Source: Deroplatys truncata
Taxonomy: Eukaryota > Arthropoda > Insecta > Mantodea > Mantidae
Assembly: GCA_030765065.1 (NCBI GenBank)
Contig: CM060989.1
Span: 42,523,501 to 42,587,500, forward strand
DNA length: 64,000 bases
Direction of reading: 5' to 3'
The translations under genes and the position numbers were made by a program. Under the pieces are notes generated by a model. It was not told where the DNA came from, searched no databases, and saw only the letters and a list, made by a program, of their open reading frames with translations. Positions 1 to 64,000 of the stretch are shown here, piece after piece (the first letter of the stretch is position 1; each line of letters begins with the position of its first letter).

Positions 1-824
1 TTTGAGTATTTTGCATTCTCATACATATCTTGATAACAGCTTTCCAAGTGTTCCATACTGTTTGGGATTTCTGATATTCTCAACCTTTAGATTATGGAAG
101 ATTGCCCCTTAATGACTGCATGTGGGACATCCAGCTGCCATATTTATAGATATGCAACAAGCTGCCTACCTATAGAAAGTAGAGGATTCCACCCAGAAGT
201 TTGAAACTGAGATTTTACCAGAAATACATGTTTCGACTCTCCCTGAATAAAGTATTTTTAGAAAATATCTCCCTCTCTCTCTTTATGTGTGTGTGTAACA
301 GGATAACTCAAAAATGAAAATTTGTTTAAATACAAAACTTGATACTTAGGTTCAGTATATCTTCCAAGAATGTGACACAAAGATTTTCAAGAACATTCAT
401 CCCAAACTATCCTTTAAATTTCACATTCACGATCTGAGTCCAAATGTCAGTACGACAAACTATTTACTATTTGGACTAAATAGAAATAATCACAGCAGTA
501 AAGGTATAAAACTGGTTTATAGTAGTCAAACTACAGAGTTCAGAATACAGAGTTTTTAGATATTTCTATTGACGATAATCTTTCATGTCAAAACCATATT
601 AGTGTAATTCATTCTAAACTTAATAAGACCATATTTCCGCTACATCAACGCATCAACATGTTACCTCTACAAATGGTTTGTACAGTGTACTTTCCATTAT
701 TTCACTTACATTTAGAATACGGGGCAATGTTATGGGGATCTTTATCAAGAACATACTTCATACAGATCTTTCTAAAGAGGAGTAAGAGTTCTAGCCAGAA
801 TAAATAGTTATGAATCTTGTAGAC

Positions 825-978
825 CAAGGGTGGCAAAAAGACTTCCTTCCGCGAGTCACCAAATATGAAACATGCACTGCATCACTCAGCAGCATGTGAA
901 AAACAAATGGACAGTTGCAGAGAGGGAACAGCGCCTGCGAGTCAAAATGACTCACGAGTCACGTTTTTGCCATCTCTG
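825..978. mobile_element. hAT-type MITE, 154 bp, with 8-bp target duplication
   Basis: The ends form imperfect terminal inverted repeats: CAAGGGTGGCAAAAA on the left, and the reverse complement of the right end is CAGAGATGGCAAAAA. The bases ttgtagac occur immediately outside both ends (817-824 and 979-986). An 8-bp duplication and CA-G-TGGCAAAA-like ends are characteristic of hAT elements. Removing the insert restores a continuous LINE reading frame (SYES then CRPYF), which independently confirms the boundaries. It has no coding capacity. Confidence 0.85.
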
Positions 979-1324
979 TTGTAGACCATACTTTAAACAG
1001 TTTAAAATTCTACCACTATTTTGTATATACATAAATTATGTTATTATGTATGCTAAAAACTCTAGTGAAACCCCTCAATTAAACAAAGATGTGCACAGAC
1101 ATGTTACTCAAAGTCAAAATGACTTTTTTAAGAATTCATACAGGGGCACTTTTGGAAATGAAAACATCATCCATGCAGGTTCTAAATTTGTTAACTCACT
1201 GCCAACGGATTTAAAGAGAATATATGATATAAATCATTTTAAAAAGGCACTCAAAAAGCATTTATTATCGCACTGCTTTTATAACCCGCAAGATTTTTTA
1301 AATCACAGCACAAATATTCTTTAA
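872..1324 (+). pseudogene. Chimeric 150-codon ORF: MITE plus LINE RT tail
   Basis: The open frame starts within the hAT MITE (ATG at 872) and runs into the LINE RT C-terminus. The first ~36 codons are MITE sequence with no protein ancestry. The rest is the LINE tail ending at a stop before 1327. The ORF is an accident of the insertion and is not a host gene. An annotation pipeline could easily report it as a hypothetical protein. Confidence 0.7.
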
Positions 1325-2100
1325 TATGCTAACTTGGTTGCATCTATATCCTATAGCTGATTGTTATTCTTGTGTATTAATAATTATAAATTGTATAACT
1401 AGTAAGCGTTCTATGTATATAATCCATTTTTACCATTGGCCTACAAGTTATGATGGCTACTATTAGCTTGTGTATATTATTTATTATTATTACTGTATTA
1501 TTGTAATTAACATTTTGACGTGATCTACAATAACACTGTTTTACTTTGTGTATTGTTATGATTGAAAAATAAAACTAAATAGAAAATATTTTTTTTATTT
1601 TTCAAAAATGGATCAAATGATTTTGATTAAAATACCATATGTATATCTTTAATTTTCTGTGAACAGCCTGTGAAGTCCTGTTCATTCTGAATGACCTGTA
1701 TAGCTGGTAAACCATAGGAGATACACAACCCTTACTACATAAAAAATTTAGGTTTCATTAAGGAACACAATTTTCAAATAAAAATTTGTGTGCATTAACC
1801 ATTTCCAAGTTATTCTTTGCTATGGTTTAAATTTTCAAACAACTTTATTTAAGCAGTGAGTCACTATTCATATTTTCTCATGATCATGCACAGAACATGG
1901 AATTTCACAACCATCACATAACAATCCACTTTTAAAAATTGGACTATCGCTTTAGCCTACTGTATTCTGCTTGTACCTACAACAAAATGTGTAATGAAAA
2001 CTTATCTCAATTAATAAGAAGTAGTTAGAAGAATAAACTTTTGTACAAATAATTTGTAGAAGAGCGAGTAGAAAAAGTCATGTTAATGCAACAAATCAGA

Positions 2101-4276
2101 TTTTAATATCCATGTGTTTCTCATGCAGGTGTCATATTGTGGCATATTAATAATTTGGGGAGTTACATAATTGTTGTACATTGTCATTACCAGACACATT
2201 ACCTATGCTTTGCTAGCCACGAGTAGTGGGGGATATAACGTCTGTCTCAGGATTCCATGAGAAACAGACCATGTGTGTAAGCCGGGCTTTGGATCGGTGG
2301 ACTCTCCTGCCACCTTCCATTTTTGATAATGTAGGAAACCCAAACAGTTGGGAAATAAATGTAGATATATGTAAGTAGATTTGTGTTATGGATTTTGTAC
2401 AGTGAAAAACCCACGCCTTCCTCTTAACCTCCATACCACATTTCGGCCCTCCGCAGCCAAGTAAGTATATGCCCCCTCATTGTACATGCTGGGTACTCAA
2501 AATTAATTTAATTTGCATGCGAACTTTTAGGCCATTTACCCAGCATATAACAATATTACAACATACATAATAAACATCATCTCAATTCCATTCTATAGGT
2601 CTACATACTCTTGGCAACGTGTTAAAGAACTAATTTTAAAGCTATTCACTACAGAACTTGGAACTCTAAATGCTTTGAAACTCACAGTGAGTATATCCAT
2701 GGAACATTCAGCATCCATGTATTAAATCATCAAAGTAGACATGATAAAATACCAGTAATGCTGACATAACTCTTATGAATAGATGAGCTGTTCCTGTACT
2801 CAGGGGTGCCTATGCTCACCAAAGGCTATGGCACCCCCCCCCAAACAATCAACCCCCACAATTTTTCTGAGAGCTCAATTTAAACTATTTAGTTCCTTTT
2901 CTATGCTGCTGGAAAGCTTTGCAAAGGAGCTGTCTTATAGGTACTATAGTAGCTATTGTGATATCGGTACACAATAAAAGCTTAATGAAGTAATTGGAAA
3001 GTAAAAATTAAATAAAAATCATAATATTTACATCAAAAATTAGAAACAAAATGGTGTACTTTATTGCTTATTATTCCAGTGTATCCTATTTTATCTATCT
3101 AAATAGACTAATATAGTAAGTGTAATAATGGTATATATTCAGAATAACTACACACCTACCTATAAAGTTATAGTTCTTTTTGTACATTTCCAAAAATTAT
3201 CTTTTAATATGCCACATTATACTGCACAGTTTGAATTGCACTTAAAGATTACTTTTGGGTTGGGGGTGATACAGCACATTTAGATTAACAAACTTAAAGA
3301 TACAAACTGAGTTAACAATTATAGTTCTTGATTAAAAATTATAATAAATATGTTTATATTACCTCCATTAATTTACCTCAGTATTTTTGTATTCCCCAAA
3401 ATTTTGAATGTCTCCCAAAAATTTTCCTAATGGCGTAACTTGTGCATGATCCCCGCAACCATGGGTGGCCCTGCCTCTGGTCTCGTTTTCACCACATGGA
3501 ATGACAAAACACTTCTGTTAGGTATATTACTTACTGCTCATGTATAAATTTTCAGATAAGCCTTCCGGTTCTGCTGAATGTTGACACAGTTAACTGTATT
3601 CACTGAAAACCAATAGAAACCATGTAAATTTGAGCACAGGTAGCATGCTTCTTGGAAAATGTAAATGAGACAAGCAATATGTTAAGAAAATTGGGAGGGG
3701 TATTGATATGCATACTGGACTTACTGCCATACAGCATATTCCACTATCTCATCCTGTTTCAGATTTTCAAAATCTAGTAATACTATTTCAAGACCAATGA
3801 TAAAAAATTGTATATTTTAAATGCCTTCTCTTAGCTTTCCTTGGCATTTTGTTAAACTCAACTAATCTGGAGTATGAATACAAGTTTTCTTTACAACAAT
3901 TTATGAAAAAAGTTTCAGCAACATGGTAGCAGCAATTACTCATAGATACTTGATACGTTAATGGTATAATTATAGATAAACACCCATCCTAGAATCCTCA
4001 TATTGACCAAATATGCAGAAAATTACCACTAGTGGTATTTTTGTTAGCAAATTTAAAAGGAGTAGCATCAAAAAATTATATTTTAATGGCTTATTTTACA
4101 TTCTTTCACAGTATTTTTAAATATGGACTAATACTATGGGGCATTTAGTTATAGTTATAAGAAGGTCACAGTATAGAAAAGTGATTTAAAAAGTCATATT
4201 TTTCAAAAATGGATCGCTATGTGATTCTCTGAAATTCTATGCTCCTTGCAGGACTATTAGAAAAAATGATTAGCGA
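2101..4276. other. AT-rich interval without recognisable genes
   Basis: Both strands carry only short frames with no family resemblance. The stretch 2210-2460 is less AT-rich and might be an old repeat. A ~140-bp block at 3824-3962 recurs at 4858-4998. A pale trace of family H may be present at 4020-4200, but it is too diverged to place. Confidence 0.5.
3824..3962 (+). repeat. Family D direct repeat, copy 1
   Basis: The block around gttaaactcaac, tatgaatacaa, ctttacaacaattt and tttcagcaa recurs in the same orientation at 4858-4998, with about a quarter of positions changed. I see no terminal features and do not know the family. Confidence 0.55.
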
Positions 4277-4615
4277 CTTACCGCTTGAAAAAATATAACT
4301 ATTTGAAAATTCAAACCAATAACCAACAATTCTTAGAAATGGTTAACACCACAAAAACTTTTATTTGAAACAAACCATGCGCTTTAACAAAATCTACATA
4401 TGGTTTACCAGTTTTGCAAAAGACATTAAAAATGAGGAGGACTTTAGAGGCTATCTGCAGAAAATTCAAAATATATATTTTATTTGTCATGTAAATATCT
4501 TAAACACAAGGTAAACTTATGAAAACTTTTGTTTCATATCCTTGGAAAATGCTGAACTTAAATGGCAAGTGTGGTATTTAACCAGCTTTTCGTTTTTGAG
4601 TTATTCTGTCTCCCT

Positions 4616-4701
<86 letters not shown>

Positions 4702-4851
4702 TTTTCCTAAAAACTTCTTTTTTTGCTTTTTGGATTCAGAGAGTCTCAAAACAAGTATTTCCAGTGAAATCTCAGTATCGAATTTTGGGTGAAATGCAAT
4801 AACACCCCCTAAACCTACTTACTATACATAAGTAGTACCTAGAGAAAGTAA
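4277..4851 (-). mobile_element. Family H copy H2 (diverged, minus)
   Basis: Read on the minus strand, this starts with gttactttctctagg...agtaagtagg and continues through the caccc/cgatac block and the microsatellite to tctaagaattg near 4300. The internal tract has grown into (CT)n(CA)n. The 3' stem-loop end is not clear, so this copy is truncated or eroded there. Confidence 0.65.
4607..4697. repeat. Compound (CT)n(CA)n microsatellite
   Basis: CT repeats to 4660 are followed by AC repeats from 4661 to 4697, at the internal microsatellite position of family H copy H2. Open frames across it on both strands are artefacts of the repeat. Confidence 0.97.
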
Positions 4852-4857
4852 CAATTT

Positions 4858-4998
4858 CACATTTTAAGTTATTCTTCTTATTAGCTTTTAGAGTTTTTTG
4901 TTGAACTCAACAATTTGGAACATGAATACAAATTTACTTTACAACAATTTGTGTGCAAAATTTCAGCAATGTGATTCCCAACAGTTACCCATATGTAC
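4858..4998 (+). repeat. Family D direct repeat, copy 2
   Basis: Same block as at 3824-3962 (gttgaactcaac, catgaatacaa, ctttacaacaattt, tttcagcaa). It lies immediately outside the 5' end of family H copy H2. Confidence 0.55.
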
Positions 4999-5424
4999 AT
5001 AAGATTAATTTGCACAATTACAGTTGTAAAAATGACTAAAAAATATTATCAGAATTTAATTTTGTAAACCAGATTTTAATACAAAGTTTATTATGTAGTC
5101 GATTCTTTTCGTGTTCCTTTATTTTCTCTATTTCATTTTTCTATTTTCTACATAATTTTTTAATAAAAATACTTTTATATTAATATTCTCAATATCACCC
5201 ACACCTTATAAATAAATTTAAGAAGAAACATAACATCTACGTATTAGAATTTCTCCAAGAAAAACAAATGGAACGCATTATTGGACACATAAATGTAACC
5301 CTGTTATTATTTCTAATTATTAACCACAAATAGCACTTAAAAGCATGTTTAATAGACTACTTAATTACTATTAATGTAATTTAAATGCAGAAACAAAGTA
5401 ATGTTCCGTATTATAGACCTCCAT

Positions 5425-6205
5425 ATAAAATTTTTATGCAACCCTAGCATTATAAACAGGTTCTTACTGTATTCAATATTATGCATAATTGGCTCATTAT
5501 TGCATATGTGCCAATAATAGCAATGACATATTTCCTATTGCAATAATGTAATACCAGTATTCCACCTTGCTGCAGCTTATAGAGAGAAGATGAAACTATT
5601 TTGCGGTATTCTTTTCTCTGAGCAATGAAGATGCAAAAACCGCTGTATATTATTAAAAATGGAATACTGTCTTCCACAGCAAAGAAAGTCCCCGGGGAAT
5701 GAAGGGCAGAAGGGAAATTGCTGATTAGACACAGTCCGAACCCTGCCTACTTGCTTATGTTACCCTTATTTATGACACACATGACAGCTCAGTTGAATAG
5801 TTTTACTCCTTGCGTAGCATGCGTTCTCTGTCACACATTCACTGTCCTTGTCGCACTTTTTCCAAACAGATAAGGTTAGCACATTCCTGTCAGGGACTTT
5901 CTTTCTGTTGGCGAACAGCAACTAAGTTCTGAATTTACAATTACCTATCATGCTGTGCTGATAATAGTTACAGCACAGTCTGTAACATCTGCTCACTTCT
6001 CTCCCAGGGAGGAATGCATGCAAATGTGTATTATTTATCACTTCAACATGCCAATTAATAACAAATGAAATGCAGGGAAAGAAGCTAGCATCTCATTTAT
6101 GAACATATGAAGATGCTCTCACTTATATCAGCTATGAATGCCAAATTATTTAATGATTTATTTCCTAAAATTTATAACACTAAGATTATACAATAATTGT
6201 AGATA
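5425..6205 (+). repeat. Family B interspersed repeat, copy B1
   Basis: The sequence from the tcttactgtattcaatat block through tctctgagcaatgaagatgc and tgctctcacttatatcagct to taatatgacac recurs at 27740-28123 (same strand) and 54785-55285 (opposite strand). Comparison with those copies shows this one carries an extra insert at about 5661-5926. It is non-coding and its class is unknown. Confidence 0.7.
5661..5926. mobile_element. MITE-like insert inside family B copy B1
   Basis: This segment is absent from the two other family B copies, which act as empty sites. Its ends carry an imperfect inverted repeat built around AGAAAGTCC on the left and GGACTTTCTTTCT on the right. The exact ends and target duplication are ambiguous because the copies have diverged. 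Confidence 0.55.
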
Positions 6206-6401
6206 ATTTTAATATGACACTCATGAAAATGGTGCAACAAACACTCACTCATGTCCTAATCATCCAGACTTTCTGCTTGTTACAGAAATAACTATGGTAT
6301 AATTGTGTTACAGTTTTTTATAGAGTAGAATCAGACTGAATAATTCAATATCATAGACAGGATTTTAAATGTGTATCAATTGGGTAATTTAATATCATAC
6401 C

Positions 6402-6520
6402 AACATTGTAGCTCAGCTGGTTAAAGTAGTGGTATTGCAAACTGAGGATCCATGGTTCAAATCCCAAATATCGCACTGAATTTTTTCAATCTGATTCTAT
6501 TTTTGCAAACTTAACCTATA
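6402..6520 (+). mobile_element. tRNA-derived SINE (family S1)
   Basis: A pol III A-box-like TAGCTCAGCTGGT and a B-box-like GGTTCAAATCC are spaced as in a tRNA head. They are followed by an AATTTTTTCAATCTGATTCTA tail-like stretch split by substitutions. The same head and tail occur inverted at 24850-24990. The degraded acceptor stem rules out a working tRNA. Confidence 0.75.
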
Positions 6521-6839
6521 CACGGTATGTGTAAGAGAACAATCAATTAGTTTGTTTATAGTTAAACATTCCTAATGTCATCTTAGGTCTACATAAGTCC
6601 CAAAATGCCTATCTTTATGAACTCCCTTTCCCATGGGGAAAGTCTTATTCAGGTTAACTCACCCCATCTAAAACTTTAACTTATGTCCTCGAAATTACGG
6701 GGCACTACTGTCCATTCAAACCAGAGTGCCTTTCACTGAAAACAAACTCTTTGTATTATCCGCGCGAAAGTAGTTCGCAATCCTCGCCCTAATGCCTATT
6801 TGTTCCCCTCTCACGTGCCTTTTGAACACTGTTTAAATC

Positions 6840-6872
6840 TATAAAAACGCGCCCTGCGTGAGAATCAGTTCA
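6840..6872 (+). promoter_or_regulatory. Candidate pol II core promoter (TATA + initiator)
   Basis: TATAAAAA at 6840-6847 lies about 27 bp upstream of an insect-type initiator TCAGTT, whose A is at 6867. That is the textbook spacing. An ATG follows at about 6875, then GAG/GTAACA, which could be a splice donor after a four-codon leader. The promoter could belong to the putative transposon 6704-7792. Confidence 0.45.
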
Positions 6873-6936
6873 AAATGCAACCTGAGGTAACAATCGATTT
6901 TATAAGTATGCGGAAATGAACATTTTACTTACGTTA

Positions 6937-7050
6937 ATCACAAACCTCGGGCAAAAGTGCAACACCCAAATCCGAATCCTCCGAAGATGACTCAGCTGCC
7001 GTATCAGAATCAGAACTACTCTCCAAAATAATGACAAACTTATCACAGCA
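6937..7050 (-). pseudogene. Acidic Ser/Asp-rich ORF tail
   Basis: The minus strand reads RQCCDKFVIILESSSDSD, then TAAESSSEDSDLGVALLPEVCD and a stop at about 6937. The frame is closed upstream by a TAA near 7055. It is either a terminal exon or a decayed transposase segment. Runs of alternating Ser/Asp/Glu occur at termini of some DDE transposases and many nuclear proteins, so function is not assignable. Confidence 0.3.
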
Positions 7051-7734
7051 CTGTCGCACTTAAAACAAGTTCCCACATTTTATCCTCTTCTATGTTCTGT
7101 TATGTCTGTTTATATTCCCTCCTCGCTTTGGTTACACTTCCCACTGAAACGCCTGTAAAATCCGATATTAGTTTCGTAATATGCACTAATGCAAGTGTCG
7201 GGTATTTGTCTAATAGTGAGTTGAATATATGAAGTATTGTTTGTTTAGCCACTTAACTGTTTCCCGTTTTTGTGTTTGAACAGTTTATTCGCACTACAAG
7301 CACCTTCCTCTGCCATGTGAGCTCAAATACCAACTGACTAAATCACAAGCTTTGACCTGAGTTGAGCATACGTGTGCTAGCGGATTATGAATGACTGTTC
7401 GCTTATCATATTTCCTGTGTTATGCAAAGTGTTTATTCGTTACTCAGATAGCACCCCTGGGAATTCATTGCTGCATTTCTCGTATATGTAAGAGTGGCAA
7501 TCCTGTATTAACAAGCAAGATGCTTTCGGCGTTAGCGCAATAGCAGACGAAAATCATATTTTGTAATCTCTTAACAGCTAGTATATGTCCATTAACTTTA
7601 ACGATGAGTTCTTATGATAACCGCAATAAAATGTGCAGTTCCATACATTTCCTGCTCAAATATTTCATAATACAATACATGTATTAAGGAACTATTTACG
7701 TTGGCGTGAGAATGTGATCTTGGGTTCTGACAAG

Positions 7735-7752
7735 CAGAAGCACGTGCTTCTG
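7735..7752. promoter_or_regulatory. 18-bp perfect palindrome centred on an E-box
   Basis: CAGAAGCACGTGCTTCTG is its own reverse complement and contains the bHLH site CACGTG. A related CACGTGCTTCT occurs at 31505-31515. It lies about 40 bp inside the right TIR of the putative element 6704-7792. Confidence 0.6.
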
Positions 7753-7799
7753 TTTACATCAGAGGGAACTCTGGTTTGGAATGGACAGTAGTAGACATG

Positions 7800-8425
7800 C
7801 TACTCATTGCACCTTAGAGGTCGGCATTGTGCAACAAAGAAAAATAGATAATGCTGTTAGAGCAAGTAAACCCCTAGCATTTAGTATAATCTACCTCTGG
7901 TTTATTTGCTTCTAAACAGTTTACATAGTGTCATATTTTCATCTATTAAGGTTTTCTTTGTGCATTACAACTCTTTTTTGTTTAATCCTTATGGGTATAG
8001 TATAGATTATACACCTCGAGCACTGCGACTGACATAAATCCATTGTGGCTACCATTCCTCAGGAGGCACGGATGAAGTGAGGAATCACAGGAGGCTACAG
8101 GCCGCATTCAGACATGCCACAGAGACGCGCGGAAGTCCCTAACAGTTCCAAGTTCGAAAAGCGGTCCCACTGCTGGAGCTGCTTAAAGAGGACGATGAGC
8201 TAACCGTCGAGCAAGCAGCCCTCTGGTGTCCATCGGGAGTACTCTTTCCTTTGAGCAAGCGCCATCTGTCCGGCACCGCCATACGTCACGAAACCTAGGA
8301 GCATACCTGAAAGATGAGAATCAAACGGAATGAAAGAGAAGTAATAGAAAGGAAGTCGCAGTAGATGAGAAATCACTCTAGCATTCGCCTATCGATCAGG
8401 TAAAACCATGAAAAACTCAAAGTCT
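7800..8425. other. Interval without recognisable genes
   Basis: Mixed AT-rich and moderately GC-rich sequence. The stretch 8040-8290 is GC-richer than its surroundings and may be an old repeat, but neither strand gives a convincing protein. Confidence 0.4.
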
Positions 8426-8429
8426 GAGT

Positions 8430-8718
8430 GGACAGTCGACGGAAATCGAGCTAGCCACTAGTTTCCGAGATCGCGGGTTCAAACCCGGCGGAGGACGGTG
8501 GATTTTTTTCGGTGTAAAAATCCTTAGCATGGCTTCCTTCGGAAGGGAAGTAAAGTCGGTGGTCCAGTGTCGTAGATTTACGACACGTAAAAGAACCTCA
8601 AGCCTGATAAGGAGACCTCTGAGCAAAATTACTGGTATTCCAAGCCCAATATAGAACGGGACGCTAAGGACCACAGCAATTAAATAGCGTCCATAAATAA
8701 AACTCAATTTAATTTAAT
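8430..8718 (+). mobile_element. tRNA-derived SINE with conserved tail
   Basis: A B-box GGTTCAAACCC lies at about 8477, preceded by a tRNA-like head. It is followed by a body containing ggatttttttcgg, ggcttccttcggaagg and cgtagatttacgacac, a body type I associate with arthropod SINEs. It ends in aaaactcaatttaatttaattt, an A/T-rich tail of the kind left by target-primed integration. Confidence 0.75.
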
Positions 8719-8719
8719 T

Positions 8720-8786
8720 TGACGGAAACCCAACCCAGGATCTCCTGAATGCGAGCCTCACACATTACCGCAGAGCCAACTCTTTT
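8720..8786 (-). mobile_element. Second SINE head, minus strand
   Basis: The minus strand reads AGTTGGCTCTGCGGTAATG, then GAGGCTCGCATTCAGGAGATC and a decayed B box. The GAGGCTCGCATTCA segment is shared with the SINE at the right edge of the window (63960-64000). It abuts the tail of the preceding SINE. Confidence 0.55.
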
Positions 8787-8793
8787 CTTTTTT

Positions 8794-9387
8794 ACTTTCT
8801 CTACTACGTATAGTAAGTAGGGGAAGTTTTGTATTCCACCCAAAAATTCGATACCGAGATTTCACCGGAAATATATGTTTTGAGAACCCCTGAATCCAAA
8901 AAAAAGCATTTTTGGAAACATGTCCGTGTGTGTGTCTCTGTGTCTGTCTGTGTGTCTGTCTGTGAACAGCATAACTCAGAAACGAACAGTCGGATAAACA
9001 CCAAACTTGGTATTTAGGTTCAATATCTTCCAGAGATACGACACAAAGGTTTTCAAGAAAATCCCCCCACCCCAGATTACCCTTTACATGGAAGATTTTT
9101 CGAAAATTTTAATTTTCTCAAAAATGGCTCTAACGATTTTGATTAAAATATCATATGTTTAAGATATTTTTATGACAAATAAAATGTATATCTTGAATTT
9201 TCTGGGAATGTCTCCAAAAGTATTCTTCATTATGAATGACTTTTGCATAACTGGTAAACCATAAGAGTTAGACAAAAAGTTACTACACACAAAATGTAGA
9301 TCGCGTTAAAATACACAATTTATGTCATATACATTTTTGTTGTTGAGTGAACCGTTTTCGAGATATTGCTTGTTATTCCCTTAAATT
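8794..9387 (+). mobile_element. Family H copy H3 (3' truncated)
   Basis: Starts with the left 12-bp inverted repeat ACTTTCTCTACT after a T run. It carries the GT-rich tract (8926-8962) and stops in cttaaattt, where the next copy begins head to tail. The right stem-loop end is missing. Confidence 0.85.
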
Positions 9388-9390
9388 TTT

Positions 9391-9562
9391 ACTTTCTCCA
9401 ATACGTATAGTAAGTAGGGGAAGTATTGTATTCCAGCCAAAAATACGATACAGAGATTTCACCGGAAATACATGTTTTGAGACACCCTGAATACAAAAAA
9501 AGCATTTTTGGAAACATGTCCGTGTGTGTGTCTGTGTGTGTGTGTGTATGTGTGTGTGTGTC

Positions 9563-9606
<44 letters not shown>

Positions 9607-10080
9607 TGTGTGTCTGTGAACAGCATAACTCAGAAACGAACAGTCGGATAAATACCAAACTTGGTATTTTGGTTCAGTATCTTCCAGAGATGCGACACGA
9701 AGGTTTTCAAGAAACTCCCCCCACCCCTGACTACCCTTTATATGGAACATTTTTCGAAAATTTTAATTTTCTCAAAAATGGCTCTAACGATTTTGATTAA
9801 AATATCATATGTTTAAGATATTTTCATGAGAAATGAAATGTATATCTCGAATTTTCTGGGAATGTCTCCAAAAGTATTCTTCATTGTGAAAGACTTTTGC
9901 ATAACTGGTAAACCATAAGAGATAGACAAAATTTTACAATAGAAAAAATGTAGATCGCGTTAAAATACACAATTTATGCCATGTACTTTGTTTTTGTTGA
10001 GTGAACCGTTTTCGAGATATTGCTAGTTATTCCCTTAAATTTTCCAATACTTATACTTTTTCTCAAATTCGTTATTCATT
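9391..10080 (+). mobile_element. Family H copy H4 (3' truncated)
   Basis: The head ACTTTCTCCAATACG is followed by the longest GT tract of the array (about 9525-9616). It ends at gttattcatt, where copy H5 begins directly. The internal block order is the same as in H5 and H6. Confidence 0.85.
9525..9616. repeat. (GT)n microsatellite inside copy H4
   Basis: Interrupted GT/TCTG tract at the conserved internal microsatellite position of the family. Apparent Cys-Val or Thr-His proteins here are repeat artefacts. Confidence 0.95.
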
Positions 10081-10943
10081 ACTTTCTCTACTACGTATAG
10101 TAAGTAGGGGAAGTATTGCATTCCACCCAAAAATTCGATACCGAGATTTCACCGGAAATACATGTTTTGAGACCTCCTGAATCCAAAAAAAGGATTTTTG
10201 GAAACATGTCCGTGTGTGCGTCTGTGTGTGTGTCTGTGTGTGTGTGTGTCTGTGAACAGCATAACTCAAAAACTAACAGTCGAATAAACACCAAACTTGG
10301 TATTTACGTTCAGTATCTTCCAGAGATGCGACACGAAGATTTTCAAGAAAATCCCCCCACCCCAGACTACCCTTTACATGGAACATTTTTCGAAAAGTTT
10401 AATTTTCTCAAAAATGGCTCTAACGATTTTGATGAAAATATCATATGTTTAAGATAATGTCATGAGAAATGAAATGTATATCTCGAAATTTCTGGGAATG
10501 TCTCCAAAAGTATTCTTCATTATGAACGACTTTTGCATAACTGGTAAACCATAAGAGATAGACAAAATTTTACTACACAAAAATGTAGATCGCGTTAAAA
10601 TACACAACCTATATCATATACATTTTTTTGTTGAGTGAACCGTTTTCGAGATATTGCTTGTTATTTCCTTAAATTTTCCAATACTTATACTTTTTCTCAA
10701 ATTCGTTATTCATTTTTTTATGTCCTGGACATGCAAAGAGAATGGAATGCCCCACATAGCAACCAGCGATAAAATATTTGACTATCGCTTAAAAGCTACC
10801 ATATTCCCCTTGCATCTACAAGAAAATTACCAATAAGATTGACATCTCGATATCTCGATTAATATGAAGCATATGGAGAATAGGCGTTTGTAAAAATAGA
10901 TTGTACAAGAGTAGAGAAAGTCATGTGAGTGTAACACATCAGA
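10081..10943 (+). mobile_element. Family H copy H5 (full length)
   Basis: About 863 bp, with both ends. It begins with ACTTTCTCTACT, has an internal GT tract at 10210-10255, then AGTAGAGAAAGT about 30 bp before the end. A stem-loop ATGTG-agtgtaa-CACAT and CAGA finish it, followed by a T run. Together with H6 it is one of the best references for the family. Confidence 0.88.
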
Positions 10944-10951
10944 TTTTTTTT

Positions 10952-11820
10952 ACTTTCTCTACTACGTATAGTAAGTAGGGGAAGTATTGCATTCCACCCA
11001 AAAATTCGATACCGAGATTTCACCGGAAATACATGTTTTGAGACCCCCTGAATCCAAAAAAAGCATTTTTGGAAACATGTCCGTGTGTGTGTCTGTGTGT
11101 GTGTGTGTCTGTGTGTGTGTGTCTGTGTGTCTGTGAACAGCATAACTCAAAAACGAACAGTCGGATAAACAGCAAACTTAGTATTTAGATTCAGTATCTT
11201 CCAGAGATGCGACACGAAGGTTTTCAAGAAAATCCCCCCACCCCAGACTACCCTTTACATGGAAGATTTTTCGAAAATTTTAATATTCTCAAAAATGGCT
11301 CTAACGATTTTGATTAAAATATCATATGTTTAAGATAATGTCATGAGAAATGAAATGTATATCTTGAATTTTCTGGGAATGTCTCCAAACGTATTCTTCA
11401 TTGTGAACGACTTTTGCATAACTGGTAAACCATAAGACATAGACAAAATTTTACTACACAAAAAATGTAGATCGCGTTAAAATACACAATTTATGTCATA
11501 TACATTTCTTTTGTTGAGTGAACCGTTTGCGAGATATTGCTTGTTATTCCCTTAAATTTTCCAATACTTCTCTCAAATTCGTTATTCATTTGTTTTATGT
11601 CCTGGACATGCAAAGAGAATGGAATGCGCCACATAGTAACCAGCGTTAAAATATTTGACTATCGCTTAAAACCTACCATATTCCCCTTGCATCTACAAGA
11701 AAATTACCAATAAGATTGACATCTCGATATCTCGATTAACATGAAGCATATGGAGAATAGGCGTTTGTAAAAATAGATTGTACAAGAGTAGAGAAAGTCA
11801 TGTGAGTGTAACACATCAGA
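10952..11820 (+). mobile_element. Family H copy H6 (full length)
   Basis: An 869-bp copy joined tandemly to H5 through a T run only. It has the same head, GT tract (11083-11132), inner inverted repeat AGTAGAGAAAGT, stem-loop and CAGA end. It is very similar to H5, suggesting recent tandem amplification. Confidence 0.88.
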
Positions 11821-11828
11821 TTTTTTTT

Positions 11829-12053
11829 ATGTCCTGGACATGCAAAGAGAATGGAATGCGCCACATAGCAACCAGCACTTAAAAGATTTGACTGTCGCTT
11901 ATAACCTACCATATTCCCCTTGCATCTATAAGAAAACTAGCAATAAGATTCACATCTCGATATCTCGATTAACATAAAGCATATTGAGAATAAGCGTTTG
12001 TACAAATAGTCTGTGCAAGAGTAGAGAAAGTCATGTGAGTGTAACACATCAGA
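11829..12053 (+). mobile_element. Family H copy H7 (3' part only)
   Basis: Holds only the last ~225 bp of the element, from atgtcctggacatgc to the stem-loop and cacatcaga. It continues the tandem array. Confidence 0.82.
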
Positions 12054-12057
12054 TTTT

Positions 12058-12372
12058 TCAATAATTTTCACAAATGGGAATTCGTTATTCATTTTATGTT
12101 TTGTCTTGGATATGCAAAGAGTATTAATCTGTGGCAAAGGGAAGGTGCTGCTCCTAGCAACCAGCTATTAAGAGATATGTATGTGCTTAAAGGCTGCTGT
12201 ATTTCTATATTGCCCTTGTAAATATATATTCCCCTTACATCTACAAGAAACTTAGCAATAAGATAGAGTCTGCAAATGTTTATCTCGAGTAACATGAAGT
12301 AGATGGAGAATAAGCGTTTGAAAAATAGTTTTTACAAGAGTAGAGAAAGTCATGTGAGTGTAACACATCAGA
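12058..12372 (+). mobile_element. Family H copy H8 (3' part, variant subfamily)
   Basis: A 3' fragment of a second subfamily with an extra ~60-bp block (tatattgcccttgtaaatata) not in H5-H7. That block reappears in H11 and in the fragments at 39121-39530 and 44487-44896. It ends with the standard stem-loop and CAGA. Confidence 0.8.
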
Positions 12373-12501
12373 TTTTTATTCTCAACTTATGCACCCCTAT
12401 TTTGCATTGCCTAACTGTCTCTCCATCTTCTCATTTCTTTTACACTTTTGGCTGCTGTTTGTATTCTAAAAGCTATCTCACTTGCTTTTTCATTTCTTGA
12501 T

Positions 12502-12667
12502 TTTCTCTACTGTTTGTCTATGGTAGGTAGAAGAAACATTGCATTCCACCAAATTATTCTATATTGGAGTTTTAATAGATATACACATTCGAAAGTCCCC
12601 TTAATTAGGAAAAAAACTTTAAAATGGTGTCTATATCTTTGTGTACCGAAGAACCTAACGATAAAAA
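12502..12667 (+). mobile_element. Family H head fragment H9
   Basis: Diverged left end (ttttctctactg...gcattccacc) running into the 3' end of the oppositely oriented copy H10. Confidence 0.55.
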
Positions 12668-12668
12668 C

Positions 12669-13414
12669 TGTATGTGTTGCACTCACATTACTTTCTCTAC
12701 TCTTGTACAAACTATTTTTACAAACGCTTATTCTCCATATGCTTCCTGTTAATCGAGATATCGAGATGTTAATCTTATTGCTAATTTTCTTGTAGATGCA
12801 AGGGGAATTGGTAGGTTTTAAGGGATAGTCAAATCTTTTAAGAGCTGCTTGCTATGTGGAGCATTCCATTCTCTTTGGATGTCCAGAACATAAAAATACG
12901 AATAACGAATTTCCACTTGAGAAAAATTATAAGTATTGGAAAATTCAAACAAATAACAAGGAATATCTCGGAAATGGTTCACTGAAAAAAAATGTTGTCT
13001 ATCTCTTACGGTTTACCATTTATGGAAAAGCCATTTACAAAGAGGAGGATTTTAGGGGACATTCCAATAAAATTCAAGATATACATTTTATTTCTCATGA
13101 AAGTATCTTAAAATATGATATTTTAATCCAAATAGTTGGAGCCATTTTTGAGAACATCAAAGTTTTCGAAAAATGTTCCATATAAAGGTAGTTTTGGGTG
13201 GGGGATTTTCTTGAAAAATCTTCGCGTCGCATCTTTGAGAGATACTGACCTAAATACCAAGTTTGGTGATTATCCGATTTTTCATTTTTGAGTTATGCTG
13301 TTCACACACAGACCTTTTTTTAAAAAGTTTTTTTAGGGGGGGGATTCAGGAGGCTCCAAACATATATTCCCGGTGAAATCTCGGTATCGAATTTACTATA
13401 CGTAGTAGAGAAAG
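12669..13414 (-). mobile_element. Family H copy H10 (minus)
   Basis: The right end (gtgttgcactcacattactttctctact) comes first on the plus strand. The left end ctatacgtagtagagaaa lies near 13414. Its GT tract is almost gone. Confidence 0.8.
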
Positions 13415-14465
13415 GAAAAAGTGCTCTGTCGATAACGGCTGGAGGTGTTCTTCCGCAAGGCAGTAAAGATTGCCAGTAATCTTCAAAGTTGTCTCCGAGA
13501 AAAACCGAAAGAATCCACTCCGGAAGCAGAAAATCATGATACGTTAAACGAATATTCCCTACAAGAGTTTACGTCTTGCATTTTAAAATACGACCTTAGA
13601 TTGGGTGCATTTCAAGGAAGCGTAACAGCGCTCAAAAGCCCAGAGCTAAATACGCGAATTGCAGGCACTGATATTTTCTTTCCATGTATGTAGAAATTTT
13701 CACGGTGGAAGAAAAACTGGACCGTCAAAAAGAAGGCGTTCATGCTCATAATTCTCGAGAAATAGTCACTAAATTTCTAATGGTGGAAACAAGCCGGTTA
13801 CTCCACTAGTGTCAGTGATATCATTACTGCCTTGAATGTTTGCAAACTGGAGTGGAAGTAGATGCACAATTATCATAATGACATTTGGAAGAAGGCAGTA
13901 AAGCCCCTAACACTAGCTTGCGGCTAATTACTGAACATTCCAACGGTTCAGCCATCGAGTCACAAAGCCAGGTTCACGCAACAAGCCCGAATTCGTGAGT
14001 TGGTGTCCAGGGCGGTCGTAGAGGACGAAGAAGACCTCATATGTAGGTAGCCGCTTGCTGCCTTTGAAAATCCAGCAGAGAAGATCAGGGGCAAGCAGCA
14101 ATTCAAGGTGTCGTACGCCGAGCGTGACGATGGTGGACATTTAGAGCACCTGTTGAGGTATAATCAAATGGTCCATTGCCGTACACCTTTCGTCGATTTC
14201 ATTAGCGTTGACGACGTTTGATCCGATTTGATGACTGCCATTACAGCTAATGAATAGTTCCTTCTTATGTCCTGTCTACACCTTATAAGAGACGAAAAGG
14301 GGCTTAAAAAGACTGTAATTTTAGTACTCTAACTAGTACACGAAGAGTTTTATTTTATTTTTTCAAGAAGAGCAATTCATGCTAATTTGGAAACTTTAAA
14401 CACTCGAAACTTTCTATGTACACTAACCATGACTTTTAAGAAAGATATAAACTAAGAAAGATCGA
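13415..14465. other. Unrecognised, possibly decayed coding sequence
   Basis: Less AT-rich than its surroundings. An 82-codon plus frame at 13445-13693 and a broken plus frame at about 13870-14210 (with ARIRELVSRAVVEDEEDLIC and RGKQQFKVSYAERDD) have protein-like composition. Both are interrupted by stops and I cannot name a family. A decayed DDE transposon is possible. Confidence 0.3.
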
Positions 14466-15272
14466 AAAATGGTATTGGGAAGCAACGGAGCTGGAAGTAG
14501 TGAGAACAATTACTATTTAGGAGTAAGGCTCAATACTGTAGGAGAATGGAGACAACAGAAGAAAAAATCTGATGTGTTACACTCACATGACTTTCTCTAC
14601 TCCTGTACAAACCATTTTTACAAACGCTTATTCTCCATCTACTTCATGTTAATCGACATAAACATTTGCAGACTATCTTATTGCTAAGTTTCTTGTAGAT
14701 GTAAGGGGAATATATATTTACAACGGCAATGTAGAAATACAGTAGCCTTTAAGCATATACATATCTCTTAATAGCTGGTTGCTAGGTGCAGCACCATTCC
14801 CTTTGCCACAGATTAATATTCTTTGCATATCCAAGACAAAAAAATTAATAACGAATTCCCATTTGAGAAAATAAGTATTGAAAATTTTAAGGGAATAACA
14901 AGCAATATCTCGAAAATGGTTCACTCAACAAAAACATGTATATGACACAAATTGTGTATTTTAACGCGATCTACATTTTTTGGGTAATAAAATTTTGTCT
15001 ATCTCTTATGGTTTACCAGTTATGCAAAAGTCGTTCACAATGAAGAATACTTTTGGAGACATTCCCAGAAAATTCAAGATATACATTTTATTTGTCATGA
15101 AAGTATCTTAAACATGTGATATTTTAATCAAAATCTTCCATGTAAAGGGTAATCTGGGGTGGGGGATTTTCTTGAAAACCTTACTGTCACATCTCTGGAA
15201 GATACTGAACCTAAATACCAAGTATGGTGTTTATCCGACTGTTCGTTTCTGAGTTATGCTGTTCACAGACAG

Positions 15273-15304
<32 letters not shown>

Positions 15305-16350
15305 ACACGGACATATTTCCAAAAATGCTTTTTTTGGATTCAGGGGGTTTCAAAACATATATTTCCGGTGAAATCTCGGTATCGAATTTTATGGTGGAAT
15401 ACAATACTTCCCCTACTTACTATACGTAGTAGAGAAAGTAAAAAGTACTAGCAAAGGGGAAACAAGCAATACAAGTAATCAGATCATGTGTGAACAAAAT
15501 TACATAAATGCAAATTGTGTGGCTAGAATGGATATACAGCACAGTATTGTATGTAAGGATGTTATATGCAGCAGAGATATGGGGGCTGGAAATAGGATGG
15601 GAAATGTAGATGCTATACATAGGAATTTTTGCAAAATAAGCCTGGGATTACCAAGGAGCACACCGAATGGAGTAGCACAAGCAGAACTAGGGAGGGTGGG
15701 AGATAAAGGCAAAATGGTAGAAAGGGCAATCAAATATTGGTTCAGAATACATCTACTGAAGGAAAATGAGATACTAAAGGAATGCTTGGTTGTACAGAAG
15801 AAAATGGGGAAAGAGAAACTTGGATGCACAAGATATAGACAACATTGAAAGAAATAGGAATGGGAGGAAACATGGGCAGACAGAAATAACAAAAGTAAGG
15901 GTTTCTGGAAAGAAATTAGAACAAGAGTGGAGGATATTGAAAAGCAAGAAATTATAAGTAGTTTCAAAGACAAAAGGTCATTAATAGATCATAGATATTT
16001 AAAAACGGAATGGGGAAAAGAAAGATACATCGAAGTATACTAGAGAAATGGAAAAATTTACCAATAGAGCTAAAAGTTAGGAAGATTTTTAACACAAGAT
16101 CAAATGAATATATGGAAAAAGCAGGAAAATATTTAGGAAAAATTAACTTAAAGTGGTTAAAAGAGACGTGAAGCAAATTGGAGAAAATACGGAAAAAGGG
16201 TAACAAGGTAAAAAAGTAAACAGTGGAAAACTATACTTCCCCATTATATACAACAGAATGTTAATATAAGGGGAAGAGAAATAATAAGCAACTCCAATGT
16301 TCTGTAAATATTGTATAAATTTCATGTAAGTTCAAAGTGACAATAAATCA
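14466..16350 (+). mobile_element. LINE 3' fragment split by family H copy H11
   Basis: The left piece (14466-14562) encodes NNYYLGVRLNTVGEWRQQKK. The right piece (15440 on) continues with VLAKGKQAIQVIRSC, then AAEIWGLE, NFCKISLGLPRSTPNG and RAIKYWFRIHLL. These match the C-terminal region of the LINE at 22315-23770 (LAKGKG, KFWFRTLNLG), in order. Frameshifts and stops break it. An aataaat motif near 16341 and the loss of similarity mark its approximate end. Confidence 0.65.
14568..15439 (-). mobile_element. Family H copy H11 (minus), inside a LINE
   Basis: Full-length copy from TCTGATGTG at 14568 to the left inverted repeat ending at 15439, with a CA tract at 15274-15306. It carries the extra block of the H8 subfamily. 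The flanks gaaaaaa and aaaaag belong to the LINE, so insertion fell in an A run with no longer target duplication visible. Confidence 0.85.
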
Positions 16351-16425
16351 TTCATACCTTCTACCTATGCACACTATAGATCCATTAAAAAAAACACACA
16401 ATTGCACATCGGCCGTTTCATAAAA

Positions 16426-17194
16426 TCTGATGTGTTACACTCACATGACTTTCTCTACTCTTGTAAAAACTATCTTTACAAACGCTTATTCTCCATATGC
16501 TTCATGTTAATCGAGATATCGAGATGTTAATCTTATTGCTAATTTTCTTGTAGATGCAAGGGGAATTGGTAGGCTTTAAGCGATAGTCAAATATTTTAAG
16601 AGCTGGTTGCTATGTGGCGCATTCCATTCTCTTTGCATTACCGGGACAAAAAGAATGAATAGCGAATTCCCATTTGAGAAAAACTATAAGTGTTGGAAAA
16701 TTTAAGGGAATAACAAGCAATATCTCGAAAATGGTTCACTCAACAACAAAAAGTGTATGTGACATAAATGGTGTATTTTATTGCGATATACATTTTTGTG
16801 TAATAAAATTTTGTCTATCTCTTATGGTTTACCAGTTATGCAAAAGTCGTTCACAATGAAGAATACTTTTGGAGACATTCCCAGAAAATTCAACATATAC
16901 ATTTTATTTGCCATAAAAATGTCTTAAACATATGATACTTTAATCAAAATTGTTAGAGCCATTTTTGAGAAAGTTAAAATTTTCGAAGAATCTTCCATGT
17001 AAAGGGTAAACTGGGGTGGGGGGATTTTCTTGAAAACCTTCGTGTCGCATCTCTGGAAGATACTGAACCTAAATACCAAGTTTGGTGTTTATCCGACTGT
17101 TCGTTTCTTCAAGGGGCCTCAAATCATTTTTTTCCAGTGAAAGTGGGTGGAATTCAATACTTTCTCTACCTAATACGTACGTGGTAGTGAAAGT
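16426..17194 (-). mobile_element. Family H copy H12 (minus, microsatellite deleted)
   Basis: The right end TCTGATGTG is at 16426 and the left end near 17194 (gtggtagtgaaagt). The GT tract and its flank are missing: gttcgtttc is joined to ttcaaggggcc. Confidence 0.82.
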
Positions 17195-17278
17195 AAAAGT
17201 GCTTTTTTGGATTTAGGAGGACCTCAAAACATGTATTTCCCGTGAAATCCCGATATCGCATTTTGGGTAGAATGCAGT

Positions 17279-17325
<47 letters not shown>

Positions 17326-17346
17326 TGTGTACGAGGTACAGAAAGT
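17195..17346 (-). mobile_element. Family H head fragment H13 with (CT)n
   Basis: Left-end fragment immediately following H12. A (CT) tract at 17282-17323 has expanded between the atgcagtacctt block and the terminal gtacagaaagt. Confidence 0.7.
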
Positions 17347-18839
17347 AAAAATAATAAATATAAGGCTGAAATTTTCTTTATAATGATTTACGAACAAGTC
17401 CTATGTTAATTGGAGTTTCTTATGAATGTTTCTGCTAGAAATATGCTTTAAGAAACGAATGTAAAGTGGAAATAAAGGTTATTTTATCTTAACGAGATTC
17501 ATATGTACGATTAATGTATGAAAATTATTGCAACATACAGAAATCGACTATTATGGGTCTCTGAACTAAAAAGATGAAAACGAATCATTATCACATATGC
17601 CATATAATTTTTGTCACTTAAAAATTAATGCATTTTTGAAAGACAAGTAAAGCTTTATAATAAGAAAAAAGAAAACGAAAGAAAGGAAAGGAGGGAGGGA
17701 GAGACAGAAAGAAAGAAAGAAAGAAAGCAGGAAAAAAAGACTCGTCTACATGCGTATATTTCCAGCTTCGATACAGTTGCCTCTAATGCAATGTATAAAC
17801 TGTATTTTCTGTATTAAGGTTTATTAAAGCAACAGTTTGGTCAAAAGTAGAAATGCTCTCGTAATTAAACGAGCGATAAGAAGTAATACCTACTAATATA
17901 CTGCGATATCATATAGCAATGAAGGCTATCTCATGTCTTTTAGAAAAGACACGCGAGTTTCCTACAAAAGGAGGATCAATAAAGCGATAAATGAACATAC
18001 TGATGTTGCAAAACATTTTGTTTGAGTAACGTAAATGTTTTTATGCCAAAAAAATGAACGGCAATGCTTTACAACCCTCAATTTGGTTAACTCCTATACT
18101 CTTTAAATACTGATTGACCTTGTTTTGATCTCTATGCAAAATTCTTGTTACAAAATTGCGACTGTTAACTTCACAATTAGAACAAATTGCATCAAAACAA
18201 TAACGGTTCCTTTTTTGTTTTGTTGATGGGGTGAGGTGTTCTCTATCGGACCGAAGGCTAAGTTGATGAATTTCTGAAAAATTCAAAATGTACTGCAAGG
18301 AACTTCGGTATTACCTTTAGGCTTTACCCTCCTATCTCTATCGAATATTCACGGCCCATCTTATGCACGTGAGTACAATAAGATTTGAGGTTGAGCTGAA
18401 TAGCATGTCCTTTAGTTTGTCTAAAATGTATTTAAATGTTATGCCATCTATTCCTTGAAAATAAGGAGACAGAAACAAGATAAAAATCAGTGTTTTCGAA
18501 ATGCTGATTGTTACAAGGCAGAAATAAATGTGACTACTTCTGTGCACGTTTCAACAAACCTGCATATCATTGTGCGCAGCATCTAACTATACAGAGCATA
18601 CAAAAATTGTATGCGTTTTAAAATGCTTAAATAACATAAGCATTATATAAGGTATAATAACCTAAAGGGGAAATTTTTAGAGGGTTTAAATAATAAATAC
18701 ATATGTACGTGTATTCCAATATTATTTTTATTAATCTTTGATAAGACATATATATATATATATATATAGTTAAATCTATTATTATACACTAAAGTATTTT
18801 TGAAAAATAGCAATCTAACCTTTAAGAACAGCTCTCTTG
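17347..18839. other. AT-rich interval, no recognised gene
   Basis: Contains an A/G-rich GAAA-type tract (about 17663-17732) and a (TA)11 run (about 18750-18770). Minus-strand frames at 18041-18298 and 18338-18547 have no recognisable features. Confidence 0.5.
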
Positions 18840-19040
18840 GCTGGCCCCGTAGCTCAGTCGGTGGAATACCTGCCTGCTGTGCGAGGGGTACCGGGTTCGA
18901 TTCCCGGTTGGGGTAGTGGGAATTTTTCTCTAGCCAAGATTATTCCCTATCCTCCCCAGACTCTGGGAGTGTGAATGTGTGTGATCTAATTACTTAAAAA
19001 TACCCAAAAGTGCAAGAAATCCTACGACAAAAGAACACTT
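18840..19040 (+). mobile_element. tRNA-derived SINE
   Basis: A tRNA-like head has A box TAGCTCAGTCGG and B box GGGTTCGATTCCC, ending in a partial acceptor stem (GCCCC with GGGGT). It is followed by a body (ggaatttttctctagcc, ccccagactctgggag). The head could almost be a tRNA, but the poor anticodon and acceptor pairing and the attached body indicate a SINE. Confidence 0.7.
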
Positions 19041-19142
19041 GTGATTTCCCATTTATTTAGAATTAAAAGAGAACGAAAACATCGTTGGCGTGTCCAGAAA
19101 ATTGAGTACTATTTGTCGTGCTCGTATTTCATGTCTAAGACA

Positions 19143-20357
19143 TACGAGGGTAGTCCCAGAAGTACCCAACCTGACGTATATAAAGGGTTTTTGTATCAAA
19201 CAAATGATTGTGGTAGAAAGTACCACCCTTATAAAGCTTAAGTTTGACGATACTACGTTGCTTAATAATTGTTTGCCAGCCATTAATAGTGAAAGCTCTC
19301 AGCGAATTTGTAAACATGGACAAAACTGACCATCGTTGCGTTATAAAATACTTCCATTTGAAAGGTCTTAGTCCAACTAATATTAAAGCTGAGCTAGATT
19401 CTATTCTGGGGGGAGTCTGCTCCTTCGTTTACAACAGTAAAATATTGGGTGGCAGAGTTTAAGCGAGGCCGTACGAGCTGCCAAGACGAACATCGCAGTG
19501 GTCGACCAAATGAGGTGACCACGCCAGAAATTGTGAATAAAATCCACAAAATGGTATTGAATGACCGACTACTGAAAGTGCGCGAGCTAGCAGACATTGT
19601 AGGTATTTCAAAAAAAACTGTATATTGCACACTAACTGAAAATTTAGACATGAGAAAGCTGTCCGCAAGATGGGTGCCACGTTTACTCACAATGGATGTT
19701 TCGCTGCAATAAAGCCGAGTTTTTGCGTCGATTCATAACCATAGATGAAACATGAGTCTATCACTTCACACCTGAGACGACGGAACAGTCAAAACAGCGG
19801 ATTGAAACGGGAGAATCGGCTCCAAAGAAGGCGAAGACAGTTCTATCTGTCATGGCGTCAGTCTTTTGGGATGCGCGTGGGATAATTTTTATTGATTAAC
19901 TTAAAAAAGCAAAAGTAATCAATGGCGAGTATTATGCAAACTTATTGCAGCGTTTGATTGATGAAATCAAACAAAAACGGCCGCATTTAGCGAAAATAAA
20001 GTTCTGTTTCATCAAGACAATGCACCAGTTCACACATCCATTATCACTATGGCCAAAACCAATGAGCTAAAGTTCGCATTGCTTCTTCATGCACCCTATT
20101 CTGATTATTTTCTGTTTCCAAAGTTCAAGAAATGGCTTGGTGGTGAAAGATTTGCCAACAATGAAGAGGTGGAGTCTGCAGTTGATGTCTATTTTGCAGA
20201 ACTTGACGGTTCTCACTATAAACAGGGTATCAAAGCTATTGAATTGCTAGGAAAAGTGTATTGAGCGAAAGGAGACTATGTAGAGAAATAAAGATGTTTT
20301 TTCTCAAAATGTTTGTGTTTTCTTTGTTAAGTCGGGTATTTCTGGACAACCCTCATA
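19143..20357 (+). mobile_element. Mariner (DD34D) copy M1, dead
   Basis: Terminal repeats start TACGAGGGTAGTCCCAGAA and end with the inverted ACCCTCATA, with TA at both ends. The transposase starts near 19317 (MDKTDHRCVIKYFHLKG) and shows the paired helix-turn-helix region (VKYWVAEFKRG equivalent, GRPNEVTTPEI). The first catalytic Asp region is frameshifted, and HQDNAPVHTS is present. The PYSPDLAPSDYF motif is cut to PYSDYF by an 18-bp deletion. Several frameshifts make it a pseudogene. The same family occurs at 51945 and 56018. Confidence 0.9.
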
Positions 20358-20802
20358 CCTACTATCTATTGCTTTATTGGTTAGTATAGAAGCAAATTCA
20401 ACATTTCTTGTTGTTCTCAGAAGCCATTACTGTTGATTTTAGCAATACTGAAAGCAGAGTGAAACCTATTTTTCATCAGTTCATAGTTTATTAAGCTTTT
20501 CAAAAATGTAATTTGTTGCAGTTACGTCTAAAAATGGGAAGAGGGAATCCACGTAGAATAGAAATCGGTTTCGTTGTTGGATTATTGACTGCAGTTTAAG
20601 AGAAGTTTCCTTTGTAATGGTAAAATAAATTCGCGTAATTTTGGAGGTATTGTTGGATGCTCTGCATTTTCACGGAGGTAATTTAAGTCCAATATTGTCG
20701 ATGGCTTTTTGTTTTCCCAAACTTCTTAGTTGATTTGGCAAATGTTTGTGAATTTGTGGCATAAGCTTTCGTAGCCGCATTTTTTTTCTCGTTTCATTTG
20801 TG

Positions 20803-21085
20803 TAGTCCCTTAACCGAGTGGCTCAGGCGGTAACGTCTGTGGCCCGCATTCGGGAGGTCGGCGGTTCGATTCCCGTGGCCGACCTTCCTGACTCAAGCTT
20901 TTTTTTTCAGGGTTACCCCGGGTCGCCAGGTGAATGCTGGAAAGGATCATTATATCCCCCGAATGTCCTGTCCCTCCATTTCATCTACATTCTCATTTCA
21001 ATTCACCTTTCATATGCTTTGTTTCTTTCAGGGTTGCAAGTGTCGGCGGGAGGTTTCAGATCGATTTTTCTTGATTCCACATAAT
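20803..21085 (+). mobile_element. tRNA(Ser/Leu-like)-derived SINE
   Basis: The head has A box CCGAGTGGCTCAGGCGG and B box GCGGTTCGATTCCC, with a long variable arm as in type II tRNAs. The body contains gggttaccccgggtcg and gcaagtgtcggcggg. A hypothetical frame across it is not a gene. Confidence 0.8.
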
Positions 21086-22314
21086 ACCATTCTAATGCTA
21101 TCGTAAGAAAATTAATATCTTTATATTAGTTCTTTTATTTCTATACCTACCTTACTATGATCAACGGACTAATATCAATAGTTTTTGGTTTACATTGAAT
21201 CACAGAGTATCACAATGTTTAGTGAATGACGATGCTGTTATTTATTAATCAACGGTTACATCATGAACGCAGATAAGGTACGTAGACATTATTAAATGGT
21301 CGCGGATAAGCTACTATATGCAACTAGTGGGATATGAACGTCATTACCGCTCTCATGTAATTACAGGACTCGGCTTACGCCTCGTTCTTGCAAAACATAT
21401 TCGAGGAGTAATGATGCTCAAATCCCACTAGTTACATAAATAACTATAACGTGCTCGACTGTCAACTTTTCACAAATTAGCGTACTTGAACTTCAACTGT
21501 TCACAGATAGTGAACAAATTAAAATAAAGGAAAAACGATTCCTGTGTGTTTAAATAGATTCATTTGACCATTTATACGCAGCGAGAGTTGCGTGTATTTA
21601 ATTACGAAATAGGCTTAGCAAAGTCTCTCATGGCTCCATCTCTTGTCGGGAGTTTCCTCGTGGTAAGCTCTCGTGAAATGTGTCAAAATCGAAATCACAT
21701 TTGTAAAAGAATGTTGCTCGAAATATGCAAACTGATCTAAAGGCATGGAAAGTATACTAAAAATCACTTCCTGTGTCTTGCCACAAAAAGGAAAGAAGCA
21801 TCAAGCATTTCAGTCATGATTTGTTCTGTGCTGGCTACACGACGAAACAGAATGAGGATCCACATTCACTGGTGAACCTTATCGTTTTGTTTCTGCCAAA
21901 CATTGCCACACGTAACACATCATTAATATAAACGCTAGTGTTCACATAAATATTGAAGTGGACAGCATAGTTCCCAGAGGAAACAAAACCATAAGTTAAC
22001 GATATTTATCTTATCCGAAAGTTATTCAGATGCAGTAATGCGATATTGTATCTCATACGAGTCACGTCTCTGTCTAATGTTGCACAATCGGAATCTTAAC
22101 ATGTGTAAAAATCAACCTTTTATTTGTTTCATGTCAAATTGCTATAAATAAATTGAATGCAACGTTTCTTCCTTTTGCACTGCAGGACAGATACTTCCAG
22201 AAAAAATATCTGTCTCACACGACGTTCACTACCTGTTTCGTATATAGGTACACCGGCAGCAATGCAATCATTAATAATCACGAATAGTTTTATTTAATTT
22301 ATACATAGACGTTG
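21086..22314. other. Interval without recognised genes
   Basis: No frame over 60 codons with protein-like features, no tRNA and no clear repeat boundary. A ctagtgggat motif at 21325 and its inverse atcccactagt at 21421 suggest a small inverted-repeat element of ~110 bp that I could not delimit. Confidence 0.4.
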
Positions 22315-23770
22315 TCTTACTAGAAATTGGAAGGAATAATAACTGTGCACGAGTAATTAACAACATTCAAATCCCAGGACTTCTTTTTGCAGATGATCTA
22401 GTGGTAGGATCTATTACAGTAGGTGGTTTAAAACAATCTTTACAAACAATTGATGTATATTGTAAAGAATGGGGGTTAAAAGTGAATCAAGAGAAAACAC
22501 AGATTGTGGTAATCAAAAAGGGGGGGGGGGAATTAAGCAAATATGAAAAGTGGAAGGGAGAGAATAAAGATTACAGGGTGGTGCGTAACTATATTTATTT
22601 AGGAGTAAATAGATGGAGGTAATAAATGGGAGAAACAAAAGAAGTTTGCATTGGCAAAAGGTAAAGGGGCGATGGCAGCAATCAGAAGCTGCAAATATAG
22701 AGAACCTATAAATGTTAAATGCTGGAAAAAGTTTATGAGATGGTTGTGGAGGCAAAAATGATGCATGGTATAGAAATATGGGGATTAGATAGAGGATGGT
22801 AAAGTATAGATGAGGTGCACAGGATGTTTGTAGAGAAATACTAGGTTCACCGAAGGCAATTGTAAGACAGGTAGCAAAATTAGAGATGGGCAGGGTGCCA
22901 ACTAAGGGGAAGATAATGGAAAGAGCTTTGAAATTTTGGTTTAGAACTTTAAATCTAGGAAAAAGTAATGAGTTAAGACAATCTATAGAATACCAAGAGA
23001 ATAGTTTAATGAATGATGGATAGGTAAGTAATTTATGGAACATTTTGGAGAAAAATGGGTTAGAAGACATGTGGGGAAGGAGAGAAAATAACGTGAAACA
23101 TTTTTGGAAAAAGGCGAGGAAAAGACTGGAAGATATAGAAATACAAAACATGTTCAGTGAGATTGCCGAAAAGAGCTCATTAGTTTGTTATAGGCCAATG
23201 AAAAATACATGGGGTAGGAAAAAATATATAGACATAGTAAATAAAGAAGAGAGAGAATCTATTGCATGGGTAAGAACCGGAGCATGGAGGCTAAGAGGGT
23301 TAAGATAGGGTATTCCTAAAAACCAATGTCCGATATGTGGTGGTAATGAAGACATGGAACACATAGTATTTAAGTGCTAAGGAACAGAAAATTGGAGAAA
23401 AGAATTTATTAAAAAGAAGTGGTTGAAGGAGGATAGAAATACGCTTATAATCGAAATGATGTGCAAGGACGCTTGAAGCATTGGACAGTTTTTGTGTAAA
23501 GTAAAAAATAATTGACTTTAGACAGTAGATAGAGAAAAGTAAGAGGTACTGTGTCTTCTTTAAATGGAAAATTATGGTGAATGTGTAATGGTAAAGTAAA
23601 CAATAAGTGACAAGTGAAAAACAATGGAAATGGGAGATAAAAAACTGAAGCAAGAGAATTTATTGACGAGAAATTGTAAAATATAGAAACAAAAGTAGTG
23701 ATTGTCTAAGAATGAGTGGCCAGGGTCAAAGTTCAGTAAACAATCAAATTGTAAATCTCTTAGCACAATA
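22315..23770 (+). mobile_element. LINE 3' end (RT catalytic box to zinc knuckle)
   Basis: The reverse-transcriptase catalytic motif FADDLVV is at 22386-22406, preceded by IQIPGLL. Downstream come KEWGLKVNQEKTQI, NYIYLGVN, KFWFRTLNLG, SIAWVRTGAWRLRG, and the C-terminal knuckle CPICGGNEDMEHIVFKC (C-x2-C-x7-H-x4-C, about 23327-23377). This order is typical of insect non-LTR elements. Several stops and frameshifts occur, and the 5' part including the endonuclease is missing. The end is A-rich (aataaataaaataaaaaa). Related to the fragment at 14466-16350. Confidence 0.85.
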
Positions 23771-24416
23771 AATAAAATAAAAAATAACGAATAACAATAA
23801 TAATAATAATAGCGACGACTGGATTGTATCTTACTTCATTGCTTTTTATTTATTAACGCATCCCTCAATTGAGGGCTGCCATATAGACAAAGTACACCTA
23901 TACAATTAACAAATTTAAAATTTAAATTAACAACAATAAATACGATTTATGTTTAACATATCAAAATAATGAAAAGCAATTTAAAATAGAAATATAAATG
24001 AATTTAAATCGGAACATAAAAGTAGTATAAAACAATACTATTATGCAGTTAAAATAAATAAATATACAATCATTTCAATAATTTGTAAAGCGGTGTATCG
24101 ATATTATATTGAATATAAATTATTTTTCAGGATGAGAATTGATCCTCTAATAGCCATGGTTGCTATTTGATAAAGTAGGCGTTTATCTAGGCCATAATCT
24201 ACCCAAAACTTGTGCTTTTTGGGTATTGTCCCTCTATCTACTGTCATCTATCCTGTGACTGAGATTTTATTTAAATCGTATTTAGGAGATAATGGGTTCA
24301 TAAAGGGCCTTTTTTTCTGCGTCTACTTCTTCGGGCTGTTAACAGTGGGATTCAAAGCGCACAGTAGGATCAATAATTAATCCGCTACTGTCAGATGATG
24401 TCTTGTAGGCGATGAT
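23771..24416. other. AT-rich interval
   Basis: Begins with an (AAT)n-like tail of the LINE. The rest has only short frames, and I see nothing further. Confidence 0.4.
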
Positions 24417-24777
24417 ATCTACTGTTATCTATAGTAAGTAGAAGAAATATTATATTCTACTCAAAGAATCTATATCAAGAGTTCGACGGAAACACATGTT
24501 TTAGGGCCCCCTGAATCCAAAACAAAATCATTTTTAGAAAAAGGTTCCTATGTGTATGTGGACAGCATAACTCAAAAACAAAAAGTCTGTTAGATACCAA
24601 ATTTGGTATTTAAGTTCGATATCTTCCAAGGATGTGACACGAAAATTTTCAAAGAATCCCCCCCCCAGCACAAACTACTCTTTCCTTGAAAAATTTACGT
24701 CGAGTATATTTGATTTTCAAAAATACCTCCAAAGATTTTCATTAAATTACTTTACATCTAAGATATTTACAGTTCGC
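24417..24777 (+). mobile_element. Family H head fragment H14
   Basis: Diverged 5' part (ctatagtaagtag, attctactcaaa, gacagcataactcaaaaac, a gacacgaaaattttcaa block) that ends abruptly in an (AAT)n tract. Confidence 0.7.
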
Positions 24778-24836
24778 AATAATAATAATAATAATAATAA
24801 TAATAATTATTATTATTATTATTATTATTATTATTG
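24778..24836. repeat. (AAT)n(ATT)n palindromic microsatellite
   Basis: About ten AAT units are followed directly by about ten ATT units, so the tract is its own inverted repeat. Asn/Tyr runs in translation are artefacts. Confidence 0.95.
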
Positions 24837-24849
24837 GAATTAATTGTTC

Positions 24850-24990
24850 TTTCACACAAGCCGTGTGTTGGACAGGGTTGGAAAGGTAGAATCAGATGAC
24901 TGAAAAATTCAATGCCATAGCCGGGATTTGAACCACGGATCTCCCAGTCTCCGTCCGGTTGCTCTAACCACTGAGCTACCATGGCAACAT
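24850..24990 (-). mobile_element. tRNA-derived SINE (family S1), minus
   Basis: The minus strand reads ATGGTAGCTCAGTGGTTAGA (A box) and GTGGTTCAAATCCCGGC (B box). It then has TTGAATTTTTCAGTCATCTG, tail sequence shared with the copy at 6402. An 18-bp perfect inverted repeat (24878-24895 and 24996-25013) brackets the tRNA-like part. Confidence 0.82.
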
Positions 24991-25012
24991 GGCAACTGAT
25001 TCTACCTTTCCA

Positions 25013-25013
<1 letters not shown>

Positions 25014-25106
<93 letters not shown>
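25014..25106. repeat. (ATT)n microsatellite, ~31 units
   Basis: Uninterrupted ATT repeats directly abut the inverted flank of the S1 SINE on the left and a TATCGA-rich segment on the right. Confidence 0.97.
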
Positions 25107-27160
25107 GGGATGGTACCTCGATACCGCCGATACCTCGATACTCGATATCGAAGTGTGTCTAATGCTTTGAGATAAACCTTCGATAGGTTTAAATTTTTAA
25201 GTTTTGCAGTACTGAAAGTCGTTGCGTTTAACTCTATGCTAAATAAGGCATGAAAGGAGTCGAGACTTCACGTTATTGCCTCGCACGTGTCCCCAAAGAT
25301 TTTCTGGACTATAGTTCTTGATAGACATTGACTGCGTTTCCTGTGGGTTGAATGACTGCAAAATTCCATAGACTCTTATACCTAAATTAAAACATGCAAA
25401 ACAATGGAGGAAGGAGAAGAGGTACTCATGTAACATGCAGCGTTAACTGAGTTGTGAATGAAGCTGATTTAGCTAACATACTAAATCACGTTTCTGCAAC
25501 AGCCTGGCTTGGTGACTCACTCTCAGCCATTATATTTACCTACTCCGGTGACCAAAATCTGTGAATCCAGCAGAAACAAATCAGAACATAAGACGTGAGA
25601 TAATACAGGGCAGGAAATGTTTGTTCTCTCAAGAATGCTTGTGTTCTTAAACAAAACTCCTTGGTTAGTTTATATCTCTGTATCTTATAAATACTTTCTT
25701 GATTATTTTTCTTCAAATTTTAATTGTGTCTAATATGCCTTTGTATTAAATATATATGCCAATGTATATGGGTGCGTAGTAGAGGCTTAATCCACAAACT
25801 TACTGCGTTTCTGAGTGTTTAATTTCTTATTACCGGACGAAAAAATAAATATGTTATGTGGTAGTTGTGAATAGTGCTAGAATGGTGTAACACACATTAT
25901 TATTAGCTTCATGTAAGATATATATTAGTTTATATTTTCAAAATAGCAGAATAAAGAATTGCTGGTATCTATTTTTCTATAGTTAAAATACTTTAAAGAA
26001 AGTTTTCATCGCAAAATATAGTTACATAAAGAGGAAGCATAGAAATTATTATTATTAGACGTGACTAAAAGTAGGGCTATATAACCTGTGGTATTATCAA
26101 GATAAAAAATCTGATGTGTTACACTCACATGACTTTCTCTACTCTTGTATAAACTATTTTTACAAACGCTTATTCTCCATATGCTTCATGTTAATCGAGA
26201 TGTCAATCTTATTGCTAATTTTCTTGTAGGTGCAAGGGGAATATGGTAGGCTTTAAGCGACAGTCAAATCTTTTAAGCGCTGTTTGCTATGTGGCGCATT
26301 CCATTCTCTTTGTATGTACAGGACATAAAAAGATGAATAACGAATTTTAGAAAAAGTATAAGTATTGGAAACTTTAAGGGAATAACAAGCAATATCTCGA
26401 AAATGGTTCACTCAACAAAAAAAATGTATATCACATAAATTGTGTATTTTAACGCGATCCACATTTTTTGTGCACTAACATTTTGTCTATCTCTTATGGT
26501 TTACCAGTTATGCAAAAGTCGTTCACAATGAAGAATACTTTTGGAGACATTCCCAGAAAATTCGAGATATACATTTAATTTGTCATGAAAATATCTTAAA
26601 CATATGATACTTTAATCAAAATCGTTAGAGCCATTTTTGAGAAAATTAAAAGTTTCGAAAAATGTTCTATGTAAAGGGTAATCTGGGGTGGGTGATTTTC
26701 TTGAAAACCTTCGTGTCGCATCTCTGGAAGATACTGAACCTAAATACCAAGTTTGGTGTTTATCCGACTGTTCCTTTCTGAGTTATGCTGTTCACAGACA
26801 CACAGACACACACACAGACAGACACACACATGGACATGTTTCTAAAAATGTTTTTTTTGGATTCAGGGGGTCTCAAAACATGTATTTCCGGTGAAATCTC
26901 CGTATCGAATATTTGGGTGGAATACAATACTCCCCCTCTTACTCTACGTAGTAGAGAAAGTAAAAAGTTGCTGCAAATTGGAGAATGTCAAATAGGAAGA
27001 ATAGAATACAAAATTGATTACATGCTTTTATACAAAGAACACTGCTAATAAGAACATAATTTAATGAACAAGCTATCGCCTTTATAGTTTTTTATAAAGT
27101 GACTATCGAATATCGACTATCGGTGCTCAAAAATCTGTATCGGTATGAGAAATTATATAG
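25107..27160. other. Segment with TATCGA-rich ends, possibly a composite element
   Basis: The left end (25107-25195) contains ggtacctcgataccg and cgatactcgatatcga. The right end (27105-27150) contains tatcgaatatcgactatcgg. The ends are loosely inverted with respect to each other and abut (ATT)n and (AAT)n respectively. ATCGATA-type subterminal motifs are known in some hAT elements, but I see no transposase. Family H copy H15 lies inside. Confidence 0.3.
26110..26961 (-). mobile_element. Family H copy H15 (minus, full length)
   Basis: Runs from TCTGATGTG to cgtagtagagaaagt with both inverted repeats, the stem-loop and a short CA/GACA tract (26795-26829). The outer flanks are A runs. Confidence 0.85.
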
Positions 27161-27161
27161 A

Positions 27162-27162
27162 G

Positions 27163-27236
<74 letters not shown>
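27162..27236. repeat. (AAT)n microsatellite, ~25 units
   Basis: Uninterrupted AAT repeats, inverted in orientation with respect to the (ATT)n tract at 25014. Confidence 0.97.
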
Positions 27237-27237
<1 letters not shown>

Positions 27238-27739
27238 TATTTTAAAATGTATGCATATGTGCCTATATCTATATGTGAGGGGGGACCTCTCTGTCAGTAT
27301 ATGTGTGAATGGTATTATTCAAAAACGAAAAGTACAGATAGTACGGTAGTATCGGAATGACAAATCATAATCTGAGATATTGGCATGGTGAATGAAATGC
27401 ACGTGTTAAATTTTCTGTAAATAGCTGATAAAGCCATCTTCGTTTTTACCGAATTTTGCATAACTGGGAATGGGAAAAAAACTGGGAAATATTTTGTAGT
27501 GTATGTATTTCTAAAATATTAGCAATAATTTTCCATAAATGGCCGTTATATTGTTTCTTATAAGGGCATGCTAAGAATACGTAGTATCAACGATGGCATA
27601 CAGAAAAGATATGACGTCATATCAACTATTATTTTTTGCAGAAAGAATTTGCAAAACTGTAGCAGGTATACTCCAGTTTAACGTATAAATATAAAATTCA
27701 CTGCATTAGCAAACCTACTTACGAAACATTACAAAAAAG
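27237..27739. other. Interval with a faint family H trace
   Basis: The words gtatgtgtgaatgg, ttcaaaaacgaaaag and ttttgcataactggga occur in family H order, suggesting a very old plus-strand copy. Nothing else is recognisable. Confidence 0.35.
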
Positions 27740-28123
27740 TTTCCGTGGCCTATAGAGACAAGATGAAATCATTTTGTAATATTCTTTTCTCTGAGCAACG
27801 AAGATGCAAAAACCTCTGTACGTCATTAAATGTAGTATACTAAGATCTCAACTTATAATTACTTACCATGCTGTGTCAATAATAGAGTACATTACAGTCA
27901 ATAACACCTACTCATTTCTCTGCCGGTAAGGGAATGCAAACAAGTGGCTGTCTTGCTTAACGGTTCAACACGCCAGGTAATAAAATGAAATGCAGGGAGA
28001 GAAACTAACGACACTCTCACTTATGTCAGCTATGGATGTCGAATTATTTCACGATTTATTTATTACAATTTATAATGCTAAGATTGCATAAAATGCTGTA
28101 TCCAACACGTGAACAATCTTAAT
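27740..28123 (+). repeat. Family B interspersed repeat, copy B2
   Basis: Same order of blocks as copy B1 (tctctgagcaacgaagatgc, atgctgtgtcaataatag, cacttatgtcagctatg) without the insert present in B1. Similarity stops at cttaatat, where a possible LTR begins. Confidence 0.7.
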
Positions 28124-28525
28124 ATTGTAGCGTGTATGTGTGTGTATTGCCACGCCAGACACATTATTGCGTCGTTGGCGACAGTATTGTTGGGAAATTC
28201 TTTCGGCTTTGGGTTTTTGAAGTTCGTCTGGCGTAGCAACTCGCCACCGTCTAGCTGGCGATCCTAGCTAGTGGTGGAGAGTGGGGGAAGTGAGCGTTAT
28301 TCCTTTGTGTGTTGTGTGGTTAGCGCCACTTTTGGTCGAGTGTCTGGTCTGTATGGTCGTATGTGAAATCGTGTGAATGTAATCTCGTGTGTGTAGATTC
28401 TCCCCTCAATTTCTTCCTTATTATCTTTTGTATGTGTGATGTAGGAGCACCGTGTTTATACTGAATAAACCACAGGTAATGTGATTGATGTGAAATTCTG
28501 TGTATTTTGTTATAACTATCCCACG
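28124..28525 (+). mobile_element. Possible solo LTR
   Basis: Begins TGTAGCGTGT exactly where family B similarity stops. It is GT-rich and has an AATAAA at about 28463 in tgaataaaccacagg, followed by a T-rich stretch, as at LTR R/U5. I could not find a convincing CA end or target duplication, nor internal retrotransposon sequence. Confidence 0.35.
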
Positions 28526-29394
28526 CCTGCTCTGGAATGCGTAGTTTAAGATTCTGGTCCTCTTGCTACCTCTGCAGCTATCATGCCAAACATTCACTCG
28601 TCTATAATCAAGATTATTCACTTGTATAAATTACTATTAAGCATTTGCTATATCAGCTCGTGTTTATGAAACGTCTAAGTCATAAAGTGGAGAGTGCTTG
28701 AACTGTTGCAAGTAAGGTTGAACAACTGTAAAAAGAGTCGATTAATAATTAAACAATACACTGCTATTACTACACTGTTAAAATGTGCAAATAAATGCAT
28801 AAATGTTTCTAGTATTACTCTTTTATGTTCGAACTCTGGCGGCATGAAAGAGTTAGTTTGCTCTAATATAGGATTTTAAAGTCATAATTCTTGTTAATAT
28901 AATAAAAGGGATGCAAGCAAACAAGGCGAGAAGGTAGACTATTGTTTTCTTGAAAGTTATGAGGTTATGTAGAGCAAGTTAGGTTATTTTAATCATAAAA
29001 TTCTTATCTTTCAAGACGTTATCTGAAAGTGACGCAGAAAAGCTCTGGAGTGTTAACGTCGTAAAATGTAAATTAAACATATTTTCTGCTCTGAAACGTA
29101 TGTTTATATCACGGTGTTAAATATTAACAAACCCCATGGAATGGTTATTAACGGACTATATAGTATTTTAATGATTGATGCTTTCACCACACCGCTAATG
29201 GCTGTTGAACTATATATCTTGCAAGACATTTTCCTGTTTTACGGTCTCTTTCACGTTAGCTTTATAGTTCATTTTGCTCTTATCTAGATCCTTGCATACA
29301 ATTGTACTCTCTTACTGAGAGAGCATAAACACTACCTTATAGAATTTAGTGCTAAATACTGCTTCGAGGTGGAGGTAGCTGGAAACTATCATTA
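28526..29394. other. Interval without recognised genes
   Basis: AT-rich on both strands, with only short frames and no clear repeat boundaries. Confidence 0.45.
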
Positions 29395-30112
29395 AAAAAT
29401 CAAATGTGTTACATTCACACACGTTCTCTATCCACTAAACTTTATTATTACGTACGTAATAATTTCACCCAAAAATTCCATATCGAGACTTCACCTGAAA
29501 TACGAGGCTCCCTGAATCTAATAAACATTTTCGGAAAAAGCTCGGCGCGCGCGTGTGCGTAAAAATTGCTCTAACGATTTTGATTAAAATTCCATATATT
29601 AAAGATACTTACATTACAAAATACAACATATATTTTGAATTTTCCGGGAATGGTCTGTCAAGTCCTCTTCATTTGGAAGAAATGTTATATAATCTTGTAT
29701 AGCTGGTAAACGTTAAGCGATGGACGAAAACGTACTACATAAAAAATATAGATCTCTAAACACGCAGTTTATTTCAAATAAGCTTTTTTATAGCACAAGC
29801 AATTTCTGAGATATCCGTTATTAAAGGTTCGAATTGTTCTTTCTTGGTCATTCTCTTAATCCTGTCAACATTCACTTGTTTCTCATGATTGCGTAAAAAC
29901 AGTACGAAATTTTTAGGTCAGCACATAGCGTCCAGTTCTTAAAAATTTGACTACTCTTGTTCCTTTGTACCCATAACGAAATGCTTATCACAGTTATTTC
30001 CGGAAAGTTTTATCTCGATTAAAATGAAGAAGATAAGAAAATAAACTCTCCTAAAATAATTTGTATATCCACTAATAAATGGATGGAGAAAGTCAAGTGA
30101 ATGTAACGCTTT
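29395..30112 (+). mobile_element. Family H copy H16 (diverged, with a fused right end)
   Basis: Starts with a minus-oriented right end (aaatgtgttacattcacac) fused within 40 bp to a plus-oriented head (cacccaaaaattccatatcgag). It continues through gctctaacgattttgattaaaat to agaaagtcaagtgaatgtaac at about 30106. The microsatellite is reduced to gcgcgcgcgtgtgcg. Confidence 0.6.
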
Positions 30113-31314
30113 GTTTTCTATCACTTAATGTTAACCAAGAAAAACATTTGCAGAAATACATTTACATTTCGTAGTAGGTACCTACAAGGGGAATAGAGGA
30201 AAGGAAATCGATTGAGATATTTAAAAATAGGCCACTAAAAGCTGGACTTGAAATTCCACTCCTTCCATGATATCGTGGGAAACAACCGAATAGCGACCGC
30301 ACTTTAAAAATAAAGACAAAAATATTTAAACATTCAGACCAACAATAACGGATATCTCGGTAATGTCTGACGCCACAAAACAAATTTAAAAAAATATATT
30401 TTAAATAAATGCTGGATTTTAAACAGTTCTAAATGTTTGTCCAGTACGTTTTTGTCTATCTCTTTAGGCATAATAGATATACAAATTTTCTTCCGAATGA
30501 AAAGGATTTAACAGTCTATTCCAAGAAAATTCAAGATTTGTCTTGACAATTTTATTTGTCTTGTAAATTTTATATCTTAAATATATGGGATTTTAATAAA
30601 AATCAATAAAACCATTTTTTAGAAAATAAAAATTTTCGAAAAAAGTTCTACGTAAGGGTGGTTCGGGGTTTGGGATTTACCTAAAAATTCTTGTGTAATA
30701 TCTTTGGAGTAGCAAGTTTGGTATTTAAGCTCAGCGTCTTTTGAAGATGCCACACGAGGCTTTTCAATAAAATCCCCCCATCCAAAATTATCCTTCGCAT
30801 GGAACATTTTTCGGATATTTATTTTCTCAAAAATGGTTAACGATTTTGATTATATAAATGTCATTTATTTAAGATATTTGTATAACAAATAAAATTTATA
30901 TCTAGAATTTTTTACAAATAGTATGTGAAGTTCTTTTCATTTAGAAGATATTTTGGTAATTAGTAAGCCGTAAGACATACAAAATCTTACTACACAAAAA
31001 GTATACACATCGTTTAAGTATGTGAAATACATCTTTATGTTAACCTTTTCCAAGAAATTCTTTGTAATCGGTTTGAATTTTCAAATACTTATACTTTCTT
31101 TGTGTGGCAAATCGCGTATGGAATTTCAAAGCCAACACGCTCTTTAAAAATCTGATTATCGCTTTAGCCTACTGTATTTTTCTTATATCTACAACGAAAT
31201 GTGTAATGAAAGTTTGTCTCGATTAACAAGAAGTAGACAGAAGAAGCCTTTCCAAGAATAGCTTGTAGAACAATGAGAGAAGAAAGTAATGTGAATTCAA
31301 CTCATTAGATTTTT
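30113..31314. mobile_element. Inverted pair of family H copies (H17 minus, H18 plus)
   Basis: A minus-oriented 3' part (30113 to about 30707) meets a plus-oriented 3' part (about 30708-31314) head to head at aagtttggtatttaagc. Both heads and microsatellites are gone. The result is a ~1.2-kb diverged palindrome. Confidence 0.6.
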
Positions 31315-31379
31315 CAACAAATCGTATTTCATTTATGTGCAACATGAAAAGCTTATAATAACTGCTGCTTTGTCTTGTT

Positions 31380-31560
31380 TTTTGCGAGTCCATAATCCCG
31401 GACTTAGATGGGAACCTGATGTAAACAAAAACAGCGCGCGAAATACTGGTCTGCAAATTGTATTACTGTGCCCTGGGCGGAGCATACGTCTTCTATCTGA
31501 AGACACGTGCTTCTGACCAGAACCATCTGACAGCCACAATGCACATCAGCTGTGTTTATA
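31380..31560. repeat. Family C repeat fragment
   Basis: The words gggaacctgatgtaaacaaa and cacgtgcttctgaccagaa recur, inverted and diverged, at 50470-50575 (tttgtttacattaggttcc, ccacgtgcc). They also occur loosely near 7740-7775. Confidence 0.4.
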
Positions 31561-32279
31561 TCTGAACGATTGTCCTCTTTTCATTCATACTGCTACTTCG
31601 TTTGACAACAGCTGATTATTTTACATTTGTTATGCTGTAACATGACCAAAACACACTTTGAAATAATTTGGTGTTGGTGCACTGGAAAATTGAAGGATAA
31701 CTCTTTAATTAACAAGTTTTCTGCAGACTGAGTATGAGTTTATAAACTACTTAAAATATTGAAAGGTAATATAAAAAGTATGGAATGATAGAACCAAAAT
31801 GATAATACAATTTGAAATGTACCTTATTAATCAGAATATGAAAGTGGTCCAATCCCGACCATTTCCTCCTCATCATCACATTTCGTGTCAAGCATTTCCT
31901 TTTCTTTGAAGGTGATAACCGTTTTCCAGTTTTGTGCTTTTTCACGCGAGTAGAGTAGACACTTTATACGAAAAGCAGTAAACTCGGACATTAAATTAAT
32001 GTTTTAATGGCTAATTCCAGGTACTTCTGACAAAACTTTATGAAAACGTTCAATACAATAGTTTTTTCACCACTTTTCAAAAGTTATCCTTTGAGATGTG
32101 TGCCAAATTGACCCTCCCCTGGAGAAATATGCTCTAGGCAACTATGGGCTGCACTAAAGGAAAGTTGACGTCTACGGGAACAATAGTGAAATGAGTATGG
32201 TGGTGCTTTGTAAAGGAGACGTCAAGACCAAGAAGAAAGGACACAGTTAATTTGATTCACGTAGTACGTCGGCGAATGT
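31561..32279. other. Interval without recognised genes
   Basis: AT-rich, with a short Lys/Arg-rich minus frame (31751-31945) that has no recognisable family. Confidence 0.4.
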
Positions 32280-32420
32280 GGTCGTCGACTGCGCAGGCGC
32301 CGGTTCAGTCCCAGCTCTGCTCACCGTGCAGCGGACGAAGCTGAAGTCAGTCTTTCTTCGACGGTGAGGAATTTCACGAGGAAAATAGCAGGACAACGTT
32401 TAGGCAGAAGGCATTGCAGA
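32280..32420 (+). promoter_or_regulatory. Candidate GC-rich promoter / first exon
   Basis: A local GC-rich island carries the NRF1-like word TGCGCAGGCGC (about 32289-32299), followed by an initiator-like tcagtcttt near 32346 and a possible donor CGGTGAGG at about 32361. It sits ~600 bp outside the giant palindrome. No downstream coding exon is seen in the window. Confidence 0.3.
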
Positions 32421-32983
32421 CAGAGCTTCTAAATTCCTTCAGGTTTAACTTATTCAAAATTATCTTTAGTGATTATTAACCGGAAAAGATTGATCGTGCA
32501 AAACATAGACTTATTGGTGTTCTAAATTTGAAATATATCAGTAAATGTGAGAGCAGGAAGCAAGTATGTAATATTGTAATTTAATTCAATAGATTGAAGC
32601 CGTAAAGAATTTAAAGAATTGTGGAAAAATAAGTGTTTCTGAAATTACAATTATATATTTTATAGAAGTGTAAACTTATTAAACGAAAGAAATTGGGCTT
32701 ATTAATCAATTTATGTAATATATTGTCAAGTAGTAATCTGCCATCATTCCTACTTTAATCCACTTCCTATTGGGACAGAAACACTTGTTTCAGTTGTTTC
32801 ACACATATATTTTGGTTACTCATAATAATCATTAACCTTAACCACCGTTAACCACAGTGCAAAAAACAATTTGAAAACAAGTGAGGGCCGCTAAATGCAA
32901 CAATACTGACCAACTGTATTTTAGAAATAGAAAATGGTTCATATGCAAATCTCCGTTCATTAAGCTTTTATTAATTACATATA
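32421..32983. other. AT-rich left flank of the giant palindrome
   Basis: No genes or recognised repeats. It ends in acatata, followed by TACGAG and the first base of the palindrome. Confidence 0.45.
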
Positions 32984-32989
32984 TACGAG
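32984..32989 (+). repeat. Left copy of 6-bp direct repeat TACGAG (putative TSD)
   Basis: TACGAG directly abuts the first base of the left arm. The same six bases, in the same orientation, directly follow the last base of the right arm (49942-49947), where they are the start of a mariner terminal repeat. Confidence 0.6.
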
Positions 32990-33000
32990 AGTAGTATTAG

Positions 33001-33147
33001 TCCCGGATGAGCCAATTGATTTAACGATAATCCTGCCGCTAGGGGCGCTGGTGTCGCTAGTGTCGGTGCGTGCGACGGCGGCGGCGGTAAGTTTGAAAAG
33101 CGCCCTGAGCGGTAGGATTATCGTTATTGCAATTGGTTCATCCGGGA
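33001..33147. repeat. 147-bp hairpin at left arm terminus
   Basis: TCCCGGATGAGCCAATTG at the left pairs with CAATTGGTTCATCCGGGA at the right. The inverted match covers about 49 bp with a handful of mismatches (through cgataatcct and the gggcgct words). The loop is rich in gtcgctagtgtcg and GGC repeats. It looks like a small MITE, but it starts 11 bp inside the palindrome end. Confidence 0.85.
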
Positions 33148-33321
33148 CGAGTTGAAAGAATTGAGGATTAGGGTAAGGTGAAGGAAGAAGAGGAAGTGAC
33201 GTGGAGTGTTTTGATTGGTTCGTTAATTTGGGTGGAAGATGAAGGAAGGAAGATGGAAGAGTATGGAGGTTGCGTGCTGGAGAGGAGCTGGGTGGCGAGG
33301 TGTTGTCTGTGCGGAGGTCGG

Positions 33322-33480
33322 GACTGAAAGAGGGAAAATATGGGGGAGCGAGGGATAAAAAGTGTAACAGAAAGTGACGTGTGAAGTTGCGATTGGTGGG
33401 AATAAGAAGTGATGTTATTGGTGGAAAGGAGCAAATGAAGGTTGTTGATTGGTAAGAATAAGAGAGATTATGATTGGTGG
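33322..33480 (-). promoter_or_regulatory. Outward promoter-like cluster P1, left arm
   Basis: On the minus strand, going downstream: four CCAAT boxes (reverse of attgg at 33473, 33448, 33417 and 33392), a CRE-like ACGTCA (33375-33380), a TATA-like TTTTTATCC (about 33353-33361), and an insect initiator TCAGTC (33322-33327). The TATA-like box is 30-36 bp upstream of the initiator. Transcription would run out of the element end. Equivalent clusters lie at about 34390-34545, 35510-35675 and 41755-41890. Confidence 0.5.
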
Positions 33481-33989
33481 AAAGAAAAAGGAGTGGGGTA
33501 TGTTGGAGGTGATGGGAAAGGTAAGTTTTGCTAGCAACAGGATTTGCAAAAGCCTGTCGTGAACTGATCAGCAATTTTTTTTGAACGTTGGATGGTAGTT
33601 TTCTTGAGTGGATAGAGAGATGGGGCGATATGAGATGCGGTGGCGAAAATGGGAACTAAACAAGGTGGTTGAGACAAGAGGTTTAAGGACGAGGAAATTT
33701 GGAGGTTAGTGGTGAACATGGCGGTTGCAAGAGGTGGGGGTAAGGAGATGCGGTGGTGAGAATGGGAACTAAAAGAAGATGGCGGTAGCAAGAGGTTAGA
33801 AGAGTAGATTTTGAGGTTAAAATAGCGGGAACTAAAAATGGCGGAGGGTCTGCGACAAGGAGATGCGGTGGGAACTAAACAAGATGGCGGTCGCAAGAGG
33901 AGGGTAAGGAGATTTGAGGTTACAGTACCAAAACACGAAAGGATATATTCCTACGCCAAGCAGGTCCGAAAAATAATTGTGCGTGTGGT

Positions 33990-33998
33990 ACTTACCTG
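33990..33998 (-). promoter_or_regulatory. Consensus 5' splice donor, module 1
   Basis: The minus strand reads ACAGGTAAGT, a perfect insect donor. Module 2 has a donor ACAGGTAAGT at 35056-35064, and both occur in the mirror arm. It lies downstream of the next inner promoter cluster and its small ORF. Confidence 0.4.
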
Positions 33999-34089
33999 TT
34001 ACAGGTGTGGATGCGTCACCAAAAGCGCGGCACGCGAGGCGGAAAAATAAAAGCAAACTGTTTTTGAAAATGCTTAACCAGCTTTAAGA

Positions 34090-34320
34090 TCAACCAACAT
34101 CACTACGCACTGATATACCTAGGTTTTTAAAGCGGTACAGACACCCTTTGCAGAGGCGTAATTTAACTATACCAAAAACCTGGTACTGGACCATCGTGAT
34201 GGTCGCTAGCGTACGTAGGAGCAGGGTTCTCATAGCCGGTCGAAAGCGGTCAAAAACGTGTACGACGTAGGTGTTGACAGTAGCTGCTGTCGAGTCAACG
34301 GTCGAGGTGTGAATAAACAA
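34090..34320 (-). CDS. Repeated small ORF, module copy 1 (hypothetical)
   Basis: The 76-codon frame contains TYVVHVFDRFRPAMRTLLLR and ends KNLGISVRSDVG. Essentially the same frame is found in the second module (within 35156-35587) and twice in the right arm. Differences between module copies in the N-terminal part are mostly amino-acid changing (D/A, T/A, V/A), which argues against selection for protein. It lies downstream of promoter cluster P2. I recognise no family, and it may be a non-coding leader. Confidence 0.2.
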   Translation of the reverse strand: MFIHTSTVDSTAATVNTYVVHVFDRFRPAMRTLLLRTLATITMVQYQVFGIVKLRLCKGCLYRFKNLGISVRSDVG

Positions 34321-35155
34321 GATCTGTTCTCGCCGGCAATTTGGTTCGGAGATGTGAGCAGCGGCGAGGTGTTGTCTGTGCGGAGGTCGGGACTGAAAGA
34401 GGGAAAAGATGGGGAGCGAGGGATAAAAAGTGTAACAGAAAGTGACGTGTGAAGTTGTGATTGGTGGGAATAAGAAGTGATTTTATTGGTGGAAAGGAGC
34501 AAATGAAAGTTGTTGATTGGTAAGAATAAGAGAGGTTATGATTGGTGGAAAGAAAAAGGAGTGGGGTATGTTGGAGGTGATGGGAAAGGTAAGTTTTGCT
34601 AGCAACAAGATTTGCAAAAGCCTGTCGTGAACTGATCAGCAATTTTTTGAACGTTGGATGGTAGTTTTCTTGAGTGGATAGAGAGATGTGGCGATATGAG
34701 ATGCGGTGGCGAAAATGGGAACTAAACAAGGTGGTTGAGACAAGAGGTTTAAGGACGAGGAAATTTGGAGGTTAGTGGTGAACATGGCGGTCGCAAGAGG
34801 TGGGGGTAAGGAGACGCGGTGGTGAGAATGGGAACTAAAAGAAGATGGCGGTAGCAAGAGGTTAGAAGAGTAGATTTTGAGGTTAAAATAGCGGGAACTA
34901 AAAATGGCGGAGGGTCTGCGACAAGGAGATGCGGTGAGAACTAAACAAGATGGCGGACGCAAGAGGTGGGTAAGGAGGTTTGAGGTTACAGTACCAAAAC
35001 ACGAAAGGATATATTCCTACGCCAAGCAGGTCCGAAAAATAATTATGCGTGTGTTACTTACCTGTTACCGGTGTGGATGCGTCACCAAAAGCGCGGCACG
35101 CGAGACGGAAAAATAAAAGCAAACTGTTTTTGAAAATGCTTAACCAGCTTTAAGA

Positions 35156-35587
35156 TCAACCAACATCACTACGCACTGATATACCTAGGTTTTTAAAGCG
35201 GTACAGACACCCTTTGCAGAGGCGTAATTTAACTATACCAAAAACCTGGTACTGGACCATCGTGATGGTCGCTAGCGTACGTAGGAGCAGGGTTCTCATA
35301 GCCGGTCGAAAGCGGTCAAAAACGTGTACGACGTAGGTGTTGGCAGTAGCTGCTGCCGAGGCAACCGTCGAGGTGCGAATGAACGAGATCTGTTCTTGCA
35401 GGCAATCTGGTTGAGAGATGAGAGGCGCGGTGGTAAAAATGTGAACTAAATAAGATGGCGGAGGCACGAAGTTGAGGTTAAGGAGCGGCGAGGTGTTGAC
35501 TGTGCGGCGGTTGGGGTCTGAAAGAGGGGGAAAGATGGCGAACGAGGGATAAAAAGTATAACAGAAAGTGACGTGTGAAGTTGTCAT
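35156..35587 (-). CDS. Repeated small ORF, module copy 2 (hypothetical)
   Basis: Longer frame (143 codons) whose C-terminal half repeats the ORF at 34090-34320. The N-terminal half overlaps promoter cluster P3, so it is unlikely to be translated as a whole. The mirror copy is at 47344-47775. Confidence 0.2.
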   Translation of the reverse strand: MTTSHVTFCYTFYPSFAIFPPLSDPNRRTVNTSPLLNLNFVPPPSYLVHIFTTAPLISQPDCLQEQISFIRTSTVASAAATANTYVVHVFDRFRPAMRTLLLRTLATITMVQYQVFGIVKLRLCKGCLYRFKNLGISVRSDVG

Positions 35588-35785
35588 TGGTGGGAATAAA
35601 AAGTGATGTTATTGGTGGAAAGGAACAAATGAAAGTTGCTGATTGGCGAGAATAAGAGAGATTATGATTGGTGGAAAGAAAAAAAGGTGTGGGAGTGGGG
35701 TATGTTGGAGGTGATGGAAAAGGCAAGTTTTGCTACCAACAACATTTGCAAAAGCCTATCCAGAACTCATCAGCAATTTTAAATA

Positions 35786-36519
35786 ACTAGTGTTTCGGGG
35801 GTTTTCTCTGGTTGGTAGACGAATGCAAGCTGTTTCTACCATACTTATATTATTCGTCTTTTTCCTTTTTTTTTTAAAAAATAACTAGTTTTTTTTTTTT
35901 TTGGAGTTTTCTGCGGATGGTAAACAAATGCAAGCTCTTTCTGCTTTTTCATAGGTTTTCCCTGGTTGGTAGGCGTTTTCTGTACTGGTTGACGAAGGCG
36001 TTTCTAATTTTGGAGGTTTTCTCAGGTTTTTAGCGGTTGTCCCTGCCCGGTAGGCAAATGATGAAGTTTTACCTTGTCGGCGCACGGATACTAGGCACGT
36101 ACTGGCGCGCACACACACACACACACACACAGAGAGACAGACAGACACACAGACAGGCACACACACACACGGACATGTTTCCAAAAATGCTTTTTTTTTT
36201 TTTGATTCAGGAGGTCTCAAAACGTGTATTTCCGGTGAAATCTCGGTATCGAATTTTTGGGCGGAATGCAATACTTCCCCTACTTACTATACGTAGTAGA
36301 GAAAGTAAAAAAGTATTGAAAAATTTAAGGAAATAACAAGCAATACCTCAAAAGTGTACTATCTTGTTTTCAAGGGTTTTCCAGATCGGTAAGCGTTAGA
36401 ATACTCTTAGAGCTTTTTTCAGGTTTTTTAGCGGTTGTCCCTGGCCGGTAGGCAGATGATAAAGTTTTTCTATAACGTCGTCGTTTTGGCTTGTGGCGCA
36501 CGGATACTAGGCACGTACT

Positions 36520-36560
<41 letters not shown>

Positions 36561-36580
36561 ATAGTAGCGTATAAAAAAAA
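35786..36580. repeat. Degenerate minisatellite and CA tracts, left arm
   Basis: Irregular repeats of a ggttttccctggttggtagg-like unit, with variants ctgcggatggtaaacaaatgc and ctgcccggtaggcaaatgatg. Two copies of gcgcacggatactaggcacg (about 36080 and 36494) each lead into a (CA)n tract. A family H head fragment (about 36110-36306, minus) lies between. Nothing here is coding. The mirror region is about 46351-47145. Confidence 0.65.
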
Positions 36581-37352
36581 ACTGATGTGTTACACTCACA
36601 TGACTTTCTCTACTCTTGTACAATCTAATTGGTAGCTTTTAAGCGATAGTCAAATATTTTAACGCTGGTTGCTATGTGGCGAATTCCATTCTGTTTGCAT
36701 GTTCAGGACATAAAAAAAATGAATAAACGAATTTGAGAAAAAGTATAAGTATTGGAAAATTTAAGGAAATAACAAGCAATATCTCGAAAACGGTTCACTC
36801 AACAAAAGAAACGTATATGACATAAGTTGTGTATTTTAACGCGATCTACATTTTTTGTGTAGTAAAATTTTGTCTATCTCTTATGGTTTACCAGTTATGC
36901 AAAAGTCGTTCACAATGAAGAATATTTTTGGAGACATTCCCAGAAAATTCGAGATATACATTTTATTTGTCATGACAATATCTTAAACATATGATATTTT
37001 AATCAAAATCGTTAGAGCCGTTTTTGAGAAAATTAAAATTTTCGAAAAATGTTCCATGTAAAGGGTAGTCTGGGGTGGGGGGATTTTCTTGAAAACCTTC
37101 GTGTCGCATCTCTGGAAGATACTGAACCTAAATACCAAGTTTGGTGTTTATCCGACTGTTCGTTTTTGAGTTATGCTGTTCACAGACACACAGACACACA
37201 GACAGACACACACACACGGACATGTTTCCAAAAATGCTTTTTTTTTTTTGGATTCAGAGATTCTCAAAACATGTATTTCCAGTGAAATCTCGGTAACGAA
37301 TTTTTGGGTGGAATGCAATACTTCCCCTACTTACTATACGTAGTAGAGAAAG
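36581..37352 (-). mobile_element. Family H copy L2 (minus, left arm)
   Basis: The right end (ctgatgtgttacactcacatg) is at 36581 and the left end at 37352. A ~170-bp internal deletion near 36630 joins tgtacaatct to aattggtagc. Confidence 0.8.
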
Positions 37353-37356
37353 AAAA

Positions 37357-37801
37357 AATGAATAACGCATTTGAGAAAAAGTATAAGTATTGGAAAATTT
37401 AAGGAAATAACAAGCAATATCTCGAAAATGGTTCACTCAACTAAAAAAATGTATATGTCATAAATTGTGTATTTTAACGCGATCTACATTTTTTGTGTAG
37501 TAAAATTTTGGCTATCTCTTATGGTTTACCAGTTATGCATACTGAACCTAAATACCAAGTTTGGTGTTTATCCGACTGTTCGTTTTTGAGTTATGCTGTT
37601 CACAGACACACAGACGCACAGACAGACAGACACACAGACACACAGACACACAGACAGTCACACACACGGACATGTTTCCAAAAATGCTTTTTTTTCTGGA
37701 TTCAGTGATTCTCAAAACATGTATTTCCAGTGAAATCTCGGTATCGAATTTTTGGGTGGAATGCAATACTTCCCCTACTTACTATACGTAGTAGAGAAAG
37801 T
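37357..37801 (-). mobile_element. Family H partial copy L3 (minus, left arm only)
   Basis: Tandem partial copy lacking the right end and with an internal deletion joining agttatgc to atactgaacc. It belongs to the ~1.09 kb that is absent from the right arm. Confidence 0.8.
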
Positions 37802-37805
37802 AAAA

Positions 37806-38423
37806 ATGAATAACGCATTTGAGAAAAAGTATAAGTATTGGAAAATTTAAGGAAATAACAAGCAATATCTCGAAAATGGTTCACTCAACTAAAAAAATGT
37901 ATATGACATAAATTGTGTATTTTAACGCGATCTACATTTTATGTGTAGTAAAATTTTGTCTATCTCTTATGGTTTACCAGTTATGCAAAAGTCGTTCACA
38001 ATGAAGAATACTTTTGGAGACATTCCCAGAAAATTCGAGATATACATTTCATTTCTCATAACATTATCTTAAACATGCGATATTTTAATCAAAATCGTTA
38101 GAGCCATTTTTGAGAAAATTAAAATTTTCGAAAAATCTTCCATGTAAAGGGTAGTCTGGGGTGGGGGGATTTTCTTGAAAACCTTCGTGTCGCATCTCTG
38201 GAAGATACTGAACCTAAATACCAAGTTTGGTGCTTATCCGACTGTTCGTTTTTGAGTTATGCTGTTCACAGACACACACAGACACACACACGGACATGTT
38301 TCCAAAAATGCTTTTTTTTGGATTCAGGAGGTCTCAAAACACGTATTTCCGGTGAAATCTCGGTATCGAATTTTTGGGTGGAATGCAATACTTCCCCTAC
38401 TTACTATACGTAGTAGAGAAAGT
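37806..38423 (-). mobile_element. Family H partial copy L4 (minus, left arm)
   Basis: Third tandem partial copy, starting at gaataacgcatttgag and ending at the left inverted repeat near 38423. It corresponds to about 45594-46211 in the right arm. Confidence 0.8.
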
Positions 38424-38429
38424 AAAAAT

Positions 38430-39020
38430 TTAACAAACCGTAGATTTTCAAGAAAATTCCCACACCGCAAACTACCCGTTTAGCGGGAGAAAGTTCGTTA
38501 TTTTTATTGTCTTAAAAACGGCTCTAACCCCTTTTGATTACGGTGCGGTATGTTTAAGATATCTGCACGACAAATAAAATGTATAACTTCAATTTTCTGG
38601 GAATAGCTGTGAAGTAGTCTCATTGTGAATGTCTTTTGTACAAAGTGTTAAACCGTAGGAAACGAAGCCTTATTTACAAGAACGTTAAAGCACACAATCT
38701 ATGTGTAAAATGAATAACGAATTCCCATTTGAGAAAATAAATATTGGAAAATTTAATGAAATAACAAGCAATATCTCGAAAACGGTTCACTCAACAACAA
38801 AAATGTATATGACATAAGTTGTGTATTTTAACGCGATCTACATTTTTTGTGTAGTAAAATTTTGTCTATCTCTTACGGTTTATCAGTTATGAAAAAGTCG
38901 TTCACAATGAAGAATACTTTTGGAGACATTCCCAGAAAATTCGAGATATACATTTCATTTCTCACGACATTATCTTAAAAACATATGATATTTTTCATCA
39001 AAATGGTTAGAGCCATTTTT
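38430..39020. mobile_element. Two family H fragments, opposite orientations
   Basis: A diverged plus fragment (38430-38708: gattttcaagaaaattccc, taaaatgtataacttc) meets a minus fragment (38709-39020: acgcgatctacattttt, gttcacaatgaagaata). Mirrored at about 44997-45587. Confidence 0.65.
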
Positions 39021-39120
39021 TTTAATACAAAGAGAACGGGATTTCACAAGTGAAACAGTACTGTGATAACGATACCAACAAACTAATTATTATTCACCCA
39101 CTGAAACACATAAAAAAAAA

Positions 39121-39530
39121 TCTGATGTGTAACACTCACATGACTTTCTCAACTCTTGTACAAAGTATTTTTACAAACGCTTATTCCCCATCTAGTTCAT
39201 GTTAATCGAGATAAACATTTGCAAACTCTATTTTATTGCTAATTTTCTTGTAGATGTAGGGAAAATATATTTACAAGGGGAATATAGAAAAACAGTAGCC
39301 TTTAAGCACATACATATCTCTTAATAGCTGGTTGCTATGTGCAGTACCATTCTTTTTGCCACTGATTAATACTCTTTGCATATCAAAGACAAAAAAAATG
39401 AATAACGAATTCCCATTTGAGAAAATAAGTTTTGGAAAATTTAAGTAAATAACAAGCAATATCTCGAAAACGGTTCACTCAACAATAAAAATGTATATGA
39501 CATAAGTTGTGTATTTTAACGCGATCTACA
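39121..39530 (-). mobile_element. Family H 3' fragment L7 (minus, H8 subfamily)
   Basis: Starts TCTGATGTGTAACACTC and includes the extra tatatttacaagggg block. It stops in acgcgatctacata at unique sequence. Confidence 0.78.
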
Positions 39531-39992
39531 TACTTTCGTACTCACCTATAAGAGATAGATGGTAGAGGTCGTACGAACGTAGCACTTTGAGAATTTATAT
39601 TCAACAGTTGGTGTTACTCCTTAGAAAGGAAGTATCTGCTGATTTTTATTTAATTCTTTACATTTTACATAACACGTATGCACTGGCACAACACAAAAGC
39701 ACTACACACGATACTCAGTTTTAATATTTGCACTAATAACATCAGGAATAACTGAAGTCTGCAAACAGTCATTTCCCATGTGCAGCCTTACGTACAAAGA
39801 ACGTGTGTGTGCTGATCTATGTGTAAAAAGAGCCTGAGAGCGGATGTACGTCAGCGGTAAAATCTTTTAAATGCATTTTTATTGGCGATGGTAGAAATCG
39901 TGCAGTGGTGGATCGTGAAAATTCGTATAAATGGATGTATCACCTCATAATAAGCCTCTATATACCAAGAATATTGAGTTTTTAAAAAGTCA
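39531..39992. other. Arm-specific sequence beside the 76-bp satellite
   Basis: Unique within the window apart from its mirror at 44025-44486. The minus strand carries CTTATAGGTGAGTACG, a good 5' splice donor context, near 39540-39556. I recognise no gene. Confidence 0.45.
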
Positions 39993-41473
39993 GCAACTGT
40001 ACCTGTGTTTCTATACGTGAACGTCAGATGGCAGCTTCGATACGTGTCCACGGAGACCTTAGTGCTAGGCAACTGTACCTCTGTTTCTATACGTGAACGG
40101 CAGATTGCAGCTTCGATACGTGTCCACGGAGACCTTAGTGCTAGGCAACTGCACCTCTGTTTCTATACGTGAACGGCAGATTGCAGCTTCGATACGTGTC
40201 CACGGAGACCTTAGCGCTAGGCAACTGCACCTCTGTTTCTATACGTGAACGGCAGATTGCAGCTTCGATACGTGTCCACGGAGACCTTAGTGCTAGGCAA
40301 CTGCACCTCTGTTTCTATACGTGAACGGCAGATTGCAGCTTCGATACGTATCCACGGAGACCTTAGTGCTAGGCAACTGCACCTCTGTTTCTATACGTGA
40401 ACGGCAGATTGCAGCTTCAATACGTGTCCACGGAGACCTTAGTGCTAGGCAACTGTACCTCTGTTTCTATACGTGAACGGGAGATTGCAGCTTCGATACG
40501 TGTCCACGGAGACCTTAGTGCTAGGCAACTATACCTCTGTTTCTATACGTGAACGTCAGATTGCAGCTTCGATACGTGTCCACGGAGACCTTAGTGCTAG
40601 GCAACTGCACCTCTGTTTCTATACGTGAACGGCAGATTGCAGCTTCGATACGTATCCACGGGGACCTTAGTGCTAGGGAACTGCACCTCTGTTTCTATAC
40701 GTGAACGGCAGATTGCAGCTTCAATACGTGTCCACGGAGACCTTAGTGCTAGGCAACTGTACCTCTGTTTCTATACGTGAACGGCAGATTGCAGCTTCGA
40801 TACGTGTCCACGGAGACCTTAGTGCCAGGCAACTATACCTCTGTTTCTATACGTGAACGGCAGATTGTAGCTTCGATACGTGTCCACGGAGATCTTAGTG
40901 CTAGGCAGCTATACCTGTTTCTATACGTCAACGGCAGATTGCAGCTTCGATACGTGTTCACGGAGACCTTAGTGCTAGGCAACTGTACCTGTGTTTCTAT
41001 ACGTGTCCACGGAGACCTTAGTGCTAGACAACTGTACCTCTGTTTCTATACGTGAACGGCAGATTGCAGCTTCAATACGTGTCCACGGAGACCTTAGTGC
41101 TAGGCAACTGTACCTCTGTTTCTATACGTGAACGGCAGATTGCAGCTTCGATACGTGTGCACGGAGACCTTAGTGCTAGGCAACTATACCTCTGTTTCTA
41201 TACGTGAACGGCAGATTGCAGGTTCGATACGTGTCCGCGGAGATCTTAGTGCTAGGCAACTATACCTGTTTCTATACGTGAACGGCAGATTGCAGCTTCG
41301 ATACGTGTCCACGGAGACCTTAGTGCTAGGCAACTGTACCTGTGTTTCTATACGTGAACGTCAGATGGCAGCTTCGATACGTGTCCACGGAGACCTTAGT
41401 GTTAGGCATTTGTACCTCTGTTTCTATACGTGAACGGCAGATTGCAGCTTCGATACGTGTCCACGGAGACCTT
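39993..41473 (+). repeat. 76-bp tandem satellite array, left arm (~19.5 units)
   Basis: The unit includes ctgtttctatacgtgaacgg, cagattgcagcttcgatacg and tgtccacggagaccttagtg. Most units are exactly 76 bp. One is shortened by recombination between its two acgtg words (about 40995-41010). Because 76 is not a multiple of three, the reading frame rotates, which makes the ~100-codon frames here meaningless as proteins. Confidence 0.95.
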
Positions 41474-41696
41474 TCGCTTCAGGTGACAAAATAACACTAG
41501 GCACTTGTGTGCCGTGGTGTAAGCCGCAATCACGGCATTGGTAGCGTGGATCTCCTTGGGGCTCTCCTCGGAGGTACCTCAACACCACGTACATGACCTG
41601 GTTCGTCACGGGTACGCAGGTCTGCACTACCACTTCCTCGGCGTTGAGCAGGCCCAGGAGGCGATCGTACCGGTACACCAGCTAGCACGTGGACAT
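41474..41696 (-). pseudogene. GC-rich ORF near the palindrome tip, left arm
   Basis: Downstream of promoter cluster P4, the minus strand has ATG at 41696 and codes MSTC, then TAG at codon 5. The frame then stays open: LVYRYDRLLGLLNAEEVVVQ, TCVPVTNQVMYVVLRYLRG, and a CRDC-plus-HH segment that could bind zinc. It finally runs into the satellite. Codon third positions are mostly G or C, unlike the AT-rich surroundings, which suggests a true gene ancestry. I do not recognise the family. Confidence 0.4.
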
Positions 41697-41754
41697 GTTA
41701 TCGCGCTGTGGTGTTGCGTGTGCGAGGTATGGAAACTCAAGGACGCAAGACATG

Positions 41755-41890
41755 CACGACCGAGGGTTAAAAAGCAGAACAAGTAGTGACGTGGAGCGTT
41801 GTGATTGGTGTAAATAAGACGATCTCTGATAGGTGGACAAATTGAAATAACGTGATGTGATAGGCGAAAATAAAATCAAAGGTGATTGGA
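41755..41890 (-). promoter_or_regulatory. Outward promoter-like cluster P4, left arm
   Basis: On the minus strand: CCAATCACC and CCAATCAC boxes, an ACGTCAC CRE-like word and TTTTTAACCC upstream of the GC-rich ORF. The order matches the clusters of the 1.07-kb modules. The mirror is at about 42204-42339. Confidence 0.45.
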
Positions 41891-41933
41891 TGAAAATGAC
41901 GAGAAGGAATTAGCGGTGAATTTGTGAACTAAG

Positions 41934-42160
41934 ATGGCGAAGATTTTTTTTTTAAAAAAAAAGGATAATATAAGTACGGCAACTGTAACGGTTTACGGCA
42001 AACGCGCGCCGCGCAATGCGTCACGCCCGGGCAATAAAACAAAAATCATATTGAGCAAGATGCCCGGCGTGACGCATTCCGCGGCGCGCGTTTGCCGTAA
42101 ACCGTTACAGTTGCCGTACTTATATTATCCTTTTTTTTTTAAAAAAAAAATCTTCGCCAT
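41934..42160. other. Palindrome tip: perfect-looking stem, 27-bp loop
   Basis: Arms meet at 42033 and 42061. The loop (42034-42060) is ataaaacaaaaatcatattg plus agcaaga. Just outside it the arms differ at single bases (gcgcaatgcg versus the reversed gcggaatgcg, and one extra C in cgcccggg). The stem includes a GC-rich gcgcgcgccgc-type stretch and mirrored A/T runs. Confidence 0.9.
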
Positions 42161-42203
42161 CTTAGTTCACAAATTCACCGCTAATTCCTTCTCGTCATTT
42201 TCA

Positions 42204-42339
42204 TCCAATCACCTTTGATTTTATTTTCGCCTATCACATCACGTTATTTCAATTTGTCCACCTATCAGAGATCGTCTTATTTACACCAATCACAACGCTC
42301 CACGTCACTACTTGTTCTGCTTTTTAACCCTCGGTCGTG
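42204..42339 (+). promoter_or_regulatory. Outward promoter-like cluster P4, right arm
   Basis: Mirror of 41755-41890: CCAATCACC, CCAATCACAA, CACGTCAC and TTTTTAACCC, reading rightward toward the GC-rich ORF. Together with its mirror it forms a divergent promoter pair about 310 bp apart around the tip. Confidence 0.45.
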
Positions 42340-42397
42340 CATGTTTTGCGTCCTTGAGTTTCCATACCTCGCACACGCAACACCACAGCGCGATAAC

Positions 42398-42621
42398 ATG
42401 TCCACGTGCTAGCTGGTGTACCGGTACGATCGCCTCCTGGGCCTGCTCAACGCCGAGGAAGTGGTAGTGCAGACCTGCGTACCCGTGACGAACCAGGTCA
42501 TGTACGTGGTGTTGAGGTAACTCCGAGGAGAGCCCCAAGGAGATCCACGCTACCAATGCCGTGATTGCGGCTTACACCACGGCACACAAGTGCCTAGTGT
42601 TATTTTGTCACCTGAAGCGAA
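42398..42621 (+). pseudogene. GC-rich ORF near the tip, right arm
   Basis: Mirror of the left-arm ORF (ATG at 42398, TAG at codon 5). Here a second stop, TAA at 42518-42520, arises from one base change (aggtac in the left arm, aggtaa here). The copies are therefore decaying independently. Confidence 0.4.
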
Positions 42622-44024
42622 AGGTCTCCGTGGACACGTATCGAAGCTGCAATCTGCCGTTCACGTATAGAAACAGAGGTACAGTTGCCTAACACTAAGG
42701 TCTCCGTGGACACGTATCGAAGCTGCCATCTGACGTTCACGTATAGAAACACAGGTACAGTTGCCTAGCACTAAGGTCTCCGTGGACACGTATCGAAGCT
42801 GCAATCTGCCCTTCACGTATAGAAACAGGTATAGTTGCCTAGCACTAAGATCTCCGCGGACACGTATCGAACCTGCAATCTGCCGTTCACGTATAGAAAC
42901 AGAGGTACAGTTGCCTAGCACTAAGGTCTCCGTGGACACGTATTGAAGCTGCAATCTGCCGTTCACGTATAGAAACAGAGGTACAGTTGTCTAGCACTAA
43001 GGTCTCCGTGGACACGTATAGAAACACAGGTACAGTTGCCTAGCACTAAGGTCTCCGTGAACACGTATCGAAGCTGCAATCTGCCGTTGACGTATAGAAA
43101 CAGGTATAGCTGCCTAGCACTAAGATCTCCGTGGACACGTATCGAAGCTACAATCTGCCGTTCACGTATAGAAACAGAGGTATAGTTGCCTGGCACTAAG
43201 GTCTCCGTGGACACGTATCGAAGCTGCAATCTGCCGTTCACGTATAGAAACAGAGGTACAGTTGCCTAGCACTAAGGTCTCCGTGGACACGTATTGAAGC
43301 TGCAATCTGCCGTTCACGTATAGAAACAGAGGTGCAGTTCCCTAGCACTAAGGTCCCCGTGGATACGTATCGAAGCTGCAATCTGCCGTTCACGTATAGA
43401 AACAGAGGTGCAGTTGCCTAGCACTAAGGTCTCCGTGGACACGTATCGAAGCTGCAATCTGACGTTCACGTATAGAAACAGAGGTATAGTTGCCTAGCAC
43501 TAAGGTCTCCGTGGACACTATCGAAGCTGCAATCTCCCGTTCACGTATAGAAACAGAGGTACAGTTGCCTAGCACTAAGGTCTCCGTGGACACGTATTGA
43601 AGCTGCAATCTGCCGTTCACGTATAGAAACAGAGGTGCAGTTGCCTAGCACTAAGGTCTCCGTGGATACGTATCGAAGCTGCAATCTGCCGTTCACGTAT
43701 AGAAACAGAGGTGCAGTTGCCTAGCACTAAGGTCTCCGTGGACACGTATCGAAGCTGCAATCTGCCGTTCACGTATAGAAACAGAGGTGCAGTTGCCTAG
43801 CGCTAAGGTCTCCGTGGACACGTATCGAAGCTGCAATCTGCCGTTCACGTATAGAAACAGAGGTGCAGTTGCCTAGCACTAAGGTCTCCGTGGACACGTA
43901 TCGAAGCTGCAATCTGCCGTTCACGTATAGAAACAGAGGTACAGTTGCCTAGCACTAAGGTCTCCGTGGACACGTATCGAAGCTGCCATCTGACGTTCAC
44001 GTATAGAAACACAGGTACAGTTGC
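42622..44024 (-). repeat. 76-bp satellite array, right arm (~18.5 units)
   Basis: Mirror of the left array, one unit shorter and with a single-base deletion in one unit near 43517 (ggacactatcg). The truncated unit is also present here, so it predates formation of the palindrome. Confidence 0.95.
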
Positions 44025-44486
44025 TGACTTTTTAAAAACTCAATATTCTTGGTATATAGAGGCTTATTATGAGGTGATACATCCATTTATACGAATTTTC
44101 ACGATCCACCACTGCACGATTTCTACCATCGCCAATAAAAATGCATTTAAAAGATTTTACCGCTGACGTACATCCGCTCTCAGGCTCTTTTTACACATAG
44201 ATCAGCACACACACGTTCTTTGTACGTAAGGCTGCACATGGGAAATGACTGTTTGCAGACTTCAGTTATTCCTGATGTTATTAGTGCAAATATTAAAACT
44301 GAGTATCGTGTGTAGTGCTTTTGTGTTGTGCCAGTGCATACGTGTTATGTAAAATGTAAAGAATTAAATAAAAATCAGCAGATACTTCCTTTCTAAGGAG
44401 TAACACCAACTGTTGAATATAAATTCTCAAAGTGCTACGTTCGTACGACCTCTACCATCTATCTCTTATAGGTGAGTACGAAAGTA
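44025..44486. other. Arm-specific sequence, right arm
   Basis: Mirror of 39531-39992. The plus strand carries cttataggtgagtacg near 44466. No gene recognised. Confidence 0.45.
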
Positions 44487-46350
44487 TGTAGATCGCGTTA
44501 AAATACACAACTTATGTCATATACATTTTTATTGTTGAGTGAACCGTTTTCGAGATATTGCTTGTTATTTACTTAAATTTTCCAAAACTTATTTTCTCAA
44601 ATGGGAATTCGTTATTCATTTTTTTTGTCTTTGATATGCAAAGAGTATTAATCAGTGGCAAAAAGAATGGTACTGCACATAGCAACCAGCTATTAAGAGA
44701 TATGTATGTGCTTAAAGGCTACTGTTTTTCTATATTCCCCTTGTAAATATATTTTCCCTACATCTACAAGAAAATTAGCAATAAAATAGAGTTTGCAAAT
44801 GTTTATCTCGATTAACATGAACTAGATGGGGAATAAGCGTTTGTAAAAATACTTTGTACAAGAGTTGAGAAAGTCATGTGAGTGTTACACATCAGATTTT
44901 TTTTTATGTGTTTCAGTGGGTGAATAATAATTAGTTTGTTGGTATCGTTATCACAGTACTGTTTCACTTGTGAAATCCCGTTCTCTTTGTATTAAAAAAA
45001 ATGGCTCTAACCATTTTGATGAAAAATATCATATGTTTTTAAGATAATGTCGTGAGAAATGAAATGTATATCTCGAATTTTCTGGGAATGTCTCCAAAAG
45101 TATTCTTCATTGTGAACGACTTTTTCATAACTGATAAACCGTAAGAGATAGACAAAATTTTACTACACAAAAAATGTAGATCGCGTTAAAATACACAACT
45201 TATGTCATATACATTTTTGTTGTTGAGTGAACCGTTTTCGAGATATTGCTTGTTATTTCATTAAATTTTCCAATATTTATTTTCTCAAATGGGAATTCGT
45301 TATTCATTTTACACATAGATTGTGTGCTTTAACGTTCTTGTAAATAAGGCTTCGTTTCCTACGGTTTAACACTTTGTACAAAAGACATTCACAATGAGAC
45401 TACTTCACAGCTATTCCCAGAAAATTGAAGTTATACATTTTATTTGTCGTGCAGATATCTTAAACATACCGCACCGTAATCAAAAGGGGTTAGAGCCGTT
45501 TTTAAGACAATAAAAATAACGAACTTTCTCCCGCTAAACGGGTAGTTTGCGGTGTGGGAATTTTCTTGAAAATCTACGGTTTGTTAAATTTTTACTTTCT
45601 CTACTACGTATAGTAAGTAGGGGAAGTATTGCATTCCACCCAAAAATTCGATACCGAGATTTCACCGGAAATACGTGTTTTGAGACCTCCTGAATCCAAA
45701 AAAAAGCATTTTTGGAAACATGTCCGTGTGTGTGTCTGTGTGTGTCTGTGAACAGCATAACTCAAAAACGAACAGTCGGATAAGCACCAAACTTGGTATT
45801 TAGGTTCAGTATCTTCCAGAGATGCGACACGAAGGTTTTCAAGAAAATCCCCCCACCCCAGACTACCCTTTACATGGAAGATTTTTCGAAAATTTTAATT
45901 TTCTCAAAAATGGCTCTAACGATTTTGATTAAAATATCGCATGTTTAAGATAATGTTATGAGAAATGAAATGTATATCTCGAATTTTCTGGGAATGTCTC
46001 CAAAAGTATTCTTCATTGTGAACGACTTTTGCATAACTGGTAAACCATAAGAGATAGACAAAATTTTACTACACATAAAATGTAGATCGCGTTAAAATAC
46101 ACAATTTATGTCATATACATTTTTTTAGTTGAGTGAACCATTTTCGAGATATTGCTTGTTATTTCCTTAAATTTTCCAATACTTATACTTTTTCTCAAAT
46201 TCGTTTATTCATTTTTTTTATGTCCTGAACATGCAAACAGAATGGAATTCGCCACATAGCAACCAGCGTTAAAATATTTGACTATCGCTTAAAAGCTACC
46301 AATTAGATTGTACAAGAGTAGAGAAAGTCATGTGAGTGTAACACATCAGT
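44487..46350 (+). mobile_element. Family H fragments, right arm
   Basis: Mirror of the left-arm H cluster: a 3' fragment (44487-44896), two facing fragments (44997-45587) and one near-complete copy (about 45594-46350) that joins the head of L4 to the right end of L2. The two extra partial copies of the left arm are missing, consistent with unequal recombination between direct repeats. Confidence 0.78.
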
Positions 46351-46370
46351 TTTTTTTTATACGCTACTAT

Positions 46371-46413
<43 letters not shown>

Positions 46414-47145
46414 CGCGAGTACGTGCCTAGTATCCGTGCGCCACAAGCCAAAACGACGACGTTATAGAAAAACTTTATCATCTGCCTACCGGCCAGGGAC
46501 AACCGCTAAAAAACCTGAAAAAAGCTCTAAGAGTATTCTAACGCTTACCGATCTGGAAAACCCTTGAAAACAAGATAGTACACTTTTGAGGTATTGCTTG
46601 TTATTTCCTTAAATTTTTCAATACTTTTTTACTTTCTCTACTACGTATAGTAAGTAGGGGAAGTATTGCATTCCGCCCAAAAATTCGATACCGAGATTTC
46701 ACCGGAAATACACGTTTTGAGACCTCCTGAATCAAAAAAAAAAAGCATTTTTGGAAACATGTCCGTGTGTGTGTGTGCCTGTCTGTGTGTCTGTCTGTCT
46801 CTCTCTGTGTGTGTGTGTGTGCGCGCCAGTACGTGCCTAGTATCCGTGCGCCGACAAGGTAAAACTTCATCATTTGCCTACCGGGCAGGGACAACCGCTA
46901 AAAACCTGAGAAAACCTCCAAAATTAGAAACGCCTTCGTCAACCAGTACAGAAAACGCCTACCAACCAGGGAAAACCTATGAAAAAGCAGAAAGAGCTTG
47001 CATTTGTTTACCATCCGCAGAAAACTCCAAAAAAAAAAAAAACTAGTTATTTTTTAAAAAAAAAAGGAAAAAGACGAATAATATAAGTATGGTAGAAACA
47101 GCTTGCATTCGTCTACCAACCAGAGAAAACCCCCGAAACACTAGT
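46351..47145. repeat. Minisatellite and GT tracts, right arm
   Basis: Mirror of 35786-36580 with slightly different GT/CA repeat counts, as expected for independent slippage. A family H head fragment lies at about 46625-46820. Confidence 0.65.
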
Positions 47146-49636
47146 TATTTAAAATTGCTGATGAGTTCTGGATAGGCTTTTGCAAATGTTGTTGGTAGCA
47201 AAACTTGCCTTTTCCATCACCTCCAACATACCCCACTCCCACACCTTTTTTTCTTTCCACCAATCATAATCTCTCTTATTCTCGCCAATCAGCAACTTTC
47301 ATTTGTTCCTTTCCACCAATAACATCACTTTTTATTCCCACCAATGACAACTTCACACGTCACTTTCTGTTATACTTTTTATCCCTCGTTCGCCATCTTT
47401 CCCCCTCTTTCAGACCCCAACCGCCGCACAGTCAACACCTCGCCGCTCCTTAACCTCAACTTCGTGCCTCCGCCATCTTATTTAGTTCACATTTTTACCA
47501 CCGCGCCTCTCATCTCTCAACCAGATTGCCTGCAAGAACAGATCTCGTTCATTCGCACCTCGACGGTTGCCTCGGCAGCAGCTACTGCCAACACCTACGT
47601 CGTACACGTTTTTGACCGCTTTCGACCGGCTATGAGAACCCTGCTCCTACGTACGCTAGCGACCATCACGATGGTCCAGTACCAGGTTTTTGGTATAGTT
47701 AAATTACGCCTCTGCAAAGGGTGTCTGTACCGCTTTAAAAACCTAGGTATATCAGTGCGTAGTGATGTTGGTTGATCTTAAAGCTGGTTAAGCATTTTCA
47801 AAAACAGTTTGCTTTTATTTTTCCGTCTCGCGTGCCGCGCTTTTGGTGACGCATCCACACCGGTAACAGGTAAGTAACACACGCATAATTATTTTTCGGA
47901 CCTGCTTGGCGTAGGAATATATCCTTTCGTGTTTTGGTACTGTAACCTCAAACCTCCTTACCCACCTCTTGCGTCCGCCATCTTGTTTAGTTCTCACCGC
48001 ATCTCCTTGTCGCAGACCCTCCGCCATTTTTAGTTCCCGCTATTTTAACCTCAAAATCTACTCTTCTAACCTCTTGCTACCGCCATCTTCTTTTAGTTCC
48101 CATTCTCACCACCGCGTCTCCTTACCCCCACCTCTTGCGACCGCCATGTTCACCACTAACCTCCAAATTTCCTCGTCCTTAAACCTCTTGTCTCAACCAC
48201 CTTGTTTAGTTCCCATTTTCGCCACCGCATCTCATATCGCCACATCTCTCTATCCACTCAAGAAAACTACCATCCAACGTTCAAAAAATTGCTGATCAGT
48301 TCACGACAGGCTTTTGCAAATCTTGTTGCTAGCAAAACTTACCTTTCCCATCACCTCCAACATACCCCACTCCTTTTTCTTTCCACCAATCATAACCTCT
48401 CTTATTCTTACCAATCAACAACTTTCATTTGCTCCTTTCCACCAATAAAATCACTTCTTATTCCCACCAATCACAACTTCACACGTCACTTTCTGTTACA
48501 CTTTTTATCCCTCGCTCCCCATCTTTTCCCTCTTTCAGTCCCGACCTCCGCACAGACAACACCTCGCCGCTGCTCACATCTCCGAACCAAATTGCCGGCG
48601 AGAACAGATCTTGTTTATTCACACCTCGACCGTTGACTCGACAGCAGCTACTGTCAACACCTACGTCGTACACGTTTTTGACCGCTTTCGACCGGCTATG
48701 AGAACCCTGCTCCTACGTACGCTAGCGACCATCACGATGGTCCAGTACCAGGTTTTTGGTATAGTTAAATTACGCCTCTGCAAAGGGTGTCTGTACCGCT
48801 TTAAAAACCTAGGTATATCAGTGCGTAGTGATGTTGGTTGATCTTAAAGCTGGTTAAGCATTTTCAAAAACAGTTTGCTTTTATTTTTCCGCCTCGCGTG
48901 CCGCGCTTTTGGTGACGCATCCACACCTCTAACAGGTAAGTACCACACGCACAATTATTTTTCGGACCTGCTTGGCGTAGGAATATATCCTTTCGTGTTT
49001 TGGTACTGTAACCTCAAATCTCCTTACCCTCCTCTTGCGACCGCCATCTTGTTTAGTTCCCACCGCATCTCCTTGTCGCAGACCCTCCGCCATTTTTAGT
49101 TCCCGCTATTTTAACCTCAAAATCTACTCTTCTAACCTCTTGCTACCGCCATCTTCTTTTAGTTCCCATTCTCACCACCGCATCTCCTTACCCCCACCTC
49201 TTGCAACCGCCATGTTCACCACTAACCTCCAAATTTCCTCGTCCTTAAACCTCTTGTCTCAACCACCTTGTTTAGTTCCCATTTTCGCCACCGCATCTCA
49301 TATCGCCCCATCTCTCTATCCACTCAAGAAAACTACCATCCAACGTTCAAAAAAAATTGCTGATCAGTTCACGACAGGCTTTTGCAAATCCTGTTGCTAG
49401 CAAAACTTACCTTTTCCATCACCTCCAACATACCCCACTCCTTTTTCTTTCCACCAATCATAATCTCTCTTATTCTTACCAATCAACAACCTTCATTTGC
49501 TCCTTTCCACCAATAACATCACTTCTTATTCCCACCAATCGCAACTTCACACGTCACTTTCTGTTACACTTTTTATCCCTCGCTCCCCCATATTTTCCCT
49601 CTTTCAGTCCCGACCTCCGCACAGACAACACCTCGC
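47146..49636 (+). repeat. Tandem ~1.07-kb modules, right arm
   Basis: Mirror of 33295-35785, with promoter-like clusters at about 47256-47443, 48386-48567 and 49440-49610. It carries small ORFs at 47344-47775 and 48611-48841, and GTAAGT donors near 47870 and 48935. The plus strand here is pyrimidine-rich, which keeps several overlapping frames open by composition alone. Confidence 0.82.
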
Positions 49637-49783
49637 CACCCAGCTCCTCTCCAGCACGCAACCTCCATACTCTTCCATCTTCCTTCCTTCATCTTCCACC
49701 CAAATTAACTAACCAATCAAAACACTCCACGTCACTTCCTGTTCTTCCTTCACCTTACCCTAATCCTCAATTCTTTCAACTCG

Positions 49784-49930
49784 TCCCGGATGAACCAATT
49801 GCAATAACGATAATCCTACCGCTCAGGGCGCTTTTCAAACTTACCGCCGCCGCCGTCGCACGCAGCGACACTAGCGACACTAGCGCCCCTAGCGGCAGGA
49901 TTATCGTTAAAACAATTGGCTCATCCGGGA
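49784..49930. repeat. 147-bp hairpin at right arm terminus
   Basis: Mirror of 33001-33147. It differs at a few bases, for example two substitutions in the gtcgctagtgtcg loop. Confidence 0.85.
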
Positions 49931-49941
49931 CTATTACTACT

Positions 49942-49947
49942 TACGAG
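49942..49947 (+). repeat. Right copy of TACGAG (putative TSD)
   Basis: Directly follows the last palindrome base and forms the first six bases of the mariner terminus TACGAGGGCTGTTTG. Confidence 0.6.
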
Positions 49948-50325
49948 GGCTGTTTGATAAGTTCATGACTTTGACGAGAGATAGCATTCTAATCACAGGT
50001 CACGATATTGTGTTGAGTGAAAATCCGTGAGATAGCTAAGATCGTAAACATCTCGAGTGAGATGTATACCTCACCCACCATATTCTCCAGATTTGGCTCC
50101 GAGCGACTTCTTCCTCTTCGCAAGCCTGAAAAATTGACTCGCTGGGAAGAAATTCACGTCCAGTGAACAGATATTGGAAGAAACAGCCTCATATTTTGTA
50201 GACTTTGAAAAATCGTATTTTTGGGAGGGTTAAAAAGTTGAAGAAACGTTGGACAGTGTATTGAATTGAAAGGAGACTATGTTGAGCAATAAAATCGATT
50301 TTATGGAAAAAACTTATTATTTTCT
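49942..50325 (+). mobile_element. Mariner remnant (second family)
   Basis: Begins TACGAGGGCTGTTTGATAAG, a typical mariner end. It then jumps to the C-terminal transposase: PPYSPDLAPSDFFLFASLKN, a stop, then LAGKKFTSSEQILEETASYF, ending near KETM. It keeps the third catalytic Asp motif. The N-terminus, first two catalytic Asp residues and right terminus are gone. The family differs from the one at 19143, 51945 and 56018. Confidence 0.8.
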
Positions 50326-50819
50326 TTTAAAAATTCACTGAGTTATCAATACGCACACATATATGGGTGTGTTTTAAATGCAGTGTGAACTAAAACTTAA
50401 ATACCAACAATGTTTTTTAACAAAATAAACTCTTAAATAATATACAACAAAATTAATTTCTGTAGTCCGACATGGAACTACTTTGTTGTTACCAATGTAC
50501 ACAGCTTGCCACGTGCCTTTGTTTACATTAGGTTCCATTCTAAGGCCGGCGGGATTGTAGCTGAGCGACATAGTAAGAATTTATATTCCAGAATTAAAAA
50601 CATCCGAGGAAGATTGTAATCTGAAAACCAGCTTTCGTCTCGACGCATGGCCGTATTATGGGGAATAACTTGCTCTTCACTTCGCTGTTTCTAACCGGTT
50701 CTCTTTCCCCTCCATTTTCCCTCCTCTCCGTGTGCCGGCTAATCAGTTGTTGCGAAGTCTTTGTACAGAGGTTGATACATTGTGAAGCCACGTGTTTCAG
50801 TGTCAGTGTGTTAGTTCTG
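50326..50819. other. Interval with a family C fragment
   Basis: 50470-50575 resembles 31380-31440 in reverse (tttgtttacattaggttcc). The rest is without recognised features. Confidence 0.4.
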
Positions 50820-51420
50820 TTATAGTGTCAAAAAGGCTTTAGTGCACAATCTTCTGTATGGTTTCTACCATGCAACAAAGTCTTGTAGAGAAGTAAGATG
50901 GCGTTCTTTATAGACAGTTTTCCTATTATTCGTTGCCTCACAGAGAAACAGCTCGTAATATTGTGCATAAATGTATGGGAACGGAATCTATTACAGATAA
51001 GAAACCGAAAGTTAATCGCCATGTTCTTACACAGGAAAAACTCGATGACTTCGGAGAAAAGTTGAACGAAGTCCTAAAGTATATCTGAGAAAGCCTGTAC
51101 AGGAATAGAGCATTTCCCAAACCTCATCTTGGATTGCCTTAAACTTTTAAAAGTAAACCCTATAAGATACTGCAGTTCAGGAGTTGCAACCACGCGATAA
51201 TGCAAGTAGAGTTGATTTCTACATCTGCTGTTGGATAATACTAATGATTACTCTATTGACCAGCGTTTAACTTAACCTTTTTATGGACGAAGCTTGCTTT
51301 TATTCACATGGCCATGAATAATTAACGAGTGTTAATGCAAATTTCTTCTAAAAGGTATTAGATACGTGTGGCGGCACCAGGGCATGCATTTCAACATCTT
51401 CTATGACGAAGGCATGCGGT
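50820..51420 (+). pseudogene. Degenerate DDE transposase fragment
   Basis: Broken plus frames give VQELQPRDNASRVDFYICCW (about 51180-51235), preceded by KLLKVNP, and LFMDEACFYSHGH (about 51275-51320). In Tc3-like/DUF4817-associated transposases a helix-turn-helix is followed by a tVQeLqpgD..R..Fc.W segment and F.DEA.F...G.vN, with the first catalytic Asp in DEA. Many stops and shifts interrupt it, and no terminal repeats were found. Confidence 0.5.
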
Positions 51421-51944
51421 TATTGTAGTCTGTTCAGGAGAAATCCTTAAACAGTTATGAATATCTAACTCCGCCGGCAAACAGCATGCTTACCGGTGAG
51501 AAGAAAATTCCCGTTAGGCCGGCCACGCTTCCAAACGGAATCTCTCTTTTCTTACTAATTTATATAGGATACTTTGGCCACGCTGCATGGCAAGATAAGG
51601 GGGCGAAGGCGCCCTCACAGAGGAGGCGTTTGCTGCGACACGAATCACCCTCTTCCATGTACAGATCGCTAATTGCTATAAGAGCCAGGGAGAACTTCAC
51701 CACGGAAGCTTCGATATGTAAAAGTCCTGGACGTCCAACAAGCGCTGTAGAAAAGAAATAAACGAGATGATGGGAAAAGATATGACAGTTTTAAAAAAGG
51801 TCGAGTTTGCCAAAGGAAAACCAAAAGAAGACCCCAGTCAGGTCGGTAGGTCCTCGGGCACCTACGAATAAGGTGCCATTCACAATGAAGACGTAACACT
51901 AACGCAGTAAGCGCAGGCGTGAGGTGAGACCATTTGCAATACAG
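51421..51944. other. Unrecognised interval with a 91-codon frame
   Basis: A plus frame at 51486-51761 (with RPATLPNGISLFLLIYIGYF) has no recognisable domain. The DNA is less AT-rich than its surroundings and may continue the preceding transposon. Confidence 0.3.
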
Positions 51945-53234
51945 TAGGAGGGTAGTCTCAGAAGTACCCGACCTGACGTATACATAGCGATTGTTGTTTC
52001 AAACAAATGACTATGGCAAAACGTATCACCCCTATAAAGCTTAAGTTTGAAGCTTGACGATGCTACGTTGTTTAGTAAGTGTTTGGCAGCCATTAATAGT
52101 GGACTCTTAGCAAATTTGTAAACATTGATAAAACTGGCCATCGTTATGTGATACAATACTTTCATTTGAAAGGTCTTAGTCCAACTAATATTAAAGATGA
52201 GCTATATTCTACTCTGGGGGAGTCTGCTCCTTCGTTTATAACAGTAAAATATTGGGTGGCAGAGTTTAAGCGAGGCCGTACGAGCTGCCAAGACGAACAT
52301 CGTAGTGATCGACCAAATGAGGTGACCACGCCAGAAATTGTGAAGAAAATCCACAAAATTTTATTGGATGACCGTCGACTGAAAGTGCGCGAGCTAGCAG
52401 ATATCACAGGTATTTCAAAAAGTGCTGTACATCGCACACTAACTGAAAATTTAAACATGAGTAAGTTGTGCACAAGATGGGTGCCGCGTTTATTCACAAT
52501 GGAACAAAAGCAGCATCGTGAAGATGTTTCAGTCGAGTGCTTCGCAATGTTTTTCTGCAATAAAGCCAGTTTTTGTGTGGAATCATAACCATGGATGAAA
52601 CATGGCTCCATCACTTCACACCTGAGACGAAGGAAAAGTCAAAACAGTGGATTGAAAGGGGAGAATCGGTTCCAAAAGCGAAGACAGTTCCATCTGCAGG
52701 CAAGATTATGGCGTCAGTTTTTTGGGATGCGCGTGGAATAATTTTCATTGCTTATCTTTAAAAAGGAAAAGCAATCAATGGCGAGTATTTAATGATTATT
52801 GCAGAGTTTGAATGATAAAATCAAGCAAAACCGCCCGCATTTAGCGAAAAAGGAAGTTCTGTTTCATCAAGACAATGCACCAGTTCACACATCCATTATC
52901 GCCATGGCCAAAATCAATGAGTTAAAGTTCAAATTGCTTCCTCATGCACCCTATTCGCCAGACTTAGCCCCCTCTGATTATTTTCTGTTTCCAAAGTTGA
53001 AGAAATGGCTTGCTGGTAAAAGAGTTGCCAACAATGAAGAGGTGGAGTTTGTATTTGATGGCTATTTTGCAGAACTCGACGGTTCTCACTATAAACATGG
53101 TAACGAAGCTACTGAACATCGCTGGGAAAAGTGTATCGAGCTGAAAGGAGACTATGTAGAGAAATAAAGATGTTTTTCCCCAAAATTTTTGTGTTTTCTT
53201 TGTTAGGTCGGGTGCTTCTGGGACAGCCCTCGTA
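51945..53234 (+). mobile_element. Mariner (DD34D) copy M2, nearly full length
   Basis: 1290 bp with TA at both ends and inverted termini (GGAGGGTAGTCTCAGAAG and the reverse of CAGCCCTCGTA). The start codon is ATT instead of ATG (about 52126). The first block (to 52588) has the two helix-turn-helix regions with VAEFKRG and GRPNEVTT-like (here DRPNEVTT). After a frameshift near 52560 comes TMDETWLHHFTPETKE (first Asp), then MASVFWDARGIIFI and a stop. The last block has HQDNAPVHTS and PYSPDLAPSDYFLFP. The second and third Asp residues are 34 residues apart. It is inactive but otherwise complete. Confidence 0.93.
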
Positions 53235-54125
53235 TGTGAATGCTTTCATTAAATAACATGGATGTCCTCAAACTATGTGTCATAAGTCATTTATATAACT
53301 ATCTGTTTAACTTTCTAAATGATGGCTAAAATCTTCCGATAGTATGCTGATGGATAAATAGATGGTTAATTATTATTAGTATTAATTTTATTCCTTGCTA
53401 TTAGGAAAGGAATTCTACAATTTAAAACCAGAATGTAATTTCCATTACTAAAATCCCTGAGGTTAAAGAAATTAGAATTCTGTGGTTGTATGACTTTAGC
53501 CTCCTCATGATCACCTAATGATCCTGAAGAAGATGACGGTATGAAGGGGTAGGCCCCTTTTACAATGAAAAGTAAGCACAAACGCAGCATAAACGCAAGA
53601 CTTTGCAATCATGTATTCTGCCCTTCTGTTCGTATTTAGAATGCTGGTCATCTCCTTAACTAGCATTTGGTCACCCAAGCAACCTGCCACACGCTCCCTT
53701 CAGCCTATTTCTATTCCTCCCCTTAATGGCCGGCTATTTCTTTTCTCCCTTTTCCACCATTCGTCCTTTACTTTCCTCTTACATTCACGTACATGCGACA
53801 TAATCAGAAACCTCACGATGAAATACTCCCGTTTCTAAAATCAAACTCTTTTACAGAAAAGTATCTTGTGTGAAACAGTGGCGTAGGTTGATAATCTACC
53901 TAATGGAAGTTTTATTACGCTTTTATTTTAACAGCTACCATAACAAGACCATAAAAAATAGTCAATTATTACTGCTCCTGAATGGTTACAGCAGTGCTTA
54001 CCTACTTTACTTTGGGAGCCTGGATCATTCCTCCACAGATTGGTTGCAAACATTGCAAACCTTGTTATGGATCACTTTTAATAAAATAAAAGCCTAACTT
54101 TTCCTTGGATGTACCGCAGTGTTTT
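53235..54125. other. Interval without recognised genes
   Basis: Only short frames. A Ser/Pro-rich plus frame at 53611-53838 is compositional. No repeat boundary seen. Confidence 0.4.
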
Positions 54126-55398
54126 GACTTTCTCTCCTACTTTTCTATAGTAAACAAAGTATAACGCATTCCATCCAAAATTCGATATGGAATTTTAACT
54201 GAAAATACATGTTCTGATGTCCCTTGAATCCGAAAAAAAGTTTTTTTGAAAAACTGTATGTGAAAGAGAGAGAGAGAGGGAGAGAGAGAGAATAGCATAA
54301 CACATAACGAAAATTCGGTCAAATACAAAACTTTGTATTTAAATTACTATCTTCCGAAGATGGACACAAAGATTTTCAAGAAAATACCACAAAATACCCT
54401 TTACTTGGAAAGTTGTTCATTATTTTTATTTTCTCAAAAATGGTTGTAACGATTTTGATTAAAATTCCATCGCTTTAAGATCTTTACATGACAAATAAAA
54501 TGTCTTGGATTTCATTCTGAATGAATTTTGTGCAATTTTGTAACTGGAAAACCATAAGAAACTGACAGAGTTTATACTACACACAAAATGTAGATTTTGT
54601 TAAAACACACGATTTTGTCAATTTTTATGGGATTAACAGTTTCCGAGATATTCTTTGTTATTCGTTGATTTCTCCTAGACATGCAGAGAGGAATTTCAAA
54701 GCCATCACACACGGAGCCGCTTTTTAAAGATCTCACTATCGCTTCAAAATACTGTATCCCGTTTTAGCTACAACGAAATGTGTAATAATAGTAATTTATG
54801 CAACAAGTGGAGTATCAGTGTGTCATATTAAGATTATCCACAAGTTGGATGCAACATTTTGGCATCCATAGCTGACAGTGAGAGCGTCTTCATATTTTCG
54901 TAAATGAGATGTTAGCTTCTCTACCTGCATTTCATTTGTTATTACCTGGCGTGTTGAACCGATAAGCAAGGCAGCCACTTGCATGCATTCCTTTCATGGG
55001 AGAGAAGTGGGCAAATGTTACGGACTGTGATGTAGCCTATTATCAACATAGCATGATAAGCAATTCAGATCCTAATTATTCTGTATTTAATCATGTACAA
55101 AGGTTTTTGCATCTTCGTTGCTCAGAAAAAAGTATAAATGGTTTCATCTACTCTCTATAAATGCGACAACTTGGGATAATAGTATTACATCATTGCTTTT
55201 ATTGGTACACGTGCCATAATGAGCCAATTATGCACGATATTGAATACAGTAAGTATCTGCTTATAATGGTAGGATAGCATAAAAACACTTCTGCAAACGC
55301 TTATATCAATTAAAAATAATTAGGTAGAAGAAAAAGCTTTTGTAAGAATATTTTGTAGAAGAGGAGGTAGAGAAAGTCATGTGAATGTAGCATCAGGT
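54126..55398 (+). mobile_element. Family H copy H19 (diverged), split by family B
   Basis: The head (actttctctcctac) is at 54127, with a GA tract (54266-54291) at the microsatellite position. The right end (gtagagaaagtcatgtgaatg) is near 55398. The middle, 54785-55285, is a family B copy. Confidence 0.65.
54785..55285 (-). repeat. Family B interspersed repeat, copy B3
   Basis: The reverse complement matches B1 and B2 from the tcttactgtattcaatat-like block to taatatgacac. It has no insert at the position where B1 has one, and it lies inside a family H copy. Confidence 0.65.
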
Positions 55399-56017
55399 AT
55401 TTTTCAAGATAAGTAGAGTGATATGAAAGAAATCCTTTTTCCCACAACTAATAAATAAATGCATATTGATGTTATGCCATTTGAGGATAGAGTTAGGCTA
55501 TATTTCCTTCCAACATTTTACCTTAATATTTATATTAGAGATGCCAAAACTCGTACAGGACGAGGTCTAGTTTTTCTGTTGGGATAGTAGTAAGCGAGGG
55601 AGAGTGTGGGTGGAGGGTAGGTGATTGTTCCCCAGCTGAGCCCTTACAGTGAATACGTTAGTCAGTGTCACACTGCAATGGGGAGTCGTATATTCAAATT
55701 GACAATATACAACTAGGGGAAGAATTTCCATTAGATGTGCCTTTCTTATGGGTCCAGAACGGTCTCCTTGCATTATCGACAGATGTAATTTCCAGTGCAT
55801 TGCAAGAAACACACAACAAACATTCCATTTTTTCTTGAAATCTACAGAGATATGAACATTATTAGACTCAAAGCAAAGCTTTAGTTATTTACTGTCCGAG
55901 GTTATGTTTCCAAGATATTTAAGCTTTAATGTGATAAGATGCTTATATCATTTTCCCGCACCAAAATTAGATTACTGCCTACATGAAAAAAATAAAATAA
56001 CCATAGAGCCAGCCTTT
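55399..56017. other. Interval without recognised genes
   Basis: A minus frame at 55567-55812 shows no recognisable domain. Otherwise featureless. Confidence 0.4.
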
Positions 56018-56762
56018 TACTAGGGCTGTCCCAGAAGTACCCGACCTATCAAAGAAAGCACAAACATTTTACGAAAAACATCTTTATTTCTCTACATAGT
56101 CTTCTTTCAGCTCGATGCACTTTTCCCAGCGATGTTCAATAGCTTCGATACCTTGTTTATAGTGAGAACCGTCGAGTTCTGCAAAATAGCCATCAACTGC
56201 AAACTCCACCTCCTCAGTGTTAGCAAATCTGATACCACCAAGTCATTTCTTCAACTTTGGAAACAGAAAATAATCAGAGGGGCTAAGTCTGGCGAATAGG
56301 GTGCATGAGGAAGCAATTCGAAGTTTAACTCGTTGATTTTGGCCATGGCGATAATGGATATGTGGGCTAGTGCAGTGTTTTGAAGAAACAGAACTTTCTT
56401 TTTCGCTAAATGCGACCGTTTTTGCTTGATTTCATCATTCTAACGCTGCAATAAGTTTGCATAATACTCGTCATTGATGTTTTTCCTTTTTGAAGATAAT
56501 CAATAAAAATTATCCCACGCGCGTCCCAATAAAAACTGACACCATGACCTTGCCTGCAGATGGAACTGTCTTCGCCTTCTTTGGAGCTGATTCTCCCGTT
56601 TCAATCGGCTGTTTTGACTGTTCCATCGTCTCAGGTGTGAAGTAGCATCGTCAAACTTCAAACTTAAGCTTTATAAGGGTGGTACTTTCTACCTAGTCAT
56701 TTGTTTGAAACAACAACCGCTATCTATACGTCAGGTCGGGTACTTCTGGGACTGCCCTCGTA
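56018..56762 (-). mobile_element. Mariner copy M3, internally deleted, minus
   Basis: TA-flanked ends carry the same terminal repeats as M1 and M2. The minus strand retains the transposase from about the FTPETKE motif to the C-terminus (with a PYSPDLAPSDYFLF-equivalent), followed by 3' UTR. The N-terminal DNA-binding half is deleted, joining 5' UTR directly to the catalytic half near 56645. Confidence 0.88.
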
Positions 56763-57611
56763 TTATGTACTACAGAAGAGAATGAAATGTTTTTCTTAAA
56801 TGAACAAGTTTGCCAAAAATTGATTTTTTATTACCTTACCAGCCATTCTTCATCTTCAAGATTATATCTGGAAATTAAATAGTCGGTATTTGTTATAAAA
56901 TGTAAATATTTATTTTTCTTTGTAGAATTTTCAGGTCATGGGTTGGAAAGCTGAACTTTCACCCAATAAAATTACTAATGCAATGTTGTTATTGGAGGAA
57001 TATAAATATTCAGAGTGACAAATAACTGATAGGTTTTACATAAGATATTGCTTTGATTTTATATATCTGTAGATAATTTTCAAACTGAAAACTTACATTA
57101 ATTTTACTGTAAATATGTACTTGAGTCTAATAACTTTCACACCTCTGTATGTGCAGAGGACCGTTTAAAATTTATATTGATTATCTAGAGTAGTACCACG
57201 AGTGCTAATAGTTTATCGATTATTTAAATGAAGTTAACGACTAATTGTCTAATGTCAAGAAGCACGAATTCAAAAGCTGTATTAAATCACTTAGGAAATT
57301 ACCTCAAATTGTAAGAAAGAGTAAAGTAATTAAAATACGAGAACTGTGCCATTTTTTGTTTTTGTAATTTTAGTATAATCACTGAAGTAGCTATTAGTTA
57401 CACCTCGTATTATGTGACGTTAGATTTCGTACCGCTTGATTTTTATTTTGAATTCACAATTGATTTGGTATTATATCATTTTATAACAATTCAAAATGAA
57501 CAATTAAAATGGAATGTTTTCAAATTTGTATCATTGTTTGTAGGTAAGCTTTCAGAATAAAATCATGACATATAAATCGAGAATTGAACAGAATTAAGCA
57601 TTTTGTAAATA
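56763..57611. other. AT-rich interval
   Basis: Very AT-rich. No frame of note and no recognised repeats. Confidence 0.45.
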
Positions 57612-58697
57612 TACACTACGTGATCAAAACTATCCGGACACCTGGCTGAAAATAACGTACAAGTTCGCGGCGCCCTCCATCGGTAGTGCTGGAAGTCAAT
57701 ATTGTGTTGGCCCATCCTTAGCCTTGATGACAACGTTCACTCTCGCAGGCATATTTTCAACCAGGACTGGAAGGTTTCTTGGGGAGTGACAACCCATTTT
57801 TCACGGAGTGCGGAACTGAGGAAAGGTATCGATGTAGGCCGGTGAGGCCTGGCACGAAGTCGGCGTTCCAAAACATCCCAAAGGTGTTCTATAGGATTCA
57901 AGTCAGGACTCTGTGCAGACCAGTCCATTACAGGGATGTTATTGTCGTGTAACGACTCCGCCACGGCCCGTGCAGTATGAACAGGTGCTCGATCGTGTTG
58001 AAAGATGCAATCGCCACCCCCGAATTGCTCTTCAACAGTGGGAAGCAAGAAGGTGCTTAAAATATCAACGTAGGTCTGCACTGTGATCGTGCCACGCAAA
58101 ACAAAAAGGGGTGCAAGCCCCCTCCAGGAAAAACACGACGACACCATAACACCACCACCTCCGAATTTCACTGTTGGCACTACACACGCTGGCAGATGAC
58201 GTTTACCGGGCATTCGCCATACCCACACCCTGCCATCGGATCGCCACATTGTGTACCGTGATTCGTCACTCCACACAACGCTTTGTCACTGTTCAATCGT
58301 GTAATTTTGACGCTCCTTACACCAAGCGAGGCGTCGTTTGGTATTTTGCTGCGTGATTTGTGGCTTATGAGCAGCCGCTCGACCATGGAATCCAAAGTTT
58401 CTCACCTCACGCCTAACTGCCATAGTACTTGGAGTGGGTCCTGATGCAGTTTGGAATTCCTGTGTGATGGTCTGGATAGACGTTTGCCTATTACTCTTTA
58501 CGATCAGTCAACAGACGAGGTCGGTCTGTACGCTTTTGTGCTGTACATGTCCCTTCACGTTTCCACTTCACTATCATATCAGAAACAGTGGACCTAGGGA
58601 TGTTTAGGAGTGTGGAAATCTCGCGTACAGACTTCTGACACAAGTGACACCCAATCACCTGACCACGTTCGAAGTCCGTGAGTTCCACGGAGCGTTC
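57612..58697 (-). mobile_element. Tc1-like transposon, 5' truncated, minus
   Basis: The intact 3' terminus is TACACTACGTGATCAAAAC then TATCCGGACACC. The minus-strand transposase shows FERGQVIGCHLCQKSVREIS and RSTVSDMIVKWKREG (DNA-binding) at 58491-58688. The 57737-58276 block has WSDESRYTMW, FQHDRAPVH and SPDLNPIEHLWD, the complete DD34E triad. The start codon and 5' terminus are lost at about 58697. A small deletion near 58495 and frameshifts around 58280-58490 break the frame. Confidence 0.92.
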
Positions 58698-59355
58698 TGA
58701 TTAGTTGTCTGAAATCAAGCTGGCCAATGAGAAGCATCGATTCATAAAACCTAGAGAAATGAATGGCATGGCATCTTTTCCACTATGAATGTATCAGTCA
58801 TGTAAATTAGCAAATGTATAATGCTCTCTTTCAAAGAATGGGCACATGGAATTCAGCAAGGCGTTACTAATAATGATACTAAATGGCATCGGCTGTCTCC
58901 CTGTACTAAAATCACTAGACAGATGGCATGTGATCCTTTTCAACAAGGCCTCTCAATTGCTGAACTATTAAAATGTTCTACGTTCTAGCATCTTACTTAA
59001 ACTATATGAACCAGCAAGGTTCTACTTACGATACAGATGAACACTTCGGAACACGCGAAACGCGACAGCAATCGTAGATGTGTTTTCCAGTAACGTTTAC
59101 TAAAACGGAACCCCAAAGCTAAAACAACAGCCAAGTTTACTTTAACCGCAAACCTGTAAAGGGAACTTCAAAGATTTAATGCGAGTAACGGACGTACTGT
59201 GAGAAGAAAGGGATATATCACCCTCTGCATTTTACCCTCCGGTTAGAGTATTGTTCCTTTTTGCATTCTGTGCACGAAATAACAGCAAAAAACCGGATAG
59301 CCTACCCTCGCGACAACTCGCTTTTGCCTCATACTAGAACGTTGTTGCCTTTTTT
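58698..59355. other. Interval without recognised genes
   Basis: No protein-like frames or recognised repeats. Confidence 0.4.
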
Positions 59356-60166
59356 ACTTCCTCTACTACGTATAGTATGTAGAGGAAGTATTGTATTCCA
59401 CCCAAAAATTTGACGTCAAAACTTCGCCGGAAATACATGCTTTCAGGTCCGCTGAACGCCCCCCCTACAAAAAAATTATAAAAATATCTGCGTGTATGTG
59501 TCTGAACAGTATAACTCAAAAACGAAAATTCGGATAAATACCCAACTTTTTATTTAAGTTCAGTATATTCCTAAGATACAACACGAAAATTTACAAGAAA
59601 ATTTATCCACACCAAATTACCCTTTACATGAAACTGTTGATTTTCTCGAAAACGGCTATAATGATTTTGATTAAAATACCATATGTTTAAGGTATTTACA
59701 TGAGAAATAAACTGTGTATCTTGGGAGCAGCCTGTGAAGTTCACTTCAATCGGAAGGAATTTTGTATGATTTTGTATTACTGGTAAACGTTAAGAGATAG
59801 ACAAAGCACTACACAGAAAATGTAGATTTTTTTAAAGCACACAATTCATTTCAATATTTTGTTTTACTGAAATCATTCATTTCCGAGATATCCGTTTATA
59901 TTTTTTTCAATTTTTTAATACTCCGTAATCTTTTTGAAGTCCCGTTACTTTTCACTCGTTTCTTGCAATGTCACGGAAAGAGCATAAAATTAATAAGCCA
60001 TAGTGGGGCGCTTTTAAACACCTGACTATTGATTCATTGTACCTATCCCTCTTGTACCTAACGAAATCTGTAATAAAACTGTTTTTTGCAAATGTTTATC
60101 TCCATTAATATAAAGAAGATAGAAAAATAAGCTAGCGTAAGAACAGTTTGTAGAAGCTATATAAAA
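59356..60166 (+). mobile_element. Family H copy H20 (diverged)
   Basis: The head (acttcctctactacgtatag) is followed by the family blocks in order, with little of the GT tract left. The right end has merged with the next copy. Confidence 0.7.
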
Positions 60167-60169
60167 GAA

Positions 60170-60971
60170 TCTGTTATGTTACACTCACATGACTTTCTCT
60201 ACTCTTGTACAAACTATTTTTACAAAGTCTTATTCTACATTTGCTTCATGTTAATCGTGATGTTAAATCTTACTGCTAATTTTCTTGTAGGTGCAAGGGG
60301 AATATGGTAGGCTTTAAGCGACAGTCAAATCTTTTAAGAGCTGGTTGCTATGTGAAGCATTCCATTCTCTTTGCATGTCCAGGATATAAGAAGGCGAACA
60401 ACGAATTCCCATTTGAGAAAAAGTATAAGTATTGGAAAATTCAAACAAATAACAAGGAATATCTCGGAAACGGTTCACTCCACAAAAACAGTCTATCGCT
60501 TAACGTTTAGCAGTTGTACAAGATGATAAAATTCCTTCCGAATGAAGAGGGCCTCATGGGTTATTCCCAGAAAATTCAAGATATACAGTTTATTTCTGAT
60601 GTAAATATATTTAATGCATGCAATTTTAATCAAAATCTTTAGAGCCATTTTTAGAAAGTCAACACTTTTGAAAAATGTTCCATATAAGGGGTATTTGGGG
60701 TGGGAAGATTTTCTTGAAAATTTTCGTGTCGCATCCCTGGAATATAAGGAACTTAAATACCGAGTTTGGCACTTATCCGACTTTTCGTTTTTGAGTTATG
60801 CTGTTCACAGACATATACACAGACAACACAGACACACACACGGATACATATTTCCAAAAAATGCTTATTAGGATTCAGGGGGCCTCACATGTATTTCCTG
60901 TGAAATCTCGGTATCAAGTTTTTGGGTGGAATGCAATACTTTGCCTACTTACTATACGTAGTAGAGAAAGT
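60170..60971 (-). mobile_element. Family H copy H21 (minus)
   Basis: Runs from TCTGTTATGTTACACTCAC to the left inverted repeat at 60971, with a short CA tract (about 60810-60840). It lies tail to tail with H20. Confidence 0.8.
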
Positions 60972-62277
60972 AAAAAATACTTCTCATAATAATACCAAAC
61001 ATGGTTTAGAATATGAAATTCCATATTTTAGTAATCTAATATCAAACACGAACATCCGCCCTCTCATTCAAAATTTATTTAGTAGTGTATTCCGATAAGT
61101 TTTTTTCCGTTATTTTCATTCGTGAAGTCCAATTCTTTCAAAAATGGACGCAAATAAGGTTAATTAAGTGTTGAACTTCACTGTTTACTTAAAAAGTGGA
61201 CACCTGAACAAGAGTTTGGTTTCAAACTCGGATATTTGCTTAAAGAACCAATTGTAATACTGAATAAGATCACGTGATCTTCAAAACAGAAATGGCAACA
61301 GCGTGTGTCGGGTGTTAACTTTTTGGTTAAGATTTTTTGAATGTTTCAACTGTTACTACGAATAAGTGAAAAGCTACGTGAGTAAAATGGTGCAAAGCAT
61401 TTCACCAGTTACTGAAGGAAATGCCAGTAGGAGATTACGGCAGCCGGAAAAGTGGAAAAGCAATATAGCAAAGAGACTGAGATAAGGATAGCTGGCAAGC
61501 TATGCTGCTCTCTTGTTTTATTTATTACATGAAATTATATATTATTGGGATGAATTTGTATACCATAAATAATACAAGAGGATATAGTAAAAAATCTGAC
61601 GAGAGTCTTGGTTATATGATGAGACATTTTGGAGATATCAAGACCTGAAAATTTAGTATATGGTCATCATACTGGCTGAGAAAGTGACGAATTATTAATC
61701 ATTACTGACTGCTTCTGACGTTTAAAAACTTTTAGATATTGACAGGTTGCTCGTCAAACATTTTGGAGAAAATGTTCACTCGTAGTGGTACAAAAATGTA
61801 CTACAGAGACAACCTTGTCTGCCAGGTTTGCCCGATGATCAATGTGAATGTGAAACACATCAGGATGATTTAGAAGTGATCTCGTTTTAATTTCTATTTC
61901 AGATTAAATTTACACCTACTTGGACTTTAAATATACAAATATGAGTAAAAGTTTTAATTTCATCTGGAAATTGTTTGCACGATATAGAAACTGAAGAAAG
62001 CTTTCTTACTATACCTGTAAATTAACAGAAAATTTCATGAGTTATTTAAGGTTACATCTTATCATACTTCTGGCACTGAAAATATGGCTAGATTATTGTA
62101 GTTGGTTTTGCATGTATTCAATAATATAAAAAACTTATAAAGTTTAAAATGTAACGCAAAACATTTTTTTACATTCACAAACATCATCTTCTCAAAATTC
62201 ATACAATTTTCCTGATAATCTTTGGAATAGCTGATATTACTACTAAATAAATTTTGCAACTACATTTGCATAAAAAA
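60972..62277. other. Interval without recognised genes
   Basis: AT-rich, with no frame above ~65 codons and no recognised repeats. Confidence 0.4.
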
Positions 62278-63081
62278 TCTGATGTGTTACACGCACATGA
62301 CTTTCTCTACTCTTGTACAAACTGTTTTTACAAACGCCTATTCTCCATATTCATGTTAATTTTCTTGTAGATGCAAGGGGAATTGGTTGGCTTTAAGCGA
62401 TAATCAAATATTTTAAGAGCTGGTTGCTATGTGGAGTATTCCATTCTCTTTGCATTACCAGGACAAAAAAAATGAATAACAAATTCCCATTTGAGAAAAA
62501 GTATAAGTATTGGAAAATTTAAGGGAATAACAAGCAATAACTCGAAAATCGTTCACTGAATAAAAAAATTGTATAGACATAAATTGTGTATGTTAACGCG
62601 ATCTACATTTTTCTATAGCAAACGTTTGTCTATTTCTTATGGTTTACCAGTTATGCAAAAGTCGTTCACAATGAAGAATACTTGTGGAGACATCCCCAGA
62701 AAATTCTAGATATTCATTTTATTTGTCATGAAAAAATCATAAATATACGATATTTTAATCAAAATCGTTAGAACCATTTTTGAGAAAATTAAAATTTTCG
62801 AAAAATGTTCCATGTAAAGGGTAATCTGAGGTGGGGGGATTTTCTTGAAAACCTTCGTGTCGCATCTCTGGAAGATATTGAACCTAAATACCAAGTTTGG
62901 TGTTTATCCGACTTTTCGTTTCTGAGTTATGCTGTTCACAGACACACACGGACATGTTTCCAAAAATGCTTTTTTTTGGATTAAGGGGGTCTCAAAACAC
63001 ATATTTCCGATGAAATCTCGGTATCGAATTTTTGGATGGAATACAATACTTCTTCTACTTACTATACGTAGTAGAGAAAGT
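62278..63081 (-). mobile_element. Family H copy H22 (minus)
   Basis: Runs from TCTGATGTG to cgtagtagagaaagt, with A runs on both sides. The CA tract is only about ten bases. A ~40-bp deletion follows attctccatattcatg. Confidence 0.83.
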
Positions 63082-63874
63082 AAAAACGGACATCTACAAG
63101 TCTGTTCGCATCAACAATGCACATCTACACATATTTGTTTCAAAGACGGACATCTGTATTTTTAAAGCTAATTTTAAGTAGTTTATCTGCATAAATCGAT
63201 ATTGGTTATTTGGCAGTAACATTCCTGCAGTACTAAGCTTAATGATGCAAAAAGTAGTATGTAAATATGTGAACCCTATATTTTGTAATAAAAGGGAGTT
63301 TATCTCATTTGTTTAGATGTCCATTTTATATGTTAGCCTATTCATTTTTCCTGTCGCTAGTTATTACAAAGCTTTTCGTCAGCCTTCTGGTTTTATAGAC
63401 GATTCCGCGATTGCATCAAAACTCTGTGAATCTGGAGGCAACAGCAAATGTTCCGCAGGAAATGCGCAATCCATAAAGAAGGCTGTAAAACCGTAAACAT
63501 CTCCAGGTGACCTAGAAACACATATTACTTCCATACACCAGAAAGCTTTGGTTAAAAACCAGGGTCTTATGACAATAAAGCCTTCCCTGCAGAGCGCAGT
63601 AAAAAAAGATGTCTTCTTTTAGAGCGTACAAAATCCCAAAACAAGGTTAAACCCGAAATCCTGTAACAATATCTGTTTATTTGAGCTGGATAAAAAAGAG
63701 GGGGGCGTTTCTTCTTTAAAAGCGCAGGAAATACCAGTACAGAAGCCCTGACAATGGATATATTCTGGGGCATCTAGGGCAAGGTCGAAGCAATCAGAAA
63801 GTGGAGAATTTTATAGAAATTAATAATATGTAACATTTTAAAAGGCGACCCAGATAAAAATAACATGTTCTAGA
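63082..63874. other. Interval without recognised genes
   Basis: A basic minus frame at 63567-63773 has no recognisable family. Nothing else is seen. Confidence 0.4.
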
Positions 63875-63949
63875 ACAGCGTTTTCCAAACAGTGGTCCAT
63901 GGTCGATGTCTGTCTTTGTGGTTCACTGAGATTGACCCTATTAGTAAAA

Positions 63950-64000
63950 CCGAATCGGGTGAGATGGCTCGCGGTATAACATGAGAGGCTCGCATTCATG
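63950..64000 (+). mobile_element. SINE head, cut by window edge
   Basis: The A-box-like gagatggctcgcggtataac and gaggctcgcattcatg match the tRNA-like head of the minus-strand SINE at 8720-8786. The B box would lie beyond the window. Confidence 0.5.

Follow-up and report, generated by a model that had tools for sequence, protein, structure and literature searches.

Near-perfect palindromes of about 17 kb are thought to be hard to keep. In the foldback elements FB and Galileo the inverted repeats are very long and contain tandem repeats, and the target duplications of FB, Galileo and Rehavkus-like elements measure 7 to 9 bp. In SYREC and other end-duplicated adenovirus genomes, a protein-primed linear genome has become a giant palindrome that carries the same end twice. 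The palindrome analyzed here shares with FB and Galileo the very long inverted repeats and the internal tandem repeats, a likeness of form only, and differs from them in its much larger size, its Maverick-type ends and its 6-bp rather than longer duplications. It has in common with the SYREC-type genomes the giant palindrome carrying the same end twice and, presumably, protein priming, and differs in being integrated and present in high copy number.

The hallmarks given for vertebrate Mavericks (Polintons) include 6-bp target duplications and AGTAGT//ACTACT ends (PMC8097293). Our palindrome agrees with Mavericks in both, in having inverted repeats and polymerase B relics, and roughly in total length (12.7-24.6 kb for the intact vertebrate elements in that account, PMC8097293; 17,248 bp for a coding copy in the present genome). 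It differs in that no intact gene was seen in it, and its inverted repeats take up the greater part of the element or almost its whole length, compared with 46-1,447 bp in the vertebrate Mavericks described (PMC8097293). Integrated copies of pAL2-1, an invertron-type linear mitochondrial plasmid, are reported to be flanked by long inverted repeats that, according to the authors, may stem from panhandle-shaped replication intermediates (PMC1864894). Long inverted repeats and, presumably, protein priming are shared with our palindrome, whereas the repeats of pAL2-1 are described as host mitochondrial DNA around the plasmid and not the element itself (PMC1864894). Among the matches listed, no title or abstract mentioned a palindromic Maverick.

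Structure and boundaries of the palindrome

The window, that is, the whole 64-kb stretch of DNA analyzed, contains a near-perfect palindrome at 32990-49941 (Table 1). The arm-to-arm alignment that the sequence-only reading had asked for covered 32990-42030 and gave 7,855 identities in 7,872 aligned bases (99.78%), which bears out its proposal of a 17-kb near-perfect palindrome. The nearly loopless tip stands as well, except that we count 29 nt instead of 27 bp. Single-base differences between the arms are indeed few (17 substitutions), and their distribution is patchy: the outer 3.5 kb holds 10, the innermost 0.8 kb the other 7, and the span from 36,524 to 41,283 none. The arms also differ by seven indels, of 1,086 bp, 76 bp and, in five cases, 1-6 bp; the largest is a tandem duplication within module D of the left arm only, and the 76-bp indel is one minisatellite unit.

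Table 1. Positions of the palindrome's parts and of adjoining features in the window
Feature	Position	Strand	Remarks
Left target-site duplication TACGAG	32984..32989	.	Same as 49942-49947
Left arm	32990..42032	+	9.04 kb
Left terminal hairpin	33000..33148	+	33000-33049 pairs with 33099-33148; score 29, against at most 9 in 60 shuffles
Purine-rich tandem units of ~1,065 bp, left arm	33294..35780	+	2 full and 1 partial
Module D, dispersed repeat, left arm	36627..38428	+	Includes the 1,086-bp duplication, absent in the right arm
76-bp minisatellite array, left arm	39993..41473	+	~20 units
Broken relic of Maverick protein-primed DNA polymerase B	41474..41708	-	Residues 1044-1121 of L052 ORF; two frames, one stop; E 4e-13
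Asymmetric tip	42033..42061	.	29 nt; 839 genome matches to a 32-base pattern over it (at most 2 mismatches)
Right arm	42062..49941	-	7.88 kb, mirror of the left arm
Mirror polymerase relic	42386..42620	+	Reads away from the tip and contains stops; E 1e-12
76-bp minisatellite array, right arm	42621..44024	-	~19 units
Purine-rich tandem units of ~1,065 bp, right arm	47151..49637	-	
Right terminal hairpin	49783..49931	-	Mirror copy
Right target-site duplication TACGAG	49942..49947	.	Doubles as part of mariner end TA/CGAGGGCTG
Mariner remnant	49944..50352	.	End interrupted by the palindrome insertion; outer limit approximate; transposase-like stretch spotted by eye

Similarity between the arms ends at the outer junctions, where ...TATATACGAG gives way to AGTAGT on the left and ACTACT to TACGAGGGCTG on the right. 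The termini AGTAGT...ACTACT are found in the window copy and in other copies, and it is because the ends of these other copies show it that we place the start of the element at AGTAGT and take TACGAG as the duplication. A 5-bp duplication, TATTA, with GTCCCGG as the end was considered and dropped on the same grounds. The mariner end into which the palindrome was inserted occurs at 28 further places in the genome (at most one mismatch). Perfect 6-bp target duplications flank 20 of 21 insertions, namely the window copy, 9 of the 10 pairs drawn from the best-matching ends (the tenth pair lacks one) and all 10 consecutive pairs taken as the first ten in the list for contig C1.

A dispersed family of palindromic copies

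The 4.29-Gb host genome contains 3,466 exact copies of the element's 29-bp terminus (1,740 + 1,726; control 0) and 839 matches to the tip (425 + 414; control 0). Since the terminus occurs so often, the palindrome in the window is no lone oddity. The other full-length palindromic copies that had been called for were found: giant inverted arms are present in 10 of 10 paired copies fetched, these being the ten plus/minus pairs among the 40 best-scored ends, so that the sample leans toward ends like those of the window. All eleven copies viewed at full length (the window copy and these ten) have giant inverted arms, each with its own layout mirrored on both sides.

Large palindromes are a known type of assembly artefact, and a fold-back of the assembly had been suspected at this locus. 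Such a fold-back, or a chimeric read, is contradicted by the unlike flanks, the 6-bp duplications that bound the palindrome and the 839 tip matches, and we give it practically no credence. Equally negligible is a local inverted segmental duplication of host DNA; this would suit arms that hold a dispersed host repeat, but the discrete ends and target duplications recur at many unrelated sites. Flanks, target duplications and dispersed copies thus led us to reject both explanations, and the palindrome is a discrete inserted mobile element.

On contig C1, 43 listed end pairs span 10.5-19.8 kb, 14 of the 100 listed ends having been left out for want of a partner inside 25 kb. The tip is present in 18 of these pairs, lies about 1 kb or less from the midpoint in 17 of the 18, and separates arms equal in length within 11 bp in 10 (mean 1.5 and maximum 7 in 20,000 shuffles). 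Copies vary at the centre, which defines a tip class and a loop class, and owing to this difference the two classes may have separate origins.

Probable kinship with Mavericks

The sequence-only reading had set the palindrome apart from Mavericks for lack of a coding interior. With regard to intact genes, the absence is upheld: ORFs with a start codon reach at most 203 codons in the arms, none of seven ORFs scanned (six of them within the palindrome) matched Pfam, and the sole Rfam match at gathering thresholds was a tRNA in the flank. The centre nevertheless holds mirrored polymerase relics, for which a reversed-protein control gave zero matches in the window. Polymerase B relics are also present in the loops of two copies besides that of the window, the one in copy C16 being longer (E 2e-55, a value obtained without the reversed-protein control), so that they occur in both the tip and the loop class. 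Module D gave faint polymerase-like matches (E 0.016 and 0.026), which carry no weight in the argument. In viral contigs the terminus pattern had no match, and tblastn recognized no relative among 39 stretches that matched parts of the relic ORF.

Coding Mavericks are present in the same genome. The 17,248-bp copy has an rve integrase, AGTAGT ends and a 6-bp duplication, and PF03175 matches are plentiful, numbering at least 152 from 76 scored of 11,882 first-look candidates. The end sequence of the palindrome is absent from the two coding Mavericks examined, with approximately the first 8 bases in common, and the layout of hairpins at the ends is only partly alike, with less support for these hairpins than for those of the palindrome: the end hairpin of coding Maverick C3 scores 11, equal to the best of 60 shuffles, and the best dyad of coding Maverick C7 scores 13 (shuffles at most 10) and is located further in.

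These end sequences, together with the tandem repeats within the arms, which recall FB and Rehavkus, would be in keeping with an FB-, Galileo- or Rehavkus-like foldback element that belonged to a different DNA transposon superfamily, had ends merely resembling those of Mavericks and captured polymerase pieces by chance. We consider such an origin improbable: of 21 insertions, 20 have 6-bp duplications instead of the 7 to 9 bp of foldback elements, the ends are AGTAGT//ACTACT, and polymerase relics occur in both tip and loop classes. The separation from Mavericks accordingly fails, the palindrome having Maverick-type termini, 6-bp target duplications and, in its pPolB relics, shared gene sequence that speaks for descent. 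Intact pPolB, integrase and capsid genes, which mark an autonomous Maverick, are lacking, with only broken pPolB pieces present, and for this reason we file the palindrome as a non-autonomous derivative and not as a Maverick proper.

Likeness of the arms and its possible source

In a 925-bp alignment of copies, variants found in two arms were in the same copy in 15 of 15 cases, partner arms were concordant at 98.0% (at most 85.4% in 2,000 shuffles), and the partner was the nearest arm for 18 of 22 arms. This alignment repeated a first test (21 two-arm variants in the same copy and 2 in different copies; 20 of 22 arms closest to their partner) that had been skewed by one misaligned arm, the left arm of C5b. 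Among ten C1 elements the two-arm variants were again confined to one copy (5 of 5), with 95% concordance (at most 92.5% in 2,000 shuffles); raw left/right mismatch counts there (0 to 58 in 138) were inflated by indels, and aligned counts were used instead. Both comparisons exclude gapped columns. Judged from the aligned bases, homogenization of the arms within copies is demonstrated, because partner arms have in common variants and rearrangements absent from the rest of the sampled copies. It was one of three explanations offered beforehand, next to recent formation and a dedicated replication mode, and the copy-specific variants support it. Homogenization is also incomplete. Partner arms are 4-24 gapped columns apart in 5 of the ten C1 elements, and base 8 of the terminus, an A/T polymorphism, agrees between the two ends in 41 of 43 C1 pairs and is mixed in the other 2, in the window copy and in copy C7b. 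Arm lengths, too, match within 11 bp in no more than 10 of the 18 tip-bearing C1 pairs. Of the 31 arm differences in the 925-bp sample, 27 are private to a single arm, which is what one would expect had they arisen since the last homogenization.

Chromosomal palindromes are well known to undergo gene conversion, and the same Maverick-derived family might have its arms kept alike after insertion by such conversion, through cruciform or sister-chromatid exchange and with no hairpin intermediate. The patchiness in the window (0 differences in 36,524-41,283 and 17 elsewhere) speaks for this course, which would yield much the same patterns as a hairpin intermediate; the private differences and the agreement at base 8 might be held against it, but both are compatible with conversion too. 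We regard conversion after insertion as a serious contender, at somewhat less than even odds. As an explanation of the patchy differences, conversion tracts are no worse than renewal in one step, and may be better.

Our preferred reading, to which we assign a probability of roughly 0.78, is that the palindrome is an insertion of a high-copy non-autonomous Maverick/Polinton derivative that moved in trans and was perhaps homogenized by folding back. An ancestral Maverick would have lost its genes and, probably via template switching in protein-primed, strand-displacement replication, come to consist of one end duplicated in inverted, head-to-head orientation. Coding Mavericks would now replicate and integrate the palindrome in trans; the displaced single strand would fold back as a long hairpin, allowing mismatches between the arms to be repaired, and such repair would renew the palindrome in each cycle. 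The helper, the hairpin step and packaging are inferred. A more specific version, which we hold to be rather unlikely, is a gene-less Maverick satellite with a palindromic linear genome, which the protein-primed polymerase of a helper would replicate and helper capsids would package, thereby holding its length near 18 kb, and which would re-integrate, the single strand folding back in each round so that one arm is copied anew onto the other as a form of proof-reading.

With 3,466 occurrences of the terminus and matching arms in every one of the eleven copies viewed at full length, this family constitutes a natural replicated experiment on how palindromes form, move and remain alike. It indicates that giant near-perfect palindromes are able to spread in a large genome, links them with protein-primed replication and suggests the existence of Maverick satellites as long as a full genome. 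Should homogenization take place at insertion, the divergence between the arms would date individual insertions, in the same way as LTR divergence does in retrotransposons.

A palindromic insertion in a mariner end

The near-perfect palindrome proposed in the sequence-only reading was borne out by self-BLAST and arm-to-arm alignment, in which 7,855 of the 7,872 aligned bases are identical between the arms. Its tiny tip likewise stands, but the loop, read off the sequence, counts 29 nt in place of the 27 bp given earlier. Differences between the arms are patchy, with none from 36,524 to 41,283. Two indels are large: a tandem duplication of 1,086 bp inside module D, present in the left arm alone, and one 76-bp minisatellite unit. 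Copies of module D, a dispersed repeat of ~0.9 kb with CA-rich microsatellites, occupy much of the flanks and also lie inside the arms; the module appears to be a host repeat that the element has captured.

The similarity between the arms extends outward as far as AGTAGT (left) and ACTACT (right), and TACGAG lies immediately outside both ends. The right flank continues as CGAGGGCTGTTTGATAAGT, a mariner end which, preceded by TATA, recurs at 28 further genome sites with at most one mismatch. TACGAG on both sides, together with this mariner end, shows that the unit inserted into a mariner end and duplicated six bases. Duplications of 6 bp and termini of the form 5'-(AGT)2//(ACT)2-3' are hallmarks of vertebrate Mavericks in the cited part of PMC8097293. 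The palindrome's flanks within the window also hold Mariner-/Tc1-like transposase fragments, recognised by eye, and, close to AAT/ATT microsatellite tracts, a tRNA match.

Features of the palindrome and its surroundings, with Maverick terminal repeats (L053 and L054)
Feature	Coordinates	Strand	Basis or remark
Palindrome	32990-49941		self-BLAST and arm-to-arm alignment
Left arm, aligned span	32990-42030		aligned with right arm
Tip loop	42033-42061		read off sequence
Target-site duplication TACGAG	32984-32989 (left), 49942-49947 (right)		immediately outside palindrome ends
Module D, flanks	8785-12058, 14555-17108, 26102-26968, 60161-60977, 62270-63086		sequence self-comparison
Common loop core of other copies, partial	39532-39753, 44264-44485		one in each arm
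Polymerase match	41474-41708, and mirror		E 4e-13; mirror 1e-12
Mariner-/Tc1-like transposase fragments	52100-53250, 19398-20350, 57740-58285		by eye from ORFs
tRNA match	24913-24985	minus	
Maverick terminal repeats, ~146 bp	L053 5095-5240, L054 8997-9142		dyad from base 12, CCCCACGGGAG/CTCCCGTGGGG

An abundant family with several loop classes

The 29-base terminus of the palindrome has 1,740 forward and 1,726 reverse matches in the one assembly searched (4.29 Gb), and its control pattern has none. Among the 100 matches listed, all on contig C1, 43 forward/reverse pairs are spaced 10.5-19.8 kb apart (mean 17,380 bp, median 17,945 bp; the 14 unpaired termini are left out). With two termini each, there would be ~1,700 elements, some 30 Mb or ~0.7% of the genome. 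Eleven elements were viewed over their full length. Ten plus/minus pairs among the 40 best-scored ends were fetched, each as halves, and all ten carry giant inverted arms of 4.7-9.4 kb flanking loops of 0.8-5.3 kb. Perfect 6-bp duplications surround 9 of these ten and all of the first ten consecutive C1 pairs, that is, 20 of 21 insertions with the window copy included; within the 20, base 2 is A in 15, base 3 is C in 10 and base 4 is G in 14, the bias at bases 2 and 4 hinting at an integrase target preference.

The tip pattern of the window copy has 839 genome matches (425 + 414; control 0), and for its 301-bp centre, copies of ≥98% identity across almost the full length number at least 40 (40 of 1,017 candidates scored). 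The tip occurs in 18 of the 43 listed C1 pairs, in 17 of them at most about 1 kb from the midpoint; despite arm-length variation among copies, arm lengths match within 11 bp in 10 of the 18, the gap being 56 to 1,847 bp in the others and 7,425 bp in one case. One tip-bearing element (G000:C1:157996829-158007456) has arms of 1.6 and 9.0 kb and retains two intact termini despite one far shorter arm. None of the ten fetched copies has the minisatellite of the window copy, and its centre is missing from them except for a fragment. Seven share a common core within a loop of 0.8-1.2 kb, and the other three have loops of 2.6-5.3 kb. Since this core is partly present in both window arms, so that a single-copy loop of one class is arm in another, comparison of the copies suggests that the palindromes were probably formed or extended on more than one occasion.

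Concordance of partner arms

Active homogenisation, one of the possibilities raised from the sequence, found support when the initial 925 bp was compared across 22 arms (11 elements). Variants carried by exactly two arms fell in the same element in 15 of 15 cases, and concordance of partner arms over 23 shared-polymorphic sites was 98.0%, whereas 2,000 shuffles averaged 71.6% and never exceeded 85.4%. The nearest arm was the partner for 18 of 22 arms, and 27 of 31 arm differences were private to a single arm. A prior 1,372-bp test, with one arm misaligned, gave 21 same-copy and 2 different-copy two-arm variants. In the ten consecutive C1 pairs, compared over 138 bp of each arm, such variants were same-copy in 5/5 and partner concordance was 95% at 8 sites versus ≤92.5% in shuffles; 4-24 gapped columns separate the partner arms in five of these ten elements. 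Base 8 of the terminus is A or T in near-equal numbers; both ends are alike in 41 of the 43 listed C1 pairs. The 925-bp test gives like ends in 9 of 11 elements, the window copy and C7b being mixed. Mirroring extends to large rearrangements: both arms of copy C3a carry a series of repeat units peculiar to that copy, and C8 has a displaced unit in both; single units gained in one arm (C4, C8 and the window copy) look younger than these mirrored rearrangements. Judged from these alignments, the arms are homogenised within copies.

Coding Mavericks and a proposed origin

Polymerase B (PF03175) is abundant in the genome: among 11,882 first-look candidates, the 76 that were scored account for at least 152 matches, many of which sit in open frames of >1,200 codons. 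These genes differ in frame length; because many score equally and keep their frames open, it is probable that some Maverick lineages are young. One coding Maverick, on C3, spans 17,248 bp, starts AGTAGTATATACCCC and is flanked by a GTTAAC duplication; it codes for an rve integrase with a chromodomain. Another, on C7 and viewed at one end, starts AGTAGTATATGCCCC. In these two, the palindrome's end sequence was not found beyond the first ~8 bases, so neither is its parent, and no helper was found between them. The end of the palindrome holds a strong hairpin that starts at base 11 and scores 29, against ≤9 in 60 shuffles. The tabulated Maverick terminal repeats hold a dyad from base 12, at the offset of that hairpin, which does not exceed the best of 60 shuffles (on C3, 11 against 11). 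For C7 the best dyad is further in, at 34-46/156-168, with a score of 13 against ≤10 in shuffles. Similarity of hairpin layout is therefore suggestive only. The C7 polymerase also matches sequence adjoining the window's tip in both arms, as relics that contain stops, lie in two frames and run outward from the tip; its reversed protein, used as a control, has no window match. The same polymerase matches the loops of copies C16 (residues 20-279, E 2e-55) and C5b (residues 20-77, E 5e-6).

The polymerase that Mavericks encode for their replication is protein-primed (PMC6431247). A strand switching template onto itself would yield an inverted duplication of one end, head to head around a small loop. 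Symmetric genomes are known in adenoviruses. PMC1864894 describes integrated copies of related protein-primed plasmids with long inverted repeats around them, perhaps arising via panhandle intermediates. The template-switched molecule would have a functional end on each side, and helpers could copy and integrate it. Its single strand would fold as a 9-kb duplex in which arm-to-arm mismatches could be repaired, which would explain why arms agree within copies yet differ between them; chromosomal gene conversion between the arms, acting in place of fold-back repair, is a serious rival. The boldest and least tested part of our template-switch proposal concerns size: a length like that of a coding Maverick is unusual for gene-less elements, and this nearness suggests a packaging limit on element length.
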